Shown piece after piece: positions 1 through 64,000 of a stretch of DNA of 64,000 nucleotides. Position 1 is the first letter of the stretch. The number at the start of each line of letters is the position of its first letter. The notes beneath the pieces are model-generated. The model was not told the origin of the DNA. It did no database searches and saw only the letters and a list, made by a program, of their open reading frames with translations. The position numbers were made by a program, and so were the translations under genes. The DNA is taken from positions 1-64,000 of the forward strand of contig NZ_MWLN01000107.1 of the NCBI RefSeq assembly GCF_002198655.1. The letters run 5' to 3'. Source of the stretch: Kineosporia sp. A_224 (lineage in GTDB: Bacteria; Actinomycetota; Actinomycetes; Actinomycetales; Kineosporiaceae).

Positions 1-221
1 TCCTCGACCACGCCACGGACCTCCTCACCGGACAGCGACCACGCGCACCGCGACGCCTCCAGCACCATCGCCGCCGCAGCCTTCATCGCCTCCACCCCGG
101 CGACCAGGTCGTGCACCGGCAACGACCCCTCCGACACCCGGTGACCAGCCGACGCAGCAGGAAGCGCGGCGTCCGGCTCATGGCCGGGCACCTCGCCCCA
201 CGTCTGCTCGTCGCTGCTCAC
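1..221 (-). CDS. DUF222 (13E12 repeat) protein, N-terminal part
   Basis: The reverse strand reads from a GTG at 219-221 through 73 codons and off the left edge. The peptide begins VSSDEQTWGEVPGHE and contains HDLVAGVEAMKAAAAMVLEASR, the amphipathic start typical of DUF222/13E12-repeat proteins, which usually carry a C-terminal HNH nuclease domain. That nuclease part lies outside the window, so it is inferred. Such genes are multicopy in actinobacteria and their biological role is not settled. It diverges from the SDR gene at 408. Confidence 0.6.
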   Translation of the reverse strand, partial: MSSDEQTWGEVPGHEPDAALPAASAGHRVSEGSLPVHDLVAGVEAMKAAAAMVLEASRCAWSLSGEEVRGVVE

Positions 222-240
222 GAGAACAACACTACGGACG

Positions 241-259
241 GGGTCCGACAGTCTGACCC
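241..259. promoter_or_regulatory. 19-bp dyad between divergent genes
   Basis: GGGTCCGAC-A-GTCTGACCC is an inverted repeat with one mismatch, located in the spacer between the DUF222 gene (start 221) and the SDR gene (start 408). It could be an operator for either. No regulator gene lies beside it. Confidence 0.35.
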
Positions 260-289
260 CGCGAGACCCGTTCCGGCGCAACAACTTTG

Positions 290-310
290 CGTGAGTCACC
301 ATCACTCACG
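290..310. promoter_or_regulatory. Inverted repeat upstream of SDR gene
   Basis: Perfect 7-bp arms CGTGAGT and ACTCACG flank a 7-base centre, about 100 bases upstream of the SDR start. The size and symmetry suit a dimeric repressor or activator site. The cognate protein is unknown. Confidence 0.35.
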
Positions 311-407
311 ACCAGTCGTGGCAGTGCAGGCAACGACCCCACGAGGCATGACCCGCCCCCCGACGGGCACGGCACGAGGAACCCCACGAAACCCGAGGAG
401 CCGCCCC

Positions 408-1325
408 GTGAACCCGCAGGACCAGCAACCCCAGCAGGACCAGTTCACCCCCACCGACCCGAGCGCCCACACCGGCGCACCGACGGGCGAGGGCGAGCAG
501 ATCGCCCACCCGGGCCGTACCGACGAGATGCGCGAGACGCCCGACCACGGCGAGGACACCTACCGCGGCACCGACCGGCTGACGGGCCGGAAGGCCCTCG
601 TCACCGGGGGCGACTCGGGCATCGGTCGGGCCGTCGCCCTGGCCTACGCCCGCGAGGGTGCCGACGTCGCGATCGTCTACCTCGACGCCGAGGAGAGCGA
701 CGCGGGCCAGACCGCGGCGCTCGTCGAGGACGCCGGGCGGCGCTGCGTGCGGATCCCCGGCGACATCCGCGAGGAGTCGTTCTGCGAGAAAGCCGTCGGG
801 ACGACGGTCGCCGAGCTCGGCGGCCTGGACATCCTCGTGAACAACGCGGCCTACCAGATGTCGCAGGACGGCGGTCTGGCCGACATCACGACCGAGCAGC
901 TCGACCGGGTCATGAAGACGAACGTCTACGCGATGTTCTGGCTGAGCAAGCACGCGCTGCCGCACCTCATGCCCGGCGCCTCGATCATCAACACCGCGTC
1001 GGTGCAGGGGTTCACGCCGTCGCCGAACCTGCTCGACTACGCGACGAGCAAGGCCGCGATCGTCAACTTCACCCGGGGCCTGGGCCAGCAGCTCGCCGAC
1101 CAGGGTGTCCGGGTCAACGCCGTCGCGCCAGGCCCGGTCTGGACGCCACTCATCCCCGCCACGATGGACGCCGAGAAGGTCGCCTCGTTCGGCGAGCAGT
1201 CCCCGACGGGCCGGGCCGCCCAGCCGGCCGAGCTCGCCCCGACCTACGTGTTCCTCGCGAGCGCGGAGTCCGGCTACATCACCTCGGAGACGATCGCCGT
1301 CAACGGCGGGACCCCGGTCCACTGA
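408..1325 (+). CDS. Short-chain dehydrogenase/reductase (YghA/YdaD-like)
   Basis: A 305-residue NAD(P)-dependent oxidoreductase. The Rossmann glycine motif TGGDSGIGR is at 66-74, NNAA at about 145-148, the catalytic serine near 198 and YATSK at 211-215. The hydrophilic Gln/Pro-rich N-terminus ending in HPGRTDEM before the fold is typical of the YghA/YdaD (GsiB-neighbour) stress-related SDR branch. GTG 408 is chosen because GAGGAG lies 7 bases upstream; the open frame extends to 111 without a ribosome site. Substrate is unknown; the catalase next door suggests stress physiology. The fold is certain, the physiological role is not. Confidence 0.9.
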   Translation: MNPQDQQPQQDQFTPTDPSAHTGAPTGEGEQIAHPGRTDEMRETPDHGEDTYRGTDRLTGRKALVTGGDSGIGRAVALAYAREGADVAIVYLDAEESDAGQTAALVEDAGRRCVRIPGDIREESFCEKAVGTTVAELGGLDILVNNAAYQMSQDGGLADITTEQLDRVMKTNVYAMFWLSKHALPHLMPGASIINTASVQGFTPSPNLLDYATSKAAIVNFTRGLGQQLADQGVRVNAVAPGPVWTPLIPATMDAEKVASFGEQSPTGRAAQPAELAPTYVFLASAESGYITSETIAVNGGTPVH

Positions 1326-1370
1326 GACCCCTTGTCCCCGAGGCGAACGCCGAGAGCAGCGCCCACGCAT

Positions 1371-1400
1371 CGGCCCCCGTCCCTGACGAGGCGGGGGCCG
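1371..1400. terminator. Hairpin between SDR and catalase genes
   Basis: CGGCCCCC and GGGGGCCG pair across a 14-base loop between two convergent genes. There is no T run, as is common in high-GC actinobacteria. Probably bidirectional. Confidence 0.5.
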
Positions 1401-1405
1401 ACGAC

Positions 1406-1441
1406 CGTTCACGAACGACGGGACGTTCACGAACGACGGGA
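1406..1441. repeat. Two tandem 18-bp repeats with internal palindrome
   Basis: Two perfect copies of an 18-base unit, each holding the palindrome CGTTC-AC-GAACG, lie just before the catalase stop codon. They could help termination or bind a protein; nothing else indicates function. Confidence 0.6.
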
Positions 1442-1448
1442 CGGCGGG

Positions 1449-2963
1449 TCACCCCGCCCGGACGGCGGCCTCGATCCGGTCGCCGATCGTCTTGTCGATG
1501 TTCCGCCAGTACTCGAACGCGCGCAGCAGCACCGGCTCCGAGACGCCCTGGAGCAGGTGCCCCGACACGTTCGACACGAGCCGGTTGCGCTGCGCGTCGT
1601 CCATCACCTCGCGGACAAGGGTGCCGGCCTGGCCGAAGTCGTCGTCCCGCTCCCGCAGCGTGTACGCCGAGCGCACCATGTCTCCGTCCGACTCCCACGT
1701 CCCGGCGCTGCCGGCCCGTACCGGGTCGGCGGCGGGGCCGCCGTACGAGTTCGGCGCGTACACCGGGTCGGCGGCGTTGACGGTGCGCATCGCCCCGCCC
1801 TTGGAGTACGCGTGCACCGGTGACTTCGGCTGGTTGACCGGGATGTGCTTGTAGTTCACGCCGAGCCGTGCGCGGTGCGCGTCGGCGTACGAGAACCCGC
1901 GCGCGAGGAGCATCTTGTCGGGCGAGAGGCCCGTGCCCGGCACGAGGTTGTTCGGCTCGAACGCGGCCTGCTCGATCTCGGTGTGGTAGTCGGTGACGTT
2001 GCGGTCCAACGTCATCCGGCCGACCTCGACGAGCGGGTAGTCCCCGTGCGGCCACACCTTCGTGAGGTCGAACGGGTTGATGGAGTATGTCTTCGCGTCC
2101 TCGTACGGCATGACCTGGACCTTGAGCGTCCACGACGGGAGGTCGCCGCTCTCGATCGCCGTGTAGAGGTCACGCTGGTGGTAGTCGGCGTCCGACCCGG
2201 CGAGCCGGTCGGCCTCCTCCTGCGGGAGGAAGTCGACGCCCTGGTCGCTGCGCCAGTGGTACTTGACCCAGAACTTCTCCCCGGCAGCGTTCGCCCAGGA
2301 GTACGTGTGGCTCGAGTACCCGTTCATCGTGCGCCACGAGCGCGGGATGCCCCGGTCACCCATGAGCCAGGTCACCTGGTGCGCGGACTCGGGCGAGAGG
2401 GTCCAGAAGTCCCACTGCATGTCGTGGTCGCGCAGGTTGTTGTCCAGGCGCCGCTTCTGCGAACGGATGAAGTGCTGGAACTTCATCGGGTCCCGGACGA
2501 AGAAGACCGGGGTGTTGTTGCCGACGAGGTCGAAGTTGCCCTCGCTCGTGTAGAGCTTCACGGAGAAGCCACGCGGGTCGCGCCAGGTGTCGGGCGACCC
2601 GCGCTCGCCGGCCACGGTGGAGAAGCGGACGAGCGTCTGCGTCTGCGTCCCGGGCTGGAACACGGCGGCGTGCGTGTAGGCGCTCACGTCGGCCGTCACG
2701 ACGAACGTGCCGAAGGCTCCGCCGCCCTTGGCGTGCGGCTGCCGCTCGGGGATGTTCTCGCGGTTGAAGTTCGCCATCTGCTCGAGCAGGTAGTGGTCCT
2801 GCAGCAGGACCGGGCCGTCGGGGCCGACCGTCAGCGAGAACTCGTCGCTCGCGACCGGCACGCCACCGTCCGTCGTCGTCCACGGCCGCTGCCCGTCCTG
2901 CGACGACTGCGGAGCGGCAGCCTGCACGGCGTCCGGCGTCTGTCGGGGATCTGTCGTCGTCAT
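1449..2963 (-). CDS. katA: Monofunctional heme catalase
   Basis: A 504-residue small-subunit (clade 3 type) catalase that splits hydrogen peroxide to water and oxygen. The catalytic histidine is H77 in [12 protein letters not shown], the distal asparagine is in FDLVGNN (149-150), and the heme-ligand tyrosine is Y359 in [15 protein letters not shown] with its R355. The C-terminal extension is about 20 residues, with no flavodoxin-like domain. ATG 2963 follows a GAGAGG stretch. A TTGACC box and two direct repeats lie upstream, so peroxide-linked control is plausible. It is convergent with the SDR gene. Length and all active residues are intact. Confidence 0.96.
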
Positions 2964-3010
2964 TCGTCCATCGACCTCTCAGCTCGACACAGTTCGCCCA
3001 GTTTCGTCCG

Positions 3011-3033
3011 ATTCTGGAACCGGTCAATTCTGG
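3011..3033. promoter_or_regulatory. Direct repeats in catalase promoter
   Basis: ATTCTGG occurs at 3011-3017 and 3027-3033, 16 bases apart, upstream of katA. On the reverse strand TTGACC between them resembles a -35 box. Head-to-tail sites of this spacing can bind an activator or repressor; a FurA/CatR/OxyR link is only a guess. Confidence 0.35.
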
Positions 3034-3054
3034 ATGCACCTCGCCGCCGGACCG

Positions 3055-3089
3055 GATCACCGCGGTGATCGACTGGCATACTCCGCCCC
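3055..3089 (+). promoter_or_regulatory. Palindrome and leaderless promoter of the DUF6636 lipoprotein
   Basis: A perfect 16-bp palindrome GATCACCG/CGGTGATC at 3055-3070 precedes CATACT at 3077-3082. The ATG follows the hexamer by 7 bases and there is no Shine-Dalgarno sequence, so the transcript is probably leaderless. Confidence 0.5.
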
Positions 3090-3836
3090 ATGCGCATGTC
3101 GGGGGTCCGCGTCGCCGTCCTGTCCGTCACCGCCGCCCTGCTGCTGGCGAGCTGCTCCGTCCTCGGGTCGGACGACGACACCGAGGCCACCGTGGGTCCG
3201 GCCCCGATCGGCACGGTCGGGGTCGCCCCGGGCAGCGCCACCGTCGCCCCGGACGACGGCACGGCCACGGACGACGACACCCCCTCCGACGACGCGCAGG
3301 CGTCGGACGACGCCACGGACGACCCGGCAGACGACCCGGCCGAGGACCCCGCGGACGACCCGAGCATCGGCCCCGTCCAGCGCGGCGACGTCGACCCCGA
3401 CGACCCCCTCGGCGTCGCGAAGGCCTTCGGCGTGACACTCGTCGACCCGGTCGACGCCGGGATGGCGCAGTTCGGCCAGATCGGTTTCCGCAGCCCGTCG
3501 GGCCGGATCCTCTGCGCCGTCCGGGACTCCGACGGCGCCGACCCCGGCAGCGCGCGCTGCGACGTCATCGACAACACCTGGAAGAACCCGCCCAAGCCGG
3601 CGGACTGCGAGCTCGACTGGGGCTCGTCGGTCGAGGTCACCCAGGGTGCCGGCAAGGCCCGGTTCGCCTGCGTCGGCGACGTCGCGACCGACGGCCCCGT
3701 CGCGCTCGGCTACGGCAAGGCCGTGCTCGCCGGCTCGATCCTCTGCATCAGCCGGACCACCGGTGTCGAGTGCCTCACGGTCGACGGCTCGAACCACGGC
3801 TTCCGGGTGTCCCGGGCCGCCTACAAGCTCTACTGA
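3090..3836 (+). CDS. DUF6636-type lipoprotein
   Basis: A 248-residue lipoprotein. The signal peptide has an LLLASC lipobox (Cys about 22), followed by a long Asp/Ala/Thr-rich linker with repeated DD pairs to about residue 110. The C-terminal domain carries IGFRSPSGRILCAV, SARCDVID, a WGSSVEV turn, RFACVGD and an ending GFRVSRAAYKLY, the spaced-cysteine pattern of DUF6636 proteins. Paired cysteines suggest disulfides outside the membrane. Function of the family is unknown. It diverges from katA over a shared regulatory region. Confidence 0.8.
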   Translation: MRMSGVRVAVLSVTAALLLASCSVLGSDDDTEATVGPAPIGTVGVAPGSATVAPDDGTATDDDTPSDDAQASDDATDDPADDPAEDPADDPSIGPVQRGDVDPDDPLGVAKAFGVTLVDPVDAGMAQFGQIGFRSPSGRILCAVRDSDGADPGSARCDVIDNTWKNPPKPADCELDWGSSVEVTQGAGKARFACVGDVATDGPVALGYGKAVLAGSILCISRTTGVECLTVDGSNHGFRVSRAAYKLY

Positions 3837-3864
3837 CCACCGCTCGGACCGGCGGAGCAGGCCG

Positions 3865-4374
3865 TCACGCCCCCGTCGGCGCGACGTACTCCGTCTCGTC
3901 TGCGAGCGCGGCCTCGACCGACGGGTAGAGGAAGAACACCCGGTCGAGCGAGGTGATCTTCAGGACCGCCCGGACCGGCGGCCGGCAGGCCGCCAGGCGC
4001 ATCGTGCCGCCGGCGATCCGGAGCCGCTTGAGCCCGGTGACGAAGACGCCGAGGGCCGAGGAGTCGAGGAAGGGCACGGTCGACAGGTCGAGGACGACGT
4101 GCCGGACGCCCTCGTCGACGAGCGCGATGAGCCGGCGACGCAGCTCGGGCCCGGTCGCGACGTCGATCTCGCCGTCCACCCGCACGACGGCCCACTCCGC
4201 CGTCCCGGTGCCGTCGCTGTCCGGCGCGGAGACGACCAGCGTCTCGACGGACAGGCCCAGCCCGGGCTCGGGGTCCGGCTGCGCCTGCGGGCCGGACGGC
4301 GAACCCCCGGACGGCGCACCGCCGGACGTCGAGGCGTCGGACAGCCTCGGGGCGGACACCATCGAGTCGGTCAC
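3865..4374 (-). CDS. STAS-domain anti-anti-sigma-like protein
   Basis: A 169-residue protein with a disordered Gly/Ser/Pro N-terminus (about 1-50) and a STAS domain: VVRVDGEIDVATGPELRRRL, then VVLDLSTVPFLDSSALGVF, where the serine in DSSALG is the usual phosphorylation site. Family knowledge: such proteins bind anti-sigma kinases and release a sigma factor. No anti-sigma kinase or sigma gene is adjacent, so its partner is elsewhere. GTG 4374 is chosen for AAGGAG 6 bases upstream, which removes a longer open frame. It is convergent with the DUF6636 gene. Confidence 0.85.
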   Translation of the reverse strand: MTDSMVSAPRLSDASTSGGAPSGGSPSGPQAQPDPEPGLGLSVETLVVSAPDSDGTGTAEWAVVRVDGEIDVATGPELRRRLIALVDEGVRHVVLDLSTVPFLDSSALGVFVTGLKRLRIAGGTMRLAACRPPVRAVLKITSLDRVFFLYPSVEAALADETEYVAPTGA

Positions 4375-4568
4375 GTCGTGCTCCTTCGGTCGTGGACGAG
4401 AGGGATCGTCGGACGCCTCCCGCAGAACCGCAACACGAGGCGCCCCGGCCAGAAAGATGATCTGAGTTTGACGAATCAGGATTGAGACACGGGCCGGTTG
4501 GGAAAGGTCTGGTCGCGACGGTCGACGGTGAACCGCCGCAGACCGCCCCTCCCCCAAGGAGCACAGCC

Positions 4569-5702
4569 ATGCCCCGAGCACCCCGCCAACGCGCCACGAC
4601 CGTCCTGTGGGAAGGCCGCCGCCGGATCAACGTCGCGACCCTGCCCGGGCGCGGCCTGTACGTCCGGCACCTCGCCAACCCCGAGGGCGTGGACGCCGTC
4701 CACCGCCCCACCGTGGGCTGGGCGGGCGGCCCGAGCCGCGGCGGCGCGTTCTCCACGGCGTGGCTGCGGGCGCGGCTGCCGGAGACGGACGTCGTGCATG
4801 TGCTGGGCCTGCGCCCCGGGCAGCACCCGGACGACGTCCGCGCCGCCGTCGACCTCGTCCGCGGCTCGGGCACCCCGCTCGTCGTCACCGGCTACAACCT
4901 CGGCGACCCGGACAGCCCCGAGGGGGCCCGCCTCGCCGAGCAGCTGGACATCCTCGTCCCCGCCGCCGACGCGGTCGTCACCCTCACCGAGCCCGCAGCG
5001 CAGCAGATGCGCAAGCGCTGGGACGTCGAGCCCGTCGTCCTGCCGCACCCGCACGTCGTGAACTTCGTCCGGATGCGCCAGGACCGGCCCGTCCCGCACC
5101 CCTCCGGCCGCGGCCGGCTGCGCGTCGGCACCCACCTCGGCAGCATGCTCGGCGGCCCCGAGCAGGTGGAGCTCGTCACCGCCCTCGCGGACGCCGTCCG
5201 CCGCACCCCGAACGCCGACCTCGTCGTCCACGCGCACCGCACCGTGCGCGATGCCGGGGCCCTGAGCTGCTCGGACGCCTTCCAGCATGTCGAGGCGGCC
5301 GTCCGGTCCGCGGGCGGCCGGCTCGTGCTCCACGACCGGCTGAGCGACGGCGCCCTCTGGGACCACCTCGCCGGGCTCGACGTCTCCGTCGTCCCTGACC
5401 TCCCCGGCGCGCACTCGATCTGGCCGGAGGCCTGCGCCGACCTCGGCACCTGGGCGGTCCTCGCCCAGGACAGCTTCGCCGCCGCCCAGCGACCGTGCCT
5501 CACCTACCGCCGGGACGCCGGACCCGCCGCACGGGCGGACGACCTCGCCGCGGCCCTCGCGACGGCCGCCTCCACCCCGGCCCCCCGCTCCGACACCGAG
5601 GAGCGCTGGAGCGAGCGGGTCCGGATCGCCGAGAGCCTGCGGAGCACCTACGAGGAGATCCTCGGCATCGCGGGCAAGCGCCGGCTGCGCTACAGCGCCT
5701 GA
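4569..5702 (+). CDS. GT-B-like glycosyltransferase family protein
   Basis: A 377-residue protein with two Rossmann-like halves. The first has DVVHVLGLRP, PLVVTGYNLGDP and AADAVVTLTEPAAQQM; the second starts RLRVGTHLGSMLGGPEQ and has LDVSVVPDLPGAHSIWPEACADLGT, the position where GT-B enzymes hold their nucleotide-sugar loop. The usual EX7E is not obvious, so the donor is unclear and an inactive relative is possible. ATG 4569 has AAGGAG 9 bases upstream. It is divergent from the STAS gene and stands alone. Confidence 0.6.
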   Translation: MPRAPRQRATTVLWEGRRRINVATLPGRGLYVRHLANPEGVDAVHRPTVGWAGGPSRGGAFSTAWLRARLPETDVVHVLGLRPGQHPDDVRAAVDLVRGSGTPLVVTGYNLGDPDSPEGARLAEQLDILVPAADAVVTLTEPAAQQMRKRWDVEPVVLPHPHVVNFVRMRQDRPVPHPSGRGRLRVGTHLGSMLGGPEQVELVTALADAVRRTPNADLVVHAHRTVRDAGALSCSDAFQHVEAAVRSAGGRLVLHDRLSDGALWDHLAGLDVSVVPDLPGAHSIWPEACADLGTWAVLAQDSFAAAQRPCLTYRRDAGPAARADDLAAALATAASTPAPRSDTEERWSERVRIAESLRSTYEEILGIAGKRRLRYSA

Positions 5703-5816
5703 CAGCTCGGTCCGACGGCTCAGATCCGCGGAGCGGCCGCCGACAGGTGACCCGAAGGACGGTCGCCGGGACCCGGCGCCGCAGCACCGCACCGGTGCCG
5801 GACCCGAGGAGGCGAC

Positions 5817-6398
5817 ATGGGCCACGAGCTCGTCGACTTCCTCCGGGCACGCCTCGACGAGGACGAGGCCACCGTCCGGTCCGCGTCGCCGGGGCCGTGG
5901 TGGCTGGTCCAGAACCACTTCGAGGGCGACAACGTCGTCCAGGTCCGGTCCGCCCGGACCGAGGGCGACGCGGTCCACGGCCAGTGGACGCTCGTCGCCC
6001 GGTTCACCGCGATGCCGGACACCGCGATCACCCGGCTGCGGATGGCCGCGGACAGCGTCTACTTCCAGGCGCAGAACCCGGTCCGTGCGCTCGCCGACGT
6101 CGAGGCCCGGCGGGCGGTCGTCGAGCTGTGCGCCCGCACCGTGTGCGCCGCGCCCGGGGTCGAGGTGACGCGCCGCGAACGCCGCCAGGCGGGCGCCGTC
6201 CTGCTCGCCCTCGCCGCGCCGTACCGCGAGCACGCGGGCTTCCGCGCGGAGTGGGAGCCGCAGGAGGAGGCAGCGCCGGAGGGCTTCGCGCAGGCCGCCG
6301 CCGAGGCGCGGGCCGCCGAGGCCTCCGCACCTGCCGTGCCTGCCGCACCGGCTGCCGCGCCGAGGGCTCCCGTCGCAGGGGTCGCCCCCGTAGGCTGA
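5817..6398 (+). CDS. DUF6221 family protein
   Basis: A 193-residue cytoplasmic protein starting MGHELVDFLRARLDEDEATV, the signature N-terminus of DUF6221, with SPGPWWLVQNHF and DVEARRAVVELCARTV later. The last 35 residues are Ala/Pro-rich low complexity and probably disordered. GAGGAGG precedes the ATG. These proteins are common, often in mobile or phage-like actinobacterial regions, and have no known role; here the flanks look chromosomal. Confidence 0.75.
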   Translation: MGHELVDFLRARLDEDEATVRSASPGPWWLVQNHFEGDNVVQVRSARTEGDAVHGQWTLVARFTAMPDTAITRLRMAADSVYFQAQNPVRALADVEARRAVVELCARTVCAAPGVEVTRRERRQAGAVLLALAAPYREHAGFRAEWEPQEEAAPEGFAQAAAEARAAEASAPAVPAAPAAAPRAPVAGVAPVG

Positions 6399-6431
6399 CC
6401 GCTTCTCGCTCCGGTCCCCCGGGAGGCAGCC

Positions 6432-7691
6432 GTGCCCGCAGACCGTCCGGCAGTCCCTCCGGCAGTCCGTCCGGCAGTCCGTCCGGCAGCCCGATTGCAC
6501 GCCTACCGCGCCGACCACGCCTTCGACGGCACCCGGATGCTGCCCGGCGGCGCGCTCGTCCTCGTCGAGGGGACGACGATCGTCGGCGTCGAGCCCGGCT
6601 CCGCCGCCGTGCCCGACGGCTGCCCCGTCACCCACCTGCCCGGCACGACACTGATGCCCGGGCTCGTCGAGACCCACACGCACCTGTGCGGCGACTCCGG
6701 CCCGCGGGCGCTCGAGCAGCTCCCCGAGCTGACGGACGACGACCTCGACGCGATCGTCCGCCGGTCCCTCGCCGAGCAGCTCGCCGCCGGGGTGACCGCC
6801 GTCCGCGACCTCGGCGACGCGCACTGGACGGTCGTCGACCGGCACCGCCACCACCCGGACGGCCCGACCGTCGTCGCGTCCGGCCCGCCCGTCACCGTGA
6901 CGGCCGGCCACTGCTGGAACATGGGCGGCGAGGCCGACGGCCCGCAGGCCCTGCGCGCGGCCGTCCGGGAGCGCGCCGAGCGCGGCGCCGACGTCGTCAA
7001 GGTGATGGCGAGCGGCGGCATGATCACCGCGACGACGGACGTCACCAAGCCGCAGTACCCGCTCGACGACCTGCGCCTCGTCGTCCGGGCCGCGCACGCC
7101 GCCGGGCTGCCCGTGACCGCCCACGCGCACGCCGTCGCCGCCGTCGAGCTGTGCCTGCAGGCCGGGGTCGACGGCATCGAGCACTGCACGTGCGTCGGGG
7201 GCGCGACCCTCGGCATGCACGCCCCGCCGGACCTCGTCGCCCGGCTCGCGGCGTCCGGCGTCGTCGTCTGCCCGACCCAGGGCCACGTCCCCGGCTCGAC
7301 CTACCCGCCGAACATCCGGGCCGTCATGGAGCGCACCGGGATCACCCCCGAGGGCATCGTCGACCACGTCCGCACGCTCGTCGAGGGCGGCGTCCGGCTC
7401 GTCGCGGGCTCCGACTCGGGGATCTACCCCGACAAGCGGCACGGCGTCCTGCCGTGGGCGCTCGTCGAGCTCGTCGAGGCGGGCGCCCCGCCGGTCGTGG
7501 CGCTCGCCGCGGCGACGGCGCACGCGGCCGACGCGATCGGCCTCGGCGCCCGCACCGGCCGGCTCCGCGCCGGGCTCGACGCCGACCTGCTCCTCGTCGA
7601 CGGCGACGCGGGCACCGACGTCACGGCGGTCACCCGGGTGCGCACGGTCGTCTCCCGCGGCCGGGTCGTCCGCGGTCCCGGGCCGCTGTAG
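6432..7691 (+). CDS. Amidohydrolase (imidazolonepropionase-like)
   Basis: A 419-residue metal-dependent hydrolase. Metal ligands are seen in GLVETHTHLCGDSG (H82, H84), the bridging lysine K190 in DVVKVMASGG, H231 and H251 in TAHAHAV and GIEHCTCV, and D328 in AGSDSGI. The order fits the imidazolonepropionase/prolidase-like branch of the amidohydrolase superfamily, which cleaves cyclic amides or dipeptides; substrate cannot be told. GTG 6432 has GGGAGG upstream. The first 20 codons are a Pro/Ala/Val tail encoded by a tandem repeat and may be dispensable. Confidence 0.88.
   Translation: MPADRPAVPPAVRPAVRPAARLHAYRADHAFDGTRMLPGGALVLVEGTTIVGVEPGSAAVPDGCPVTHLPGTTLMPGLVETHTHLCGDSGPRALEQLPELTDDDLDAIVRRSLAEQLAAGVTAVRDLGDAHWTVVDRHRHHPDGPTVVASGPPVTVTAGHCWNMGGEADGPQALRAAVRERAERGADVVKVMASGGMITATTDVTKPQYPLDDLRLVVRAAHAAGLPVTAHAHAVAAVELCLQAGVDGIEHCTCVGGATLGMHAPPDLVARLAASGVVVCPTQGHVPGSTYPPNIRAVMERTGITPEGIVDHVRTLVEGGVRLVAGSDSGIYPDKRHGVLPWALVELVEAGAPPVVALAAATAHAADAIGLGARTGRLRAGLDADLLLVDGDAGTDVTAVTRVRTVVSRGRVVRGPGPL
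6447..6496. repeat. 12-bp tandem repeat in amidohydrolase start
   Basis: About four copies of a unit close to TCCGGCAGTCCG. The unit is a multiple of three and encodes repeated PAV/PAVR steps, so copy-number change would lengthen the N-terminal tail without a frameshift. Confidence 0.6.
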
Positions 7692-7703
7692 GGCGGACGG
7701 CGG

Positions 7704-8150
7704 TCAGCCGGCCGCGAGCCCGTCCCACGTCCAGCGCGGGACGCCGTCCGTCGCCGGCCGCTCGACGCCCGGCACCGTGAACTGGTCGACGGCCCAGCGC
7801 ATGTACGCCGTCATGGCGGCCCGGAACGGCGCGTCGCCGGGCAGCCCCGCGTCGTCCATCGCGGCGACGAAGCACGCGAGGAACCGCCGGCCCATCTCGC
7901 TGAGGTCGTCCTCGACGCAGTGCATGTCGACGACGGCCCGCTGGCTGCCGAGCGAGGCGGAGAAGTCGTCCGGGCCGCCGAGCACCTGCGCCCAGTAGGC
8001 CGCGAGCCGGGCGACGTGCTCGGGGTGGTTCGTCGTGTGCGAGAACGGGTGCTCGAGCAGCGGGTCGGCGAGGCAGCGGGTGTGGTGGGCGTCCGCGAGG
8101 GCCAGGAGGGCAGGGCCGCCGCCGGCGTGGTCGTAGAGCGAGGTCGTCAT
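7704..8150 (-). CDS. Truncated hemoglobin, group II-like
   Basis: A 148-residue small globin. LLEHPFSHTTNHPEHVARL and AAYWAQVLGGP are the E-F region pattern of group II truncated hemoglobins, followed by RAVVDMHC and FRAAMTAYMRWAVDQF of the G and H helices. Group II proteins bind oxygen or handle NO and peroxide. The ATG overlaps the stop of the upstream S9 peptidase as ATGA, so the two are translationally coupled. The metabolic link between them is unknown. Convergent with the amidohydrolase gene. Confidence 0.85.
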   Translation of the reverse strand: MTTSLYDHAGGGPALLALADAHHTRCLADPLLEHPFSHTTNHPEHVARLAAYWAQVLGGPDDFSASLGSQRAVVDMHCVEDDLSEMGRRFLACFVAAMDDAGLPGDAPFRAAMTAYMRWAVDQFTVPGVERPATDGVPRWTWDGLAAG

Positions 8151-10156
8151 GCGTCCTCCGTCGGTCCGTCGGTGCGGGCGGGGTGGTCCCAGGTGATCCG
8201 GGGCCGGCGGCCGCCGAGCCGGCGGCCGAAGAAGTCGAGGATGATCTGCACCCGCTGCACCCGGTGCGCGGGCGAGCCGCTGCGCGAGAGCTCGTGGCTC
8301 TCCTCGGGGAAGCGCCAGTACTCGACGTCCTTCCCGAGCATCCGCAGCGCGAGGTAGAGCGCGTCGGCCTGCTCGACGTGGCAGCGCAGGTCGTTCTCGG
8401 AGTGCAGCAGGAGCATCGGGGTCGTGATGTCGCGGACGTACGTGACCGGCGACATCCGCCGGTAGACCTCGGGGGCGTCGAGGTGCGTCACGCCCATCTC
8501 GTAGCGGAACGTGCCCGCCATGTCGGCGCTCCACTCCTCGGACTCGAGGTTGTTCACGGCCCGCTCGCTGCACGCGGCGGCGAACCGGTCCGTGTGCCCG
8601 ACGAGCCAGCTCGTGAGGAAGCCGCCGTACGACCCGCCGAGGACGCCGAGCCGGTCCGGGTCGAGGCCCGGGTCGCGGGCGAGCGCGCCGTCGAGCGCGG
8701 CGAGGACGTCGTCGGCGTCGACGCCGCCCCAGCCCGAGCCGGGCGCCTCCTCCGCCTCGGGCGGCCGGACCTCCTGCGTCCAGGCCTCGGTGCGGCCCGT
8801 GGAGCCGTGCGGGTTCGTCCAGACGACCGCGTAGCCGGCGGCGGCCCAGAGGTGGAACTCGTCGAAGAACGCGTTGGTGTACTGCGCCGCGGGGCCGCCG
8901 TGGATCGACAGCAGCACGGGCGTCCGGCCGGTCCCCGCGGGTTCCGCCGGCCGCAGCAGCCAGACGTCGAGGTCCCCGTCGCCCTTCGGGGACGGCACCG
9001 TGAACTGCTCGGGGACGCCGGTCGGCACCGCCGCGTGGAACCCCGCCCCGAACGACGTGAGGCACCGCTCGACGCCGTCGCGGACGACGTGCACCTCCGG
9101 CAGCGCGCCCGGGTCGGACGCGGTGAAGGCGAGCGTGCCGCCCGCGAGGTCGTAGCCGGTGACGGCATGACCGCCGCCGACGAGCAGCGCGGCCTCGCCG
9201 TCCGCCGGCACCCGGTAGAGGTGCACGTCACCGCGGTCCTCGAGCGCGACGACGACCGCGTCGCCGTCCCAGAGCATCTCGCGCAGCGCAGCACAGTTGA
9301 GGTCGGGGACCGTTGCAGCAGAACGGGTCTCGCCGGTCTTGACGTCGACGAACGCGAGCCGCAGGAACGCCGGCCAGACGACGGCGTCCTCGCCGAGCAC
9401 CGCGAGCAGCGCGCCGTCCGGGGAGAACGCCGGGGCGAAGCTCGACGTCCGGGGCCGGGACAGGGTGCGCGGTCCGACCGGCCCGCGGACCGACCGCGCG
9501 TCGACGAGGTGCACGTCCGTCACCGGCGCCAGGTCGTCGCCGCGGGACGCACAGGTGGCGAGCGTGCCGCCGTCCGGCGACCACGCGGCACCCGCGTGGT
9601 CGGCCGGCCCGCCGAGCAGGAGCACGGGTGCGGCGGTGCCGTCGGCGGGGACGACGAACAGCCCGGCCGGGCGGTCGATCGTCCAGCCGACGTCGTCGAG
9701 CCGGGAGAAGAGCCGGTCGATCCGTCGCGGCGGCCGCGACCGGTCGTCGTCGCCGTCCGTCCAGCGCCGCGTCCGCTCCCGCGAGACGAACGCGAGGCGG
9801 GTGCCGTCCGGCGACCAGGCCACGTCGGTGAAGGCCTCGGGCCGCTCGCAGACCGGGAAGGTCTCGCCCGGCACCGAGAACGGGACGACCTCGAGCGCGC
9901 AGGTGCTGTCGTCCCCGATCGTCGTCACGGCGACCCGGCTGCCGTCCGGCGACCAGCGGGGCGTCCCGGCCCGCCGGTCGCCCGCGGTGAGCGGCCGCGG
10001 CGGCTGCGAGCCGTCGGCGGCCGCGACCCACACCGCGCTGCGGTAGCGGTTGCCCGGCAGGTCGACGTGCGTCACGACGAACGCGACGTGACCGCCGTCC
10101 GGCGAGACCCGCGGGTCCCCGACCGTGACGAGCCGGCCGATGTCCTCAGGAAGCAT
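8147..10156 (-). CDS. S9 family (acylaminoacyl-peptidase-like) serine peptidase
   Basis: A 669-residue prolyl-oligopeptidase-family enzyme. The first 400 residues form WD40-like beta-propeller blades with repeated SPDG motifs. The C-terminal alpha/beta hydrolase has the nucleophile in LGGSYGGF (serine about 510), the acid in HSENDLRCHV (about 586) and the histidine in PEESHELS (about 621). S9 enzymes cleave short peptides in the cytoplasm. MLPEDIGRLV at 10156 is preferred to the longer frame, which adds an Arg/Pro-rich leader. It overlaps the truncated-hemoglobin gene by 4 bases. Confidence 0.92.
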   Translation of the reverse strand: MLPEDIGRLVTVGDPRVSPDGGHVAFVVTHVDLPGNRYRSAVWVAAADGSQPPRPLTAGDRRAGTPRWSPDGSRVAVTTIGDDSTCALEVVPFSVPGETFPVCERPEAFTDVAWSPDGTRLAFVSRERTRRWTDGDDDRSRPPRRIDRLFSRLDDVGWTIDRPAGLFVVPADGTAAPVLLLGGPADHAGAAWSPDGGTLATCASRGDDLAPVTDVHLVDARSVRGPVGPRTLSRPRTSSFAPAFSPDGALLAVLGEDAVVWPAFLRLAFVDVKTGETRSAATVPDLNCAALREMLWDGDAVVVALEDRGDVHLYRVPADGEAALLVGGGHAVTGYDLAGGTLAFTASDPGALPEVHVVRDGVERCLTSFGAGFHAAVPTGVPEQFTVPSPKGDGDLDVWLLRPAEPAGTGRTPVLLSIHGGPAAQYTNAFFDEFHLWAAAGYAVVWTNPHGSTGRTEAWTQEVRPPEAEEAPGSGWGGVDADDVLAALDGALARDPGLDPDRLGVLGGSYGGFLTSWLVGHTDRFAAACSERAVNNLESEEWSADMAGTFRYEMGVTHLDAPEVYRRMSPVTYVRDITTPMLLLHSENDLRCHVEQADALYLALRMLGKDVEYWRFPEESHELSRSGSPAHRVQRVQIILDFFGRRLGGRRPRITWDHPARTDGPTEDA

Positions 10157-10316
10157 CCGGCCACGGTAGGGCGCATGCCGGGTCGGGGGCGACCGACGTA
10201 CCGGCGTTCGGACGGGCGCCCTGGGCAGGCGGGCCCGCGATGTGGTGGGATCCGAGCGCGGCAGCGCAGCCCGCACCCGGTGCGTCCACCCCGGCTGCCG
10301 CAGGATGGAGCCCGTC

Positions 10317-11342
10317 GTGCCCGACCTGCCGCTGTTCCCGTCGTCCCTCGTCGGCAGCTACGCCCAGCCGGACTGGCTCATCGACCGGGCGAAGCTCGCC
10401 GGCCGGTTCCCGCCGCGCACCCGGGCCCGCGAGCTCTGGCGCCCGGCACCGGAGTGGCTCGCGCAGGCCCAGGACGACGCGACCCTGCTCGCGATCCGGG
10501 CCCAGGAGGTCGCCGGGCTCGACATCGTCACCGACGGCGAGATGCGCCGCGAGAGCTACTCGAACCACTTCGCGACGGCGCTCGAGGGCGTCGACGTCGA
10601 CAACCCCGGCACCGCGCTCGACCGCAGCGGCCACCCGAACCCGGTGCCGCGCGTCGTCGGCCCGGTCCGCCGGACGCGCCCCGTGGAGGTGGACGACGTC
10701 CGCTTCCTGCGCGCGCACACCGGCCGGACGACGAAGATGACGATCCCCGGGCCGTTCACCATGGCGCAGCAGGCGCAGGACGACCACTACGGCGACCTCG
10801 AGGCGGTCGCGATGGCGTACGCCGAGGCGGTCAACGCCGAGGCGCGCGACCTCTTCGCGGCCGGCGTCGACATCGTCCAGTTCGACGAGCCCTACCTGCA
10901 GGCCCGCCCCGACGCCGCGAAGCAGTTCGGCGTCCGGGTGCTCAACCGGGCCCTCGAGGGGCTCACCGGGACGACCGCCGTCCACCTGTGCTTCGGCTAC
11001 GCCGCGATCATCCACGAGCGCCCCTCGGGCTACTCGTTCCTCCCCGAGCTCGCCGAGGCCACGTGCGACCAGATCTCCATCGAGACGGCGCAGTCGAACC
11101 TCGACTGCGCCGTGCTCGCCGAGCTGGCCGGCAAGACGATCATCCTCGGCGTCATCGACCTCGACGACCACGCCGTCGAGGAACCCGCGACGGTCGCCCG
11201 CCGGGTCGAGCGCGCGCTGCCGTACGTGGCCCCCGAGAACATCGTCGTCGCGACCGACTGCGGCATGAAGTACCTGCCGCGCGAGTCGGCCGAGGGCAAG
11301 CTCCGGGCGCTCGCGGACGGCGCGAAGCTGCTCCGGGGCTGA
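10317..11342 (+). CDS. MetE-like cobalamin-independent methyltransferase (catalytic domain only)
   Basis: A 341-residue protein holding only the catalytic TIM barrel of MetE. It starts LFPSSLVGSYAQPDWL, has ASP/GLU-rich VQFDEPYLQ, zinc ligands in HLCFGY (His and Cys) and TDCGMKYLP (Cys), all as in MetE, whose full form is about 760 residues. Short homologues work in methionine synthesis from other methyl donors or in alkyl-thiol metabolism. GTG 10317 follows GGAG by 6 bases; ATG 10305 four codons upstream is possible. No other methionine gene is near. Confidence 0.85.
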   Translation: MPDLPLFPSSLVGSYAQPDWLIDRAKLAGRFPPRTRARELWRPAPEWLAQAQDDATLLAIRAQEVAGLDIVTDGEMRRESYSNHFATALEGVDVDNPGTALDRSGHPNPVPRVVGPVRRTRPVEVDDVRFLRAHTGRTTKMTIPGPFTMAQQAQDDHYGDLEAVAMAYAEAVNAEARDLFAAGVDIVQFDEPYLQARPDAAKQFGVRVLNRALEGLTGTTAVHLCFGYAAIIHERPSGYSFLPELAEATCDQISIETAQSNLDCAVLAELAGKTIILGVIDLDDHAVEEPATVARRVERALPYVAPENIVVATDCGMKYLPRESAEGKLRALADGAKLLRG

Positions 11343-11355
11343 TCTCCCGCACCAC

Positions 11356-11421
11356 GCCCCACCCCGTGGGGCCCCTCTGAGGTAGATCACCGTCCATATC
11401 TACGGCGATCTACCTCAGAGG
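11356..11421. terminator. Two stacked hairpins between convergent genes
   Basis: A short hairpin (GCCCCAC/GTGGGGC, 11356-11372) is followed by a long one with perfect 15-bp arms, CCTCTGAGGTAGATC at 11374-11388 and its complement at 11407-11421, extendable inward by a further CCG/CGG after one mismatch. It lies between the MetE-like and quinone oxidoreductase genes and should stop both. Confidence 0.75.
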
Positions 11422-11440
11422 CGTCCCCGCCGGGCGGGCG

Positions 11441-12295
11441 TCAGGCCAGCGCGGCCGCGACGGCGTCGTCGAGCGAGCCCGTCGGGCGGCCGATGAGGCG
11501 GCTCAGGTCGCCGGTCGTGACCTCGAGCTCCCCGGCGCGGATCGACCGGTCGGTGTCGGCGAGCATCGCCGCGACCGGGGCGGGCAGCCCGGCACCCTCG
11601 AGCACCTTGGCCAGGCCCTCGACCGGCAGCTCGGTGTAGACGACGTCCTTGCCGCTGTGCTTCGCGACGGACGCCGCGAGCTCGGCGAGCGTGAACGACG
11701 AGTCGCCGCCGAGCTCGTAGACCGTGCCCTCGTGGCCCTCGCTCGTGAGCACGGCCGCGGCGGCCTCGGCGTACTCGGCGCGCGGGGCGCCGCTGACCCG
11801 GCCGTCGCCCGCGCTGCCGAGGACGGCGCCGTGCTCGAGGTAGGTCGGGATCTGCGGGGTGTAGTTCTCGAAGTACCAGCCGTTGCGCAGGAAGGTGAAC
11901 GGGACGCCGAGCGCCCGGATGGCCTCCTCGGTGCCGCGGTGCTCGACCGCGAGCTGGAGGGACGTCGTGTCGGCGTACGGCGCGCTCGTGTAGACGACCG
12001 ACGCGCCCGCCTCCTGGGCGGCCCGGGCGGCGGCGGTGTGCTGCTCCACCCGCCGGCCGAAGTCGGTGCCGGAGACGAGGAGGACCTTGTCGGCGCCCTT
12101 GAAGGCCTCCGCGAGCGTCGCCGGGTCGTCGTAGTCGATCCGCGCCGTGCGGACGCCGCGCTCCGCGAGGTCCGCGAGCTTCTCGACGCTGCGGCCGCCG
12201 GCGACGATGTCGCCCGCGGGGACGCCCTTCGCCAGGAGGGACTCGACGGCGAGGCGGCCGAGGTGGCCGGTGGCACCGGTGACGACGACGGACAT
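11441..12295 (-). CDS. NmrA-like NAD(P)H:quinone oxidoreductase (QorB/YtfG type)
   Basis: A 284-residue atypical SDR. MSVVVTGATGHLGRLAVESL gives the GxxGxxG NAD(P) motif, then VLLVSGTDFGRRVEQH, VVYTSAPYAD and FTFLRNGWYFENY, the QorB/YtfG pattern for NAD(P)H-dependent quinone reduction under electrophile or quinone stress. AAGGAG lies 6 bases before the ATG. It diverges from an HxlR regulator across a 27-bp dyad, the classic arrangement in which HxlR/QorR senses quinones or aldehydes and represses both genes. Confidence 0.9.
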   Translation of the reverse strand: MSVVVTGATGHLGRLAVESLLAKGVPAGDIVAGGRSVEKLADLAERGVRTARIDYDDPATLAEAFKGADKVLLVSGTDFGRRVEQHTAAARAAQEAGASVVYTSAPYADTTSLQLAVEHRGTEEAIRALGVPFTFLRNGWYFENYTPQIPTYLEHGAVLGSAGDGRVSGAPRAEYAEAAAAVLTSEGHEGTVYELGGDSSFTLAELAASVAKHSGKDVVYTELPVEGLAKVLEGAGLPAPVAAMLADTDRSIRAGELEVTTGDLSRLIGRPTGSLDDAVAAALA

Positions 12296-12389
12296 GAGGA
12301 GCTCCTTGGGGCACGGGCGGGAGGTCCCGCCGCTCGGTCTGCTGTCGTCGACCCACAACCGGCCATCGTCCGTGACACTTCCCGCGATG

Positions 12390-12416
12390 CAGTACCCACC
12401 TTTTGGTAAGGTACTG
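12390..12416. promoter_or_regulatory. HxlR-type operator
   Basis: CAGTACC, 13 bases, GGTACTG, with an inner ACC/GGT pair. GTAC-containing dyads of this length are the known site of HxlR regulators. It ends 2 bases before the HxlR start codon and lies upstream of the oxidoreductase, so one dimer could repress both. Confidence 0.8.
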
Positions 12417-12418
12417 GC

Positions 12419-12835
12419 ATGACGGTGAGCAACGAGGTCAGGGAGCAGATCAGCGACCAGATCGCCCGGCTGCAGACCTACTTCCCCGACCGGGTGCTGG
12501 CGTCGGCCTGCCCGTCGCGGGTCGTGCTCGACCACGTGACGAGCAAGTGGGGCGTCCTCGTGCTCGTCTCCCTGGCCGACCGCACCCTGCGCTGGGGCGA
12601 GCTGCGCCGCTCCGTGGAGGGCGTGAGCGAGAAGATGCTCGCCCAGACGCTCCAGGTGCTCGAGCGCGACGGCCTCGTCCACCGCCGGGCGCTGCCCGTC
12701 ATCCCGCCGCACGTCGAGTACAGCCTCACCGACCTCGGCGTCGACCTCGTCGGGCACCTGCTGCCGCTCATGGGCTGGCTCGCCGCGAACGCCCCGGCGA
12801 TCGTCGAGAACGCCGCCACCGCGCCCGCCCGCTGA
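12419..12835 (+). CDS. HxlR family transcriptional regulator
   Basis: A 138-residue winged-helix repressor. CPSRVVLDHVTSKWGVLVLV begins the HxlR domain, with the redox-type Cys at about residue 31; RWGELRRSVEGVSEKMLAQTL is the recognition region and RRALPVIPPHVEYSLTDLG the wing. The N-terminal Cys suggests sensing of quinones, aldehydes or oxidants, as for YodB and QorR. Its start codon sits directly against the operator, so it likely represses itself and the divergent oxidoreductase. It ends 2 bases from the convergent hydrolase gene. Confidence 0.93.
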   Translation: MTVSNEVREQISDQIARLQTYFPDRVLASACPSRVVLDHVTSKWGVLVLVSLADRTLRWGELRRSVEGVSEKMLAQTLQVLERDGLVHRRALPVIPPHVEYSLTDLGVDLVGHLLPLMGWLAANAPAIVENAATAPAR

Positions 12836-12837
12836 CC

Positions 12838-13731
12838 TCAGGCCCCGAAGAACTCCGCGAGCGCGGCGGCGGTGGCCGCGGGCTGCTCCTCGGGCAGGAA
12901 GTGCCCGCACGGCAGCGCCTGCGCGACCACCCGACCCGAGCACCGGGCCTGCCACAGCGCGACCGGGTCGAACAACCGCTCCACGACACCGTCCGCGCCC
13001 CACAGCACGAGCAGGTCGCAGCCGATCCTCTCGCCCGCATCCCGGGAGGCGCGGTCGTGCTCGAGGTCGACGGAGGCCGCGGCCCGGTAGTCCTCGCACA
13101 TGGCGTGCACGGCGGCCGGTGTGAAGCACCGCTCGTACTCGGCGAGCGCCGTCGGCTCGATGTGCTCCAGGCCCCCCGCGCCCCAGCCGCCGAGCGTCGC
13201 CCGCAGGTAGCCGATCGGGTCCCCGCCGATCATCATCTCGGGCAGCGGCACCGGCTGGATCAGGTGGAACCAGTGGTAGTACGCGGTGGCGAACCGCTGG
13301 TCCGTCGCCGCGTACATGTCGAGCGTCGGCGCGATGTCGAGGACGGCGAGCCGGGTCACCGCCGCGGGGTGGTCGAGCGCCATCCGGTGCGCGACCCGGC
13401 CGCCGCGGTCGTGGCCGGCGACCCCGAACGCGTCGTGCCCCAGGCCGTGCATGAGGCGGACCAGGTCGTGGGCCGTCGTCCGCTTGGCGTAGCCCTCGTG
13501 CCGCGGGCCGCCGTCCGGGGCCGACGAGTCGCCGTACCCGCGCAGGTCCGGCAGCACGAGCCGGAAGTGCGGTGCGAGCGCGACCGCGACCCGGTGCCAC
13601 AGCGCGTGCGTCTGCGGGAAGCCGTGCAGGAGCAGCAGCGGCGGCCCGTCGGGGCGGCCACCGGTGCGCGCGAACAGCCGGACGTCGCCGAGGTCGTACG
13701 ACGCGGCCTCGAACCCCTCGAACCAGCCCAC
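12838..13731 (-). CDS. Alpha/beta hydrolase (haloacetate dehalogenase-like)
   Basis: A 297-residue alpha/beta hydrolase. The oxyanion region is LLLLHGFPQTHALW, PDLRGYGDSSAPDGG follows, the nucleophile elbow is VAGHDRGGRVAHRM with Asp as nucleophile, and the catalytic His is in ALPCGHFLPEEQP. An Asp nucleophile with RxxxR beside it is the haloacetate dehalogenase/epoxide hydrolase pattern. GTG 13731 is chosen because GGAGG lies 5 bases upstream; the frame stays open to 13893 through tandem repeats. Substrate is unproven. Confidence 0.85.
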   Translation of the reverse strand: MGWFEGFEAASYDLGDVRLFARTGGRPDGPPLLLLHGFPQTHALWHRVAVALAPHFRLVLPDLRGYGDSSAPDGGPRHEGYAKRTTAHDLVRLMHGLGHDAFGVAGHDRGGRVAHRMALDHPAAVTRLAVLDIAPTLDMYAATDQRFATAYYHWFHLIQPVPLPEMMIGGDPIGYLRATLGGWGAGGLEHIEPTALAEYERCFTPAAVHAMCEDYRAAASVDLEHDRASRDAGERIGCDLLVLWGADGVVERLFDPVALWQARCSGRVVAQALPCGHFLPEEQPAATAAALAEFFGA

Positions 13732-13767
13732 GGGCGCCTCCACGGTTCGGCGGACGACGGTCGGCAC

Positions 13768-13859
13768 GACCGTCGGTCGGGGCGACCGTCGGTCGGGGCG
13801 ACCGTCAGCGGGAAGACCGTCAGCGGGAAGACCGTCAGCGGGAAGACCGTCAGCGGAAG
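13768..13859. repeat. Two abutting tandem repeat arrays (16 bp x2, 15 bp x4)
   Basis: Two copies of GACCGTCGGTCGGGGC (13768-13799) run into four copies of ACCGTCAGCGGGAAG (13801-13859, the last one base short). The 15-bp array overlaps the stop codon of the lipoprotein gene at 13850. Read on the reverse strand, each unit repeats the last codons and the TGA in frame. Confidence 0.9.
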
Positions 13860-14557
13860 AAGCAGGTCTCCCCCGCGTAGACGAGCGTCGCACGGCTCGT
13901 GAGGGACGCCCCGCCGAGGATCCCGCCGAACCCGTCGCCGTCGATGAACTCGGTGCCGACGGAGCCCTCGCTCGTCGTCGTCCCCGGCCGGCCCGCCTTG
14001 ATGTCCCGCAGCGTCGAGCCGATCCCCAGGCCGTCCGCGGTCGTCAGGTGCCGGCCCTTGGCGCCCTGGTCCGTCCAGCCGACGAACTTCGTGCCGTCCA
14101 GGAGCACCGAGAACCCGGCGCGGCCGGCACCGGTGCGCGGCCCCTGGCCGCACTCGGGCAGGTCGTTCCGCGTCAGCGAGCCACCGAGGGCGGTGCCGAC
14201 CGCCGTGACGACGGCGGTGCCGTCGCTGCCGAACGGCAGGTGCCGGATCGCCGCGTCGCCGACGACGTACCCCAGCCCGTCGCTCTCGAGGACGAGGACC
14301 GGGCGTGCCACCGGCTCTGCCGTCGCCGGTGTCTTCGACGGGCTCGCCGTCCTCGAGGGGCTCGGCGGGCTCACCGGCGTCGACGGCGCGGCGGACGACG
14401 TCACCGCCGACGCCGACGACGTCGGGGCCGCGGGCGTCGTGGCGGAGGACGCCGCGGAGCCGCTGCCCGCCGACCCGCAGGCCCCGAGCGCGAGCACCGC
14501 GCCCGCCGTCCCCAGCAGGACCGCCACCCGGGGACCGCCCGACGTCCGGACACGCAT
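13850..14557 (-). CDS. Secreted lipoprotein of unknown function
   Basis: A 235-residue lipoprotein with lipobox LALGAC (Cys about 26), a Ser/Thr/Pro/Ala linker to about residue 80 and a C-terminal domain: LVLESDGLGYVVGD, LPECGQGPRTGAGRAGFSV, GTKFVGWTDQG, LTTADGLGIGSTLRDI and YAGETCFFR. Two cysteines near each end of the domain may form a disulfide. This domain recurs in actinobacterial lipoproteins without assigned function. ATG 14557 or GTG 14560 are both possible behind GGGAG. The stop lies in a tandem repeat that duplicates the C-terminal codons. Confidence 0.7.
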   Translation of the reverse strand: MRVRTSGGPRVAVLLGTAGAVLALGACGSAGSGSAASSATTPAAPTSSASAVTSSAAPSTPVSPPSPSRTASPSKTPATAEPVARPVLVLESDGLGYVVGDAAIRHLPFGSDGTAVVTAVGTALGGSLTRNDLPECGQGPRTGAGRAGFSVLLDGTKFVGWTDQGAKGRHLTTADGLGIGSTLRDIKAGRPGTTTSEGSVGTEFIDGDGFGGILGGASLTSRATLVYAGETCFFR

Positions 14558-14713
14558 CACGGTGCTGCTCCCTCGATCACGCCGCGGGCCCGGTGCACCC
14601 CGGCCCGGCCGCGTCGCCGCGGCACCGTCAGAGCCTGGCACCAAGCGCCACGGCGGTGCGGCGGAACACGCCCGGCGGGCCGTCCGCCGGGCCGTCCGGC
14701 GCGGGCCGGTCAT

Positions 14714-14719
14714 TACCCT
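14714..14719 (+). promoter_or_regulatory. Leaderless promoter of TetR gene
   Basis: TACCCT ends 6 bases before the GTG at 14726, with no Shine-Dalgarno sequence, matching the TANNNT-N6/7-start arrangement seen repeatedly in this window. Confidence 0.5.
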
Positions 14720-14725
14720 GGCCGG

Positions 14726-15325
14726 GTGCCACGCCTCGTCGACCACGCGGAGCGCCGGGCCGGCCTGCTCGCCGCGACCTGGCGGGTCGTCCGCACGCGC
14801 GGCGTCGGCGGCACGACGACCCGGGCCATCGCCGACGAGGCGGGCTGCTCGCTGAGCGTGCTCGCGCACTTCCTCGGCGGCAAGGACGACATCCTCGTCG
14901 CGGCCCAGACCGCGGTCTACGAACGGATCGTCGAACGGGCCTTCACCCTCGGGGGCGACCTCGACGGGCTGGCGGCGCTGCGGGCGGCGTTCGAGGCCGT
15001 GCTGCCGCTCGACGAGGAGCGCGAGGCCGACGCCCACGTCAACGTCGCCTTCGCGGGCGCGGCGCTGTCGAACCCGCTCATCGCGCAGGCCCGGCAGAGC
15101 AGCCACGCGCGGATCCGCGGCCTGCTGCTCGGGATCCTCGCCGAGGCCCGGGCGCTCGGCGAGCTGCGCCCCGACGTCGTCGACGACGAGGTGCTCGACG
15201 GGTTCGTCGTCGCCGTCGAGGGCAGCACCCTGCTCACCCTCGTCGACGGCCGGCACGACGACGGCCGGGTCGAGCGGCTGCACCGGATCGCCGACGCGTT
15301 CGTCGACGACCTGCGTGCGCACTGA
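14726..15325 (+). CDS. TetR family transcriptional regulator
   Basis: A 199-residue repressor. The N-terminal HTH reads LLAATWRVVRTRGVGGTTTR, then AIADEAGCSLSVLAHFLGGKDDIL; the C-terminal ligand domain follows with AGAALSNPLIAQARQSSHAR. This resembles the BetI/AcrR-like TetR_C_6 group. It diverges from the lipoprotein at 14557 and is convergent with the dipeptidase-like gene, so its target could be either of its neighbours or a distant gene. Ligand unknown. Confidence 0.88.
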   Translation: MPRLVDHAERRAGLLAATWRVVRTRGVGGTTTRAIADEAGCSLSVLAHFLGGKDDILVAAQTAVYERIVERAFTLGGDLDGLAALRAAFEAVLPLDEEREADAHVNVAFAGAALSNPLIAQARQSSHARIRGLLLGILAEARALGELRPDVVDDEVLDGFVVAVEGSTLLTLVDGRHDDGRVERLHRIADAFVDDLRAH

Positions 15326-15352
15326 CCCGGCGCGCCGTCAGCAGACGGGCCG

Positions 15353-17431
15353 TCACCAGGCGACGGCCCGCTCCCACATCGCCGTGTAGGCCTCGGCGCC
15401 GCCGAGCAGCTCGCGGCGCAGCTCCGGGCCGTCCGCACCGGCCTCGAGCACGACGTCGAGGAGCCAGTCGGCGTAGAGCCCGTACTGCGCGACGCCGTCG
15501 GTGTTGAGGTCGAAGGTGCGCCGGCCCATGACGTGCCGGGACACCGTCGTCCCCGCGAGGGAGGTGAACGGGTAGGCGAACGGGCGGGTCGTCGACGACA
15601 CCCGGGGCGGCGCCTGGTCGGCGAGACCGTTGACGTCGCTGCCGAACCCGTAGCCGGTGATCGCGCTGCCGTGCGGCAGCGCCCTGGTCCGGCGCCACTC
15701 GCCGACGAAGGTCGGCTGCCCGACGACCGCCTCGCCGGCCGGGTAGGCGTAGCCCGCGACGAAGCCGCCGAGGCCGAGCACCCGGTCGACGATCGCGGGG
15801 TCGGACCACGAGTGGTCCGAGGTGACGCCCGGGTAGTGCGCGGCCTCGAGGATGTCGAGCGTCGCCTGCGCGGTCCGCACGCTCATGTGGTCGATGTGGA
15901 CGACCATGCCGCGCGCCATGAGCTGACGCAGCAGGTGCTCGCCGAGCGGCGTGAGGCCGCGGACGTTGCACGTGGGCCCGGTCGGGTACACCGGCAGGAC
16001 GGCGCCCGCGGGCAGCGACATGACGCCGAAGGACAGCAGCCGCGCGAGGTCGTCGTTCGTGACGGGCTGCGCCATGTCGGCGGGGCCGGTGCAGCTGCGT
16101 ACCTCCCACCAGTGCCCCGTCGAGAGCAGGTTGCCGAGGTTCACGGCCGCCCCGGCGACACCGCCGTCCATCCGCGTCCCGCCGAAGGCGTTGTCGAACT
16201 TGTGGACGGGGAACATCCCGCTCACGCCGAGCGCCTGCATCTCGTCGAGCCCGGCGTCGACCTGGGCCGCCGTGCACTGCGGGACCCCCTTGACCTCCCG
16301 GCAGCCGAACGGCTCGGAGATCTCCATCCCGACGAGCACCGCGAGCCTGCCCTGCGCAGCGATGCTGCGGACCTGCGCCGGGGTGGTCGCGATCCGGAAC
16401 CAGCCCTTGCCCGCACCACCGTTCTGGGCGTCGACGTAGTCCTGCATCGACCGCAGGTACTGCGCCTGCGCGCGCACCGACGCCATCTCGTCGCACGAGC
16501 CGTCGCGGTAGGGGAACAGCTCGCAGATGACCCGGTTCGTCACGAGGAGGGCGTCGACGACCCGGACGCCGGAGCGGTAGGCCCGCTCGATGCTGCGGAA
16601 GTACGCCTGCTCGTGGAGCTCGCTGTTGTGCTGGGGCCAGTCGCCGAACGTCGGCCAGCCGTCCTCCGGCGAGCTCGTGATGTCGGTGCCGGCGAGGACG
16701 CCCTCGAGCACCGCCCCGACGTTGAGCGAGCCGTGCGTCGCGCATCCGGACAGCGCGGTGACGACCCCGCCCGGCGACCAGGCCTCGCCGCAGTGCAGCT
16801 GCCCGCCGAAGCCGGCCGCCGCGGTGACGTGCATGTGGGCGTCGATCGCGCCGATGATCCTGCCGTTCGCGTCGACCCCGGGCGCCGCCGTCCCGGTCAC
16901 CCCGGTCGCGACGTCGGGCGGCGTGAAGCAGCCGGCCGCGGCCGCGAGCGCGACCGTGCTCGTGCCACCGCCCGCGCCGAGGCTCCACAGGTAGGAGCCG
17001 AGCCGTTGCCCGGTGGCCGTCGCCGTGACGGCGTAGCGCGCACCGCTCGCGGCGACCGTCCAGTCCGCCCGGTCCCCGTAGGTCGTGCCGGGCATGACCC
17101 AGTTGAGGACACTCATGTAGGCGGGCGCCCCACCGGCGTCGTAGAGCATGTAGCGGGAGAGCTGGGTCGCCTCGAGCCGGAACGGGGTGGCCCCCGCGGC
17201 GCTGGACGTGAACCCGTAGCCGTTGCCGTTGCGGACGACGTAGCCCTGGGACGACGACCCGGAGAAGACCTGGAGCGTCGCGCACGTGCCGTCGAGGGCG
17301 TCCGGGGCGGCGGTGACGGCGGTGGCGGCGACCGCGGCCGGCAGCCCGCCCGCGGCCACGAGGAGCGCGGCGGGGACGAGGGCGGCGGTCGCGACGGCGA
17401 CGAGACGGCGGCGGAGCGGGGGCGTGGACAT
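15353..17431 (-). CDS. Secreted metal-dependent hydrolase, membrane-dipeptidase (M19)-like
   Basis: A 692-residue exported protein. A signal peptide (LRRRLVAVATAAL, then an Ala-rich core) leads to a beta-rich region at about 40-190 (FSGSSSQGYVVRNGNGYGF) of fascin/ricin-like look. The catalytic part begins IGAIDAHMHVTAAAGF and contains MVVHIDHMS, PGVTSDHSWSD and VGMEISEP, consistent with a TIM-barrel metallohydrolase related to renal dipeptidase. AGGGG lies 7 bases before ATG 17431. Several cysteine pairs suit an extracellular protein. Substrate is uncertain; peptidase is a family inference. Confidence 0.75.
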   Translation of the reverse strand: MSTPPLRRRLVAVATAALVPAALLVAAGGLPAAVAATAVTAAPDALDGTCATLQVFSGSSSQGYVVRNGNGYGFTSSAAGATPFRLEATQLSRYMLYDAGGAPAYMSVLNWVMPGTTYGDRADWTVAASGARYAVTATATGQRLGSYLWSLGAGGGTSTVALAAAAGCFTPPDVATGVTGTAAPGVDANGRIIGAIDAHMHVTAAAGFGGQLHCGEAWSPGGVVTALSGCATHGSLNVGAVLEGVLAGTDITSSPEDGWPTFGDWPQHNSELHEQAYFRSIERAYRSGVRVVDALLVTNRVICELFPYRDGSCDEMASVRAQAQYLRSMQDYVDAQNGGAGKGWFRIATTPAQVRSIAAQGRLAVLVGMEISEPFGCREVKGVPQCTAAQVDAGLDEMQALGVSGMFPVHKFDNAFGGTRMDGGVAGAAVNLGNLLSTGHWWEVRSCTGPADMAQPVTNDDLARLLSFGVMSLPAGAVLPVYPTGPTCNVRGLTPLGEHLLRQLMARGMVVHIDHMSVRTAQATLDILEAAHYPGVTSDHSWSDPAIVDRVLGLGGFVAGYAYPAGEAVVGQPTFVGEWRRTRALPHGSAITGYGFGSDVNGLADQAPPRVSSTTRPFAYPFTSLAGTTVSRHVMGRRTFDLNTDGVAQYGLYADWLLDVVLEAGADGPELRRELLGGAEAYTAMWERAVAW

Positions 17432-17561
17432 ACGGCGACCCCTTCGTCGTTGACGGATCATCTGATCCAATAACGGGAGGATAGGGCCGCTGCGCCCGCA
17501 GCGACAGGGGTCGGGGCCGGGCAGTTCGTGCCGGCTCGCGGAGATGTTCGAGGACATGCCG

Positions 17562-17601
17562 AGCGCCCGGCGGCCTCCGTGCGGGGAGGCCACCGGGCGC
17601 T
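17562..17601 (-). terminator. Strong hairpin terminator after the repeat-rich protein
   Basis: AGCGCCCGG + GGCCTCC pair with GGAGGCC + CCGGGCGCT around a single mismatch and a 6-base loop: 16 paired bases. It is about 50 bases beyond the stop codon at 17652 and upstream of the next gene on the same strand. The remainder of 17432-17651 shows no gene. Confidence 0.8.
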
Positions 17602-17651
17602 GGTCCGGCGTGCGGGCCGGGGGACGGCGTGGCGGGCCGTCGGTCGGTCGG

Positions 17652-18713
17652 TCAGGCGCAGGTCGTCCGCAGCACCTTGACCTCGTGGACCTCGCCGTCC
17701 TCGACCTCGAGCTCGGTGACGAGCGCGGTCGGGACGAGTGCGGCGAGCGCCGTGGTCTCGTCGTCGGACTCGCACTCGAGGTCGTCCGCGTCCTCGTACT
17801 TGACCTCGGTGCCGACCGACAGCGTCACCGTGACCGTCTCGCCGCCGTCGGTCGTCAGGACGAGCACGTGCGACGCGTCGTCGTACGACGTCACGGTGCC
17901 GAAGCGGTCGCCCTCGTCCTCGTCGTCCCGGCCGTCGCCGTCGTGGTCGCCGGAGCAGGAGTCGCTCGCCGAGTCGTCGTCGTCCTCGTCCTGGCGGCCG
18001 TCGTCGTCGCCGTCCTCGGCCCCGTCGGAGACCCCGTCGTCGTCGCTGTCTGCGTCGGTCGCGCTGCCGCCGAGCTCGTTCTCGTCCTCGTCGGCGACGT
18101 GGTCGCCGTCCACGTCGTCGTCGTCCGCGACGCAGGCCTCGGTCGCGTCGTCCTCGTCCTCGTTGGCGACGCCGTCGTGGTCGGCGTCCTCGTCCCCGTC
18201 GACGGTGCCGTCGTGGTCGGTGTCCGCGACGGTCATCGACGTGTGCGTCCGCAGCTCGTCGCCGTCGTCCTGCCCGTCGCCGTCGGTGTCCTCGTCGCGG
18301 ACGTTGCCGTGGTTCTTGTACTCCTGGATGTTCTTCGCGCCGTCCCGGTCCGGGTCGGCCGCGGCGTCCGCCGGCGACCTCGGGTCGAGCCGGGCGCGGA
18401 TCTCCCAGCCGTTCGCGATGCCGTCGTGGTCGAAGTCCTCGGAGCCGTCGCGCCGGCGGTCGCCGTCGCTGTCGGCCTTGCGCGGCTTCGTCCGGAGCTT
18501 GTACTCCCAGAGGTTCGTCAGGCCGTCCCGGTCGGGGTCGGTCTTCGCGTCGGCCTTCGACCGCGGGTTCAGGTGGTTGCGGACCTCCCACACGTTGGGC
18601 ATGCCGTCGCGGTCGGTGTCCGGCGTGCCGGCCGAGGCCGGGCCGCAGAGCGCTCCGGTCATCGCGAGCGCGGCACAGGTGGCGAGCACGGTGCGGGTGG
18701 TCTTCGTTCCCAC
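17652..18713 (-). CDS. Secreted thrombospondin type 3 / calcium-binding repeat protein
   Basis: A 353-residue exported protein: signal peptide (about 1-28, ending GPASAG), then about ten repeats of the DTDRDGMPNVWE, DPDRDGLTNLWE and DHDGIANGWE kind with hydrophobic residues between, followed by DxDxDG/DED runs without them. These are thrombospondin type 3/EF-hand-like calcium loops. After residue 270 comes a short non-repeat C-terminal domain (FGTVTSYDDASHVLVLTTDGG) with one Cys near the end. It is extremely acidic. Probably calcium-stabilised outside the cell; role unknown. GTG 18713 has GGGGA upstream. Confidence 0.8.
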   Translation of the reverse strand: MGTKTTRTVLATCAALAMTGALCGPASAGTPDTDRDGMPNVWEVRNHLNPRSKADAKTDPDRDGLTNLWEYKLRTKPRKADSDGDRRRDGSEDFDHDGIANGWEIRARLDPRSPADAAADPDRDGAKNIQEYKNHGNVRDEDTDGDGQDDGDELRTHTSMTVADTDHDGTVDGDEDADHDGVANEDEDDATEACVADDDDVDGDHVADEDENELGGSATDADSDDDGVSDGAEDGDDDGRQDEDDDDSASDSCSGDHDGDGRDDEDEGDRFGTVTSYDDASHVLVLTTDGGETVTVTLSVGTEVKYEDADDLECESDDETTALAALVPTALVTELEVEDGEVHEVKVLRTTCA

Positions 18714-18739
18714 GGGATCCCCATTCGGTAGCTGAGCAA

Positions 18740-18754
18740 CCTCGTCGGACGAGG
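18740..18754. promoter_or_regulatory. Palindrome upstream of the repeat-rich protein
   Basis: CCTCGTC-G-GACGAGG is a perfect 7-bp dyad 27 bases upstream of the start at 18713. It may be an operator in the 225-base spacer shared with the divergent sohB-like gene. Confidence 0.35.
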
Positions 18755-18938
18755 CCTCATGGCTTTGCGTCCCCACCTCGCGATGGGTTTGCCGTTTCGT
18801 GTCGGGCGGTACGTCCAGGCAATCGCGCGGCGTGCCCGCCGGGGTACGGGCCGCGACGCGGTTCACCGCTTCGGAGCATCGTGGGCCGTTCCGGCCACCC
18901 GTTCGGCGGTCCGGGACCGGATCGCCGATGATGCTCGG

Positions 18939-19994
18939 GTGAGCTTCCTGCGCGAGTACGGGCTGTTCCTCCTGGAGACCCTCACGGTCGTGGCGGCGAT
19001 CGTCACCGTGCTGGTCACGGTCGCGGTACTCGTCGGCCGGACGGCGCGCGCCCGCCGTCCGGACGCCCGGGGCCTGCGCGTGCGCAACCTCAACCGCACG
19101 TTCGAGGACCTCGGGATCGCGCTGCGGTCGCACACCGTGCCGCGCAAGGTCGCCAAGGCGCAGGCCAGGGCGCTGCGCAAGCAGCGCAAGGCGCTCGACG
19201 CCAAGGGGCCGGTCACCGGTGCGGCCGAGGGACCGGCGGGGACGGCGGGCACGGCGTCCGGCCGCCCGCGGGTCTTCGTCCTCGACTTCCACGGCGACAT
19301 CCGCGCCACGGAGGTGGCCGGGTTGCGGGAGGAGGTGACCGCGGTCGTCTCGGTGGCCCGACCGGGTGACGAGGTCGTCGTCCGGCTGGAGAACCCCGGC
19401 GGCACGGTCCACGACCAGGGCTTCGCCGCGGCCCAGCTGCTGCGGGTGCGCAGCCGCGGGGTGCGGCTCGTCGTCGCCGTCGACAAGGTCGCCGCGAGCG
19501 GTGGCTACATGATGGCCTGCGTCGCGGACCGGATCATCGCCGCGCCGTTCGCGGTCGTCGGCTCGATCGGCGTCATCACCGAGATCCCCAACGTCTTCCG
19601 GCTCCTCGAGCGTGCGGGCGTGGAGTTCGAGCAGGTGACGGGCGGGGAGTACAAGCGGACCGTCACGCCCTTCACGCAGACCACGCCGGCCAAGCGGGAG
19701 AAGCTCACCGAGCAGGTCGCCGACATCCACGCGCTGTTCAAGGAGTGGGTGGCGACGAACCGGCCGCAGGTCGACATCGAGCGGGTCGCCACCGGCGAGC
19801 ACTGGTACGGCACGCGGGCCGTCGAGCTCGGGCTCGTCGACGAGCTCGTGACGAGCGACGACTACCTGCTGGCGCGGGCGGCCGAGGCGGACCTGTACTC
19901 GGTGCGCTGGACCCAGGGCCACCGGACGGCACGCCGGCTCGCCTCGCTCGTGTCGTCGTTGACCTCGATGACGTCGGCGGACCCGTTGCGCTGA
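18939..19994 (+). CDS. sohB: SohB-like S49 membrane serine protease
   Basis: A 351-residue protein. One N-terminal membrane segment (about 8-35) is followed by a charged linker and the S49 domain: VFVLDFHGDIRATEV, VVRLENPGGTVHDQG, the catalytic serine in VAASGGYMMACVADRI, and the general-base lysine in TGGEYKRTVTPF. EHWYGTRAVELGLVDEL closes the fold. SohB/SppA enzymes degrade signal peptides and membrane proteins. GTG 18939 follows GATGAT by 6 bases without a ribosome site, so a leaderless message is likely. Earlier starts give an Arg-rich extension without family match. Confidence 0.9.
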   Translation: MSFLREYGLFLLETLTVVAAIVTVLVTVAVLVGRTARARRPDARGLRVRNLNRTFEDLGIALRSHTVPRKVAKAQARALRKQRKALDAKGPVTGAAEGPAGTAGTASGRPRVFVLDFHGDIRATEVAGLREEVTAVVSVARPGDEVVVRLENPGGTVHDQGFAAAQLLRVRSRGVRLVVAVDKVAASGGYMMACVADRIIAAPFAVVGSIGVITEIPNVFRLLERAGVEFEQVTGGEYKRTVTPFTQTTPAKREKLTEQVADIHALFKEWVATNRPQVDIERVATGEHWYGTRAVELGLVDELVTSDDYLLARAAEADLYSVRWTQGHRTARRLASLVSSLTSMTSADPLR

Positions 19995-20026
19995 AAGAGA
20001 TCTCGGCGGTCGAGGTGCGCCGGAGG

Positions 20027-22831
20027 TCAGAGCCCCCCGGAGCCCACGACCGAGCCCAGCTCGGCGCGCGAGCGGATGCCGAGCTTGCGGTAGAGCCGGG
20101 TGAGGTGCACCTCGACGGTCTTCGGGCTCATGTGCAGGGCCGTCGCGACCTCCTTGTTCGTCGCGCCGCCGGCGGCGAGCTCGGCGACCCGGCGCTCGGT
20201 CGCGGTGAGCGCCGTCGGGTCCTCGCCGCGGCGCCGTGAGCGGCCCAGCTCCTGCGCCACCTGGGCCGACCAGGCCGCGGCGCCGAGGCTGTCGAAGACC
20301 CGGCCGGCGCGTTCGAGGCAGCGGTCGGCGTCCCCGCTGCGCCGGGCCCGGCGCAGCAGCCGGCCCCGGACGAGCAACGTGCGCGCCTGCTCGAACGGCT
20401 GCCCGGGGCCGCCGTCCGCGGCGGGCTCGGTGAGCGCGACGGCGCCGGCGAGGTCCCTGCGGGCCGCGGCGAGCCCGGCAGCGGCCCGCAGGTGCGCCGC
20501 GGCCAGCCACGGCCGGGGGACCCGCCGCAGCCGCTCGCCGACGGCGGCCAGGAGCTGCTCGGCCTCGTCGAGCTCACCGAGGGCCACGAGGGCGGCGAGC
20601 CGTTCCGGGGCCGGGTCGAGCCGGCCGAGCGGCTCCACGAGCCCGATCGCCTCCAGGTGCGCCGCCGCCCGCGCGGTCGTCGCGAGCACGCCGTGGTGGT
20701 CGGCGGCGCTGGCCCGGGCGAACGTCGCGGCGGCGAGGTAGGACACGACCGCGAGCCGGTGCCCGGCGGCCTCGAACCTGTCAGCACGGGCGCGCGCCGT
20801 CGCCTCCGCGTCGTCGAGCCGGCCCTCGAGCAGGTCGAGCATGAGGAGCAGCCGCCCGCCGGGCTGGTAGCTCGCGTCGCTGCCGTTCTCCCGGGCCGAG
20901 GTCGTGGCGGCCTCGGCGTAGCGGCGGGCGGCCGGCCAGTCGCCGTACCACTGCTCGACCTCGCCGAGCCGGCTCAGCAGGTCGGGCTCGCTCGACAGGT
21001 CGCCGCGGGCCCGCTCCTGCTCGAGCGTCGTGCGGAAGCGCTCCCGGGCCAGGTCCCAGGCGTCGGTCGCGAGGTACCAGTAGCCCGGTGTCGTGCTGCG
21101 GTCCGTCGAGCCGCGCGGGTCCTCCAGCCGCAGGCCCTCAGCGAGCAGGTCCAGGCGCGGCACCGCACCGGTGAGCACCTCGTAGTAGAAGAGGTTGCAC
21201 AGCGCCGAGCCGAGCAGGTCGGACTCCCCGCACCGGCGCAGCTCGGCGACGGCCCGCGCGCCGTGGTCGCGGGCCGCGACGGTGTCGGACTCGGAGAAGA
21301 TCGCCAGCCGGCTGTGGATCGTGCCGAGGAGCACCGGGTCGTCGCCCGCGTCCGGGACCGCCGCGCGGACGGCCTCGCTCGCCGCGTCGCCGCCGTCGGC
21401 GTACCAGTGCACGACGGCCCGGGTCAGCCGCGCCCGGGCCCGGTCCGCCCCGGCGGGCAGCACCGGGACCTGCAGGTCGAGCCAGGTCGCGGCCGCCTCG
21501 AGATCCCCCGCCTCGAGCAGGACGTCCCCGAGGAGCACCGCGCGCCGCCAGCGCGCGGCGTCGTCCGCGGGCGGCGTCCTGACGACGGCGACGCGCAGCA
21601 GCTCGGACGCCACCTCGGTCGCCCCGCGGGCGCGGGCGTCCTGGGCCGCGACCTCGAGCGCGTCGGCGACGACACCGTCCGGTCCGAGGGTGGCCAGCCC
21701 GAGGTGCCGCGCCCGCGCCTCGGGCTCCGGCTCTACCTCGGCGAGGCGGGCGTGCACCGCGCGCCGCGCGGCGGCCGGCGCCCGGTCGCGGACGGCGGAG
21801 GCGAACAGCGGGTGCGCGAAGACGAGCCGGTCCCCCTCGACCGCGAGCAGGCCGGCCGCCTCCGCCCGCCCCAGCACCGGTTCGACCCCTTCTGCCGCAA
21901 CGGGTCCGGGCAACCCGTCGAGCGCCTCGCGGAGCCGGCCCGGCGTCGGTACGGCCAGGGCGGAGACGACGAGCAGCAACGAGCGCAGCGCCGCATCGGT
22001 CTGCGCGATCCGCTCGTCGACGGTCGCCGCGAGGGACTCGGGCAGCCGCAGGTCCGCGTCGGCGGGGACGCCGCCGTGCCGGGCGAGCAGCGACTGCACG
22101 ATCTGCAGCGCGTAGAACGGGTTCCCGCGGCAGAGGGCGTGCAGCCGGTGCAGCAGCGGGCGCCCCAGGCGCACCCCGAGACGCTCCGCGAGGACCTCGT
22201 GGAGCGCGGTCGGGCCGAGCCCCTCGAGCCAGAGCGTCACGGTGGCGTCCGGCGCGACCGACCGGTCGAGGTCGAGCGGCAGCGCACCCGGCTCGGTGGC
22301 GCGGCGGGTCACGAGAACGGCCACCCGGGCACCGTCGGCGGCGTCCACCCGGCGCAGCGCGAACCCGAGCACGCCCGCGGTGGCCGAGTCGAGCCACTGG
22401 ACGTCGTCGACGAGCACGAGGACCGGTCGCTCCCGGCCGGCCGTGAGCAGCAGGTGGTGCAGCGCCGCCCCGGCGCTCGGGACGTCGGCGTGGACCGGGC
22501 CGTCGGCCGGCCCCTCCTCCAGGCGCACCGCGGTGAGCAGGGCCCGCCGGCGCACGTCCGGGACCGCCGCGAGCGCCTCGGGGGTCGCGACCGGACCGAC
22601 GAGGTCGGCGAGCGCGGCGTAGGCGTACCCGGCCTCGGCCTGGGTCGGCGAGCAGCGGACGACCTGCCAGCCGCGCGCCCGGGCACGGTCCGCGACGGCC
22701 CGCGCGAGCGCGGACTTGCCCACCCCGGCCTCGCCCTCGACGAGCGCGACGGCGAGGCCCGCGGGGCTCGCGTCGAGCAGCGCGGCCACCCGGTCCTGCT
22801 CGGCGTCGCGGCCCGTCAGGGGGGCGGACAT
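20027..22831 (-). CDS. Large ATP-binding LuxR regulator (LAL/MalT-like)
   Basis: A 934-residue regulator. An N-terminal AAA ATPase has Walker A GEAGVGKS at 33-40 and Walker B VLVLVDDVQWLD near 130. A long helical TPR-like middle follows, and the C-terminal LuxR HTH spans about 870-930: LTATERRVAELAAGGATNKE, then VATALHMSPKTVEVHLTRLY. LAL proteins activate nearby genes on ligand and ATP binding. Here it diverges from two lipoproteins across 60 bases, so they are candidate targets. ATG 22831 follows TATGGT by 6 bases; a GTG at 22852 is an alternative. Confidence 0.9.
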   Translation of the reverse strand: MSAPLTGRDAEQDRVAALLDASPAGLAVALVEGEAGVGKSALARAVADRARARGWQVVRCSPTQAEAGYAYAALADLVGPVATPEALAAVPDVRRRALLTAVRLEEGPADGPVHADVPSAGAALHHLLLTAGRERPVLVLVDDVQWLDSATAGVLGFALRRVDAADGARVAVLVTRRATEPGALPLDLDRSVAPDATVTLWLEGLGPTALHEVLAERLGVRLGRPLLHRLHALCRGNPFYALQIVQSLLARHGGVPADADLRLPESLAATVDERIAQTDAALRSLLLVVSALAVPTPGRLREALDGLPGPVAAEGVEPVLGRAEAAGLLAVEGDRLVFAHPLFASAVRDRAPAAARRAVHARLAEVEPEPEARARHLGLATLGPDGVVADALEVAAQDARARGATEVASELLRVAVVRTPPADDAARWRRAVLLGDVLLEAGDLEAAATWLDLQVPVLPAGADRARARLTRAVVHWYADGGDAASEAVRAAVPDAGDDPVLLGTIHSRLAIFSESDTVAARDHGARAVAELRRCGESDLLGSALCNLFYYEVLTGAVPRLDLLAEGLRLEDPRGSTDRSTTPGYWYLATDAWDLARERFRTTLEQERARGDLSSEPDLLSRLGEVEQWYGDWPAARRYAEAATTSARENGSDASYQPGGRLLLMLDLLEGRLDDAEATARARADRFEAAGHRLAVVSYLAAATFARASAADHHGVLATTARAAAHLEAIGLVEPLGRLDPAPERLAALVALGELDEAEQLLAAVGERLRRVPRPWLAAAHLRAAAGLAAARRDLAGAVALTEPAADGGPGQPFEQARTLLVRGRLLRRARRSGDADRCLERAGRVFDSLGAAAWSAQVAQELGRSRRRGEDPTALTATERRVAELAAGGATNKEVATALHMSPKTVEVHLTRLYRKLGIRSRAELGSVVGSGGL

Positions 22832-22891
22832 CCGCCAACCATAGGAGATCACCTGATGTAGGGGACCGGGGATCTTCCTAGCGTCGACGGC
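22832..22891. promoter_or_regulatory. Divergent leaderless promoters
   Basis: On the reverse strand TATGGT (22838-22843) ends 6 bases before the LuxR-gene ATG. On the forward strand TAGCGT (22879-22884) ends 7 bases before the lipoprotein ATG at 22892. Neither gene has a Shine-Dalgarno sequence. GATC half-sites lie between. Confidence 0.5.
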
Positions 22892-23605
22892 ATGATCTCC
22901 ACCGGTTCCCGGGCCAACCGGGTACGCACGGTCTGCGGACTCGGACTCGGCCTCGCCCTCGCCCTCGTGCTCACCGCCTGCTCGGGCGGGTCGACCACCG
23001 CCGGCCCCGCGCCCGCGGTCACCGTCACGGTCACCGCGGCCGCCGCTCCGGGCAGCGCGGCGGCCGGCGCGACCGGCAACACATCAGCCCCGTCGACCGG
23101 CGGTGCGGCCCGCCCGGCCGCGTCGTCCACCACGAGGCGTCCTGCGGCCCGGCCGAGCACGTCGAAGCGGCCCTCGTCGTCGACGACCTCGTCGGCGAGC
23201 GACCCCGGCCCGGTCCGCGGCCAGGTCCGGATCGACCTCGACACCCTCGGGTGCGTCTACGTGCCGTCGGCCTCGGGCGACGACGACGCCGTCGTCGTGA
23301 GCAGCCGCGTCGTCGGGGACGCGCTGAGCCGGCCGTTCCAGGTGTCGCTGCGCGCGGTCGCGGCCGGCCGGGACGACCAGTCCGCGGCCGTCGTCCGGCT
23401 CCCCGGCGGCAGCCACGGGGCGCCGGTGTCGGTGCGCGCCACGGTCTTCGCCCCGACGGCGCCGTACACCGCGCAGCTCACGCTCTCGATGGCCCCGCAG
23501 AACCTCCCCGACGACGCGGACGCCGACAACCGGCTCGGCGTCTCGGTCGACCTGCCGTTCCCCCGGCCCGCGGGTCGCGTGCCGGTCACCTGCTACGTCA
23601 ACTGA
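22892..23605 (+). CDS. Lipoprotein of unknown function
   Basis: A 237-residue lipoprotein with lipobox LVLTAC (Cys about 30), a Thr/Ala/Pro/Ser linker to about residue 105, and a beta-rich C-terminal half with one cysteine at each end (LGCVYVPSASGDDD and VPVTCYVN), probably a disulfide-closed domain. I do not recognise the fold. It is the first of a likely three-gene run (next gene 15 bases on), divergent from the LuxR regulator. Leaderless start at the TAGCGT box. Confidence 0.7.
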   Translation: MISTGSRANRVRTVCGLGLGLALALVLTACSGGSTTAGPAPAVTVTVTAAAAPGSAAAGATGNTSAPSTGGAARPAASSTTRRPAARPSTSKRPSSSTTSSASDPGPVRGQVRIDLDTLGCVYVPSASGDDDAVVVSSRVVGDALSRPFQVSLRAVAAGRDDQSAAVVRLPGGSHGAPVSVRATVFAPTAPYTAQLTLSMAPQNLPDDADADNRLGVSVDLPFPRPAGRVPVTCYVN

Positions 23606-23620
23606 CCCCAGGAGCCCGTC

Positions 23621-24154
23621 ATGAGCACGAACCCGAGCACCACCGGCACGGTCCTGCGCTGCGTCCGGGCCGTCGCGGCCGTGGGCCTGTGCACCCTCGC
23701 TCTCACCGCGTGCGGTCCCGGCGGCTCGTCGGCCGCCCCGCCGTCCGGTGCGGGCACGTCGCCGGGCAGCGCCGCGGCGCAGCCGGCACCGAAGTCCCTC
23801 ACGGCCGCCTGCGACGCCGTCGCGAAGGCCGTCGACGAGGCGACGGGGAAGTTCGCCGAGGCCCTGACGTCGAACGCGACGGGCGCCGCCGCGCAGGACG
23901 CCGCGGCCCAGCAGCGCAGCGCGGACGCCATCCACGGGATCTTCGTCGCGTGGGCCGGAGCGATGCGGGGCCAGGTCGGCCGCACCGGTGACGCCGACCT
24001 CGACGCGATCCTCACCGACTACGCCACGGAGATGGACAAGGTCGCCGCGAGCATCACGACCCACGCCGACATCTCCGACGGCGGCCGGTTCGACTCCCCC
24101 GAGCTGCAGGCCGTCAACGCCCGCCTGGAGAAGAAGTGCGGGACGACGAGCTGA
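23621..24154 (+). CDS. Lipoprotein of unknown function
   Basis: A 177-residue lipoprotein with lipobox TLALTAC (Cys about 31), then a mostly helical body (LTAACDAVAKAVDEATGKFA, AIHGIFVAWAGAMRGQ, AILTDYATEMDKVAASI) ending KKCGTTS. The two later cysteines may pair. AGGAG lies 6 bases before the ATG, 15 bases after the preceding lipoprotein, so the two are co-transcribed. Four-helix solute-binding or scaffold function is possible but unproven. Confidence 0.7.
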   Translation: MSTNPSTTGTVLRCVRAVAAVGLCTLALTACGPGGSSAAPPSGAGTSPGSAAAQPAPKSLTAACDAVAKAVDEATGKFAEALTSNATGAAAQDAAAQQRSADAIHGIFVAWAGAMRGQVGRTGDADLDAILTDYATEMDKVAASITTHADISDGGRFDSPELQAVNARLEKKCGTTS

Positions 24155-24747
24155 CGTCGGCCACCGACGACGGTTTCGTCCTCGACGTCGCGGCCCGGCG
24201 CGGCGCCACCCTGCACCCGCGGACCGCGCCCGCGGACGACGACGTGCGCGGCGGCGTCCGGCACCTGCTCGTCGGCCGGACGGACGGCGTCCCGTGGTCC
24301 GTCACGCTCCTGCCGGGCTCGCCGGGCTCGCCGGGCTCGCCGGGCTCGCCGGGCTCGCCGGGCACGACGGCCCGGGACGCCGTCCCGCCCCGGATCGTCT
24401 GGTGCTGCGCGGATCCCGCCGTCACGGCCGCCGCACCCGACGGCCCCGGCCGCCGGTTCGGCGTCCGGCGCGGCGGCCCCGGCCCGGGCGGCTGCCTCGG
24501 CCCGGGCTGGACCGTCGACGACCCGGGCGGTGTCCTCGACGACGACCTCGTCCCGCTCGTCCTGCACTGGCCACCGGCCCGGTGGGGACCGGCCGACGAG
24601 CGCCCGGCCCGGCTCGACGCCGTCCTCCTCGGGGCGCAGGGCCTGGAGGTCACCGCGCACGGCTGGTGGGCCGGTGCCGCGGCGCTCGACCAGCTGGTCA
24701 CCCTCGGCGTCGAGGTGGCCGACCGGCTCCGGCGCACCGGACCGTAG
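24136..24747 (+). CDS. Hypothetical protein with PGS repeats
   Basis: A 203-residue cytoplasmic protein that starts at a GTG inside the 3' end of the preceding lipoprotein gene (19-base overlap in another frame), hence translationally coupled. It has LLVGRTDGVPWSVTLLPG, then five PGS triplets from a 9-bp DNA repeat, and a C-terminal helix ALDQLVTLGVEVADRLRR. No family recognised. The overlap and in-frame repeat support real coding; the exact start does not rest on a ribosome site. Confidence 0.5.
   Translation: MRDDELTSATDDGFVLDVAARRGATLHPRTAPADDDVRGGVRHLLVGRTDGVPWSVTLLPGSPGSPGSPGSPGSPGTTARDAVPPRIVWCCADPAVTAAAPDGPGRRFGVRRGGPGPGGCLGPGWTVDDPGGVLDDDLVPLVLHWPPARWGPADERPARLDAVLLGAQGLEVTAHGWWAGAAALDQLVTLGVEVADRLRRTGP
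24313..24366. repeat. 9-bp tandem repeat (5 perfect copies plus one variant)
   Basis: CCGGGCTCG repeats from 24313 to 24357, then one CCGGGCACG. It encodes a Pro-Gly-Ser tract, so slippage would change tract length but not the frame. Confidence 0.85.
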
Positions 24748-24752
24748 CGGCC

Positions 24753-24758
24753 TACGCT
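24753..24758 (+). promoter_or_regulatory. Leaderless promoter of YceH/methyltransferase gene
   Basis: TACGCT ends 7 bases before ATG 24766; there is no Shine-Dalgarno sequence. The hexamer lies just after the stop codon of the upstream gene. Confidence 0.55.
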
Positions 24759-24765
24759 GACGGTC

Positions 24766-25998
24766 ATGACCGACCTCCCCGTTCTGGACGCCGTCGAGCA
24801 ACGGGTTCTCGGCTGCCTCCTCGAGAAGCAGGTGACCGTCCCGGCGACCTACCCGCTGACGCTCAACGCGCTGCGCACCGCGTGCAACCAGACGTCGAGC
24901 CGCGAGCCGGTCATGGACCTCGACGAGCACGCCGTGGAGACCACCGCCCGGGCGCTGCGCGACCGCGGGCTGCTGCGGATCGTCTGGGCCGACACCGGGC
25001 GGCGCGTGCTCAAGTACCACCAGACCCTCACCGAGGTGCTGGGCCTGGCGGACGACGAGCGCGCCCTCGTCACGGTGCTCCTGCTGCGTGGCCCGCAGGC
25101 GCCGGGCGAGCTCAAGGTGCGCACCGAGCGGCTCCACGGCTTCGCTGACCGGGATGCCGTCGCGGCCTGCCTGCAGCGGCTCGCGGACCGCGACGAGCCG
25201 CTCGTCCGCCAGCTCGAGCGGCGGCCGCGCGAGCAGGACCACCGCTGGGTGCACCTGCTCGGGCCGGTCGCCGACAGCGGCCCGGAGACAGCAGCCGCCG
25301 GCGCGGCCGCCACGGCCCCGGCCGTGGACCGCGACCGCCCGATCGCCGACGGGCCGGACGCCCGGGACGCCCGGGTGCGCTCCTCCTACGCGGCCGTCGC
25401 GGTCACCTACGCCGCCCGCCTGACGACCGAGCTCGACGACCTGCCCTTCGAGCGCTGGCTCCTCGACCGCACCGCCGCCGCGGCGGGCCACCGGCCCGTC
25501 GTCGACGCGGGCTGCGGCCCGGGGCACGTCACGGCCCACCTCGCCGCGGCGGGCGCCGACGCCCGCGGGCTCGACCTCACCCCCGCCATGGTCGACCAGG
25601 CCCGGGAGCGCTTCCCCGACCTGCGGTTCGACGTCGGGGACCTGACCCGGCTCATCCGCCCCGAGACCGCCGACGGCTGGGGCGCTGTCCTCGGCTGGTA
25701 CTCGCTGATCCACCTCGCCGGTTCCGAGCTGCCCGCGGCGGTCGGGGCGCTGGCCCGGCCGCTCGCACCCGGTGGCGTCCTGCTCCTCGGGCTGCACGCC
25801 GGCCAGGAGGTCCGGCACCTCACGTCGTGGTTCGACGAGGACGTCGAGCTCGACCTCGTGCTCCACGAGCCGGCGGACGTCGTCGCGGCGGTCACGGCGG
25901 CCGGGCTCACCGACGTCGAGTGGTACCTGCGCGGCCCGCTCGAGGGTCGCGGCGAGACGACGCAGCGGCTCTACGTCATGGCGCGCCGGGCGGGCTGA
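24766..25998 (+). CDS. DUF480 (YceH) - SAM methyltransferase fusion
   Basis: A 410-residue two-part protein. Residues 1-165 match YceH/DUF480: VLDAVEQRVLGCLLEKQVTV, then YPLTLNALRTACNQTSSREPV, a tandem winged-helix unit. After an Ala-rich linker, residues 210-410 form a class I methyltransferase with motif I PVVDAGCGPGHVTAHLA, motif II ARGLDLTPAMVDQARERF, and RFDVGDLTRL. YceH alone is about 215 residues in enterobacteria and its role is unclear. The fusion hints at nucleic-acid-linked or small-molecule methylation, but the substrate cannot be told. Convergent with the small membrane protein at 25976 and overlapping it by 23 bases. Confidence 0.85.
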   Translation: MTDLPVLDAVEQRVLGCLLEKQVTVPATYPLTLNALRTACNQTSSREPVMDLDEHAVETTARALRDRGLLRIVWADTGRRVLKYHQTLTEVLGLADDERALVTVLLLRGPQAPGELKVRTERLHGFADRDAVAACLQRLADRDEPLVRQLERRPREQDHRWVHLLGPVADSGPETAAAGAAATAPAVDRDRPIADGPDARDARVRSSYAAVAVTYAARLTTELDDLPFERWLLDRTAAAAGHRPVVDAGCGPGHVTAHLAAAGADARGLDLTPAMVDQARERFPDLRFDVGDLTRLIRPETADGWGAVLGWYSLIHLAGSELPAAVGALARPLAPGGVLLLGLHAGQEVRHLTSWFDEDVELDLVLHEPADVVAAVTAAGLTDVEWYLRGPLEGRGETTQRLYVMARRAG

Positions 25999-26320
25999 CC
26001 GCGGACGGAGCGGTACCGGTCGGAGCGGCACCGGACGGCGCGGTACCGGACGGCGCGGCACCGGAGGGCGCGACCGCGGGCGCCGGGGCGTCGAAGACGA
26101 CCGGCGCCGCCGGGGCGCTGCGGTTGAGCGCCCACAGCCCGACGCCGTCCGCGGCGGCGAGCAGCACGGCGGCGACCGCGAGCCCGGTGAGCCGGCGCCG
26201 GCGCTCGCGGCGCCGCCAGTCGAGGAGCGCGCGCTCGTAGGCGTCCGGGCTCGTCCGGACGGTGCCCGCCATCGCGCCGAGCGCCTCGCGGAGCCGCGCG
26301 ACGCTCTCGGTCTCGTTCAT
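25976..26320 (-). CDS. Small membrane protein downstream of SigE-type sigma factor
   Basis: A 114-residue protein: a charged N-terminal 40 residues (VARLREALGAMAGTVR, DAYERALLDWRRRERRRR), one membrane helix (about 43-64), and a Pro/Ala/Ser/Gly/Thr tail encoded by degenerate 15-bp repeats (26002-26070). It overlaps the sigma gene by 4 bases (ATGA), the usual place for an anti-sigma partner. No zinc-type HxxxCxxC motif is present, so the anti-sigma role is an inference from position and topology. Confidence 0.65.
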   Translation of the reverse strand: MNETESVARLREALGAMAGTVRTSPDAYERALLDWRRRERRRRLTGLAVAAVLLAAADGVGLWALNRSAPAAPVVFDAPAPAVAPSGAAPSGTAPSGAAPTGTAPSAVSPPGAP

Positions 26321-26925
26321 CGGCACTCCTTGAGGGCCTTGGTGAGGGCCGCCATCCCGCGGGCGGTGTGCGACTTCACCGCACCGCACGAGATCCCCAT
26401 CGTCGCGGCGACCTCGGCCTCGCTGAGGTCGAGCCAGTACCGCAGGACGAGCGCCTCGCGCTGCCGGTCCGGCAGGCCGCGCAACGCGTCGACGACCTCG
26501 CGGTGGTCCTCGCGGAGCACGACCTCCTGCTCGGCGGAGCCGGCGTCGGGCAGGCCGGGTTCGGGGTGCCGCCGGACGACCTGCAGGTGCCGCAGCCGCA
26601 TCCGGACGAGGTTGCAGACGACCGACCGCAGGTACGCCGGCGCCGCGGCGGGGTCGCGCAGCCGCGGCCAGCGCAGGTAGAGCTCGCAGAACGCCTCGGA
26701 GGCGATGTCCTCGGCGTCGCCCTGCGCCCCGACCAGGACCGCGAGCCGGACGAGCTCGGTGTGGTGCCGGTCGAACAGCGCCGTCACCGCGGCCTCGCGC
26801 TCGAGGTCGCGCAGCCCGCCCCAGCCGGGCAGGCCGGGCCGCCGCGCGGACGGCGTCCCGGCGTCCGGGGCGGGCGTCCCGACATCGGGCGGTGCTGCAG
26901 GCACCGGTGCGGGGTGCTGGGTCAT
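26317..26925 (-). CDS. RNA polymerase sigma factor, SigE (ECF) family
   Basis: A 202-residue ECF sigma factor. After a Pro/Ala-rich 35-residue leader, region 2 reads ALFDRHHTELVRLAVLVGAQ with DAEDIASEAFCELYLRW, and region 4 reads LPDRQREALVLRYWLDLSE, then AEVAATMGISCGAVKSHT. The pattern matches the actinobacterial SigE-like (SACE_1888/1889) family. It starts inside the upstream symporter stop (ATGA) and overlaps the small membrane protein downstream, so symporter, sigma and membrane protein form one operon. Confidence 0.92.
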   Translation of the reverse strand: MTQHPAPVPAAPPDVGTPAPDAGTPSARRPGLPGWGGLRDLEREAAVTALFDRHHTELVRLAVLVGAQGDAEDIASEAFCELYLRWPRLRDPAAAPAYLRSVVCNLVRMRLRHLQVVRRHPEPGLPDAGSAEQEVVLREDHREVVDALRGLPDRQREALVLRYWLDLSEAEVAATMGISCGAVKSHTARGMAALTKALKECR

Positions 26926-28535
26926 GCGCCGACCTCCCACTCGCTGGCGATCTTCCCATCGATCCCGGTCCCTGTGGAGTCCAGGCCGCGGGCGACCCCG
27001 GCCCGGTCGAGCAGCGGGGTGAGGGCCGCGACGAGCCCGAGGTTCACGGCGAGCGCGACGAGCCCCGCGTAGACGCCGACCGTCGTCCCGCCGACGTCGA
27101 CCCGGGTCACCGCGACGAAGCCCTGGGCCGCGACGAGCCAGGTCCCGACGGCGACGCCCGCGACGAGGCCGGCGAGCAGCGCGTACCGGTGCGGCCGGCG
27201 CAGGAGCAGCCCGAGGACGACGGCAGGCAGCGTCTGCAGGATCCACACCCCGCCGAGGAGCTGGAGGGTGATCGCGTCCTGGGCGCGCAGCCCGACGACG
27301 AACGCGAGCGCCCCGACCTTGACGAGCACCGAGACCCAGCGGGCCACCCGGGCGACCTGCTCGGGCAGCGCCGTGGGGTTGAGGTACTCGAGGTAGACGT
27401 TGTTCGCGAAGGTCGTCGCGGCGGCCACGGACATCACCGCGGCGGGCACGAGCGCGCCGATCCCGAACGCCCCGAGGACGGCGCCGGACGCCCCGGACGG
27501 CAGCAGGTCCCGCACGAGCGCCGGGAGCGCGAGCTCGGCGTGCCCCGGCGGCACCCGGATCCCGTCGGCCCGCGCGGCGAGCCCGCCGAGGGCGAGGACG
27601 GCGAGCAGCGCCGTCCACCCGAGCAGCCCGATGCTCACCCGCCGGACGACCCCCTCGGAGCGGGCGGCGAACGTGGGCGTCAGCACGTGCGGGTACAGCA
27701 CGAGGGCGAGCGCGGACCCCACCGCGAGGCTCACGTAGGCCGACCCGAGCCCGTCGGGCAGGAGCAGGGAGCCCTGCCCGGACGGCGTGCCCGCGAGCGC
27801 GGACCCGCTCTCCCGGAACAGGTCTGCGGCCCCTCCGGTGGCCCGCAGCCCGAGGACGACGAGCAGCGCCGTCGCGGCGAACGCGAGGACGCCCTTGACG
27901 GGGGCGACGGCGGCGGGCGCACCGAGCCCGTGCCGGAACGTGCCGACGGCGAGCACCGTGAACGTCGCGGCCATCGCGAGATCGGCCGCGACGCTGTCCG
28001 CCGGGAGCCCCATGACGGTGAGCGCGGCCGACAGGCCGAGCAGCTGGAGCGCCACGTACGGCATCGTCGCGAGCAGCCCGGTCACGGCGACGGCGAGCGC
28101 GAGGGTCGGGCTGTCGAACCGGGCCCGGACGGCGTCCGCGGGCGTGAGCCAGCCGTGCCGGCGGGCGAGCCGCCACAGCCACGGCAGCACGACGTACCCG
28201 AGCTGGAAGACGACGACGACGTACGGCACGGCGAAGAAGCCGAGGCCGCCGACGCCGTAGACGAGGGCCGGGACGGCGACGAAGGTGTACGCCGTGAAGA
28301 TCGCGCCGCCGAGGAGGAACCAGGTGCGGACGGTGCCGAGGCTGCGGCCCAGCAGCGCCCACTCGACGAGCTCCTGGCCCGGTGCCACGCTGCGCCGCCA
28401 GACCGGCCGCCGGTGCGCGACGAGCGTGACGAGGGACGCCGCGCCGAGCACGAGCGCGAACGCGAGCAGTGCCGCCCGGTCGGGTCCGGGCGGCACCGCC
28501 TCGACGACGCTCCGCGGCACTGCGGTCATGTCCAT
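26922..28535 (-). CDS. Sodium:solute symporter (SSS family)
   Basis: A 537-residue permease with about 13 membrane helices. The SSS core is visible: WALLGRSLGTVRTWFLLGG, IFTAYTFVAVPALVYG, GWLTPADAVRARFDSPTLAL and LVPAAVMSVAAATTFANNVYLEY. It is a clear paralogue of the divergent permease at 28891 but has no DUF3311 partner. The related MctP-like proteins move monocarboxylates; this substrate is unknown. ATG 28535 or 28529 are both possible; no strong ribosome site. It heads the operon with the sigma factor. Confidence 0.88.
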   Translation of the reverse strand: MDMTAVPRSVVEAVPPGPDRAALLAFALVLGAASLVTLVAHRRPVWRRSVAPGQELVEWALLGRSLGTVRTWFLLGGAIFTAYTFVAVPALVYGVGGLGFFAVPYVVVVFQLGYVVLPWLWRLARRHGWLTPADAVRARFDSPTLALAVAVTGLLATMPYVALQLLGLSAALTVMGLPADSVAADLAMAATFTVLAVGTFRHGLGAPAAVAPVKGVLAFAATALLVVLGLRATGGAADLFRESGSALAGTPSGQGSLLLPDGLGSAYVSLAVGSALALVLYPHVLTPTFAARSEGVVRRVSIGLLGWTALLAVLALGGLAARADGIRVPPGHAELALPALVRDLLPSGASGAVLGAFGIGALVPAAVMSVAAATTFANNVYLEYLNPTALPEQVARVARWVSVLVKVGALAFVVGLRAQDAITLQLLGGVWILQTLPAVVLGLLLRRPHRYALLAGLVAGVAVGTWLVAAQGFVAVTRVDVGGTTVGVYAGLVALAVNLGLVAALTPLLDRAGVARGLDSTGTGIDGKIASEWEVGA

Positions 28536-28642
28536 GCAGTTGCGGGGCGGGCCCCGAAGGTTTACCCGCGACGGTGGCAACTTCTGCCCGGAACGGGGCA
28601 ACTCTCTCCACGACCCGTGTCCCCGCCTCCGAGGGAGTTCCC

Positions 28643-28894
28643 ATGACCGACGTCCCCGACGACGTGCCCGCCGGTCGGCGCGACCGATCCACGACCGGTC
28701 TGCCGACCGGCTGGTTGCTGCTCCTGCCGCTGCTGCTCGTCGTCTACCCGCCGCTGTACAACCGCACGGACCCGGAGCTGTTCGGGATCCCGTTCTTCTA
28801 CTGGTACCAGCTGGCCGTGATCCCGGTGAGCGTCGTCTGCACGACGGTCGTCTACTTCACCGGTCGCCGTACCCGCCGCGGGAGCACGCGATGA
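28643..28894 (+). CDS. DUF3311 small membrane protein
   Basis: An 83-residue protein with two membrane helices: GWLLLLPLLLVVYPPLYN and FFYWYQLAVIPVSVVCTTVV, the DUF3311 pattern (short SSS companion subunit). GAGGGAG lies 6 bases before the ATG. The stop codon overlaps the next ATG (ATGA), so it is made together with the symporter and probably supports its assembly or function. Confidence 0.85.
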   Translation: MTDVPDDVPAGRRDRSTTGLPTGWLLLLPLLLVVYPPLYNRTDPELFGIPFFYWYQLAVIPVSVVCTTVVYFTGRRTRRGSTR

Positions 28895-30582
28895 GCGAGC
28901 ACGGCGTGGAGATCGCCGTCTTCGTCGCGCTGTTCGTCCTCGTGAGCGGGCTCGGCTTCTTCGCGGCGCGCTGGCGCCGGCCGAGCACCATGGAGCACCT
29001 CGACGAGTGGGGCCTGGGCGGGCGCAGCTTCGGCTCGTGGATCACGTGGTTCCTCATCGGCGGTGACCTCTACACCGCCTACACGTTCGTCGCGGTGCCG
29101 GCGCTGCTCTTCGGGGCCGGCGCGGCCGGCTTCTTCGCCGTCCCGTACACGATCGTCGTCTACCCGATCGTCTTCTACGTGCTGCTGCGGCTGTGGTCGG
29201 TGAGCCACGTCCACGGGTTCGTCACCCCGGCCGACTTCGTCCGGGCCCGGTTCGGCAGCCCGACCCTCGCCCTCGTCGTCGCGGTCACCGGCATCGTCGC
29301 GACGATGCCCTACATCGCGCTCCAGCTCGTCGGGATCGAGGCCGTCCTCAAGACCGTCGGGGTGCGCGGGCACGTCCCGATCGTCGTGGCGTTCGCGATC
29401 CTCGCGGCGTACACGTACAACTCGGGGCTGCGGGCGCCGGCGCTCATCGCGTTCGTCAAGGACGCGCTCATCTACGTCGTCATCATCGCGGCGGTGATCT
29501 ACATCCCGGCGAAGCTCGGCGGCTGGGGGGCGGTCTTCGACGCGGCGGACGCGAAGTTCGCGAAGTCCCCGAACCCCGGGGACGGCACGCTGCTCCCCGG
29601 CGCCGGCCAGGTCCAGTACGCGACGCTCGCCTTCGGCTCGGCGCTCGCGCTGTTCCTCTACCCGCACTCGGTGACCGGCGTCCTCGCCTCGAAGGACCGG
29701 GGCACGATCAAGCGGAACATGGCCGCGTTGCCCGCGTACTCGCTGCTCCTCGGGCTGCTCGCCCTGCTCGGGTACATGGCGATCGCCGCGGGCACCAAGC
29801 CGTTGCCGACGGGCGACACGCTCGTGGCGACCGACGGCACGGTGATCGGCCCGAAGACCGACGGCAACACCGTGATCCCCTTGCTCTTCGACCAGATGTT
29901 CCCGCACTGGTTCGCCGGTGTGGCGTTCGCGGCGGTCGCGATCGGCGCCCTCGTGCCGGCGGCGATCATGAGCATCGCGGCCGCGAACCTGTGGACCCGC
30001 AACGTCTACCGCGAGTACCTCAACAAGGACGCGACCCCCGCCCAGGAGGCGCGCAGCAGCAAGATCGCCTCGCTCGTCGTCAAGCTCGGGGCCCTCGTCG
30101 CGATCCTCGCCCTCGACCCGCAGTTCTCCATCGACCTGCAGCTCATCGGCGGCGTGATCATCCTGCAGACCCTGCCCGCCGTGGGCCTGGGGCTGTTCAC
30201 CCGCTGGTTCCACCGTGGCGGGCTCGTCGCCGGCTGGGCCGCCGGGATGGCGGCCGGCTGGTGGCTGCTGTGGAACGTCCCGCAGACAGCCGTCACGGCG
30301 GCCGGTCCGAAGATCCTTCGCGAGCACTTCGGCGGCTCGGCCTTCAAGCTCAGCGAGCTCGGGTTCGACACGACCGTCACGGTCTACGCGGGCTTCCTCG
30401 CCGTGCTCGTCAACCTCGTCGTCGCCGTCCTCGTGACGCTCGCGCTGCGGGCGGCCGGCGTCGCCGACGGCCGGGACGCGACGTCCGGGCCGGACTACGA
30501 CGCCGACGCCGGCGACCCGCGCGTGCACGACCTCGACCTGCACGCGCCCGTCACGGTGCGGGAGGAGCCGGTGCAGTACTAG
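28891..30582 (+). CDS. Sodium:solute symporter (MctP-like)
   Basis: A 563-residue SSS permease with about 13 membrane helices. Motifs: EWGLGGRSFGSWITWFLIGG, DLYTAYTFVAVPALLFG, GFVTPADFVRARFGSPTL, ALVPAAIMSIAAANLWTRNVY and IGGVIILQTLPAVGLGLFTR. The last 40 residues are a hydrophilic acidic tail. The DUF3311 + SSS pair is typical of actinobacterial monocarboxylate or similar organic-acid uptake. Start overlaps DUF3311. Divergent from its paralogue. Confidence 0.9.
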   Translation: MSEHGVEIAVFVALFVLVSGLGFFAARWRRPSTMEHLDEWGLGGRSFGSWITWFLIGGDLYTAYTFVAVPALLFGAGAAGFFAVPYTIVVYPIVFYVLLRLWSVSHVHGFVTPADFVRARFGSPTLALVVAVTGIVATMPYIALQLVGIEAVLKTVGVRGHVPIVVAFAILAAYTYNSGLRAPALIAFVKDALIYVVIIAAVIYIPAKLGGWGAVFDAADAKFAKSPNPGDGTLLPGAGQVQYATLAFGSALALFLYPHSVTGVLASKDRGTIKRNMAALPAYSLLLGLLALLGYMAIAAGTKPLPTGDTLVATDGTVIGPKTDGNTVIPLLFDQMFPHWFAGVAFAAVAIGALVPAAIMSIAAANLWTRNVYREYLNKDATPAQEARSSKIASLVVKLGALVAILALDPQFSIDLQLIGGVIILQTLPAVGLGLFTRWFHRGGLVAGWAAGMAAGWWLLWNVPQTAVTAAGPKILREHFGGSAFKLSELGFDTTVTVYAGFLAVLVNLVVAVLVTLALRAAGVADGRDATSGPDYDADAGDPRVHDLDLHAPVTVREEPVQY

Positions 30583-30612
30583 GCGCCGACGAAACCACCG
30601 TCGACGAGCGGG

Positions 30613-30637
30613 CGGCCCGGCCACGTCGGCCGGGCCG
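30613..30637. terminator. Perfect 10-bp hairpin between convergent genes
   Basis: CGGCCCGGCC-ACGTC-GGCCGGGCCG lies between the symporter stop (30582) and the GNAT stop (30646), and probably ends transcription in both directions. Confidence 0.8.
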
Positions 30638-30645
30638 TTCGCGCG

Positions 30646-31467
30646 TCAGGCGTCCGGCGCCGCGACGGCCATCAGGACGCGCTGACCGGCCGGCGCGAAC
30701 CCGAGCCCGCGGTACCAGACCCCAGCGGCCCCGTCGTCCGCACGACCGAGGACGACGACGTGGTCGGCGACGCTCCTCGACATCTCGCAGAGGGCGGCGA
30801 ACGCGGCCCGGCCGAACACCTCGTCCCGGGGCGCGTAGACCGCGCCGACGCGGACCATGCCCGCGACGCAGCGGCTCCGTGTCGCGACCCCCTCGGGGAC
30901 GCCGTCGACCTCCCACAGGACGGCACCGCCGTACGAGAGCGGCTCGTCGACGAGGTACGCGAGGTCGGTCGGCTCGTCGGGGACGCCGGCGAGGAGGTCG
31001 CCGTACCAGGAGACGAGCAGGCCACGGTCGGCCAGGGTCGCCGTCCGCGCCCGCCCCGGGGCCACGACTCCCGGGCCGTCGGGGCCGAGCCGGTGAACCT
31101 GGGTGCGGCGCGCTGCGACGAGCCTGCTCCCGTGCCGTGCCTGCCACACCCGCGTCGCGGCCCCCTCGTCCCGGCCGTCGACCTCGCACGGCGCGAGGTC
31201 CGGCAGCAGGTCGACGAGCTGCTCCAGCGCGGGCCGCGGCATCGGCGACAGCACCGGCCGGTGCCCTGGGGCCACGACGACCGCCCCGGCGACCTCGCCG
31301 ACGTCGTCCCGCCACCAGCCGAGAAGCAGGCCCGGGGCCTTCGAGGGTCGTGCCTCGAGGTAGGCGGCCTCGGTGAGGAGCACGGTGCAGGCCAAGGGAT
31401 CATGCGCCAGGAAGGGTTCTGCGGCTGCCCGGAAGGCCGCCGCGTCCCGGGTCGTGGACCAGACCAT
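30646..31467 (-). CDS. GNAT-family acetyltransferase-like protein
   Basis: A 273-residue protein. The C-terminal half has GVATRSRCVAGMVRVGAVYA, VFGRAAFAALCEMSRSVA and a closing WYRGLGFAPAGQRVLM, where the WYxxLGF element is the late GNAT signature. The N-terminal half (AEPFLAHDPLACTVLLTEAA) resembles the paired N-domain of double-GNAT proteins. Acceptor unknown. ATG 31467 is chosen over a longer frame; no good ribosome site, so it may be leaderless. Confidence 0.75.
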   Translation of the reverse strand: MVWSTTRDAAAFRAAAEPFLAHDPLACTVLLTEAAYLEARPSKAPGLLLGWWRDDVGEVAGAVVVAPGHRPVLSPMPRPALEQLVDLLPDLAPCEVDGRDEGAATRVWQARHGSRLVAARRTQVHRLGPDGPGVVAPGRARTATLADRGLLVSWYGDLLAGVPDEPTDLAYLVDEPLSYGGAVLWEVDGVPEGVATRSRCVAGMVRVGAVYAPRDEVFGRAAFAALCEMSRSVADHVVVLGRADDGAAGVWYRGLGFAPAGQRVLMAVAAPDA

Positions 31468-31545
31468 GCCCCAGTGTGGCCCGCCGCCGGCCGCTCCGGG
31501 CCGCTCCGGGCCCCTCCGGCGGACGGAGGCGCTCCGAAGCGGCGC

Positions 31546-31551
31546 TAGGGT
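31546..31551 (+). promoter_or_regulatory. Leaderless promoter of ScoMcrA-head-like gene
   Basis: TAGGGT ends 7 bases before ATG 31559. About three copies of a CCGCTCCGGG-like 10-bp unit lie just upstream (31491-31520). Confidence 0.5.
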
Positions 31552-31558
31552 CACAGGT

Positions 31559-32413
31559 ATGGCTGACTGGAAGAGAGTGACGCGCGACGCCGTCGTCGCC
31601 GCGGTGCACGAGTACGACCAGGTCGGCCAGGCGGAGTTCCTCGCCCGGCACGGCTTCGGCCCGGCGACGGGATACCTGCTCGAGCACGAGGGGAACCTCT
31701 ACGACTCCAAGGCGATCGCCGGCGTCGCGTACGAGCTCGCGACGGGCGAGAGCCTGTCGTCCGACGACTTCCGCGGCGGCAGGGCCGGGTCCGCGGCCGT
31801 GCTCCGTCGCCTGGAGTTCGTCGTCCAGAGCCCGGAACCGACCGGCCCGGCCGCCGCGCGCCGCCCGGGCACCCACTGGGCGGACGACGAGAGCCCGGTC
31901 GCCTTCGCCGACGCCCAGGCGCTGTGGGCGGACGCCGCCCGTGACCGGCTCATCGCCGTCGCCGGGGTCTACCACGCGATCACGACGTACAAGGAGCTCT
32001 CGAAGCAGGTCCAGGACGACTCCGGGGTCCGGACGACGCAGCTCATGCACTACTGGATCGGCGACGTCCTCGGGCTCGTCGCGCTCGACTGCGCCCGCCG
32101 CGAGGAACCCCTGCTCTCGTCGCTGTGCGTCAACGCCGAGGGGTCGGTCGGCCCGAGCTACGCACCGTCGGTCGCCTCGCTGCGCGGCGCCGAGCCCAAG
32201 GACGCCGAGGACCACGCGGCCCTCGAGCGGCTCGCCTGCTACAAGCACTTCGGCGCGACGATCCCGGCCGGCGGTGGCCGCCCGGCCCTGACCCCCGCCG
32301 TCCAGCGCCGCAAGGACCGGGCGGCCGCCCAGCGCCCCGAGCGCCGCGGCGCAGTCTGCCCGACGTGCTTCGTGGAGCTCCCCGTCACCGGGCGCTGCAT
32401 GCTCTGCGGCTGA
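31559..32413 (+). CDS. ScoMcrA-like N-terminal head domain protein with zinc-ribbon tail
   Basis: A 284-residue protein. Residues 1-90 read WKRVTRDAVVAAVHEYDQVG, AEFLARHGFGPATGYLLEHEG and LYDSKAIAGVAYELATGESL, which I recognise as the head domain found at the front of ScoMcrA-type modified-DNA nucleases. The rest (about 110-250) is a helical domain with HAITTYKELSKQVQDDSG and TQLMHYWIGDVLG that I do not recognise, ending with CPTCFVELPVTGRCMLCG, a four-cysteine zinc ribbon. No SRA or HNH domain is present, so it lacks the usual nuclease part. Genes around it are housekeeping. Confidence 0.65.
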   Translation: MADWKRVTRDAVVAAVHEYDQVGQAEFLARHGFGPATGYLLEHEGNLYDSKAIAGVAYELATGESLSSDDFRGGRAGSAAVLRRLEFVVQSPEPTGPAAARRPGTHWADDESPVAFADAQALWADAARDRLIAVAGVYHAITTYKELSKQVQDDSGVRTTQLMHYWIGDVLGLVALDCARREEPLLSSLCVNAEGSVGPSYAPSVASLRGAEPKDAEDHAALERLACYKHFGATIPAGGGRPALTPAVQRRKDRAAAQRPERRGAVCPTCFVELPVTGRCMLCG

Positions 32414-32533
32414 CCGCCGTCCGCCTCCGCGTCGGAGTCCGAGCAGGAGTTCGCAGGGACGTTCGACCCGGAGGCACCCCCTGGGCGTCGACCACGGTGG
32501 AGACACCCGACATCCACCTCCAGGGGGTCCGCC

Positions 32534-34012
32534 GTGCCAGTGCCGCTGCGTGTCGTCGTCGTGGGCGGCGGGGTCAGCGGCCTCACCGCCGCCTACCACC
32601 TCGCGCACCGGCTCCCGGCCGAGACCGGCGTCGCACCGTCGATCACGCTGCTGGAGGCCGGTGAGCGGCTCGGCGGCAAGGTGACGACGCGGCACGTCGC
32701 CGGCATCGCCGTCGACACCGGCCCGGACGCGCTCCTCGTCCGGGACGCCTGCGTCCGGGACCTGCTCCTCGACCTCGGGCTCGCCGACGCCCTGAGCCGA
32801 CCGGCCTCCCGGCGGGCCTACGTCTGGGCCCGGGGCGCCCTGCGGCCGCTGCCCGCGATGTCGCTCTTCGGCGTGCCGGACAACCCGTTCGCCCTCGTCC
32901 GCACCGGGATCCTCACCGTGCGCGGCGCGGTCCGCGCGGCGGCCGACCTGGTCCTCCCGCGGCGCCGGCTGCCCGCGGACCCGAGCATCGCCGAGCTGCT
33001 GCGCCCCCGCCTCGGCGCCGAGGTCTTCGACCTGCTCGTCGAGCCGATGCTCGGCGGGGTGCACGCCGGCCGCGCCGCGGAGCTCAGCGCGCGCAGCGCC
33101 GTCCCGGACGTGCACCGGGCCGTCACCGCCGGCCGCAGCGCGTACCTGTCGCTGCGCGAGCGGCGGCGCCGCGCGTCGGTCCCCGCGGACCCGGGCCGGA
33201 CGACGCCCGACGGGACGCCCCGGATCGCCCCGGGGATGGTCACCCTGCCCGGCGGGCTCCAGGGCCTCACCGACGCGATCGCCGCGGCCACCCCCGGCGC
33301 CGACCTGCGCACCGGCGCCCTCGTCGCCGCCCTGGACCGGGTCGAGGACGGCACCTGGACGGTCCGGCTCGCGGACGGCGAGGAGCTCACGGCCGACGTG
33401 GTCGTCCTCGCCGCCCCGGCGCACGCGACCGCACGGCTCCTCCTGCCCCACTCGGCGGCTGCCGCCGACGCCCTCGACGCCATCCCGTACGCCGGCGTCG
33501 CGACCGTCTACCTCGCCTACCGCACGCAGGACGTCGGCCGCCCGCTCGACGGCACGGGCTTCCTCGTCCCGCCGAGCGAGGACCGGTTCCTCGTCGGCTG
33601 CACGTGGACCACCGCCAAGTGGGAGCACCACGCCGACACGGTCGCGCGCGGCGTCACCGTCGTCCGGTGCGCCGTCGGCCGGCACGGCGACCGGCGCTGG
33701 CAGGGCATGGACGACGGCGCGGTCGTCGACGCCGTCCACCTCGAGGTGGCCGAGGCGCTGGACGTCCGCACCCGCCCTCTCGAGACGGCCGTGCAGCGCT
33801 GGCCGGGTGCGATGCCGCAGTACACCGTCGGGCACGAGGCACGCCTCGCCGTCCTCGACACCGAGCTCGCCGCCCTGCCCGGCGTCCACCTCACGGGTGC
33901 CGGCTACCGCGGCGTGGGCCTGTCCGGCTGCATCGCCCAGGCCGACGCGCTCGCGACCCGGATCGCGCTCGCCGCGGCCCGCAGGGCCGAGCCGGTCCGG
34001 CCGGCCGGCTGA
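32534..34012 (+). CDS. hemY: Protoporphyrinogen/coproporphyrinogen oxidase
   Basis: A 492-residue FAD oxidase. The dinucleotide motif VVVVGGGVSGLTAAYHLA is at 7-24, followed by LEAGERLGGKVTT and GIAVDTGPDALLVRD; the C-terminus has the second FAD contact, LTGAGYRGVGLSGCIAQAD. In actinobacteria HemY oxidises coproporphyrinogen III in the coproporphyrin-dependent heme route. No hemE, hemQ or hemH lies within the window, so it is a solo copy here. GTG 32534 follows a GGGGGT stretch. Confidence 0.9.
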   Translation: MPVPLRVVVVGGGVSGLTAAYHLAHRLPAETGVAPSITLLEAGERLGGKVTTRHVAGIAVDTGPDALLVRDACVRDLLLDLGLADALSRPASRRAYVWARGALRPLPAMSLFGVPDNPFALVRTGILTVRGAVRAAADLVLPRRRLPADPSIAELLRPRLGAEVFDLLVEPMLGGVHAGRAAELSARSAVPDVHRAVTAGRSAYLSLRERRRRASVPADPGRTTPDGTPRIAPGMVTLPGGLQGLTDAIAAATPGADLRTGALVAALDRVEDGTWTVRLADGEELTADVVVLAAPAHATARLLLPHSAAAADALDAIPYAGVATVYLAYRTQDVGRPLDGTGFLVPPSEDRFLVGCTWTTAKWEHHADTVARGVTVVRCAVGRHGDRRWQGMDDGAVVDAVHLEVAEALDVRTRPLETAVQRWPGAMPQYTVGHEARLAVLDTELAALPGVHLTGAGYRGVGLSGCIAQADALATRIALAAARRAEPVRPAG

Positions 34013-34038
34013 ACCCGGCGAGCGCGGCGGGCCCTCGT

Positions 34039-34052
34039 GCGGCACGTGCCGC
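34039..34052. promoter_or_regulatory. 14-bp perfect palindrome between hemY and dinB-like genes
   Basis: GCGGCAC/GTGCCGC, 19 bases before the polymerase start. It may be an operator, or a short terminator for hemY. It is not a typical actinobacterial LexA box (GAAC-N4-GTTC). Confidence 0.35.
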
Positions 34053-34070
34053 GTCGGGTTCACTGGTCCG

Positions 34071-35114
34071 ATGGACGGCGCGACCCGCCCCTGGGTGCTG
34101 CACGTGGACCTCGACCAGTTCATCGCGGCGGTCGAGGTGCTGCGGCGCCCGGAGCTCGCCGGCCTGCCGGTCATCGTCGGCGGCCGCGGCGACCCGACCG
34201 AGCGGGCCGTCGTCTCGACCGCGTCGTACGAGGCGCGCGCCTTCGGTGTCGGCTCCGGGATGCCGCTGCGGATCGCGGCCCGCAAGGTGCCGGACGCCGT
34301 CCTGCTGCCGGTCGACGCGCCCGCCTACACCGCGGCGTCCGAGCAGGTCATGGCGGTGCTGCGCGCCCACGAGGGCGCCGTCGTCGAGGTGCTCGGCTGG
34401 GACGAGGCGTTCGTCGGGGTCCGCACCGACGACCCGGAGGCCGTCGCCCGCGCCCTGCAGGCCGCGGTGCTCGCCGCCACCCGGCTGCACTGCTCGGTCG
34501 GCATCGGGGACACCAAGGTCCGGGCGAAGATCGCGACCGACTTCGGCAAGCCGCGCGGGGTCTTCCGGCTGACGGCCGCGAACTGGTTCGACGTCATGGC
34601 GGACCGGCCGACCCGGGCCCTGTGGGGCGTCGGCGCGAAGGTCTCCGCGCGCCTGGCGACGCACGGGATCACGACCGTCCGCGAGCTCGCGGACGCCGAC
34701 GTCCCTACCCTCGTCGCCGAGTTCGGTCCGCGGATCGGCACCTGGTACGCCGATCTCGGCCACGGGCGCGGTTCCGCGACGGTCGACGACACCCCCTGGG
34801 TCGCCCGCGGGCACAGCCGCGAGCACACCTACCAGCAGGACCTCACGGCACCCGAGGAGATCGCGGCCGCACTGCGGGCCCTGGTCACCGAGGTGCTGGC
34901 GGACATCGTCGCCGAGGGCCGCCCCGTCGTCCGCCTGACGCTCAAGGTGCGCTACAAACCCTTCTTCACCAAGACGTTCAGCCGCACGTTGAAGGCGCCG
35001 ACCACCGACGCGGCCCTCCTGGAAGGCGAGTCACTCGCGCTCGTCGCCCGGCGCGAGGAGGGCCGGGCGGTCCGGCTGCTGGGCCTGCGGATGGAGATGA
35101 CGCCGCCGCCGTGA
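34071..35114 (+). CDS. dinB: Y-family DNA polymerase (DinB-like)
   Basis: A 347-residue translesion polymerase. The metal-binding aspartates are D13 and D15 in HVDLDQFIAAVEVL, and D111-E112 in EVLGWDEAFVG; the usual FF of pol IV palms is changed to QFI. The helix-hairpin region is ALWGVGAKVSARLATHGI, and the little-finger ends with KTFSRTLKAPTTDAALL. It looks like the actinobacterial DinB2/DinB3-type branch. No beta-clamp binding tail is evident: the C-terminus stops at MEMTPPP. Start ATG 34071 lacks a ribosome site; TTCACT precedes it by 6 bases. Confidence 0.88.
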   Translation: MDGATRPWVLHVDLDQFIAAVEVLRRPELAGLPVIVGGRGDPTERAVVSTASYEARAFGVGSGMPLRIAARKVPDAVLLPVDAPAYTAASEQVMAVLRAHEGAVVEVLGWDEAFVGVRTDDPEAVARALQAAVLAATRLHCSVGIGDTKVRAKIATDFGKPRGVFRLTAANWFDVMADRPTRALWGVGAKVSARLATHGITTVRELADADVPTLVAEFGPRIGTWYADLGHGRGSATVDDTPWVARGHSREHTYQQDLTAPEEIAAALRALVTEVLADIVAEGRPVVRLTLKVRYKPFFTKTFSRTLKAPTTDAALLEGESLALVARREEGRAVRLLGLRMEMTPPP

Positions 35115-35207
35115 CCTGTTCTCCCGGGCACCGGTCCTGTTACCTTCGGCCCAAGATCGATCCGGCGTCGTCGGACGACCCCCTGATCGGGTGGGCAGGA
35201 GGACGTG

Positions 35208-36668
35208 ATGTCCGTAGGTTCCGAGCCGGCCCCGCCGGGCGACGGCGTGGCCACGGCGACCCCGGTCGTCGACGTCGTCACCGTCACCCGCAAGCTGGGC
35301 CTGGGCGCGATCATCGGGATCATCTTCTTCTCGGTCTCCGGCGGCCCGTACGGCCTCGAGGACGTCGTCGGCTCCTCCGGCGCGGGGATGGCGATCCTGC
35401 TCATCGTCCTCACCCCGCTCATCTACAGCCTGCCGATCGCGCTCATGGTCGCGGAGCTCGCGACGCTGATGCCCGTCTCCGGCGGCTACTACCAGTGGGT
35501 CAAGGAGGCGCTCGGCCCGTTCTGGGGCTTCCAGGCCGGCTGGTGGGCCTGGGTGGCGAGCTGGTTCGACCTGGCGATCTACCCGGTGCTCTTCGTCGAG
35601 TTCAGCGCCTACTTCCTGCCGTGGCTCGAGACCGAGTCGATCGCCGGCCTCCCGGTGAAGTGGGTCGTCGAGCTCGCCTTCATCTGGGCCTTCGCCGCGA
35701 TGAACATGGCCGGGTCGTCCATCGTCGGCGACTCCTCGAAGCTCTTCCTCGTCATCGTGCTCGCACCGTTCCTGCTCATCGTGCTCATCGGGCTGTTCAA
35801 GATGGACGCCAACCCGGCGACCCCGTTCGTCCCGGACGGGCTCTCACCCGCCGAGGCGTTCGGCGCCGGCCTGTTCGTCATCATGTGGAACTACTCCGGC
35901 TGGGACGGTCTGAGCACCGTCGCCGGGGACATCGACAACCCGCGCCGGAACTACCCGCGGGCGCTGGCGATCACCATCCCGATGATCACCCTCATCTACC
36001 TGATCCCGACCGTGGTGGCCCTCTCCGTCGTCGGCACCGAGGACGTCGAGTGGACCGCGGGCGCCTTCACGGTCGTCGCCGAGGGGGTCGGCGGGCGGTG
36101 GCTCGGGCTGTTCCTCGCCTTCGCCGCCGTCGTCTCCGCGATCGGCCTGTTCTCCGCCTGGCTGCTCAGCTACTCGCGGATCCCCTTCGCCCTCGCCAAC
36201 GACGGGTACCTTCCGGCGGGCCTGGTCCGGGTGCACCCACGCCGGGGCACCCCGGTCCGCACGATCGTCGTCGCAGCGGTCATCTGCTCGGTGGTCACCT
36301 TCTGGGCGTCCCTCGACGAGGACTCGTTCGGGCAGCTCGCGAGCCTGTCGGTGCTCGTCGGCGGCTGCGTGATCATGCTGGAGTTCATCACCCTCATCGT
36401 CATGCGGCGGCGGCACCCCGAGCTGGTGCGGCCGTTCCGGGTGCCGGGCGGGGACTGGGTGCCGTACCTGCTCATCACGCTCCCGGCCGCGGTCATCGCC
36501 ACGGCCGTCTACTTCACCGTGCTGGAGTCGGGCTGGATGGGCGGCATCGGGTACGCCGTCATCGCCCTCTCCACCGGCGTCGTCGCCTACCTCGCGTTCC
36601 GCGGGACCAGGGCTCGGCGCGGCATCGACAAACGGGTCGACTTCGAGACAGGGGAGCTGCGCGGATGA
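35208..36668 (+). CDS. APC family amino acid/polyamine permease
   Basis: A 486-residue transporter with 12 predicted membrane helices. The first helix holds the substrate-binding kink VSGGPYGLEDVVGSSGAG, then ATLMPVSGGYYQWVKEALGP and WNYSGWDGLSTVAGDIDNP, motifs of APC amino-acid/polyamine antiporters. AGGAGG lies 5 bases before ATG 35208. The stop overlaps the next start (ATGA). With UspA and a PotD-like lipoprotein following without gaps, the operon looks built for polyamine or amino-acid handling. Confidence 0.88.
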   Translation: MSVGSEPAPPGDGVATATPVVDVVTVTRKLGLGAIIGIIFFSVSGGPYGLEDVVGSSGAGMAILLIVLTPLIYSLPIALMVAELATLMPVSGGYYQWVKEALGPFWGFQAGWWAWVASWFDLAIYPVLFVEFSAYFLPWLETESIAGLPVKWVVELAFIWAFAAMNMAGSSIVGDSSKLFLVIVLAPFLLIVLIGLFKMDANPATPFVPDGLSPAEAFGAGLFVIMWNYSGWDGLSTVAGDIDNPRRNYPRALAITIPMITLIYLIPTVVALSVVGTEDVEWTAGAFTVVAEGVGGRWLGLFLAFAAVVSAIGLFSAWLLSYSRIPFALANDGYLPAGLVRVHPRRGTPVRTIVVAAVICSVVTFWASLDEDSFGQLASLSVLVGGCVIMLEFITLIVMRRRHPELVRPFRVPGGDWVPYLLITLPAAVIATAVYFTVLESGWMGGIGYAVIALSTGVVAYLAFRGTRARRGIDKRVDFETGELRG

Positions 36669-37183
36669 ACGTCCAGGCCCGACCCGAGGACTGGGAGGAG
36701 CCGGTCCGGCTGCCCGAGGTGAGCGTGCCCCGGCGGCTCCTGGTCCCCTTCGACGGCTCCCACAACGCCGAGCGTGCCCTGGCCTGGGCCGCCACGACGG
36801 CGAGCGCGACGGACGGCGAGGTCGTCGTCCTCGTCGGCTACGAGCAGCCGCTCACCATGCGCGGTCGCGGCGCCCCGTACATCGAGTCCGTCCGCGAGGA
36901 CCTCGAGACCGAGGCCAAGGAGCTGGCCGCCGAGGCGGTCGGGCTGCTCGTCGCCCGCGGGGTGCGCTCGCGCGGGATCGTCGTCAAGGGCGACGTCCCG
37001 CGGGCGATCCTCGACATGGCCGAGTCCGAGGCCTGCGACCTGATCGTCATCGGCCGGCAGGGCCTGTCCGCGGAGGTCGGCGGCGTCACCGGTGCTCTCG
37101 ACCGCATGCGCGACATGCTCCAGGGCGGCGTGGCCGACAAGGTCGTCCGGCACTCCCCGGTGCCCGTCCTGGTGGTGTCGTGA
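36665..37183 (+). CDS. Universal stress protein (UspA)
   Basis: A 172-residue UspA-fold protein. VPRRLLVPFDGSHNAERAL is the first strand and helix, VVKGDVPRAILDMAESEACD with LIVIGRQGLS the middle, and GGVADKVVRHSPVPVLVVS the closing element, where the usual ATP-binding GxxGx9GS/T motif is altered: the loop carries an insertion (SAEVGGVTGALDRMRDMLQGG). Fixed next to an APC permease, such domains often regulate the transporter. It overlaps both neighbours. Confidence 0.88.
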   Translation: MNVQARPEDWEEPVRLPEVSVPRRLLVPFDGSHNAERALAWAATTASATDGEVVVLVGYEQPLTMRGRGAPYIESVREDLETEAKELAAEAVGLLVARGVRSRGIVVKGDVPRAILDMAESEACDLIVIGRQGLSAEVGGVTGALDRMRDMLQGGVADKVVRHSPVPVLVVS

Positions 37184-38283
37184 TGTCTGCGCGCGGGGTC
37201 AGCCGGCGCGGCTTCCTCGCCGCGTCCTCGACCCTCGGCGGGGCCGCGCTGCTCGGCACGCTGGGCGGCTGCTCGAAGCAGGCAGCGGACGGCCGGGTCA
37301 GCTTCCTCAACTGGCAGGACTACGTCGACCCGACCCTGCTGCCCGACTTCACCGCGAAGACCGGGCTGGACGTCGGCTACGAGACCTACGAGAGCAACGA
37401 CGCGCTCGAGGAGCGGCTCGCCGCGGCCGGGGTGATCCGCAAGGGCGGCCGCAAGGCGACGACGTTCGACCTCGTCGTCCCGAGCACGGACCTGTTCCGC
37501 CGGCTGCGGGAGGCGGACGCCCTCCAACCGCTGGACACGTCGGTGGTCACCGAGGCCCTCCTCGGCAACCTCGCACCGGAGATGCGCCGGCTCGAGGTCG
37601 ACACCGGCAACCGCTACGCGGTCCCGTGGGGCACCGGCACGACCGGGATCGGCTACGACACGAGCGTGTTCAGCACGCCGCCGACGTGGGACGTCTTCGC
37701 CGACAGCACCCACGCCGGGAAGATGTCGCTCCTCGCCGAGCGCCGGGAGGCGTTCGCGGCGGCGCTGCTCGCCCTCGGCAAGGACCCGAACACGACGACG
37801 GCCGCGGACGTCGACGCGGCCGCGGACCGGCTCCTCGCCTTCGCGGCCAACGCAAGGTTCGACTCCGCCGGCTACCTCGACGCCCTCGCCGACGGCACGG
37901 TCGTCGCCGCGCAGGGGTACAACACCGACGTCCTCCAGGCCCGCAAGCGCAACCCGAAGCTGGCCTTCACGATCCCGCCGCAGGGCGGCACCCGCTGGGT
38001 CGACCTGCTGTGCATCCCGAAGGACGCCCCGAACTCCGACGGCGCCAACCGGCTCGTCGCGTTCTACCTCGACCCGAAGGTCTCGGCGACCAACGCCGCG
38101 TACAACCTCGTGTCGACCGGAAACCAGGCCGCCCGCGAGTTCGTGCCGGCCGACCTGCTGAACGACCCGGCGGTGTTCCCGCCCGAGTCGGTCGTGGCCA
38201 CCCTCATCGAGATCAAGGACCTGGGCGCCGCCGGGGACCTCTACGACGCCGCGTGGGAGCGGGTGACCAAGGCGCGGTCCTGA
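37183..38283 (+). CDS. PotD-like polyamine-binding lipoprotein (Tat signal)
   Basis: A 366-residue periplasmic-type binding protein. SRRGFLAASSTLGG is a twin-arginine signal ending in a lipobox (LGGC, Cys about 29). The body has VSFLNWQDYVDPTLLPDFTA, YETYESNDALEERL, FDLVVPSTDLFRRLREADAL and VPWGTGTTGIGYDTSVF, all PotD/PotF traits. Its usual ABC partners PotA, PotB and PotC are missing; it follows an APC permease and UspA with overlapping stop/start (TGATG). GTG 37180 is an alternative start. Confidence 0.88.
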   Translation: MSARGVSRRGFLAASSTLGGAALLGTLGGCSKQAADGRVSFLNWQDYVDPTLLPDFTAKTGLDVGYETYESNDALEERLAAAGVIRKGGRKATTFDLVVPSTDLFRRLREADALQPLDTSVVTEALLGNLAPEMRRLEVDTGNRYAVPWGTGTTGIGYDTSVFSTPPTWDVFADSTHAGKMSLLAERREAFAAALLALGKDPNTTTAADVDAAADRLLAFAANARFDSAGYLDALADGTVVAAQGYNTDVLQARKRNPKLAFTIPPQGGTRWVDLLCIPKDAPNSDGANRLVAFYLDPKVSATNAAYNLVSTGNQAAREFVPADLLNDPAVFPPESVVATLIEIKDLGAAGDLYDAAWERVTKARS

Positions 38284-38312
38284 CGCCCGGAGCCCGTACC
38301 AGCGGCCCCGGG

Positions 38313-39413
38313 TCAGAGTCCGTCGACGACCCACTCGGCGTAGAAGGCCCCGAGACCCGTCGCCACGCACACGCCGCAGATGATCCAGAACCGGATCGTC
38401 ACGGTGATCTGCTCCCAGCCGAGCAGCTCGAAGTGGTGGTGGATCGGGGTCATCCGGAACAGCCGCCTGCCGACGCCGCCGTTTCGGCGCTTCGTCGCCT
38501 TGAAGAAGCCCACCTGGAGGATCACCGACATCGTCTCGAGCACGAAGAGCCCGCCCAGCACGATCATGAGCAGCTCGGTACGGGTCATGATCGCCAGCCC
38601 GGCGAGCGCCCCGCCGAGCCCGAGGGAGCCGGTGTCACCCATGAAGACCCGCGCCGGTGAGGCGTTCCACCACAGGAAGCCGATGCAGGCACCGGCCACG
38701 CAGGCGGCGACCACCGCCAGGTCGAGCGGGTCGCGCACGTCGTAGCACCGGGGCGAACCCACGGAGCGGCAGCTCTGGTTGAACTGCCAGACGCCGATGA
38801 GCACGTAGGCGCCGAACACCATGGCGCAGGCTCCGGCAGCCAGACCGTCGAGCCCGTCGGTGACGTTCACACCGTTGCTCGCGCCGGCGATCATGAGGTT
38901 CGCCCACAGCACGAACAGCACGACCCCGACGACGGCACCCTGGAAGCCGAGGTCCAGCCAGGTGTCCCGCACGACGGAGATCCGGTAGCTCGCCGGCGTG
39001 ACACCGTCGCGGGAGAACCGGGTCGCCAGGAGGGCGAAGACGACCGCGACGGCGGTCTGCCCGACGAGCTTCTGCGCCGGCCGCAGGCCGAGCGACCGCT
39101 CGCGGGAGATCTTGGTCCAGTCGTCGAGGAAGCCGACGAACCCGATCCCGGCCATGAGGAAGAGCACGAGCATCCCGGACACGGTCGGGCCGGACCGGGT
39201 GAGCAGGTGAGCGATCGCGTACCCGGCCGCCGAGCCGGCGATGATGACGAGGCCGCCCATCTGGGGCGTGCCGCGCTTGGTGCTGTGCATGGTCGGGCCG
39301 TCGTGCCGGACGAACTGGCCCCACCCCCGGCGGGTGGCCAGCGGGATGAACGCCCGCGTGCCACCCAGCGCGATGACCAGCGCGGCGAACGCACCGATGA
39401 GCACGCGCGTCAC
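38313..39413 (-). CDS. mraY: MraY, phospho-MurNAc-pentapeptide translocase
   Basis: A 366-residue enzyme with about ten membrane helices, making lipid I from UDP-MurNAc-pentapeptide and undecaprenyl phosphate. Active-site motifs are intact: GFLDDWTKISRERSLGL (DDxxK), the GASNGVNVTDGLDGL loop, FMGDTGSLGLGGAL and PIHHHFELLGWEQ. AGGAGG lies 6 bases before GTG 39413. In most bacteria mraY sits between murF and murD in the dcw cluster; here neither flank has a cell-wall gene, so this is a relocated or second copy. Loop FNQSCRSVGSPRCYDV is an insertion relative to common MraY. Confidence 0.93.
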   Translation of the reverse strand: MTRVLIGAFAALVIALGGTRAFIPLATRRGWGQFVRHDGPTMHSTKRGTPQMGGLVIIAGSAAGYAIAHLLTRSGPTVSGMLVLFLMAGIGFVGFLDDWTKISRERSLGLRPAQKLVGQTAVAVVFALLATRFSRDGVTPASYRISVVRDTWLDLGFQGAVVGVVLFVLWANLMIAGASNGVNVTDGLDGLAAGACAMVFGAYVLIGVWQFNQSCRSVGSPRCYDVRDPLDLAVVAACVAGACIGFLWWNASPARVFMGDTGSLGLGGALAGLAIMTRTELLMIVLGGLFVLETMSVILQVGFFKATKRRNGGVGRRLFRMTPIHHHFELLGWEQITVTIRFWIICGVCVATGLGAFYAEWVVDGL

Positions 39414-39502
39414 CGGCGGCCTCCTGGATGCAGGGCTGTGGTCAGGATGCCGGGGAGCCTACGCACCTCGGATCGGCGCCGCGGGCGGTTCGAGCCACCC
39501 GA

Positions 39503-40297
39503 TCAGACCCGCGCGCGGAGCCACTCGATGTCGGCGGTCTGGCCCTCGACACCGCCCGGGGTCTCGCAGACGACCGGTGCGCCGGCCTCCCGGACGACGG
39601 CCACGAGCGAGTCGCCGTCGACGAACCCGGACCCGAAGTTCGTGTGCCGGTCGGCCCCGGAGTCGAACTCGTCGCGTGAGTCGTTCGCGTGGACCAGGTC
39701 GATCCGGCCGGTGATGGCCTTGATCTTCGCCGCGGCGTCGACGAGGTCGATGCCCCCGGCGTGCGCGTGACAGGTGTCGAGGCAGAACCCGACGTTCTCG
39801 GCGCCGGAGGCCCGGCCGACCGCCTCCCAGAGCCGGTCGATCGCCTCGAGCCTGCGGGCCATCGCGTTGTCGCCGCCCGCCGTGTTCTCGATGAGCAGCG
39901 GGACCGGCAGGTCCAGCCCGTCGACGCACTTGCGCCAGTTGTCGAAGCCGGCGCCCGCGTCCTCCTCGGCGCCGAGGTGACCACCGTGGACGACGACACC
40001 GCGGGCGCCGATCTCGGCGGCGGCGTGGACGTGCTGCTGGAGGAGCTTGCGGCCGGGGATCCGGATCCGGTTGTTCGTCGCCGCGACGTTGATCGGGTAC
40101 GGCGCGTGGACGTACAGGGCGACCCCCGCGGCCTCGGCGGCCGCCCGGAGCGCGGCCGCGCCGCCCGGGTACCGGACGACGGGACCCTTGTAGCTCTGGG
40201 GGTCGCCGAGGAACATCTGCACGACGTCCGTGCCGCGGGCCACCGCCTCTGCGACGGGGTCTTCCTGGTCGACGTGTGCACCGATGGAGAGCGCCAT
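39503..40297 (-). CDS. nfo: Endonuclease IV (AP endonuclease)
   Basis: A 264-residue TIM-barrel nuclease that cuts at abasic sites. Zinc ligands are visible in YVHAPYPINVA, VVVHGGHLGAEED, LLIENTAGGDN, VGFCLDTCHAHAGG, LVHANDSRDEF and VVCETPGGVEG. Slightly shorter than the E. coli enzyme (about 285). TAGGGT (40304-40309) ends 6 bases before the ATG and overlaps the stop codon of the upstream gene, so a leaderless promoter drives nfo from within the end of the DUF5671 gene. Confidence 0.93.
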   Translation of the reverse strand: MALSIGAHVDQEDPVAEAVARGTDVVQMFLGDPQSYKGPVVRYPGGAAALRAAAEAAGVALYVHAPYPINVAATNNRIRIPGRKLLQQHVHAAAEIGARGVVVHGGHLGAEEDAGAGFDNWRKCVDGLDLPVPLLIENTAGGDNAMARRLEAIDRLWEAVGRASGAENVGFCLDTCHAHAGGIDLVDAAAKIKAITGRIDLVHANDSRDEFDSGADRHTNFGSGFVDGDSLVAVVREAGAPVVCETPGGVEGQTADIEWLRARV

Positions 40298-40303
40298 GCA
40301 CCA

Positions 40304-40309
40304 ACCCTA
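40304..40309 (-). promoter_or_regulatory. Leaderless promoter of nfo
   Basis: TAGGGT on the reverse strand; its first bases are the TAG stop of the upstream DUF5671 gene (40307-40309). Six bases separate it from the ATG. Confidence 0.6.
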
Positions 40310-42121
40310 GGAGGTCGTCACCGTCCCGCCGTCCGCGGACGGCGCCGGGACGGCCGGCGGGCCCGGCGGCACGAGCGGCACCGTCACCGCCGCGACGTCA
40401 CCGCGCTGCCGGTCGACGGGGACGGCGAGCAGGCCGTCCGGGGTCTGGACGACCACGACGTCCGGGCCCGGGGACGCCGCGACGAGCCGCGCGACGTCCG
40501 CGACGGACCAGACCGGTCCGGCGCCGTCCGTGCGCGGCCAGGAGAGCACCCGCGCCCCGGTGGTGGCCGCGACCTCGTGGGCGACCGCGGGGTCGCCCGC
40601 ACCGACGAGGACGACGTACCGCACCCGCTGCACCGCGTGCGGGCGCAGCGCCCGCTCGGCGCGGAACAGCGCGGCGTGCGCGCCGGCCACCGCCGCGGCC
40701 ACGACGAGGACGCCGAGGGCGTACCGCAGCGACCGCAGCGTCCCCAGCGTGAGGGCGCCGGCGAAGAGGTCCTCGAGCAGGAGGTAGACGACGCCGATGA
40801 GGGCGCCGACCGCCACGAGGACACCGACCCCGGTGACCGCGACGAGGTACGTGCGCCGGGTCACCGACGCCCGCTCCGGCCCGGGGGCGGTCCGGCAGGC
40901 GGCCTGCGCCGTCCGCCAGGCGAGCCACCAGACGGGCAGGCCGACGACGAGCGCGGACACCGCGACGAGCGCGACGTTCGCCGCCGGGGTGCCGGCGACC
41001 GCGACGGAGCGGGTCAGCGCGTCGACGAGCGCGACGACGAGCATCACCCCGCCGACGCAGGTCGCGAGCAGCCCCAGGGCGGCGGACGCGTAGTCGCGCA
41101 GCCGGTGCGCCTCGTCCCGCCCGGGCCGTGCCGTCGCGACCGGCCGGGCCAGCAGACCCGTGTGGTACCACCACAGCAGGGCCCCGGCCGCGGCGGTCGC
41201 GAGCAGGTGCGGCGTGTTCCGGAAGTGCTCGACGGCACCCGCCGCGGCGGGCGAGCCCAGGGCCCAGACGAGGCCGTCGCTCACCGCCCAGACCGTGCCG
41301 ACGACACCGGCGACGATGCCGACGAGGGTGCCGGCGGCCAGGGCGTAGGCGTCGGTGAACTGCCCCCGGGGCCGGGCCGAGGCGTGCCGCCACCAGTAGA
41401 GCGTCCACACGCCGGCGCCGACGAGCAGGGTCGCCGCCGCCCGGCGGAGCTGGTCCTGCGGGTCGACGAACGTGTCCCGCTGCAGCCCGAACGCCAGGTC
41501 GAGCGAGTTGCCGACGGTGCCCACGGCGCCGACGACCGTCGTCCCGAGGCCGAGCGCCGACCCGAGCAGCAGATGCGGTGTCGCGTGGTCCGAGGGGGTC
41601 AGGGCGCGGTCCAGCCGCCAGTGCACGAGCCAGACGAGCGACCACACGACCGCCCGGGCCACCGCGCGCGGGTTCTCGGGGTCGACACCGAGGGCCCAAC
41701 CGAGGCTGTCGTGGACGGCCACCATGGCGACGACGAGCGGGACGACGGTGCCGGCGGTGACGTAGGCCGCCCAGCCGAACGAGGTCCGCTCGGCCGGGTC
41801 GTCGCGCAGGGCCCGCCGGATGACGAGCCCGACGAGCAGGCCCAGCGGGAGGCCCACGACGACGAACGCGCCGTTCCGGGCGGCTTCGACGGACCCGGTG
41901 ACGAGCGGGCCGTCCGTGGCGTAGCGGTCGAGCAGCTGGCCGAGCAGGCCCGCGGTGCCGGTCGATGTCACGAGGACGGCGACGAGCAGCAGCACGTACG
42001 TGAACAGCTCGCGCAGCGAGGAGGTCCGGGCCGCGGTGGCACCGGGCCGGTGGGCCACCGCCCGGACGACGACGACCACCCCGACGACGAGCAGGGCGAG
42101 AAGAAGGACCGAGGCGATCAT
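40307..42121 (-). CDS. DUF5671 multi-pass membrane protein
   Basis: A 604-residue protein with about 14 membrane helices arranged as repeats of the DUF5671 unit: SLRELFTYVLLLVAVLV begins one, TSFGWAAYVTAGTVVPLVV the next, and LRDYASAALGLLATCVGGVM a third. The C-terminal 100 residues are soluble (VRYVVLVGAGDPAVAHEVAA). No enzymatic motif is seen and the family has no known role. It overlaps the small membrane-anchored protein upstream (ATGA) and shares its transcript. Confidence 0.8.
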   Translation of the reverse strand: MIASVLLLALLVVGVVVVVRAVAHRPGATAARTSSLRELFTYVLLLVAVLVTSTGTAGLLGQLLDRYATDGPLVTGSVEAARNGAFVVVGLPLGLLVGLVIRRALRDDPAERTSFGWAAYVTAGTVVPLVVAMVAVHDSLGWALGVDPENPRAVARAVVWSLVWLVHWRLDRALTPSDHATPHLLLGSALGLGTTVVGAVGTVGNSLDLAFGLQRDTFVDPQDQLRRAAATLLVGAGVWTLYWWRHASARPRGQFTDAYALAAGTLVGIVAGVVGTVWAVSDGLVWALGSPAAAGAVEHFRNTPHLLATAAAGALLWWYHTGLLARPVATARPGRDEAHRLRDYASAALGLLATCVGGVMLVVALVDALTRSVAVAGTPAANVALVAVSALVVGLPVWWLAWRTAQAACRTAPGPERASVTRRTYLVAVTGVGVLVAVGALIGVVYLLLEDLFAGALTLGTLRSLRYALGVLVVAAAVAGAHAALFRAERALRPHAVQRVRYVVLVGAGDPAVAHEVAATTGARVLSWPRTDGAGPVWSVADVARLVAASPGPDVVVVQTPDGLLAVPVDRQRGDVAAVTVPLVPPGPPAVPAPSADGGTVTTS

Positions 42122-42591
42122 GTCAGCCTCCCGGTGCACTCGTAGAGCGGCCACGGGATGCCGTCGATGCGCCATCCCGAGGTGGTACGGGTCAGCCTGA
42201 ACGTGCGCTCCTCGCCGTTGTCGCCCAACGGGTCCGCCCCGGGGTCGACACCGACGCGCACGCGGACCTGCGCCTGCGTGCCCTGCACGGTCGAGCCGAC
42301 GAGGTCGACCCGGGTGTCCCGGTCGAGGAAGGTCCGGTCGAGATCGGTTGCAGCGCAAGGGCTGCCAGGTGCGAGCAGGTCCGCCGCCGCCACGGTGTCA
42401 CCGGCGAGGACGGCGGTCACGTACGTCTGGACCACGCCCTGCGGCGTCGCCGGGTCCCAGACCTTCGCCGGCCGGGTCACCGCGAACAGGACGACCGCGA
42501 GCACCGCGACCAGCCCCACGACAGCGACGACGGGGACCAGGGCACGGCGGCGCTCGCTGGTCCGGTCCGGTCCGATGGTCGTCATGGACAT
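42118..42591 (-). CDS. Membrane-anchored protein with a SnoaL/NTF2-like or DUF4878-like domain
   Basis: A 157-residue protein: one membrane anchor (about 16-36, PVVAVVGLVAVLAVVLFAV) and an outside domain beginning ATPQGVVQTYVTAVLAGDTV, with GSPCAATDLDRTF and RLTRTTSGWRIDGIPWPLYE. The shape (helix, mid-domain Cys, closing WRIDG strand) matches NTF2-like lipoprotein domains; two cysteines may pair. ATG 42591 or 42585; no strong ribosome site. First gene of an operon with the DUF5671 protein. Confidence 0.65.
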   Translation of the reverse strand: MSMTTIGPDRTSERRRALVPVVAVVGLVAVLAVVLFAVTRPAKVWDPATPQGVVQTYVTAVLAGDTVAAADLLAPGSPCAATDLDRTFLDRDTRVDLVGSTVQGTQAQVRVRVGVDPGADPLGDNGEERTFRLTRTTSGWRIDGIPWPLYECTGRLT

Positions 42592-42738
42592 CACCGCCCG
42601 GCGCGCTGACCGGCCTGGCGGCGCGGGGGCCGCACCACCCGCGGGCCGGGGTCGCGTCACCTTCAGCCTCGTCGCGCGGCGGACCGCCGACCTGGGCCGT
42701 TGGTCGCTCGGCCCGGCCGAGCGACGATGATGGTCGGC

Positions 42739-43473
42739 ATGGGACCGACCGCCGCACCCGCCGACGGCTACGCCGCACACCTCGCGGCCGGCCGCGTGCT
42801 GTACCCCGGCATCCGCCTGGGCCGGCCCGGCCGGGCCCGCTCCTACTGGCTGGTCATCGCCCTGATGCGCGCGCTGCGCCTGCGCTGGCGGGTCGACGTC
42901 GAGGGCGCGGAGAACGTCGCACCGGGGGCTGCGGTCCTCGTGGGCAACCACGTGTCCGCGCTCGACCCCGTCGTCCTGGTGATCAGCGCCTGGTGGCGGG
43001 TCACCGCGTTCACCAAGCTCGAGGTCTTCCAGGGCCGTGGTGCCGCGTTCTTCCGACTCATGGGCCAGATCCCGCTGCGCCGCGGCGACGCCGCAGCCAC
43101 CGACTGGGCGATCGGCATGGCCGCCCTCGCGCTCGCGGACGGCGGCATGGTCGGGCTCTACCCGGAGGGCACGCGCTCGCCCGACCCGACGAAGCTGCAC
43201 CGGCTGCACGGCCGGGTGCTGCTGCCGGTCCTGCAGGGCAGCCCCGACGTCCCCGTGCATGCGGTCACGACGCGGTACACCCGCCGCCCCGGCCGCCGGC
43301 CGCTCGTGCAGGTGCGCGTCTCGCCGCCGCTGCCCATCGACGCGCGGACCATGGCCGCCGACGAGATCGTCGCCGTCCTCCGCGACACCCTGCTGGCGCT
43401 CGGCGGCCAGACGTACGTCGACCGGTCGGCCCGTGAGGCGAAGGCGGAGCGGCGGCCGGAGCCGCCCGCGTGA
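42739..43473 (+). CDS. 1-acyl-glycerol-3-phosphate acyltransferase (PlsC-like)
   Basis: A 244-residue acyltransferase. The catalytic NHxxxxD is GNHVSALDPVV (H71, D76), and the second motif is GLYPEGTRSPDPTKLHRLH. Substrate-binding FQGRGAAFFRLMGQIPLRRGD follows in part the usual PlsC order. It acylates lysophosphatidic acid at the membrane face. GATGAT stands 7 bases before ATG 42739, which suggests a leaderless start; ATGs at 42727 and 42730 are in frame. Confidence 0.87.
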   Translation: MGPTAAPADGYAAHLAAGRVLYPGIRLGRPGRARSYWLVIALMRALRLRWRVDVEGAENVAPGAAVLVGNHVSALDPVVLVISAWWRVTAFTKLEVFQGRGAAFFRLMGQIPLRRGDAAATDWAIGMAALALADGGMVGLYPEGTRSPDPTKLHRLHGRVLLPVLQGSPDVPVHAVTTRYTRRPGRRPLVQVRVSPPLPIDARTMAADEIVAVLRDTLLALGGQTYVDRSAREAKAERRPEPPA

Positions 43474-43500
43474 CAGTCCGGGTCGCTGCCCCGGGACCGC

Positions 43501-43950
43501 TCACCCGGTCGTGCGCTCCGCGAGCCAGGTCCTGATCGCGGGGATGTCCGTGCCGTCGCCGGCCTCCACCAGCGTCTTCAGCGGGGTGGACGCCGGGGTG
43601 CCGGCGGGCGCACCGAAGCGGGCGAGGACCTCGGCCGCGGTGACGGGCGGGAAGGCGTCGACCACCTGCTGGACCGTCATCGAGCCCTTGACGTCGGCCG
43701 GGTCGACGGGGGCCGCCGGTGCGGTGCCGCCGTCCGCGCCGGGCTGCGCCCCGTCGGCCTGCCGCACGGCGGTCGCACCGGTCGTGGCCCACCAGCCGGC
43801 GCCGACCCCGGCGCCGACCACGAGCACGGGCAGCAGGAGCAGGCCGACGACGTACAGGATCACGGGGACCGGTCGGGTCCGCAGCCGGGTCCGGGTCGGC
43901 AGGGCACGGGCGCTGCGGGGCAGGAGCAGGTTCTCCGGCGGGCGCTTCAT
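43501..43950 (-). CDS. Membrane-anchored helical protein of polyferredoxin cluster
   Basis: A 149-residue protein: one membrane helix (about 30-52), a Gly/Ala/Pro linker, then VKGSMTVQQVVDAFPPVTAA and EVLARFGAPAGTPASTPLK, ending IPAIRTWLAERTTG. The DVKGSMTVQQV...TPLKTL pattern is a small helical domain that accompanies NapH/NosR-like iron-sulfur membrane proteins. Its ATG overlaps the stop of the polyferredoxin gene (ATGA). Probably a partner in the same membrane electron-transfer unit; the exact role is not known. Confidence 0.7.
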   Translation of the reverse strand: MKRPPENLLLPRSARALPTRTRLRTRPVPVILYVVGLLLLPVLVVGAGVGAGWWATTGATAVRQADGAQPGADGGTAPAAPVDPADVKGSMTVQQVVDAFPPVTAAEVLARFGAPAGTPASTPLKTLVEAGDGTDIPAIRTWLAERTTG

Positions 43951-44867
43951 GACCGCCGCCCCGGGAACGGGAGGGCGACGGTGAGAGCCAGGCCCTTCTC
44001 GCTGGGGCAGGCAGCGACGCACTCGAGGCACCCGAGGCAGGTGGTGTCGGTGACCCGGGTCCGGGTGTTCACGGGGATCCCCATCGGGCAGGCCCGGTTG
44101 CACAGGTCGCACCCGAGGCAGGCCGACGCGTCCCGCTGGACGGCGATCGGGCTGAGCCGGCCGAGCAGCGACTGCGCCGCTCCGAGCGGGCACGCGTAGC
44201 GGCAGAACGGCCGCTCGACGACGACCGAGGCGACCAGGGTCACGAGCAGCACCACGAACGCCGTGCTGATCTCGAACTCGACGACCGACAGTACGGCCAC
44301 CCACGGGTCGACCTCCCGGAAGACCATCGTCCCGGTGAGTGCGGCGCCGCCGACCGCCCAGCCGAGCACCAGCCACCGCCCCCACCGGAGCACCCGGTCC
44401 ACCCGGCCCCAGCGGGCTGCCGGGGCGCCCTGCCCCAGCCGGCGCCGCAGCCGGCGCAGGGGCGCCACCCGGTCGCCGACCGCGCGGCCCGCGGCGTGCA
44501 CCAGCCCCTGCAGCGTGCCGAGCGGGCAGAGCCAGCCGCAGAAGAACCCACGGCCGACCAGGGCCAGGACCACCACGGCCGCGGCGAGCACGAGGTTCGC
44601 GGTGTGGACGTGGGCCACCGTCCGACCGGTGGTCACCCAGGTCCAGGCGGTCTCGAAGCCTCCGAAGGGGCAGAACGCCTCGGCGGACGCCGCTCCGGAC
44701 CGGGCGTGCTGCACCACCTGCCAGACGACGAGCCCGACGACCACGGCCTGCGTGCCATGGCGCGCCAGGCGCACCCTGGTCCCCCAGCCCGCGGGACGTC
44801 GCGGCACCCTGATGCGGACCCCGGCGGCAGCGCCGCTGCCGGCCGTCCGCGCACTCGACCCGGTCAT
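43947..44867 (-). CDS. NapH/NosR-like membrane polyferredoxin (4Fe-4S)
   Basis: A 306-residue protein with about five membrane helices. Cysteine motifs: FCPFGGFE near the start, FFCGWLCPLGTLQ and FCRYACPLGAAQ in membrane loops (CxxxCP type as in NosR/NapH), and two 4Fe-4S clusters at the end, CLGCDLCNRACP and CLGCLECVAACPSEKG. It should pass electrons between quinol and an outer-face partner. No NapA, NosZ or other terminal reductase is present. GAGGAG lies 6 bases before ATG 44867. Confidence 0.85.
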   Translation of the reverse strand: MTGSSARTAGSGAAAGVRIRVPRRPAGWGTRVRLARHGTQAVVVGLVVWQVVQHARSGAASAEAFCPFGGFETAWTWVTTGRTVAHVHTANLVLAAAVVVLALVGRGFFCGWLCPLGTLQGLVHAAGRAVGDRVAPLRRLRRRLGQGAPAARWGRVDRVLRWGRWLVLGWAVGGAALTGTMVFREVDPWVAVLSVVEFEISTAFVVLLVTLVASVVVERPFCRYACPLGAAQSLLGRLSPIAVQRDASACLGCDLCNRACPMGIPVNTRTRVTDTTCLGCLECVAACPSEKGLALTVALPFPGRRS

Positions 44868-44882
44868 CACTGGCTCCTCCCG

Positions 44883-44909
44883 CCCAGGAGGTCCGATCGA
44901 CCGCCTGGG
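44883..44909 (-). terminator. Hairpin between ABC operon and polyferredoxin gene
   Basis: CCCAGG-A-GGTC pairs with GACC-G-CCTGGG around a 5-base loop (one mismatch). Located 3' of the ABC operon and just upstream of the polyferredoxin ribosome site, it may attenuate or end the ABC transcript. The rest of 44910-45016 shows only a weaker CTGGC/GCCAG hairpin. Confidence 0.6.
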
Positions 44910-45016
44910 GCTCTGGCTCGTCAGGCCAGGCTGTGGGTGGCGTCGGGAGAGCCGGTGGATCCGGGATGGAGACGGTGTGGAGACCGATCACTCCTGCCCG
45001 AGACGGTGGTGATGCC

Positions 45017-45745
45017 TCACTCGGCCGACGTGAGCGGTAGGGTCTCCAGGCGCCGGGCGCCGTAGTACGTCGCGGCGACCGTGAGGACGGCGAGCAGCGC
45101 CCCGCCCGTCGACGCCGCGACGGCGGCGGCGACACCGAACCGGTCGGCGTCCGCGCCGAGCATCGCCTCCGTGAGGCCGAGCGACCACTGCCGCACCGAC
45201 AGGTTCTGGGCGCCGGGCACGAAGCCGGCGACGGTCGTCTCCCACACGATGGCGTAGAGCAGACCGACGATGACCGCGTTGCGGGTCACGACGGCCAGGC
45301 AGAGGAACAGCGCCGCGTAGGCCGTGCACGCCGCGGCGGCTCCGACGAGGTACGGGACGACGAGCGCGCCGGGCGACTGCGCGAGCACCAGCATGGCGGC
45401 GCCCACCGGGAGCGCGCCGAACCCCAGCGCGACGACCACCGCCGTGGCCAGCTTGCTGACCAGGATCGTGAACCGGCTGATCGGCTTGGACAGCAGGTAG
45501 ACGATCGAGCCGTCGTCGATCTCCGGGCCGATCGACCCGGTCCCGGCGAGGAGGGCCACCAGGGGGACGATCGTGCCGAGGCCGAACCCGCCCACCAGGC
45601 CGACCGCCGTCCCGTCGTCCGCCCCGGCGACGAGACGGACGACCGCCGCCATCCCGACGAGGACGAGCGGGAGCACGAGCAGCAGCAGGGCACGGCGGCG
45701 GCCGAGGAGCCCGCGGACGGTCAGCCGGGCGACAGTGGCGTTCAT
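45017..45745 (-). CDS. ABC-2 type transporter permease
   Basis: A 242-residue permease with six membrane helices. IVPLVALLAGTGSIGPEIDD, GSIVYLLSKPISRFTILVSK and LAVVTRNAVIVGLLYAIVWE are the NosY/ABC-2 pattern. Its ATG overlaps the upstream ATPase stop (ATGA), so ATPase and permease form one transporter. The operon order on this strand is ATPase, permease, ATPase, permease, then polyferredoxin. Confidence 0.87.
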   Translation of the reverse strand: MNATVARLTVRGLLGRRRALLLLVLPLVLVGMAAVVRLVAGADDGTAVGLVGGFGLGTIVPLVALLAGTGSIGPEIDDGSIVYLLSKPISRFTILVSKLATAVVVALGFGALPVGAAMLVLAQSPGALVVPYLVGAAAACTAYAALFLCLAVVTRNAVIVGLLYAIVWETTVAGFVPGAQNLSVRQWSLGLTEAMLGADADRFGVAAAVAASTGGALLAVLTVAATYYGARRLETLPLTSAE

Positions 45746-46653
45746 CGCTCCACCAGGTAGGAGAAGACGCTCTCGAGCGACTCGTCGGCCGGTGCCACCT
45801 CGTACAGGCGCACGTCGTGGTGCCGGGCGAGCAGGGGCAGCACGTGCACGAAGGCCGCGCGGTCGGCGGCCCGGACGTGCAGCGCGGCCTCGCGCAGCTC
45901 GACCCCGGACGTCGACCCGTGCGCGATCAACGCGGCGGCGAGCGCCCGGTCGTCGCTGGACCTGATCGTGTACTGGTGCGGCCGTTCGGTCATGAGACGG
46001 CGGATCTCCCGGAAGTCGCCGGACGCCGCGTGCCGTCCCGCGACCATCACCTCGATGCTGCCGGCGAGCTGCTCGACCTCCTCGAGGATGTGCGAGGAGA
46101 ACAGGACCGTGCGTCCGTCGTCCGCCATCCGGTGCAGCAGCTCCATGAGGTGCAGCCGCTGGCGCGGGTCCATGCCGTTGAACGGCTCGTCGAGCAGCAG
46201 GACCGACGGGTCGTGCACGAGCGCGGTCGCCATCTTGATGCGCTGCTTCATGCCCTTGGAGTACGTCGAGATCTCGCGGTCCTGCGCCGCCTCCATGTCG
46301 ACCGTCGCCACCGCGCGGGCTGCCGCCGACTCGGGGTCGGGCAGCAGGTGCAGCCGCGCGTTCGCGAGCACGAGCTCGCGGCCGGTGACGACGTCGTACA
46401 TACCCTCGCGCTCGGGCACCAGGCCCAGGCGACGGTAGATCTGCTCGTTGCGCCACGTCGGCTCGCCGTCGATCGTCACGCTGCCGGCCGAGGGCGCGAG
46501 GAAGCCGGCCATCATCGCGATGAGCGTCGACTTGCCCGCACCGTTGGGTCCGAGCAGCCCGGTGACGCCCGGGCCGATCGTCATGCTCACGTCGTTGACG
46601 GCGACCACGTTGCCGAACCAGCGCGAGACCTGGTCGATGACGACGGTGCTCAT
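45742..46653 (-). CDS. ABC transporter ATP-binding protein
   Basis: A 303-residue ATPase. Walker A is GLLGPNGAGKSTLIAMMAGF, the signature is YSKGMKQRIKMATAL, Walker B is PSVLLLDEPFNGMDP, and the H-loop is VLFSSHILEEVEQL. The 80-residue C-terminal extension (VELREAALHVRAADR, ending ADESLESVFSYLVER) is typical of NosF/DrrA-type ABC-2 ATPases. It overlaps its partner permeases on both sides. Confidence 0.92.
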   Translation of the reverse strand: MSTVVIDQVSRWFGNVVAVNDVSMTIGPGVTGLLGPNGAGKSTLIAMMAGFLAPSAGSVTIDGEPTWRNEQIYRRLGLVPEREGMYDVVTGRELVLANARLHLLPDPESAAARAVATVDMEAAQDREISTYSKGMKQRIKMATALVHDPSVLLLDEPFNGMDPRQRLHLMELLHRMADDGRTVLFSSHILEEVEQLAGSIEVMVAGRHAASGDFREIRRLMTERPHQYTIRSSDDRALAAALIAHGSTSGVELREAALHVRAADRAAFVHVLPLLARHHDVRLYEVAPADESLESVFSYLVER

Positions 46654-47564
46654 GAGACGGACACCGTGCGGTACCGGACCAGCAGGAGCAGGTACGGGAC
46701 GACGACGAGCGCCGCGGCCGCGGCGACCCAGGCCAGCCCCTGCGCGCCGTCCGGCAGCACCACACTCGCCGTCGGCTCGGTGCCGAAGAGCCACGCGATC
46801 ATCGTGTCCACCGTCGAGATCGGCGCGGCGAGGGTCGTCCACGTCGCCAGGTCGTCGCGGCCCTGCGTGACCGCGAGGCCCTGGAGCGCGTTCTGGACAC
46901 CGGTGACGACGACGAAGAACGCGATGACGGCCGCGACCCCGAGCCCGCGACGCGGGGTGACGGACGCCAGCAGCAGGCCGACACCGGCCATCACCGGCGC
47001 CGTGACCGCCGCGCCGACCAGCCCCTGGCCGAGCTGCGCGAGCGTGTCGGACGCCGGGAAACCGGCGAGCAGCCCTCCGGCGCCGAGCAGCAGCAGCGGC
47101 AGCGCGAGGAGGCCGAGGACCGCGGTGGACAGGGCCGCGTACTTCGCGGCGACGTAGTCCTGCCGCAGCAGCTGCCGCGAGAAGTACAGCGACACCACCC
47201 GGAACCGCAGGTCCCTGCTGACGCTCGCGGGAGCCTGCCCGGCGACGTAGAGCGAGAGCGGGACGTAGAGCAGGAACGCGTACGACGTGAGCTCGAACGG
47301 GAACTCGTCCTGGCCGGTCACGTTGATGACGATGGCCACGACGAAGGCCGGGAAGGCGATCGCCGCGAGCAGCAGGAACGGCATCACCTTGCTCTTCGCC
47401 GACCGCCCCAGACCGAAGGCACTGCGCAGGCTGTCGACGTACAGCGCCCGGACGATCGCGGCGCGACCCAGGCGCGCACCCTCGTAGTGCCGGTAGCCGA
47501 TGTCGTGGATGACACCGCCGCCGGGCGGCGCGGACGCCGTCCGGCCGTCAGGGGACGTCGACAT
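46650..47564 (-). CDS. ABC-2 type transporter permease
   Basis: A 304-residue permease with six membrane helices. The cytoplasmic start GVIHDIGYRHYEGARLGRA is characteristic of an actinobacterial ABC-2 permease group. SRDLRFRVVSLYFSRQLLRQ and APISTVDTMIAWLFGTEP lie in loops. It overlaps the following ATPase by 4 bases and the preceding ATPase by 17, so all four genes are one unit. It probably pairs with the ATPase at 47548. Confidence 0.87.
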   Translation of the reverse strand: MSTSPDGRTASAPPGGGVIHDIGYRHYEGARLGRAAIVRALYVDSLRSAFGLGRSAKSKVMPFLLLAAIAFPAFVVAIVINVTGQDEFPFELTSYAFLLYVPLSLYVAGQAPASVSRDLRFRVVSLYFSRQLLRQDYVAAKYAALSTAVLGLLALPLLLLGAGGLLAGFPASDTLAQLGQGLVGAAVTAPVMAGVGLLLASVTPRRGLGVAAVIAFFVVVTGVQNALQGLAVTQGRDDLATWTTLAAPISTVDTMIAWLFGTEPTASVVLPDGAQGLAWVAAAAALVVVPYLLLLVRYRTVSVS

Positions 47565-48474
47565 CGTGCGCCTCCTCGCGCGGCGTCTCGAAGAGCTCGG
47601 CCATGCGGTGCCGACGGCGCTCCATGCGCACGAGGCCGAGCCCGAGCCCGGCGACGGCGTCCCGGACGGCGTCGAAGGTGCCCTCGCCGTCCAGCACGAC
47701 CTCGAGCAGGCGGCCCGCCGGGCGGACGTCGAGGCCGCCCTCGCGCAGCAGCCGGGCGACGTCGCCGGCCCGGTCGTCCACCTCGACGACGAGCACCCCG
47801 CTCACCCCGGTGACGTCGGCCGTGGACGACGACCGCAGGAGGCGCCCGCCGTCGATCACGACGACGTGGTCGCAGATCCGCTCGAGCTCACCGAGCAGGT
47901 GCGAGGTGACGAGCACGGAGATGCCGAAGTCGCTGCCCACCCGGCGGATCAGCCCGAGCATCTCGTCGCGGCCCGCGGGGTCGAGGCCGTTCGTCGGCTC
48001 GTCGAGGAGCACGAGCTGCGGGTCGTGGACGAGCGCCTGCGCGAGCTTGACCCGCTGCCGCATACCGGTGGAGTAGCCGCCGATCGAGCGGTAGCGCTCC
48101 TCGTAGAGGCCGACGTGCCGCAGGACGTCGGCGGTGCGTTCGCGGGCGGCGGTCGCCGGGAGCCCGGACATCCGCGCCATGTGGACGACGAACTCCGTCG
48201 CCGTGGTGTCGGCTGGCAGGCAGTCGTGCTCCGGCATGTACCCGACGCGCTCCCGGATGGCCTCGCCGGCCTCGCGGACGTCGAGCCCGAGCACCTCGGC
48301 ACGCCCTTCGGTCGCCGGGAGCAGACCGAGCAGGATCTTGATGAGCGTGGACTTGCCCGCGCCGTTGGCGCCCACGAGCCCGACGACACCGGGCTCGACG
48401 TCCAGGGTGAGGGCGTCGAGCGCGGTGATGGAGCCGAAACGCATCGTGAGCGCGTCGGTGACGATCAGAGGCAC
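47548..48474 (-). CDS. ABC transporter ATP-binding protein
   Basis: A 308-residue ATPase: Walker A GLVGANGAGKSTLIKILLGL, signature YSTGMRQRVKLAQAL, Walker B PQLVLLDEPTNGLDP, H-loop VLVTSHLLGELERI, then a 90-residue extension ending MAELFETPREE. GTG 48474 is chosen because TAGGGT stands 7 bases upstream; the frame stays open much further without homology. It is the first gene of the ABC operon. Confidence 0.92.
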   Translation of the reverse strand: MPLIVTDALTMRFGSITALDALTLDVEPGVVGLVGANGAGKSTLIKILLGLLPATEGRAEVLGLDVREAGEAIRERVGYMPEHDCLPADTTATEFVVHMARMSGLPATAARERTADVLRHVGLYEERYRSIGGYSTGMRQRVKLAQALVHDPQLVLLDEPTNGLDPAGRDEMLGLIRRVGSDFGISVLVTSHLLGELERICDHVVVIDGGRLLRSSSTADVTGVSGVLVVEVDDRAGDVARLLREGGLDVRPAGRLLEVVLDGEGTFDAVRDAVAGLGLGLVRMERRRHRMAELFETPREEAHDVDVP

Positions 48475-48679
48475 GACGAACACCCTAGGCGCGCGGACGG
48501 GGGCGGACCCTGCAGCCAGCCCCCCTCCTGCGCTGCTGCCGGCCCCCAGTGCAGCACCGGTCGGGACCTGATCGTGACAGGCCGGACACGGTACGAATCC
48601 GGCCTTTCGCCGACGCCATGATCCGGGCATGCTTCGTGCCGCACGGTCCTCGTGGATCGTGCTCATCGGGGAGTGGGGC
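48475..48679. promoter_or_regulatory. Divergent regulatory region of ABC and VWA genes
   Basis: Reverse: TAGGGT at 48482-48487, 7 bases before the ATPase GTG. Forward: an inverted repeat GCCGGA/TCCGGC at 48581-48603 enclosing TACGAA, a possible -10 box. No gene is seen in the spacer. Head-to-head position suggests shared control. Confidence 0.45.
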
Positions 48680-50569
48680 ATGCCGCAGTTCGTCGCGCCG
48701 CCGGAGTTCCTGGCGGCCGTAGCCGAGCACCGACGCCGCCGGCGGCGTCGTACCAGGGTCCTGACCGCGGCCGCGCTCGTCGCCGCCCTCGGTGCCGCCG
48801 CGGCCGTCGTCGTGACGCGGCACGGGGGCGACGACGCCACCGCCGTCCCGGCCGCCCTGGCGGCCGCCCGGTGCAGCACTCCGGCGACGCCGCTCGTCGT
48901 CGCCGCGTCGGCGGACAAGGCCGCCCTGATGACCCGCTTCGGCGAGGAGTTCTCCCGGTCCGGCAAGGACGGGGCCGGTCGCTGCGTGCAGGTCACCGTG
49001 GTCCCCAAGTCGTCCGGTGCCGCGGCCACCGCGCTCGCCGCGGGCTGGCCCGAGCGGGACGGCGAGCGCCCGGACGTCTGGTCGCCGACGGGCTCGATCT
49101 GGCTGCCGCTGCTGGAGGACCGGCTCGTCAAGGCGCAGCGCTCGAGCCTCATCCCGACGCCGGACGACGTGCCGCACCTGGCGTCGTCCCCCATGGTCGT
49201 CGCCATGCCCCGCCCGATGGCGACGGCGCTCGGCTGGCCGGAGAAGCCGATCGGGTGGGCGGACCTGCTCACGCTCGCGTCGTCGCGCAAGGGCTGGGGC
49301 GCCTACGGGCACCCGGAGTGGGGCCGGTTCAGCCTGGGCAAGACCAACCCGAACTTCTCCCACGCCGGCCTCGAGGGCACCGTCGCCACGTACTACGCGG
49401 CCGTCGGGCGGATGTCGGGGCTGCGCTCGAAGGACATCTCCGCCGCCACCACCCGCCGGTTCGTCGCCGGGGTCGAGCAGTCCGTCGTCCGGTACGGCGA
49501 CACGACGGCGTCGTTCCAGTCCGACTGGCTGCGCGCCGACGACAAGGGCAAGGCGCTGCAGTACATCTCCGCCCTGGTCACCGAGGAGAACCTCGTCCCG
49601 TCGTACAACGAGGGCAACCCGACGGGGGACCCCGCCCTGGCGGGCAAGCACCCGGCACCGCAGGTGCCGCTGGTCGCGGTGTACCCGAAGGAGGGCACCT
49701 TCGTCGCGGACCACCCGTACGCGCTCCTCAGCGCTCCCTGGGTGACACCGGCGAAACGGCAGGCCGCCGACGCGTTCCTGGCGTACCTGCTCAGTCCGGG
49801 TGTCCAGAAGCAGTGGCAGGACAACCACTTCCGCGACGCCGCCGGCCGGCCCGGCGACGACGGCCTGGCGCAGGGCGTCATCCCCGACCAGCCGCGGCGG
49901 GTGCTCACGCCGCCGTCCCCGCGGATCACCGGCGAGATCCTCGACAGCTGGGCCGAGCTGCGCAAGACCGCCAACGTGATCAGCCTCGTCGACGTGTCCG
50001 GGTCGATGGCGGAGCCGGTCCCGGGGTCGTCGAAGACCAGGCTGGACGCCGCCGTGGAGGCGTCCGAGGCGTCGCTCGGGCTGTTCACCGACCACGACGA
50101 GGTCGGCCTGTGGACGTTCTCCGGCGGCGTCCGCGGCGTGCAGGACTCGGAGGAGCTCGTCCCGGTCGGCCCGATGGACGGCGCGGTGGGTGACCAAGTC
50201 CGCCGGAAGGCGATCGCCGCGGCCCTGCGCGACCTGCGGCCGAACGGCGACACCGGCCTGTACAACAGCGTCGCAGCGGCGTACCAGAGCGTCCTCGACC
50301 GCTACCGCGACGACCGTATCAACGCCGTCGTCGTCCTCACCGACGGCAGGAACGACGCCGACGGCGGCCTCCAGCTGCCAGGCCTGCTCAAGCTCATCAA
50401 GAGCATCTCGGGCGGCCGGGAGATCCGCGTCATCACGATCGCCTACGGCCCCGATGCCGACGCCGAGAGCCTCGCCGAGATCGCGCGCGCGACCAAGGGG
50501 GCCAGCTACGTCGCCGCCACGCCCGCCGACATCCCGAAGATCTACTCCGCCGCGCTGTCGAACCTCTGA
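48680..50569 (+). CDS. Extracellular solute-binding protein fused to a VWA domain
   Basis: A 629-residue exported or anchored protein. After an Arg-rich stretch (about 18-25) comes one membrane helix (27-46). Residues 60-420 are a binding-protein fold: TPLVVAASADKAALMTRFGE, VTVVPKSSGAAATALAAGW, LSSPMVVAMPRPMATALGW and PLVAVYPKEGTFVADHPYAL. Residues about 430-629 are a VWA domain with MIDAS DVSGSMAEPV, GDTGLYNSVAAAYQSV and VVVLTDGRNDADGG. GGGGAG lies 6 bases before ATG 48680; ATG 48629 is in frame. It diverges from the ABC operon. Confidence 0.85.
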   Translation: MPQFVAPPEFLAAVAEHRRRRRRRTRVLTAAALVAALGAAAAVVVTRHGGDDATAVPAALAAARCSTPATPLVVAASADKAALMTRFGEEFSRSGKDGAGRCVQVTVVPKSSGAAATALAAGWPERDGERPDVWSPTGSIWLPLLEDRLVKAQRSSLIPTPDDVPHLASSPMVVAMPRPMATALGWPEKPIGWADLLTLASSRKGWGAYGHPEWGRFSLGKTNPNFSHAGLEGTVATYYAAVGRMSGLRSKDISAATTRRFVAGVEQSVVRYGDTTASFQSDWLRADDKGKALQYISALVTEENLVPSYNEGNPTGDPALAGKHPAPQVPLVAVYPKEGTFVADHPYALLSAPWVTPAKRQAADAFLAYLLSPGVQKQWQDNHFRDAAGRPGDDGLAQGVIPDQPRRVLTPPSPRITGEILDSWAELRKTANVISLVDVSGSMAEPVPGSSKTRLDAAVEASEASLGLFTDHDEVGLWTFSGGVRGVQDSEELVPVGPMDGAVGDQVRRKAIAAALRDLRPNGDTGLYNSVAAAYQSVLDRYRDDRINAVVVLTDGRNDADGGLQLPGLLKLIKSISGGREIRVITIAYGPDADAESLAEIARATKGASYVAATPADIPKIYSAALSNL

Positions 50570-50587
50570 CCGGCGGGGCGTCTCGAA

Positions 50588-50615
50588 CCAGGACGGCTTC
50601 CGTCCGGAATCCTGG
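50588..50615 (+). terminator. Hairpin after VWA gene
   Basis: Two overlapping dyads, CCAGGA/TCCTGG (50588-50615) and GGACGG-CTT-CCGTCC (50591-50605), can form alternative hairpins 20 bases after the stop. TAGCGT at 50617-50622 is a possible -10 box for the next gene. Confidence 0.55.
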
Positions 50616-50660
50616 CTAGCGTCCAGCGCCGAGGTCCCCGAGGTGAGCCTGGAGGAGACG

Positions 50661-51620
50661 ATGAGCGATGTCGTGGCGTGGCTGCTGGACGCCGACCCGG
50701 CCGTCCGGTGGCAGGTGCTCCGCGACCTCACCGACGCGCCGCCCGCCGAGGTGGCCGCGGAGCGGGCCCGGGTGGCCGAGACCGGTTGGGGCAAGCGGCT
50801 TCTCGACCTGCAGGACGGCGGGCAGTGGGCCGGCGGGGCATGCTTCCCCGGCAAGGACTGGCGGCCGGCGCAGCCGGTCGTGGGCGACCCCGAGGGCCAG
50901 CCGTGGACCTCGACGCTGCCGACCCTGCGGCTGCTGCGCGAGCTCGGCGTCGAGCCGGACCATCCGGCCGTGCGCGCGGCCGTGGCCGGCGTCCGGGAGC
51001 ACTGCCGGTGGGAGTACGCCGGTGAGCCGTTCTTCGCCGGTGAGGTCGAGCCGTGCATCAACGGCGGGACCGCGACGATCGGCGCCTACTTCGGCGAGGA
51101 CGTCGACGGCATCGTCGCCCGGCTGCTCGGCGAGCAGCTCGAGGACGGCGGCTGGAACTGCGAGGCGGAGAACGGGTCCGTCAGGTCGTCCTTCCACTCG
51201 ACGCTCTGCGTGCTCGAGGGCCTGCTCGAGTACGAACGCGCAGGCGGCGCCCGTCCGGTCGCGCAGGCACGGCGACGCGGCGAGGAGTACCTGCTCACGC
51301 GCAGCCTCTTCCGTCGCGCGAGCACCGGGGCGACCGTCGACCCCGACTGGCTGCGGTTCTCGTTCCCCCCGCAGTGGCACTACGACGTCCTGCGGGGGCT
51401 CGAGTACTTCCGGGCCGTCGGGGGCACCCCGGACCCACGGCTCGCGGACGCGGTGCAGCACGTCCGCGACACGCAGCAGCCCGACGGGACCTGGCTCCTG
51501 GAGAACACCTACCCCGGGCTCGTGCACTTCGAGCTCGAGGACGGCGACGGGAGGCCCAGCCGCTGGAACACGTTGCGCGCGCTGCGGGTGCTGCGGTGGT
51601 ACGGCTCCGCCCGACCCTGA
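50661..51620 (+). CDS. Terpene cyclase-like alpha/alpha-toroid protein
   Basis: A 319-residue protein of squalene-cyclase/prenyltransferase-like toroid repeats: VAWLLDADPAVRWQVLRDLT opens, LLGEQLEDGGWNCEAENGSV and DTQQPDGTWLLENTYPG are QxxDGGW-like repeats. The catalytic DxDD of cyclases is not seen, so it is probably not a cyclase. In actinobacteria such proteins are annotated as hypothetical or prenyltransferase-like. GGAGGAG precedes ATG 50661. Confidence 0.75.
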   Translation: MSDVVAWLLDADPAVRWQVLRDLTDAPPAEVAAERARVAETGWGKRLLDLQDGGQWAGGACFPGKDWRPAQPVVGDPEGQPWTSTLPTLRLLRELGVEPDHPAVRAAVAGVREHCRWEYAGEPFFAGEVEPCINGGTATIGAYFGEDVDGIVARLLGEQLEDGGWNCEAENGSVRSSFHSTLCVLEGLLEYERAGGARPVAQARRRGEEYLLTRSLFRRASTGATVDPDWLRFSFPPQWHYDVLRGLEYFRAVGGTPDPRLADAVQHVRDTQQPDGTWLLENTYPGLVHFELEDGDGRPSRWNTLRALRVLRWYGSARP

Positions 51621-51626
51621 GGGCCC

Positions 51627-51642
51627 CCGCGGTCAGCCGCGG
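51627..51642. terminator. Short GC hairpin between convergent genes
   Basis: CCGCGG-TCAG-CCGCGG lies between the toroid gene stop and the cupin gene, overlapping the cupin stop codon. Confidence 0.4.
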
Positions 51643-52259
51643 TGGTCCGGGGTCAGCGCGGGCAGAAGAACGGCGATCTCGGGCGGGATGGTCTCCAGCT
51701 CCTCGACCGTGGCTCCGGTGTGCTGCTCGTACTTCTCGTACCGCCCCTGCAACCCGCGCATTCGGGCGATGGGGGCGAGGGCTGCGAACAACGGTCGCTG
51801 CACCGCTCGCGGCGGGCTCGTGAAACGGATGGTGTCGTCGAACTCGCGGGCGAGCAGGGCCGCCTGCAGCAGGCCCGGGCGCCCGGCGGAGTCGGCGCGA
51901 CCGTCAGCCGCCAGGCCGAACAGGTTGCGGATCATGGCTTCGAAGCGGTGACCGGGGTCGACCTCGACGATGACGAACGCGGTCTCGTCGCCGACGGTCC
52001 ACCAGTCGTGGGGGGTGCCGGGCGGGACCACCACCCGCGTGCCGGGGACGGCGTGGCTCTCGACCCCGCCGACCCGGACGCCCAGGGTGCCGCGGACGAC
52101 GGTGAAGGTCTCACGGGCGTGCGGATGGACGTGCTCGCCCACGACCGCGGCGCCCGGGCGGGCGTACAGGTCGGCGACCAGCGGCGAACCGTCGCTGGGT
52201 GCGTGGCGCCTGAGGGCGCGCTCGCCGGTGACGGGGTTCTCGATGACGGCATAGCTCAT
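51633..52259 (-). CDS. Cupin domain protein
   Basis: A 208-residue protein. The cupin metal site reads VVGEHVHPHARETFTVVRGTLG (HxHx3-6E), followed by VPPGTPHDWWTVGDE with the second histidine. Residues 120-208 are a helical tail (LLQAALLAREFDDTIRF). Single-domain cupins of this size may bind metal and act as small dioxygenases, isomerases or sensors. AGGAG lies 7 bases before the ATG. Confidence 0.85.
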   Translation of the reverse strand: MSYAVIENPVTGERALRRHAPSDGSPLVADLYARPGAAVVGEHVHPHARETFTVVRGTLGVRVGGVESHAVPGTRVVVPPGTPHDWWTVGDETAFVIVEVDPGHRFEAMIRNLFGLAADGRADSAGRPGLLQAALLAREFDDTIRFTSPPRAVQRPLFAALAPIARMRGLQGRYEKYEQHTGATVEELETIPPEIAVLLPALTPDHRG

Positions 52260-52291
52260 GGGATGGCTCCTACGAAGCCGGGGCAAGAACG

Positions 52292-52315
52292 CCGCACGGC
52301 GTTCGAGTCGTGCGG
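52292..52315. terminator. Hairpin downstream of the truncated membrane gene
   Basis: CCGCACG and CGTGCGG pair across 10 bases, between the stop at 52333 and the cupin start. Confidence 0.5.
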
Positions 52316-52332
52316 AACGAGCAGTGACGAGG

Positions 52333-52743
52333 TCAGGCCTCTCGACCGGAGCGCACCTGGCACCACAGCAACGCCACGGTGGCGGCGCTCAGTGCGGCCG
52401 TGCGCAGCAGGTTGGCGTCGAGGAGGCCGTCGATGGTCGCTGCGGACCGGCCGACATCGTCGAGGCGGTCGTGCAGCGGGACGGCCCACAGCACCGTCGA
52501 CAGCAGCGAGGTGAGGCCGGCGACGCTGACGAGCGCGGCGACCGGGCGTGGTGTGGAGGCGGGTCGCGTCCAGTAGAACGCCGCACCGGCCAGGAAGGTC
52601 AGGAAGCCCGGCGCGATGACGACGACGGGGATGGCTTCGTTGTACTGCTGGTGATAGGCAGCGAAGGCCGCCGGGGCCACAGCGCGGTACAGCGGGTACG
52701 ACACGAGCTGCGCCTGCCAGCCGAGGGCGGTCGAGTACGCGGC
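52333..52743 (-). pseudogene. 5'-truncated small integral membrane protein gene
   Basis: Open reverse frame with three or four membrane helices: PVVVIAPGFLTFLAGAAFYW, ALVSVAGLTSLLSTVLWAVP and LLRTAALSAATVALLWCQV. In-frame codons upstream of the first GTG (52704) read TALGWQAQLVSYPLYRAVAP, which looks like the first helix and loop (TGLxWxVQxVxYPLF) of this protein type, but no start codon exists before the frame runs into the TetR fragment. The 5' end has been lost. Confidence 0.6.
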
Positions 52744-53209
52744 GGTCCCGCTGTCGGAGCGACCTGACGTGCGCGCCCTGTACGAGACGCCGGACGCCCG
52801 GGAGTTCCTGCAGGGCTACGCCCGCCTCGGCCGCGAGCTGCTCGACCGGGTGGGACCACTCATGCTGCAGGTCACCGCGGGGGCGGCAGCCGGCGAGGAG
52901 GACCTCGTCGCCCAGCAGCGCGTGACCGACGGCGAACGGCTCGCGGGCACCACCATGGTCGCCCAGCGGCTCGCCGCCCTGGACGCACTGGCACCCGGCG
53001 TCACCGTCGAGCAGGCCCGAGATCGCATCTGGACCCTGAACAGCGTGCAGGTATGGCACCTGCTGACCGGCTCGCGCGGCTGGAGCGGTGAGCAGTACGA
53101 GCACTGGATCGGCGACGCGATGTGCGCAGCCACCCTGGAAGCGCCGCCTCCGGCTGACACCGGGGATCTCGCAGGTCCCCTCATCTCTGCCGGGGACGAC
53201 GGGCGGTGA
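52742..53209 (+). pseudogene. TetR regulator fragment (C-terminal domain only)
   Basis: Forward frame reading PDVRALYETPDAREFLQGYA, LLDRVGPLMLQV and TVEQARDRIWTLNSVQVWHL, then LTGSRGWSGEQYEHWIGDAM, the ligand-domain pattern of TetR proteins. No N-terminal HTH exists; the first start is GTG 52769. The frame meets the truncated membrane gene at about 52740-52765, so a deletion appears to have removed the 5' halves of two divergent genes together with their shared promoter. Confidence 0.65.
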
Positions 53210-54041
53210 CGACCCAGGCGGCAAAGCCGAAGCGGACGCCGTCGTCGGTCTGGTGCGCGGCGAGCGTGGTGCGCAGGGCCTCCACGGCGGCGTCACGACG
53301 TCCCGGTTCGTGCCCCTCGAGCATCCAGCCGAGCAGGCCGACGACGAGGGCGTGGGCCTCCCGGACCGTCCGCCCGTAGCTGGTGGTCTCCGCGAACCCG
53401 GCGAGACCGATCTCGGTGAATCCCGCCTGCTCGAGGAGAGCACGCACATGGTCGGGGTCGCTCAGGGCGAACGGCCCGGCGGCTCCAGGCGCCGGAGCGG
53501 GCGGGGTGCGTCCGGCCAGCGCCAGGGAGAACGCGTTGATCCACTCCTGACGGTCGGGGGGTTGCCAGGTCAGCAGCGCCAGCCGGCCACCGGGTCGCAG
53601 GCTTCGCCTCAGGTTGGTGAAGGCCTTGGTCGGGTCGCCGAAGAACATGGCGCCGGTGCGACTGATGACCACGTCGTAGGCGTCCGTCGCGAACGGGTGC
53701 ACCTGGGCGTCGGCCCGGGCGAAGGAGACGTTCCTCAGGCCTTCGTCGTCGGCGATGCTGCGGGCGACGTCGATCATCCGCGAGGACAGATCGACGCCGA
53801 GCGCGTGTCCCGCACTCGCGGCGCGAGCGGCGCCCCTCGTCGAGACGCCTGTTCCGCACCCGATGTCGAGCACCCGGTCCGACGAGGAGATGTCCGCGGC
53901 GGCCATGAACGCCGGGTCGTAGCGGGCGAGGCAGGACTCGAGGATCTCGTGGTGGACGGCCCAGCAGGCGCCCTCCCCGCCGTCCCAGGCCCGGGCCTGG
54001 TCGGCGTTCGACTCGTCGACCGGTGTCTCGATCGTCGTCAC
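53181..54041 (-). CDS. Class I SAM-dependent methyltransferase
   Basis: A 286-residue methyltransferase. Motif I is RVLDIGCGTGVSTRGAARAA, then ALGVDLSSRMIDVARSIADD, VSFARADAQVHPF and YDVVISRTGAMFFGDPTKAF. Substrate unknown; it belongs to the small-molecule UbiE/SmtA-like group. GTG 54041 has GGAGG 4 bases upstream. It diverges from padR across a 41-bp dyad, so PadR is its likely repressor. Its 3' end overlaps the TetR fragment by 29 bases. Confidence 0.87.
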   Translation of the reverse strand: MTTIETPVDESNADQARAWDGGEGACWAVHHEILESCLARYDPAFMAAADISSSDRVLDIGCGTGVSTRGAARAASAGHALGVDLSSRMIDVARSIADDEGLRNVSFARADAQVHPFATDAYDVVISRTGAMFFGDPTKAFTNLRRSLRPGGRLALLTWQPPDRQEWINAFSLALAGRTPPAPAPGAAGPFALSDPDHVRALLEQAGFTEIGLAGFAETTSYGRTVREAHALVVGLLGWMLEGHEPGRRDAAVEALRTTLAAHQTDDGVRFGFAAWVVTARRPRQR

Positions 54042-54057
54042 AGTTCCTCCAACCGGG

Positions 54058-54098
54058 TAGTCTCTATGGGAGTAACCAGAATCATCCCAAGGAGACTA
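54058..54098. promoter_or_regulatory. 41-bp nested dyad, PadR operator
   Basis: TAGTCTC-TA-TGGGA, 13 bases, TCCCA-AG-GAGACTA: both arm pairs are perfect and centred at 54078. It lies between the divergent methyltransferase and padR genes and covers the padR ribosome site (AAGGAG), so bound protein would block padR expression and probably the divergent promoter. Confidence 0.8.
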
Positions 54099-54099
54099 T

Positions 54100-54744
54100 G
54101 TGTCAACTCCTCCTCGCCTGACCGCGACCACCTACGCCGTCCTCGGCCTGCTGGCCGTGCAGCCGTGGAGCACCTACGAGCTGACCCGCCAGATGGACCG
54201 CACTCTGGGCCGGGTCTGGCCGCGGGCCCAGAGCAAGCTGTACGAGGAGCCCAAGAAGCTGGTCGCCCGAGGACTCGCCGAGGCGGTGGACGAGACCGTC
54301 GGTCGTCGACCACGCACGGTGTACTCGATCACCGACGCCGGACGACGAGCACTCGCCGAGTGGCTCCAGGAGCCGGGCGAAGGTCCTGTCCTGGAGTTCG
54401 AGCAGCTGGTGAAGCTGAGCTTCGCCGAACACGGAACACGGAACGATGCCCTGCGTACCATCGCCGCTGCGCGCACCTGGGCCGAGGAGCGCAACGTCGA
54501 GAATCTCGCCGCCGCGCAGCAGTACGCCGCCGGGGAGGGTCCGTTCCAGCACCGGGCGGCCCAGGCGATGCTCGCCGGCGCCTTCTTCACCGAGTACTAC
54601 GCCATGGTCGGCCGCTGGGCGGACTGGGCGCGCGAACAGGTCGAAGGCTGGCCCGAGGACCCCGCCGCGGCCGCCGCCGGCCCTGACGACCTCGCCGCCA
54701 TCGCAGAGCGTGCCGGATGGTCGGCACGGGAGAGGAGAGACTGA
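54100..54744 (+). CDS. PadR family transcriptional regulator
   Basis: A 214-residue repressor. The winged helix reads TTYAVLGLLAVQPWSTYELT, RQMDRTLGRVWPRAQSKLYE, EPKKLVARGLAEAVDE and RPRTVYSITDAGRRALAEWL; the rest is the PadR C-terminal helical dimer domain (AAQQYAAGEGPFQHRAAQA). AAGGAG lies 5 bases before GTG 54100 inside the operator, which implies autorepression. Ligand unknown. Confidence 0.92.
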   Translation: MSTPPRLTATTYAVLGLLAVQPWSTYELTRQMDRTLGRVWPRAQSKLYEEPKKLVARGLAEAVDETVGRRPRTVYSITDAGRRALAEWLQEPGEGPVLEFEQLVKLSFAEHGTRNDALRTIAAARTWAEERNVENLAAAQQYAAGEGPFQHRAAQAMLAGAFFTEYYAMVGRWADWAREQVEGWPEDPAAAAAGPDDLAAIAERAGWSARERRD

Positions 54745-54824
54745 CCCCGAGAGGCCCCGTGTCGAACCCTCGGCCAACGCAGCAGCATCCGACCCGCGCC
54801 TGAGATGCGGCCGGTCGCTCGCCC

Positions 54825-54830
54825 TATGAT
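54825..54830 (+). promoter_or_regulatory. -10 box upstream of DUF2235 gene
   Basis: TATGAT, 39 bases before ATG 54870. No clear -35 at 17 bases. A normal leadered transcript with GAGAGGA as ribosome site fits. Confidence 0.4.
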
Positions 54831-54869
54831 CTCGAGCCCAGCCGGCAGGACGACGATCGAGAGGACACC

Positions 54870-56066
54870 ATGGCCCGCACGCTCGTGGTCTGCTCGGACG
54901 GGACCGGGAACTCCCTGCACCACAAAGCCAGCAACGTCAGCGCCCTGATCGGCCTGCTGACCCTGGACTGCGATCGCCAGATCGCCATCTACGACCAGGG
55001 CATCGGGACCGCGGAGGACCCGGCCGGTGCCGTCGACTGGCTGCAGAGCGCCGCCGACCGTGACGCGCTGCTCGTCCAGGAGACCGCGCCCGGCACGGGG
55101 TTCCGCGCCGGCTGGGACCGGTTGCGCGCGCAGGCGACCGGCTACGGCCTGAAGGAGAACGTCGGCCAGCTGTACCTGGCGCTCGCCCAGCAGTACTCCC
55201 CCGGGGACCGGGTGTTCCTGTTCGGCTTCAGCCGGGGCGCGTTCACCGTCCGGGCACTCGCCGGGCTGCTGTACCGGTGCGGCCTGCCCAGGCCCGGGGA
55301 CGACGGCGGCGTGCGGTTCGAACAGGCCTGGACGGTGTTCCGGCAGATGCGTCCTGACGGCAGGGGCGCCGCACGGATCGAGGCGCTCAAAGGCCTCAAC
55401 CAGAACTGCCCGGTGCACTTCCTCGGCGTGTGGGACACCGTCAAGTCGTACGGCGGCCTGCTGCCGGTGAGGCTGCCGCACCTGCGGCACAACCCGGATG
55501 TCCGTCACGTCCGGCATGCACTGGCCCTGGACGAGCGCCGGGCCTGGTTCACCCCCACCACCTGGGGCGGTCTCGACGTCGACCGGGAACCGGGCCGGGC
55601 GATGTCCCGGCTGGATCCTGAGGCGCGGCAGCGGATCCTCGACCAGGACGTGCTGGAGGTCTGGTTCCGGGGCGCGCACAGCGACATCGGCGGTGGCGGC
55701 GAGGAGCACGCCGTCACCGCCCGGATCGCCCTGCGCTGGATGACGAGCGAGGCCGCAGCGGTCGAGGGCGGGCTGGTCCTCGCCCCTTCCGGCGTCGACC
55801 TGCTGGAGGACGGCGATCCACCGAGCCCACCCGTCGTCCACCCCTCCTGGACACCGCGCTGGCGGGCGGTCGAGCAGGTGCCCCGTCTGGAGATCGACAA
55901 CGGCCGGCTGTGGCCGGCCAGGGTTCCCGGGTGGGGCAGCACCGGGGGGCGCAAGCCCGCGCTGTCCCGCCGCGAAGGCGTGGTCCACGTGCACTGCACT
56001 GCCGCCCGCCACCACGCGGTCCCCGGCCCGGTGCACCTCTGCAAGACCGGGGTACCCCACCTCTGA
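54870..56066 (+). CDS. DUF2235 alpha/beta hydrolase (Tle1-like)
   Basis: A 398-residue protein. RTLVVCSDGTGNSLHHKASN opens the fold, FLFGFSRGAFTVRALAGLLY is the nucleophile elbow (serine about 120), and FLGVWDTVKSYGG and FRGAHSDIGGGGEEHAVTA hold the acid and histidine. This is DUF2235, the catalytic domain of type VI phospholipase effectors such as Tle1, but cytoplasmic homologues without secretion systems are widespread. No VgrG, Hcp or immunity gene is near, so an intracellular lipase or esterase is likelier. Confidence 0.87.
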   Translation: MARTLVVCSDGTGNSLHHKASNVSALIGLLTLDCDRQIAIYDQGIGTAEDPAGAVDWLQSAADRDALLVQETAPGTGFRAGWDRLRAQATGYGLKENVGQLYLALAQQYSPGDRVFLFGFSRGAFTVRALAGLLYRCGLPRPGDDGGVRFEQAWTVFRQMRPDGRGAARIEALKGLNQNCPVHFLGVWDTVKSYGGLLPVRLPHLRHNPDVRHVRHALALDERRAWFTPTTWGGLDVDREPGRAMSRLDPEARQRILDQDVLEVWFRGAHSDIGGGGEEHAVTARIALRWMTSEAAAVEGGLVLAPSGVDLLEDGDPPSPPVVHPSWTPRWRAVEQVPRLEIDNGRLWPARVPGWGSTGGRKPALSRREGVVHVHCTAARHHAVPGPVHLCKTGVPHL

Positions 56067-56124
56067 GCCGCGCCCGGACCACTCTCATGCACGTGGCAGC
56101 CGATGTACGTGAGTGGCTGCCCGC

Positions 56125-56661
56125 TCACCCAATGACGCGGTAGTCCGCGAGCACGGAACCCGTCGGTGAGACCGTACTTCGGACGGATGCCAGCCGTGTC
56201 GCAGGTACGCCGTCGAGGAGCCTGCGTCCGGTGCCCGCGATGGTCGGTGCGATCACCAGCCTCAGCTCGTCGACGACGCCCGCAACGAGCAGCGCCTTCG
56301 CGACCTCGATGCTCGCGTGCACGCCGATGTCGGCTCCAGCCTCGCCTTTCAGATCACGCACGAACTCGACAAGGTCGCCGTCGATGACTTCCGTGTTCGC
56401 CCATTTCGGCTCCAACGGAGTCGACGTCGCGACGTACTTCGCTGCTCCGTTGATGAAGGTCGCGAACGGCTCGATGTCGCTGCTGGGCCAGTACCCGGCC
56501 CACTCGTCGTAGCTGCGCCGACCGAGGATGACCGCGTCCTGCGTCGCGATGACGGCCGCAAGGTTGGCATCCATCGCGTCGTCCCAGTCGGCGAAGAACC
56601 GATCGGGCTCGTCCGCGACGCCATCGAGGGACAACAGCTCGTACAGAACCACCTTGCGCAC
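56125..56661 (-). CDS. RibD C-terminal/dihydrofolate reductase-like protein
   Basis: A 178-residue reductase-fold protein: VRKVVLYELLSLDGVADEPD, AVILGRRSYDEWAGYWPSSD, ADIGVHASIEVAKALLVAG and VDELRLVIAPTIAGTGRRLL. This is the YyaP/RibD_C group, which binds NADPH but has no settled substrate. GTG 56661 has GGAGG 8 bases upstream. It is the last chromosomal gene before the tRNA-Ser site. Confidence 0.88.
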   Translation of the reverse strand: MRKVVLYELLSLDGVADEPDRFFADWDDAMDANLAAVIATQDAVILGRRSYDEWAGYWPSSDIEPFATFINGAAKYVATSTPLEPKWANTEVIDGDLVEFVRDLKGEAGADIGVHASIEVAKALLVAGVVDELRLVIAPTIAGTGRRLLDGVPATRLASVRSTVSPTGSVLADYRVIG

Positions 56662-56912
56662 GTCCGACACCTCCAAGAGACCTTGACCCCGCACGGTAGA
56701 CGGCTCCGGCGGCCCGAACTCATCGGTCCGGGCAACCACCCTCGCCGACACAGCCGGCGGGCCCACACCAGCCGCAGGTCGCCCACTGCCGCTGGACAGT
56801 CTCCTGTGCCGATCGGTGCGGCCGACGCGGCCGCAGTTGAGCCGACCACCGGCACGACGTAGCCGCTACGCCTTCTTCGACACGTTGCCTGTTCAGAGGC
56901 ACGACGTGTTTT

Positions 56913-57059
56913 GAGCGGAGGGCAAGGGATTCGAACCCCTGAGGACGGGTTGGGTACCGCCCTGACGGTTTTCAAGACAGACCACCAAACCAGCTCTGAC
57001 CAGGGGCGATGCGCAGATCCGGCGTCTCGTCTCCGTGGCCTGTCCGCGAAGGACTGTCG
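56913..57059. repeat. attachment-site repeat A (left boundary of the island)
   Basis: 147-bp unit repeated with no length change at 62860-63006. It is a tRNA-Ser 3' half (56916-56976) joined to an element end (56977-57059). The element-end part matches copy B at 77 of 83 positions, with 45 in a row identical (57006-57050). TTTTCAAGACAG (56969-56980), identical in both, spans the junction and is the likely crossover core. Confidence 0.85.
56916..56976 (-). pseudogene. tRNA-Ser(UGA) 3' half, copy A
   Basis: Reverse strand: anticodon loop CTTGAAA (56970-56976), 3' stem ACCGT, long variable arm, T arm AGGGG-TTCGAAT-CCCTT (56924-56940), acceptor GCCCTCC and discriminator G. The 5' stem should read ACGGT but reads TCTGT, and no GGAGGGC acceptor or D arm is found to the right, so the gene is cut at the anticodon loop. 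Long variable arm and UGA anticodon give Ser. A GCCTG/CAGAGGC hairpin downstream is a possible terminator remnant. Confidence 0.8.
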
Positions 57060-57175
57060 CGCGTCGTTGCCTGCCGTGGCGGGCGGGACATGTCCAGCCA
57101 CGCTGCGCCGGTTTCGCGAGTATCGGTTCGCGGGTTCGCTGACGCACTCGCTGGTGCGCAGACGCGGTCCCGCGG

Positions 57176-57583
57176 TCAGGCCAGGCGTAGGCCCCTGGCC
57201 GAGTCGACGAGAGCGTGGGCTCGTCGTCCGGCCTGGACGCGTTCCTGACCAGAGACGGGTCGGTGGGTGTATCCGGCTTTCGTCTTCAGCCCGAGCAGTG
57301 CAGCAAGGTGCGCGGCCAGCTCTGCACCGTCGGGTCGGACCTGGCGCAGCAGCGCGACAGCCTCGGCGTGGTTGTCCCCGGAGTGGTGGAGCTCGAGCCG
57401 GTGAGCGGTGATGGCGTCCGCTGCCGCGATGCCGGCATGGACGCAGAGGGTGACGTAGGCGTCGCCGATGTCTGCCGCATCGTCGGCCAGGTCCATGATT
57501 TCGTCGGCGGCGGTCATGAACTGCACCGCCTTGGCGCGACGCCCTACGGCGTAGCCGGCGTCTGCGCGGCGGTTCGGGCTCAC
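57176..57583 (-). CDS. HEPN-domain protein (putative toxin partner)
   Basis: A 135-residue mostly helical protein: DEIMDLADDAADIGDAYVTL, VHAGIAAADAITAHRLELHH, GDNHAEAVALLRQV and KAGYTHRPVSGQERVQAGRR. AADAIxxxR..G.NHxxAVxLLR is the SAV_6107-like HEPN pattern. It starts at a GTG overlapping the nucleotidyltransferase stop (GTGA) and follows it, the standard order for MNT-HEPN modules, where HEPN is the RNase toxin and MNT its antitoxin that AMPylates it. The usual RX4-6H catalytic pair is not clear here, so activity needs proof. Confidence 0.7.
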   Translation of the reverse strand: MSPNRRADAGYAVGRRAKAVQFMTAADEIMDLADDAADIGDAYVTLCVHAGIAAADAITAHRLELHHSGDNHAEAVALLRQVRPDGAELAAHLAALLGLKTKAGYTHRPVSGQERVQAGRRAHALVDSARGLRLA

Positions 57584-58227
57584 CGGACGGAGGGTAGCGA
57601 CCGGGTCCGACGGTGCCGGACACGCAGTCGGCGCAGGGCCGCGACATCGCCGGCCAGGGGGATCCCGTCACGCAGGACGTCGTCAATGACGGACTCCTCC
57701 TCGGCGTTCGCTGCGTCGCTCACGCCGACTTCGAGGACGCGGGTGTCGTTCCCGGTCCACCGGGCGACGTCACGCTCGAGGTCCGCGATCTGGCCCCGCC
57801 ACCTCGGGTCATCAGTCGCGAGGCCACCGGGTCGGACCACGAGGATGTCCAGGTCACTGTCGGCCCGTTCCTCACCGCGGGCCGCGGAACCGAACAGCGC
57901 CGCATACGCAGGAGCACGTTCCCACGAGCCCAGGACGCCTCTGAGCCGGTCCAGCAGCGCGAACCGCAGATGCGCCAGAGCCAGAACGGCGGTCGCAGCC
58001 AGGTGCTCACGGTTGAGCCTGTACATCTGCGCGGCCCCCGCCGGCTCCCGCAGGACGATGCCCTGCTCCACGAGCCGAGCCAACGCCCGGCGGGCCCCCT
58101 CGCTGCTCGCACCTGCCAGACGCGCCAGCTGCCGGCCGGTAAACGCGTGATCGGCCCCCGCAAGCACGGCGAGGAGGTCGCCGTCCAGCGCGGCGGTGAC
58201 GACCCGCATCGGCCTCGAGAGCTCCAT
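57580..58227 (-). CDS. Nucleotidyltransferase (MNT) with N-terminal winged helix
   Basis: A 215-residue protein. Residues 1-75 form a winged helix (GADHAFTGRQLARLAGASSE, ARRALARLVEQGIVLREPAG). Residues 105-200 are a MNT domain with LFGSAARGEERADSDLDILV: GS at 113-114 and the catalytic aspartates around 123-127. With the HEPN gene overlapping it, this is a MNT-HEPN pair whose antitoxin carries its own DNA-binding domain, giving autoregulation without a separate repressor. ATG 58227 has no clear Shine-Dalgarno; TACGAT is 8 bases upstream. Confidence 0.8.
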   Translation of the reverse strand: MELSRPMRVVTAALDGDLLAVLAGADHAFTGRQLARLAGASSEGARRALARLVEQGIVLREPAGAAQMYRLNREHLAATAVLALAHLRFALLDRLRGVLGSWERAPAYAALFGSAARGEERADSDLDILVVRPGGLATDDPRWRGQIADLERDVARWTGNDTRVLEVGVSDAANAEEESVIDDVLRDGIPLAGDVAALRRLRVRHRRTRSLPSVR

Positions 58228-58262
58228 GAGCAGTCATCGTAGCTTAGTGACCGTTATTTATG

Positions 58263-58526
58263 TCATACGTCTGTTTGAGCAGTCAGTCGTTCGTGATTGT
58301 GGATGCACGTCGCTACCGTAGGGCCGCGCACGCGACCCCTTCGCCGCCCTGTCGCCGCGTGCAGCATGACCATCTGCCTGCTGACCAGGACCCACGCCGC
58401 GCGATCCAGGGCGCGGCGCACCTCCTGCTGGCTGACACCGACCGTGTCTGCAGCCTCGGCCGATGGCACCACCTCCGAGTCGGCCACAACTCCTCGAGCC
58501 CTCGGGGTCGGACAACTACGCCTCAT
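58263..58526 (-). pseudogene. Possible helix-turn-helix remnant
   Basis: Reverse 87-codon frame. Its middle reads EVVPSAEAADTVGVSQQEVR, then RALDRAAWVLVSRQMV, close to a helix-turn-helix start followed by a helix; the rest is Arg-rich and unlike any family. It may be a decayed regulator of the MNT-HEPN pair or chance coding. No ribosome site. Confidence 0.3.
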
Positions 58527-58560
58527 CGTCCGGGGACGACAGGACCGCCTCCCGCCATTG

Positions 58561-58598
58561 GTTCCTCTATGCGTTGCATAAGCAACGCATAGAGGAAC
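58561..58598. repeat. Perfect 17-bp hairpin with ATAA loop
   Basis: GTTCCTCTATGCGTTGC, loop ATAA, and its exact complement. The length and perfection exceed every other hairpin in the window. It lies 42 bases beyond the stop of the reverse gene at 58641, so it may be its terminator, but it also resembles a recombination or protein-binding site. Confidence 0.8.
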
Positions 58599-58640
58599 GG
58601 CGTCCTCCCCAGGCCGACGAACGTTCTCCGTCAGGCCCGG

Positions 58641-59222
58641 TCAGCGAACGGCGGCTTGGCGCCGGTAGTCGACCGTCGCGGCGACGACGGCCAGGATGGC
58701 GTTGAGCCGGTCCTGGCGATCCACAGGCTCGTGCTCGTTCCAGGCGTCGGCCGGAATAGCCCCGACGAGACGGCGGCATCGCCGCAGCTCGGACCGTGAC
58801 AGCTCGGCGTCGTGGGCGATCGCGGCCAGGGCACCGAGCAGGGCCGGTTCCGCCGCCGGGTCGCAGCGTTGCTGGACCTGCTCGGCCGCGGTGAGCCAGG
58901 AGTCGTCGCCCTCGGGGGTGACGTCGAGTCGGTCGGAGATGGCGGTGAAGAGCAGCATCGAGGCCGAGAACCAGGCGGGTCCGATCCGCTCGTGCTCGTC
59001 GAACGGCAGGTCCACGGCCCGCTCGACGTACCGTCGGGCCCGGTCTACGTCGCCCGAGGACAGGGCCCGCACCGCCTTGCGCAGCAGGTTGTCACCGGCT
59101 GCATGGAGGCCTTCGCTGACCGGCGCCAGAACACGGTTCGACCGGTCGCGGAGCCCGCCCAGCGGCCGTTCCCGTTCACGGTCGAGCATCCGGTGCAACT
59201 CGTCGAGCCGCGGCGAGGTCAC
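58641..59222 (-). CDS. Island protein of unknown function
   Basis: A 193-residue helical protein: VTSPRLDELHRMLDRERERP, LRKAVRALSSGDVDRARRYV, ERAVDLPFDEHERIGPAWF, DDSWLTAAEQVQQRCDPAAE and DRLNAILAVVAATVDYRRQA. Repeated helix pairs suggest a TPR-like or scaffold role; I do not recognise a family. TACCGT (59229-59234) ends 6 bases before GTG 59222, so it is leaderless. It diverges from the DUF6933 gene. Confidence 0.65.
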   Translation of the reverse strand: MTSPRLDELHRMLDRERERPLGGLRDRSNRVLAPVSEGLHAAGDNLLRKAVRALSSGDVDRARRYVERAVDLPFDEHERIGPAWFSASMLLFTAISDRLDVTPEGDDSWLTAAEQVQQRCDPAAEPALLGALAAIAHDAELSRSELRRCRRLVGAIPADAWNEHEPVDRQDRLNAILAVVAATVDYRRQAAVR

Positions 59223-59228
59223 TCGCAA

Positions 59229-59234
59229 ACGGTA
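59229..59234 (-). promoter_or_regulatory. Leaderless promoter of island gene
   Basis: Reverse-strand TACCGT, 6 bases before GTG 59222, no Shine-Dalgarno sequence. The same promoter form is used in the core chromosome. Confidence 0.5.
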
Positions 59235-59275
59235 GCGTCGCCCGCGGCCGGCCAGGACGGATCTGCGGAGGTGTC

Positions 59276-59812
59276 GTGTTCGTCGTCCACGCCACGGCGA
59301 GGTTGCTGGCGAAGCTCGGACCGCCCGCGGCCGGTGAGGCACCGCCGTCGACGACATCGCTCGGCGCCTGGTACGCGACCGTCCTGCGGTGGCGGTCGCC
59401 GGTCGCACTGTTCGTCAACGAGGCCACCCTGCTGCCGGTCCTGCTGCCCCTGGCCCCGGCTCGCGCCCTGTGCGCGAGGTTCCCCGGCGCCCTCGCTGCG
59501 GTCCTGGCCGCGCACGCCGCGCCGACGCAGTTCATCGAGGCCGAGATCCACGCGATGGATACCTGTGTGCTGGCCAAGACGGCGAACCGCAGCACCATCG
59601 GGATGCTCACCGAGTTCAGCTTCCTCGCCGACGCCCACCGCGACGGTGCAGGGCCTGCAGGCCTGACTGCGCTCGCCGTGCGCCTGGCCCACACCCCGTG
59701 CGGGCCGCTGCACAAGACCCACGTCTTCCCGGATCGTGCGCTGCAGGCCCATCTCCGCGAGCGCACGTCACGCCCGGCGCTGCGCCTCGTCCAGCCGGAC
59801 GAGAGCTCATGA
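59276..59812 (+). CDS. DUF6933 family protein
   Basis: A 178-residue protein: VVHATARLLAKLGPPA, PPSTTSLGAWYATVLRW, VALFVNEATLLPVLLPLAPA, RALCARFPGALAAVLAAHAA and TCVLAKTANRSTIGMLTEFS. This set of phrases is DUF6933, a small domain of unknown activity. GGAGG precedes GTG 59276. The stop overlaps the next ATG (ATGA), so the two proteins are made together. Confidence 0.75.
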   Translation: MFVVHATARLLAKLGPPAAGEAPPSTTSLGAWYATVLRWRSPVALFVNEATLLPVLLPLAPARALCARFPGALAAVLAAHAAPTQFIEAEIHAMDTCVLAKTANRSTIGMLTEFSFLADAHRDGAGPAGLTALAVRLAHTPCGPLHKTHVFPDRALQAHLRERTSRPALRLVQPDESS

Positions 59813-61611
59813 GCAGCGGGCGGGGCCTAACGCTCGGGGCTTTCGTGGCCGACCTGCGGTCCCGTCTGGCCCCGCTCTCCCGGGACGACCTGACCCGGCT
59901 GCTCCTCGCGCACGCCGAACGGCTCCCCACCTCAGAGCGCGCGGCGTTCCTCGCGATCTTCCCTGACCCGACGGACCCGACAGATCTGACGGGCCCGGCA
60001 ACGGCCCGGCCCGAACACCGTGAGGTGGACGACGGGCTGCCGCAGCGGGTGCGCGACTTCGCGGCCCGGGTCGCAGCGGGGGACTACGACGACCCCGAGG
60101 AAGGCTGGGACGACGGTTGGCAGGGGCGGTACGGCTGGGACGACGCGCAGCCTGTCCCGGCCTGGGTGGCCGATGCCGACGCCCTGTTCGCCGAGGCCTC
60201 CGAGGTCTTCCTCACCGCCGATGCGCAGCACTCACGCGAGGTGTACGACCTGCTGCTCGACCTGTTCCGGCCTGACCCACCGGGACTGCCCGAAACCCTG
60301 GCCGAGATCACGCTGGACATCTGGTCCTTGGAGGCCACCGACGTCCCCGAAGCCCTCGCCCGCTACGTGCGCTGCGTGTACGAGACGACCCCGGCAGCGG
60401 CCCGCGCGAACGCACTCGGCGTCGCCTGGTCGACGCTGCCGTGGAGTCCCGAACCCCTGAGCCTGGCCCAGGTCACCGACACCCGCCCGGTTCCGCTGCC
60501 GGACCTCGCCGGCTTCCTGCCCGCCTGGATCGACCAGCTCGTCGGCGGCGCTGACGGGCCACCGGCCCGGGAACGCGTCCGGCTGCTCGCCGAGGCCGCC
60601 CACCTGCACCACGGTCTCGACACGCTCGCCGACCTGGCCCGCAGACCCGGACCCCACCAGGGCGGGATCAGCCGGATCCGCGTCGACGCCCTGGCCGCCG
60701 CCGGTCGCCCGGGCGACGCGGCCGACGCCGCCCGCGAGGCAGTCACGCTGCCCGGTCTGGAGCCGGGCCTCCTGGCCGGGCTCAACGACCGCCTCGCGGA
60801 CCTGTGCGCCGCCACAAACGACCTGCCCGGCGCCGTCCGCGCCCGACAGGATGCCTGGCGCGCGCTCCCGAGCCACGACCGGCTGATCGCCATGGTCGAC
60901 GACGCGCGCACCGCCCAACTGCTCGACGACGCCCTGACGGTCGAAGCCGCGCAGGTCCTGGACGCCGCCACCCGAACAGGTGCCGGACCGGACCGCCTCG
61001 GCTGCGAAGTGCTGCTGCTCGCAGGCCTCCTCGACCCCGCGGTCGCGGCGCTCACCGCATCCGAACCCCTCGGCTGGTCACGGCTGGCACATCCGGGCCC
61101 GGTGGTCCTGCCCTGTCTGTGGGCCGCCGCCACCGCCATCCCGCGGGACGGCCTGCTGCGCGCGACATTCACCGCGATCGACACCCTGCACGACACCCAG
61201 GACCACGAGCGGCTCTTCCGGACCAGCACGCCGGACAACGACAACCCGTGGACGACCGGCCGGGCAAGCACACCCGCCCGCGAGCGGCCCACCCTGACCG
61301 CGCTCCTCACCGAAGCTCTCACGACCCGGCTCGCCACCGCGTCGCAGCCGACCGACCTGATCGACATCGCACAACGCGTCACCGACGCACGGATCGACGC
61401 CATCGTGTCGAACAAGCACCGCAGCGCCTACTCCCGAGCCGCCGCCCTCACGTTCGCCCACGCCGAAGCCCTCACGACCCGATCCCCGGACCAAGGCGCC
61501 GCCTACATGTCAGAAGTCCGCGCCCGCTACCCACGGCACGTCGCATTCCGCCAGGAACTCGACAGCGCCGCGAAGGCCACCTCGCTCCGCAGCAAGACAC
61601 GCACCCGTTGA
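59809..61611 (+). CDS. Large island protein, helical repeat type (DUF6880-like C-terminus)
   Basis: A 600-residue cytoplasmic protein coupled to the DUF6933 gene. Residues 1-80 start SSGRGLTLGAFVADLRSRLA and LTRLLLAHAERLPTSERAAF; a long helical body follows (DRLADLCAATNDLPGAVRAR, HDRLIAMVDDARTAQLLDDA). The end reads VTDARIDAIVSNKHRSAYSR and EVRARYPRHVAFRQELDSAA; the SNKHRxxYxRAA...YPRHxAFRxEL signature recalls DUF6880/SWIM-associated proteins. Function unknown; helical repeats suit binding of protein or nucleic acid. Confidence 0.6.
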   Translation: MSSGRGLTLGAFVADLRSRLAPLSRDDLTRLLLAHAERLPTSERAAFLAIFPDPTDPTDLTGPATARPEHREVDDGLPQRVRDFAARVAAGDYDDPEEGWDDGWQGRYGWDDAQPVPAWVADADALFAEASEVFLTADAQHSREVYDLLLDLFRPDPPGLPETLAEITLDIWSLEATDVPEALARYVRCVYETTPAAARANALGVAWSTLPWSPEPLSLAQVTDTRPVPLPDLAGFLPAWIDQLVGGADGPPARERVRLLAEAAHLHHGLDTLADLARRPGPHQGGISRIRVDALAAAGRPGDAADAAREAVTLPGLEPGLLAGLNDRLADLCAATNDLPGAVRARQDAWRALPSHDRLIAMVDDARTAQLLDDALTVEAAQVLDAATRTGAGPDRLGCEVLLLAGLLDPAVAALTASEPLGWSRLAHPGPVVLPCLWAAATAIPRDGLLRATFTAIDTLHDTQDHERLFRTSTPDNDNPWTTGRASTPARERPTLTALLTEALTTRLATASQPTDLIDIAQRVTDARIDAIVSNKHRSAYSRAAALTFAHAEALTTRSPDQGAAYMSEVRARYPRHVAFRQELDSAAKATSLRSKTRTR

Positions 61612-61926
61612 AAAAACCCGCGCCATCGACGAACCCCACCGGCGTCGACGCGGAACCACTACGCCGATGCGCCGACCAGGATCCCGTCGAACGCCGCCTC
61701 GAGACTCCACAAGGACGGCGCACGTCCAGCACCTCGCCGATCTTCTACGCCAGCGAGGGCACGTCCGGAGACGATTCCGCACACGAAGCCTGGGCTGCCG
61801 CGAGGACGGCGCGCGGACGCGGCATGCTCGACCCGCTCGGGGCGCCACCGGTCGGACCATTGCCGGATCTCTATAAAGATCTATAGACTTCCCGCAACCC
61901 GCAACGACGTCCGGGGAGGTGCCGAC
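61612..61926. other. 315-bp spacer with operator-like repeat
   Basis: A forward frame here reads TPQGRRTSSTSPIFYASEG, then HEAWAAARTARGRGMLDPLG before a stop at 61886, which looks protein-like but has no start codon; perhaps a gene remnant. At 61870-61887 is the dyad TCTATA-AAGATC-TATAGA, the most AT-rich site of the region. Confidence 0.5.
61870..61887. promoter_or_regulatory. TCTATA dyad upstream of HTH antitoxin-type gene
   Basis: Perfect 6-bp arms around AAGATC, 40 bases before the start at 61927. AT-rich, hence also a likely promoter. The excisionase-type HTH protein downstream may bind it. Confidence 0.5.
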
Positions 61927-62652
61927 ATGGCCAATGCACAGATGAGTGTGGCCGAAGCCGCCGAGATGCTCGGCGTCCACCCGCAGCGCATCCACCAGCG
62001 GATCCGGGACGGCAGCCTGCCCGCGGAGAAGATCGGGCACCAGTGGGTCCTCGAGATGGACGACCTGCGCCGCATCGAACGCCACGCCGGGCCAGGGCGG
62101 CCCCTGTCATCGAAGTCGGCGTGGGATCTGCTCCTCGTCGCCGGCGAGGGCGGGGCCTCGGCTGGTCTCAGCCCGTCGGCGCGGTCCCGGGCACGGTCAC
62201 GGTTGCGGCTATTGCTCTCCCACACCTCGTCCGACGACCCCGACGACGTCGCGGTCCACCTCGTCCGCGCGTTGGGCAACCGAGCCGAGCGGAGACTGTT
62301 CGCCGCCTCCCCCCGCGACCTGCCAGCGCTGCGCGACGACCAGCGCGTGCACCTCAGCGGCGTCTCGCTCCCCGCGTCGAACATGTCCGTCGCCGCCGTC
62401 GCAGAAGGTTACGTGCACCCCGACGAGCTCGACGGGCTCGTCGACGACTACCTGTTGTCCCCCGCTGCCCGCTCCCGCGCCAACGTCATCCTCCACGTCG
62501 TCCCGTTCGCCTCCTCGAGCCCGGCACTCGCCGGCCTGGACGCCGTCGCGGGCTCCCCGCTCGCGATCGCCGCCGACCTGGCCGAGCACGACGGCATCCG
62601 CGAGAGGAACGAGGCCCTCCGCTCGCTCGCCGGCCTGCACGCCCGGTTCTGA
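61927..62652 (+). CDS. Excisionase-HTH protein of antitoxin type (no partner)
   Basis: A 241-residue protein. Residues 1-50 are an excisionase/MerR-like HTH: MSVAEAAEMLGVHPQRIHQR and IRDGSLPAEKIGHQWVLEMD. The rest has RLRLLLSHTSSDDPDDVAVH, LVRALGNRAERRLFAASPRD and EGYVHPDELDGLVDDYLLSP, followed by NVILHVVPFAS. I recall such proteins next to nucleotidyltransferase (AbiEii-like) toxins; here no partner follows, as the island ends 210 bases downstream. GGGGAGG lies upstream of the ATG. Confidence 0.65.
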   Translation: MANAQMSVAEAAEMLGVHPQRIHQRIRDGSLPAEKIGHQWVLEMDDLRRIERHAGPGRPLSSKSAWDLLLVAGEGGASAGLSPSARSRARSRLRLLLSHTSSDDPDDVAVHLVRALGNRAERRLFAASPRDLPALRDDQRVHLSGVSLPASNMSVAAVAEGYVHPDELDGLVDDYLLSPAARSRANVILHVVPFASSSPALAGLDAVAGSPLAIAADLAEHDGIRERNEALRSLAGLHARF

Positions 62653-62859
62653 TGGCGCTCGGTGAAACTCGCCACGGTTGCTCATCGAAATTCACCGCCC
62701 TGGTGGCGGGGACCGGCAACGGTCTGACGAGACGGTGTCCGCGCATTGTCCGCAGCATCCGACGCCGAGGAGTCAGAGGCCGTAGTGAAGCCGGCCGCCG
62801 ACACGACGTCGTCGCTACCCCCAACTCGACAAACTGCCTGGCCAGAGGCACTATTTGTT

Positions 62860-63006
62860 GAGCGGAGGGCGTGGGATTCGAACCCACGGATCAAGGTTGG
62901 TACCAAGATCAACGATTTTCAAGACAGGGCACCAAACAAGCTCTGACTAGGAGCGATGCGCAGATCCGGCGTCTCGTCTCCGTGGCCTGTCCGCGAAAGA
63001 CTGTCG
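62860..63006. repeat. attachment-site repeat B (right boundary of the island)
   Basis: Second 147-bp copy. Its tRNA half differs more from copy A (T arm GTGGG-TTCGAAT-CCCAC, anticodon 3' stem ATCGT) while the element-end half is 77/83 identical. DNA to the left of both copies is also similar (GCCTG..CAGAGGCAC), as if this tRNA 3' end and flank came in from another genome. It marks the join with a second element to the right. Confidence 0.85.
62863..62923 (-). pseudogene. tRNA-Ser(UGA) 3' half, copy B
   Basis: Reverse strand: CTTGAAA loop (62917-62923), ATCGT 3' stem, variable arm with TTGG/CCAA, perfect T arm (62871-62887), acceptor GCCCTCC and discriminator G. The 5' side reads CCTGT instead of ACGAT and no acceptor 5' strand follows. 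This is the 3' half brought by the first element, later separated from its 5' half by the second. Confidence 0.8.
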
Positions 63007-63215
63007 TGCGTCAGTGCCTACTGTGGATGGCCGGACCCATCGGCGACCGTGACGGCCCCGGCGTTGCAGTCGGTCGTGGTCACGACTCGCCGCCGTCCGC
63101 CGCGCGCGGATGCACCCACGGACACGCGGCCGCCTCTCTGTTCGAGACCGCGGGCGCCCACAATTGACTCGGGGGCCAACATACCTTATGAAGTGCGTTC
63201 ACTCTCGCCCCTCCT
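63007..63215. other. Spacer at the start of the second element
   Basis: No gene, hairpin or promoter that I can support. GC falls from left to right. Confidence 0.5.
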
Positions 63216-64000
63216 CTATGCAGGCGCCGTCCAGTGTCCCAGCCAATACTCACGCCACGAGACAGTCACATCGCTCACCCCGGGCACGTCCGCGTCCTCG
63301 ATGGCTGCCCTCCAAGCGTCTTCCAAGCTGACGCACAACCGAGAGACACCCAGTTCATACGCAGTATTCGGGAACAATGCATCAACTTGATCAGACATGA
63401 GCGCAAGCTTTCCCTTGGCTCGTAGTACCGAGTCACCAACGTGGCGGCACACCAAGTACTCGATATTGGGCGCTTCACCGTTCGACAGGCCCAGCGCACG
63501 CACCGCGTCATTCAAGGTTGTCAGGGGAGCGAACAGGTCGGCGTTCGCCGACTGCCAGCGCCACGAGACCCAGATACCCAACTTTCTGACCTTACCTCCC
63601 GCGACGTCGAGGTCGACTGCGGGCCCGACTAAAACCTGATAGTCGCCGACCCTATTCAGGAGCAATGCATCGCCCTCGTTATCCGCGTATGGCCGGTCAC
63701 CCTGAAGAACGACGTCCAAAGTGCGCTCCAGCGCCCCGAGCGTGTTGTCCTCACCGGAAGTGGCATCAGCAACTCTTTGAGAGAGCCGCTCACGCGCACT
63801 TGCCGGCTCTCCTAGAACGGCCAGCTGTAAGTGTATAAACGCCAGGTCATCCAACGATGATATCGAACATCCCAGAACCGACGCCGATGAGAAACGGCTC
63901 AAGTACTTGAGCACCGCGTCTGTCGACCCTACGCGCGCGGGCCCAACCAGCGTCATAGGCATACACAGTTCCAGGCCATGCCCTCCGACCCGGTCGAAAG
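63216..64000 (-). CDS. Hypothetical protein of the second element, 5' end outside the window
   Basis: The reverse frame is open from the right edge: codons before the first ATG (63962) read FDRVGGHGLELCMPMTLVGP, so the start probably lies beyond 64000. Further text includes AFIHLQLAVLGEPASARERL, YADNEGDALLLNRVGDYQVL and YELGVSRLCVSLEDAWRAAI. No family recognised. Codon use is less GC-biased than everywhere else in the window (ATA, TTA-like and CTT codons occur), which marks recent transfer. Confidence 0.6.
   Translation of the reverse strand, partial: FDRVGGHGLELCMPMTLVGPARVGSTDAVLKYLSRFSSASVLGCSISSLDDLAFIHLQLAVLGEPASARERLSQRVADATSGEDNTLGALERTLDVVLQGDRPYADNEGDALLLNRVGDYQVLVGPAVDLDVAGGKVRKLGIWVSWRWQSANADLFAPLTTLNDAVRALGLSNGEAPNIEYLVCRHVGDSVLRAKGKLALMSDQVDALFPNTAYELGVSRLCVSLEDAWRAAIEDADVPGVSDVTVSWREYWLGHWTAPA

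Follow-up and report, generated by a model that had tools for sequence, protein, structure and literature searches.

A gene of the actinobacterium Kineosporia sp. A_224 encodes a protein of 284 aa that joins a head domain of the ScoMcrA type, a middle domain (the core) that is probably a divergent winged helix of the AGT/ATL type, and a C-terminal putative zinc ribbon. The ORF begins with ATG and occupies positions 31559 to 32413 (+) of the window, the 64,000-nt stretch that was analyzed (positions 1 to 64,000 of contig NZ_MWLN01000107.1). This gene is conserved and functional.

Conservation and selection

Full-length orthologues were present in two further Kineosporia genomes (96%-98% identity) and in Kribbella (49%). 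A third genus has one as well (L042, 47%), with the same three parts. The comparison of the close copies gave a dN/dS of 0.07-0.13 for the whole gene and of 0.04-0.08 for the core, the lowest of the gene, and the tail showed no amino acid changes at all. The gene is under purifying selection, which is strongest in the core. Searches of Pfam and NCBIfam with the 284-aa protein gave no match, and PHROGs returned scattered weak matches only.

The head domain

The first-pass annotation had recognized a ScoMcrA-like head and had named the lack of a match in a profile search as the refutation; that case did not arise, and the assignment was borne out by three comparisons. Residues 6-93 matched ScoMcrA (5zmm_A) in a phmmer search of the PDB with an E-value of 3.8e-15; the PADLOC model mREase_IV matched residues 6-91 (E 2.7e-16), the aligned model positions being 5-92 of 560; and residues 5-94 of the AlphaFold2 model superposed on 5zmm_B with Z 11.8, at 1.5 Å over 72 residues and 44% identity. 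We delimit the head as residues 1-93 (31559-31837, +).

ScoMcrA (Sco4631) is a type IV restriction enzyme with the order head, SBD, SRA, and HNH. The Kineosporia protein shares the N-terminal head with it, but its core and ribbon are unrelated and no SBD, SRA, or HNH part was matched: there was no Pfam SRA match, and the PADLOC match to the ScoMcrA type was confined to the head. Neither HNH nor any other nuclease family was found in Pfam, NCBIfam, or PADLOC, in agreement with the annotation, which had reported no nuclease. The protein is thus not filed as a ScoMcrA-type enzyme.

The annotation had also suggested, from the head, that the protein could read modified DNA. Such a role of the head is not supported, because in ScoMcrA the reading is done by the SBD and SRA domains, whereas the head, a small domain on a flexible attachment, has no known function (PMC6224610). 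Heads also occur at the N-terminus of HNH and SRA-HNH proteins (L066, L080, L082). On an E. coli plasmid, a 250-aa head protein adjoins IS26 and mph(A) (L063, 3947-4696) and matches the PADLOC candidate PDC-S36 (E 2.2e-39); more than 1000 plasmid records matched the head query and, among the matches listed, most were of this type.

Predicted structure of the middle domain

The AlphaFold2 model of the whole protein had a pLDDT of 92.1, and a separate model of the core of a relative reached 95.2. A low-confidence linker (residues 94-104; 31838-31870, +), in which residues 98-101 have a pLDDT below 50, leads from the head to residues 105-238 (31871-32272, +), which are predicted with high confidence to form a separate domain of the winged-helix type with an AGT/ATL-like arrangement. 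The annotation had described this part as an unknown helical domain; it is indeed unassigned by Pfam and NCBIfam, and the prediction replaces "helical" with a winged-helix-type fold.

In the VIA-align comparison of the full model, the 13 rows that follow ScoMcrA were all AGT or ATL proteins, among them 4bhb (Z 5.7, 3.8 Å over 88 residues), 1eh7 (Z 5.5), and the ATLs of S. pombe (3gva, Z 4.8) and Vibrio (2kif, Z 4.6). With the core-only model the best 10 rows were again all AGT or ATL, among them 5llq (Z 5.5, 3.5 Å over 82 residues). For both models these matches are modest, with Z 4.6-5.7 over about 82-91 residues at 3.3-4.1 Å. Foldseek found nothing significant in the PDB for the core-only model (best E 1.2), a PDB profile search with the core gave no significant match, and the likeness to AGT/ATL emerges only from the second look with VIA-align and from profile comparisons. 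Since the Z scores were modest and Foldseek alone had no significant PDB match, sequence was tested separately.

Sequence comparison with AGT and ATL

Profile-profile comparison (hhalign) of the actinobacterial core with AGT domains gave a probability of 40% (P 3e-4), and the alignment was in register at the T-x-Y-x-x-L helix as well as at the G-Y hairpin. When homologues encoded by phage PaBG and by plasmids, together with the compact proteins of actinobacteria, were added to the family, the values rose to 75%-90% against AGT (P about 1e-6 to 3e-5) and were 53%-61% against ATL; several of the strongest profile matches span only about 30-37 columns. The controls (ScpB, Rrf2, PadR, and reversed profiles) stayed at 0.1%-1.1%. 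In the hhalign register, Tyr144 of the motif T-T-Y-K-E-L (31988-31990, +) is aligned with the conserved tyrosine of AGT/ATL, and this helix-turn-helix Tyr is present in 27 of the 32 relatives.

The motif PCHR defines the AGTs and, with W in place of C, most ATLs (PMC10779285). The search for P[CWA]HR, which covers the alkyl-acceptor PCHR and the PWHR of ATL, was negative in all 42 sequences. Conservation in the core is that of W, L, A, P, Y, and G plus one Arg: W123 is invariant among the 32 relatives, W166 occurs in 31 of them, and R224 is the only invariant charged residue. The arginine finger of AGT sits roughly at the column that precedes the W of W-I-G, and the alignment has no Arg in that column.

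The core also differs in charge. It is acidic, with a pI of 4.9 in the Kineosporia protein and a family mean pI of 5.3 at a net charge of -4.8, whereas AGT domains from related genomes have a pI of 9.5 and a net charge of +3.2, and ATLs from related genomes a pI of 7.7 and a net charge of +0.4.

Taken by model and profile, the core is probably a divergent winged helix of the AGT/ATL type. Its predicted fold resembles that of AGT, Ogt, and MGMT (PF01035), as does its succession of a helix, T-x-Y-x-x-L, a second helix, the P-x-L segment, and the G-Y hairpin, but it has no PCHR, no alkyl-acceptor Cys, and, by alignment, no Arg near the finger position; in addition, it has a further conserved R-L-x-C-Y helix and is not recognized by Pfam. 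The ATLs (YbaZ, Atl1) have a catalytically dead AGT-like fold, as the core probably does, and supplied 3gva and 2kif among the best fold matches; the core differs from them in lacking PWHR and in its C-terminal part. The host genome encodes a separate ATL homologue (L131) and an AGT (L117). The protein is filed neither as an AGT nor as an ATL.

The C-terminal ribbon

A basic linker (residues 239-266; 32273-32356, +) precedes a zinc-ribbon-like module (residues 267-283; 32357-32407, +) of the form C-x2-C-x9-C-x2-C; linker plus ribbon have a pI of 10.6. The four-Cys ribbon proposed in the annotation was recovered as two CxxC-type knuckles, C267/C270 and C280/C283, a putative zinc ribbon. Three of these Cys are invariant across 33 relatives, and the fourth position holds C in 29, H in 3, and Y in 1.

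Among 297 genomes of the order, 78 carried the same C-terminal ribbon. It is a module common to many proteins and not a feature specific to the core family, because 22 of 50 ribbon proteins examined had neither head nor core ahead of it; the choice of the 50 leaned to such cases, so this fraction is not a frequency estimate. Many small actinobacterial proteins carry the ribbon like a tag behind unrelated front ends (L269-L288, L256, L260, L268).

Occurrence and domain combinations

Within the order, 51 of 396 genomes had a core match; this figure takes in the genomes with a head as well as weaker matches. Sampling across the phylum gave 11 of 396 genomes, among them the window genome and two borderline matches. 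The majority of core proteins consist of core and ribbon without a head. Proteins of roughly 140-150 residues in which the ribbon directly follows the head were found in genera of one family (f9). In L047 and L049, a DUF7662-like domain precedes the core, as judged by likeness to the neighboring protein L092_2, on which Pfam confirmed DUF7662. One genome (G455, contig 15) has, within about 18 kb, a complete core-ribbon copy and further copies that appear broken (L088, L089).

In the core tree, with compact relatives as outgroup, the three head-bearing cores lie near the base of the core-ribbon clade, and in the head tree the head-ribbon proteins group with the head-core-ribbon proteins. The simplest reading suggests an ancestral three-domain form from which the two-domain forms arose by loss of a part; this reading depends on a root placed by an outgroup across a long branch and on a head tree whose support is moderate. 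A split system of two subunits (head-ribbon and core-ribbon) was considered and rejected, as no f9 genome appeared in both lists; the genome samples of the two lists were not identical.

Outside the actinobacteria, the core profile matched a protein of phage PaBG (E 2.6e-4), which was also found, as S5VMJ6, by a fold search of a viral library and which matches Pfam PF01035 with an E-value of 0.009, below the curated cut-off. This jumbo phage protein has 116 aa and a single domain (L227, 1501-1851, -). PaBG_00281 and its plasmid relatives in Nostoc, Enterobacter, and Deinococcus have a homologous core (hhalign 96%, P 5e-9), but they consist of one short domain without head or ribbon, and the Kineosporia protein has all three parts. 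Scans of IMG/VR with four queries returned PaBG itself as the sole relative. The core family is bridged to the phage and plasmid relatives by compact core proteins of actinobacteria (L289-L295), which are about 100 aa long and lack a ribbon. A Limimaricola plasmid encodes a 442-aa protein with a core-like domain at its start (L232, 1465-2793); the EVE-like and GIY-YIG-like features of its remainder were seen by eye, were confirmed by no search, and are given no weight.

Proposed function

Our favored reading, a tentative one, is that the protein works in actinobacteria as an adaptor, conserved and without enzymatic activity, that senses DNA, recruits partners, or both. The middle domain would be a catalytically dead branch of the AGT/ATL winged helices that most likely contacts DNA, perhaps DNA bearing an unusual base or a lesion, and the head and the ribbon on its basic linker would recruit partners or place them. 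That the protein binds DNA, recognizes altered DNA, and recruits is inferred. By analogy, ATL proteins bind at a lesion without chemistry of their own; they act through the recruitment of repair (PMC10779285). In type IV enzymes winged-helix domains are known as modification sensors (PMC11037411). The Kineosporia protein likewise has a predicted winged-helix-type domain and shares a part with modification-dependent restriction enzymes, but here the domain is not fused to a nuclease, and the likeness to those sensors is one of fold type. A reader of altered DNA that serves regulation, as the annotation had suggested, or recruitment would fit the evidence, with the reading then assigned to the middle domain instead of the head.

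Kleisin-associated winged helices serve as protein-binding scaffolds. A serious rival, which we consider somewhat unlikely, is that the core is such a scaffold in a protein-protein adaptor that makes no DNA contact through it, so that contact with nucleic acid is left to a partner or to the basic ribbon tail. The acidity of the core makes this rival serious and counts against non-specific DNA binding of the AGT kind; winged-helix subunits of ScpAB and JetABC appear among the weaker fold matches of the full model, and the ribbon on so many unrelated front ends suggests a common docking tag. Against it, the closest folds in both comparisons are the DNA-repair proteins AGT and ATL rather than ScpB, and the ScpB profile control reached 0.3%.

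Extending the adaptor reading, the core may be a new branch of the AGT/ATL fold, catalytically inert and widely spread in bacteria and jumbo phages, that reads modified or damaged DNA, with the three-domain protein as the ancestral actinobacterial form that links heads of the restriction type to lesion sensing of the repair type. We consider this combined claim unlikely as a whole.

The genomic setting bears on two further readings. Downstream of the Kineosporia gene lie a hemG-like amine oxidase gene and, two genes downstream, a gene for a translesion polymerase of the DinB/IMS type (33807-35114, +). The hemG-like neighbor recurs within the genus only, and no gene neighbors conserved across genera were found. 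Two permease-like genes are also present in the window (28285-30582, +, and 26922-28601, -), sodium:solute symporter-like by eye and without a Pfam match. No link to the SOS response was drawn from the nearby dinB: no SOS box (CGAAC-N4-GTTCG) lies directly upstream of the gene, and matches with one or two mismatches are frequent across the GC-rich window.

It is quite unlikely that the protein regulates transcription by sequence-specific binding through a winged-helix core. The predicted fold, the single chromosomal gene with no nuclease, and the lack of close viral relatives in IMG/VR would suit a regulator; no neighbor or target gene is conserved across genera, however, the head belongs to restriction enzymes, and the Rrf2 and PadR profile controls did not exceed 1.1%.

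Still less probable is a non-cutting sensor of a restriction or defense response whose nuclease is encoded elsewhere. The housekeeping setting described in the annotation fits the hemG-like and DinB-type genes of the window but not the Kribbella orthologue, which lies among defense-like genes (GmrSD_N and a GajB-like helicase). These genes hint at a defense sensor, as do the DUF262 and EVE genes that adjoin the Nostoc relative and the heads of the HNH and SRA-HNH enzymes and of the protein matching PDC-S36. However, no defense genes were found adjoining the window copy or the L042 copy, there is no conserved partner gene, and the head search found no second head protein in the genome itself.

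A nuclease with an unrecognized core, the other proposal of the annotation, is strongly disfavored: the head often fronts nucleases, but no nuclease domain was matched in Pfam, NCBIfam, or PADLOC, the predicted fold is AGT/ATL-like, and the core of the 32 relatives has no invariant D/E/K/H set that could stand beside R224. That the gene is what decay has left of a type IV restriction enzyme, as a head without a nuclease might bring to mind, has next to no probability: purifying selection contradicts decay, orthologues occur in three genera, and the core corresponds to no part of ScoMcrA.

If the adaptor reading is true, the head of a restriction enzyme is used outside restriction, and the protein would offer a simple, nuclease-free context for testing the function of the ScoMcrA head. 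The alkyltransferase fold, known from direct DNA repair and lesion flagging, would gain a further branch in bacteria and phages.

Follow-up and report, generated by a model that had tools for sequence, protein, structure and literature searches.

The right-hand part of the 64,000-nucleotide window (the whole stretch of DNA analysed here, positions 1 to 64,000 of a 112,588-bp contig, C10, in the 242-contig draft assembly of Kineosporia sp. A_224) is probably best explained as a tandem accretion of tRNA-Ser(UGA) integrative elements that includes a unit of the cis-mobilizable type, an already known kind of arrangement. In the proposed mechanism, a tyrosine integrase would insert elements into tRNA-Ser(UGA) by crossover within the anticodon loop. 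Every element would bring a replacement 3′ half, so that a newcomer could also recombine with the resident copy and stack. A 5.9-kb unit with att-type ends, defence-like cargo and no integrase would be of the cis-mobilizable type and would need an integrase in trans, and the unit to its right would formerly have had an integrase of its own that has since decayed.

Anatomy of the repeats and gene content of the 5.9-kb unit

The 5.9-kb unit lies between two direct repeats of ∼260 bp, unit A (56829-57089) and unit B (62778-63036), which are 79% similar. Each contains a tRNA-Ser(UGA) 3′ half that is broken in the anticodon loop and has similar DNA on either side. The parts of the repeats are as follows.

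56829..56910: P side of unit A (flank past the tRNA 3′ end), 74% to 62778-62859 over 82 bp
56915..56978, minus strand: copy A, tRNA-Ser(UGA) 3′ half with anticodon-loop cut, 98% over 64 bp to C39:42289-42382
56979..57089: P′ side of unit A (flank past the anticodon cut), forming the left end of the 5.9-kb unit, ∼88% to 62926-63036
62778..62859: P side of unit B (flank past the tRNA 3′ end), forming the right end of the 5.9-kb unit, similar to 56829..56910
62862..62925, minus strand: copy B, tRNA-Ser(UGA) 3′ half with anticodon-loop cut, 50/65 to host
62926..63036: P′ side of unit B (flank past the anticodon cut), forming the left end of the next unit, ∼88% to 56979..57089

The first-pass annotation had described two direct, anticodon-loop-cut 3′ halves sharing TTTTCAAGACAG, which is present in both, and a first element of 5.9 kb, in agreement with the 5947 bp measured from the start of copy A to that of copy B. 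Its figure of 147 bp for the repeats was too short, given that the likeness spans ∼260 bp, including the 82 bp of the P sides. The Smith-Waterman score for these P sides was 59, compared with a mean of 17.4 (sd 2.4, maximum 28) in 200 shuffles, and the result was reproduced on repeat.

Identity to the 3′ half of the host tRNA-Ser(UGA) was 61/62 for copy A and 50/65 for copy B. Judged from its sequence, copy B is the 3′ half of a different tRNA-Ser lineage from copy A. Its T stem is fully paired, and ARAGORN called tRNA-Ser(UGA) when the host 5′ half was joined in silico to either copy. Among 40 scored matches in the host genome, the flanks were carried by A and B only.

The following genes were assigned to the 5.9-kb unit and to the DNA on its left.

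54870..56066, plus strand: Tle1-like/DUF2235 phospholipase-type gene (PF09994, E 7e-64)
56125..56667, minus strand: RibD_C-type reductase, left of unit A (PF01872, E 6e-15)
57176..57583, minus strand: 135-aa protein, no Pfam, PADLOC or NCBIfam match
57580..58227, minus strand: HTH + MNT-type nucleotidyltransferase (PF01909, E 2.5e-6; PADLOC PDC-M05A, E 2.1e-18)
58641..59222, minus strand: 193-aa reading frame, no family in Pfam or NCBIfam
59276..59812, plus strand: DUF6933 protein (PF22016, E 5.2e-29)
59809..61611, plus strand: 600-aa protein, no family in Pfam, PADLOC or NCBIfam
61927..62652, plus strand: 241-aa protein with N-terminal HTH_17/excisionase-type domain (PF12728, E 2.8e-9; TIGR01764, E 9.7e-7)

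The MNT-type gene is a candidate antitoxin or defence gene, although its product scored under the family cut-off for NCBIfam MntA. An MNT-HEPN pairing at 57176..58227 is supported on the MNT side by Pfam and PADLOC, and the position of the 135-aa neighbour, itself without family match, suggests a HEPN-like toxin partner. Relatives of the 600-aa protein were not found in genome_contigs or plasmids. The 241-aa protein matched TIGR01764 at 29.1 bits (cut-off 28.8), and the presence of such an excisionase-type HTH counts against the explanation preferred here. Recombinase and transfer families were absent from all six scanned open reading frames of the unit (Pfam, NCBIfam), the combination of Rep, FtsK-type Tra and integrase that marks AICEs was not found in it by Pfam, and the integrase of contig C39 used as query gave matches outside it only. 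The RibD_C-type reductase could belong either to the cargo of another unit or to the flank.

The right side of the array and the intact tRNA

To the right of unit B, a decayed integrase was identified at contig positions 67006-67389, with 40% identity over 130 aa to the C39 integrase (E 1e-15), which in turn is 39% identical to that of the relative G010. A third, degraded tRNA 3′ end follows at 74939-74970 (29/32 to the tRNA of G004, z 17), and the unit to the right of copy B may extend to approximately position 74,939. An integrase and the tRNA 5′ half had both been anticipated in this direction by the first-pass annotation. The former is present as a remnant at 67.0-67.4 kb; the latter was not found in a 30-nt scan of the whole contig (best 21/30). 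ARAGORN likewise called no tRNA gene in the window or between contig positions 62,500 and 80,000, which does not accord with the earlier placement of a tRNA-Ser gene at the site.

Conserved chromosome restarts at position 78,781, inside a truncated ABC-F-like gene that is an intact 630-aa gene in G001 and is cut here after 26 codons; core genes, of which metG was named by eye, lie to the right. The junction itself was judged by eye, and a comparison of contig ends has no bearing on such an internal join. This abutment of array and core genes probably reflects either a rearrangement or a misassembly, and since the right side is joined in this way to a core locus, the array would no longer meet a working tRNA. 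A reading of contigs C97 and C68 of G001 as neighbours was dropped, as C68, with ABC-F and glmU recognized by eye, looks like continuous core.

A genome-wide search with the full tRNA returned a single intact tRNA-Ser(UGA), at C39:42289-42382. An intact tRNA at the end of the array, by which islands of this class are recognized, was lacking on C10, and the missing 5′ half together with the core genes on the right weighs against a link of the array to the tRNA. As one result that would contradict it, the first-pass annotation had named two complete genes elsewhere and the lack of a 5′ half on the right; the 5′ half is indeed missing, but there is one complete gene, on another contig of a draft assembly. 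The C39 gene adjoins a region of ∼35 kb with an integrase and a relaxase, and a further 3′ half lies at C39:7352. On the basis of the two 3′ halves, C39:7352-42289 would be one element of 34.9 kb. The interval C39:20-31 kb was considered as native chromosome, a reading prompted by its conservation in the genus and by a 93-nt tRNA-Thr that ARAGORN places within it; this was dropped in view of a TrwC relaxase that extends across the edge of the interval and of an integrase nearby.

Occupancy of tRNA-Ser(UGA) in relatives and comparison of the flanks

In 4 of 12 genomes, a second 3′ half (41-42/42 nt) was observed on the left side of the intact tRNA-Ser(UGA), at spacings of 2.1, 5.9, 14.5 and 34.9 kb; this count excludes G006, as its contig begins 225 bp before the tRNA. 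Alignment of an occupied genome (G009) with an empty one (G011) runs to TTTTCAAGACC and stops there, at the anticodon loop. Occupancy and this pair together support the kind of element originally proposed, integrative elements specific for tRNA-Ser(UGA), whose ends the repeats fit. The 14.5-kb element of G010 has the full AICE gene set (RepSA, 2e-99; FtsK_SpoIIIE; Phage_integrase), and in that genome integrase matches lie to the left as well as to the right of the displaced half. The 2.1-kb element of G004 has an AAA_14-DUF4143 gene. No integrase match was found in the 2.1-kb and 5.9-kb elements of the relatives. Thus, tRNA-Ser(UGA) is documented as an integration site in a family of 13 genomes, with an occupied/empty pair.

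Thirteen flanks were compared by z score. The outer flank of copy A resembled that of copy B (z 16-17), whereas against the G001 C97 flank and the flank of the host tRNA itself it did not exceed the z cut-off. In G009, the flank on the outer side of the displaced 3′ half, equivalent to the empty-site flank of G011, also resembled the element's own flank (z 6.4). Similar outer flanks therefore fail as proof that copy A is an internal junction, since sister-genus flanks are alike at the G011 empty site and the G009 border. Both ends of the 5.9-kb unit have att-type anatomy; given that similar flanks also occur at true or apparently empty sites in relatives, flank likeness is no proof of attP. 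Unit A may be an internal junction, slightly favoured here over an outer border. Comparison of the two flanks for shared 8-mers gave a clear repeat of ∼17 bp in G004, one or two direct matches for A, B and G010, and none in G009; such arm repeats lend little support.

Although alike, the two P′ sides of units A and B showed no likeness to those of G004, G009, G010 and C39:7352 (z −0.3 to 2.2), and compared with that of C97, A was weakly similar (z 4.1) and B was not. A 98-bp BLAST match to G004, reaching 33 bp past the tRNA half, was dropped as evidence of P′ homology because the score beyond the tRNA was z 2.2. As the P′ sides are not shared, it is the common target, and not the arms, that ties these units to the elements of relatives.

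At E 0.01, the P′ side matched 2 of 13 family genomes (its own, and 20 bp in G003) and 42 of 396 genomes of the order, in all except its own through pieces of 19-54 bp. An exact P′-side 33-mer was not found in genome_contigs, nor an exact 24-mer in viral_contigs, nor the exact copy B 3′ half in viral_contigs. An 88-bp stretch of copy B, searched against 394 genomes of the class at E 1e-9, matched its own genome only, a cut-off too strict to name a donor. Unit A matched 13 plasmid records, all via the tRNA part with coverage ≤25%, and unit B matched 35 phage records, where among the 15 matches listed the tRNA part was again the one concerned, with coverage ≤25%.

Competing explanations and known systems

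The first-pass annotation took copy A for the native 3′ end, which a first element had displaced, and copy B for the end carried by that element and then entered by a second, with the 5′ half to the right. This reading is rather unlikely, though less so in the light of the flank comparison. It accounts for the near identity of copy A to the host and the foreign character of copy B, the G009 outer flank is a true one that likewise resembles an element flank, and G001 has a host-identical 3′ half at the matching place: C97:28575-29814 matches the DUF2235 gene at 91%, and a tRNA-Ser 3′ half begins ∼112 bp past the end of the match, at C97:29927 (63/63 to C39:7352). At E 1e-5 this half and the intact tRNA were the two matches in G001. 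Against native displacement stand the contig without a 5′ half, the unrelated core locus on the right and an outer flank of copy A that is like that of copy B and unlike those of C97 or the host tRNA.

It is slightly more doubtful that the array was never at tRNA-Ser and arose at a secondary site beside the DUF2235 gene by stacking on a carried 3′ half. In both G000 and G001 a tRNA-Ser 3′ half lies beside the DUF2235 locus, and their intact genes share a different right flank; in G012 the left-flank homologues are at 0.54 Mb and tRNA-Ser is at 2.25 Mb. The tRNA-Ser left flanks of nine family genomes, compared for traces of the ancestral left neighbour, yielded only the G010 integrase and protein matches to C10/C39 that were weak or paralogous. 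However, the truncated gene at the right edge shows rearrangement or misassembly of what now surrounds the array, and the P′ side occurs on C10 only after two tRNA halves, so that the expected junction between an arm and non-tRNA DNA was not seen.

An unlikely alternative for the 78,781 edge is an assembly chimera, the real DNA running into more elements and C39. The 242 contigs of the draft and the switch from island to chromosome inside a conserved gene are consistent with this, as is the similarity between the 150 bp to the left of copy B and the 150 bp to the left of C39:7352 (Smith-Waterman 38, z 7.2). It is improbable that integrase-less defence cassettes of 2-6 kb, each with its own att containing a tRNA-Ser(UGA) 3′ half, use AICE or ICE integrases, stack across genera and persist away from the tRNA with resident halves as landing sites, a scheme made less likely by the want of common P′ arms among units from different genomes. 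An RNA gene or a dispersed repeat derived from a tRNA, in place of attachment sites, would fit a unit conserved between both copies with no protein assigned, but is very improbable given the confinement of the flanks to A and B, a break that falls where relatives show integration and the integrase remnant nearby.

Tandem accretion at tRNA-Ser(UGA), the preferred explanation, in which the array would once have adjoined that gene, has parallels in known systems. In CIME accretion, elements with att ends and no integration or transfer genes stack by att-site recombination (PMC5704250); the 5.9-kb unit would likewise be stacked, with putative att ends, and no such genes were found in its six scanned reading frames. 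The present stack differs from that account in not lying beside its tRNA on the contig and in having 3′ halves from different tRNA-Ser lineages. AICE accretion at tRNA-Arg is described in a Streptomyces population (PMC9513070, PMC3218068), and the RepSA, FtsK and tyrosine integrase genes of the G010 element at the same tRNA, together with several elements and a remnant at one site, are reminiscent of it. By contrast, the three signature genes were not found in the 5.9-kb unit, and the tRNA is Ser(UGA).

The displaced 3′ fragment, the anticodon-centred crossover class, an attP of ∼250 bp and tandem arrays also occur among Islander islands (PMC4383910). That procedure, as described, rejects candidates without an integrase, so the 5.9-kb unit alone would go unlisted. 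The ssrA islands of Dehalococcoides are likewise tandem and bounded by RNA-gene 3′-end repeats, 15 of them without an integration module; they differ by a serine-recombinase integrase, a tmRNA target and repeats all <100 kb from ssrA (PMC3146451).

Units of 2.1 and 5.9 kb without detected integrase would thus be missed by an island finder that requires one, and one array seems to be detached from its tRNA. Should the units be mobile, they would offer defence genes a simple route to ride on conjugative elements.

Repeat structure and the tRNA-Ser(UGA) gene

The window corresponds to positions 1 to 64,000 on contig C10 (112,588 bp), from a 7.2-Mb draft genome in 242 contigs, and contains the 3' half of tRNA-Ser in duplicate, in direct orientation with a spacing of 5,947 bp (copy A, 56915-56978; copy B, 62862-62925). 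As the first-pass annotation had described, both copies break at the anticodon loop and have TTTTCAAGACAG in common. The repeat length of 147 bp proposed there was too short, the similarity extending over 56829-57089 (unit A) and 62778-63036 (unit B) at 79% identity. This includes 82 bp outside the tRNA 3' end (74% identity between units), for which a Smith-Waterman score of 59 was obtained, compared with a mean of 17.4 (sd 2.4, maximum 28) for 200 shuffles.

After an island has inserted in a tRNA gene, one end reads host flank, 3' half, element, and the other reads element, 3' half, tRNA 5' half; the boundary of two stacked elements is a 3' half with element DNA at either side. Given that the flanks on both sides are similar, units A and B appear to match the form of a stacked-element boundary, a fit that is no proof for unit A. 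For Islander, attP is described as ~250 bp in length and as containing a tRNA fragment (PMC4383910).

A tRNA-Ser gene had been placed at the island. ARAGORN called no tRNA in the window or in C10 62,500-80,000, and a genome search with the full tRNA located the single intact tRNA-Ser(UGA) on another contig (C39:42289-42382). The same search returned 3' pieces at C39:7352 (65/65), at copies A and B and, weakly, at C10:74939. Given that matches confined to the 5' half were short (best, 18 bp on contig C141, E 0.05), no orphan 5' half stood out among the 25 genome matches at E 10. Of the two features anticipated to the right of the island, an integrase was found, in decayed form (67006-67389), and the tRNA 5' half was not (best 21/30 nt on C10).

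The copy B 3' half is identical to the host tRNA at 50/65 positions and 72-79% identical to the tRNAs of nine other family genomes. In its T stem all pairs are formed, but they are different pairs, and ARAGORN still called tRNA-Ser(UGA) when the host 5' half was joined to copy B. Copy B is, on sequence grounds, foreign but functional-looking. Unit B probably originated in a host that does not belong to this family, and a search at a strict cut-off gave no donor.

Gene content and borders of the array

Six reading frames were scanned in the 5.9-kb unit lying between units A and B, five of them covered by PADLOC.

Features of the 5.9-kb unit and of C10 to its right
57580-58227: MNT nucleotidyltransferase with HTH (PADLOC PDC-M05A, 2.1e-18)
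Beside the MNT nucleotidyltransferase gene: 135-aa protein, no family
5.9-kb unit: 193-aa frame, no family
5.9-kb unit: DUF6933 protein
5.9-kb unit: 600-aa protein, no family
5.9-kb unit: 241-aa protein with excisionase-type HTH
After copy B: two large proteins, no family
C10 67006-67389, minus strand: decayed integrase, matching that of C39 at 40% over 130 aa (E 1e-15)
Right of the decayed integrase: DUF1643, DUF429/RusA, DUF6884-DUF7669-GIY-YIG and SMC/AAA genes
C10 74939-74970: third tRNA-Ser 3' end, degraded, 29/32 nt to the tRNA of family genome G004, z 17

No recombinase or transfer family was among the hits for the six scanned frames, and searches of genome_contigs and plasmids gave no relative for the 600-aa protein. 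A Pfam Phage_integrase search of the genome returned 17 places, none on C10, in keeping with decay of the integrase at 67006-67389. A 50-bp stretch within the unit, close to its right end (62650-62699), matches C39:35039-35088 at 94% and might be an insertion-sequence end remnant. Between genes of the unit, at 58561-58598, an inverted repeat was noted by eye whose 17-bp arms enclose a 4-base loop.

Conserved chromosome begins at C10 78,782 and is collinear with contig C68 of G001, a genome of the same genus, until about 112 kb, with an interruption near 89.4-90.3 kb. Given that a 630-aa G001 gene, which we take (by eye) to encode an ABC-F ATPase, is truncated after 26 codons on C10 at 78,781 (C10:78781-78858; locus L011, about 16282-16359), the right edge is either a rearrangement breakpoint or a misassembly.

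On the left, 45011-51603 matches G001 contig C97 at 96%, and the DUF2235 gene matches C97 at 91%. A host-identical 3' half starts about 112 bp past the DUF2235 match in G001, and this half and the intact gene are the two 3' halves found there at E 1e-5. Its position gives the best indication that, in this genus, tRNA-Ser(UGA) may once have had the DUF2235 side to its left. Against this, left-flank homologues in G012 lie 1.7 Mb from tRNA-Ser; the tRNA-Ser left flanks of nine other family genomes had no clear orthologue in common with the left flank on C10. As the DUF2235 gene and block 51625-54769 (window 51625-56080) differ in arrangement among the three genomes of the genus, the start of the variable region lies left of the reported island.

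Occupation of the same tRNA in related genomes and the status of copy A

The analysis covered the left side of the intact tRNA-Ser(UGA) in 12 of the 13 genomes of the family, over 7.6 to 40 kb per genome (G006 left out). Four of the 12 carried a second 3' half, matching at 41 or 42 of 42 nt; the remaining eight had none inside the stretch covered (best 26/42).

Distance of the second 3' half from the intact tRNA-Ser(UGA)
G004: 2,114 bp
G009: 5,877 bp
G010: 14,523 bp
Window's genome: 34,937 bp

Alignment of the occupied site of G009 with the empty site of G011 runs to TTTTCAAGACC and then diverges. The G010 element carries RepSA (2e-99), FtsK_SpoIIIE, integrase and GmrSD/HEPN genes, with an additional integrase match left of the displaced 3' half. 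An AAA_14-DUF4143 gene was found in the G004 element, and one of four ORFs scanned in the G009 element encodes a DNA methylase (no family for the other three). The C39 integrase, used as query at E 1e-8, had no match in the stretches covered in G004 and G009.

At z -0.3 to 2.2, the flanks of A and B beyond the anticodon-loop cut showed no resemblance to those of G004, G009, G010 and C39:7352, and arm homology with G004 was accordingly withdrawn. Of the two, only A resembles C97 on this side, weakly (z 4.1; its score of 27 compares with a highest shuffled score of 28). To the left of copy B, the flank is similar to that left of C39:7352 (z 7.2). In six genomes (G007-G012; loci L096, L097, L098, L099, L100 and L094), the 150 bp left of tRNA-Ser(UGA) are mutually similar, displaced 3' half or not, and may be either remnants of earlier elements or native flank that was captured.

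The displaced half of G009 has on its left a flank that matches that of the empty site in G011 (z 67) and is still similar to the flank of the element itself (z 6.4); the two flanks of G010 give z 18. Since, in this sister genus, elements and empty sites resemble each other in the flank outside the tRNA 3' end, similar flanks do not prove copy A an internal junction, a claim that was withdrawn, and copy A may be either an internal junction or an outer border. We lean slightly towards an internal junction, since the copy A flank did not resemble, above cut-off, either the one beside the G001 copy or the one beside the intact host tRNA. The earlier model, in which copy A would be the native 3' end, copy B would have been carried by a first element and a second element would have entered copy B, gained in likelihood after the flank comparison. 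Confidence in the best explanation and in mobile integrase-less cassettes was lowered after it.

Proposed mechanism and further loci

A tyrosine integrase would cross over in the anticodon loop, and an incoming att site would recombine with a resident 3' half to give stacking. The 5.9-kb unit would be mobilized by an integrase in trans, that of C39 being the nearest candidate seen, and the array would later have been severed from the tRNA. Tandem accretion with cis-mobilizable elements is well documented (PMC5704250, PMC3146451); AICEs and remnants accreted at one tRNA have been reported for Streptomyces (PMC9513070), and tandem AICEs for Frankia (PMC3218068). Accretion itself being known, the interest of the array lies in its apparent severance from the tRNA and in small units without integrase. 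A limited literature search, which carries little weight, returned no report on tRNA-Ser(UGA) in this family.

The same genome holds, at L005 (C238:6302-6332), a 3' half of tRNA-Ser(GGA) that has its break at the anticodon loop and lies apart from the intact gene (C126:1033); it perhaps marks a further anticodon-loop element, at another tRNA-Ser. CTGACCAGGGGCGATGC recurs in short matches, exact or nearly so, at L020 1501-1520 (G003), L027, L043 and L048; in G003 it lies inside a hairpin-like stretch directly after tRNA-Ser(GGA), and it is perhaps a common terminator-type sequence. An ARAGORN tRNA-Thr of unusual length (93 nt) within a relaxase-bearing region (C39:22943-23035; L063 12943-13035) is possibly a false call. 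Near the start of C39, left of the 3' half at 7352, an rve-type transposase (C39:1847-3064; L070 1847-3064) may account for the assembly break.
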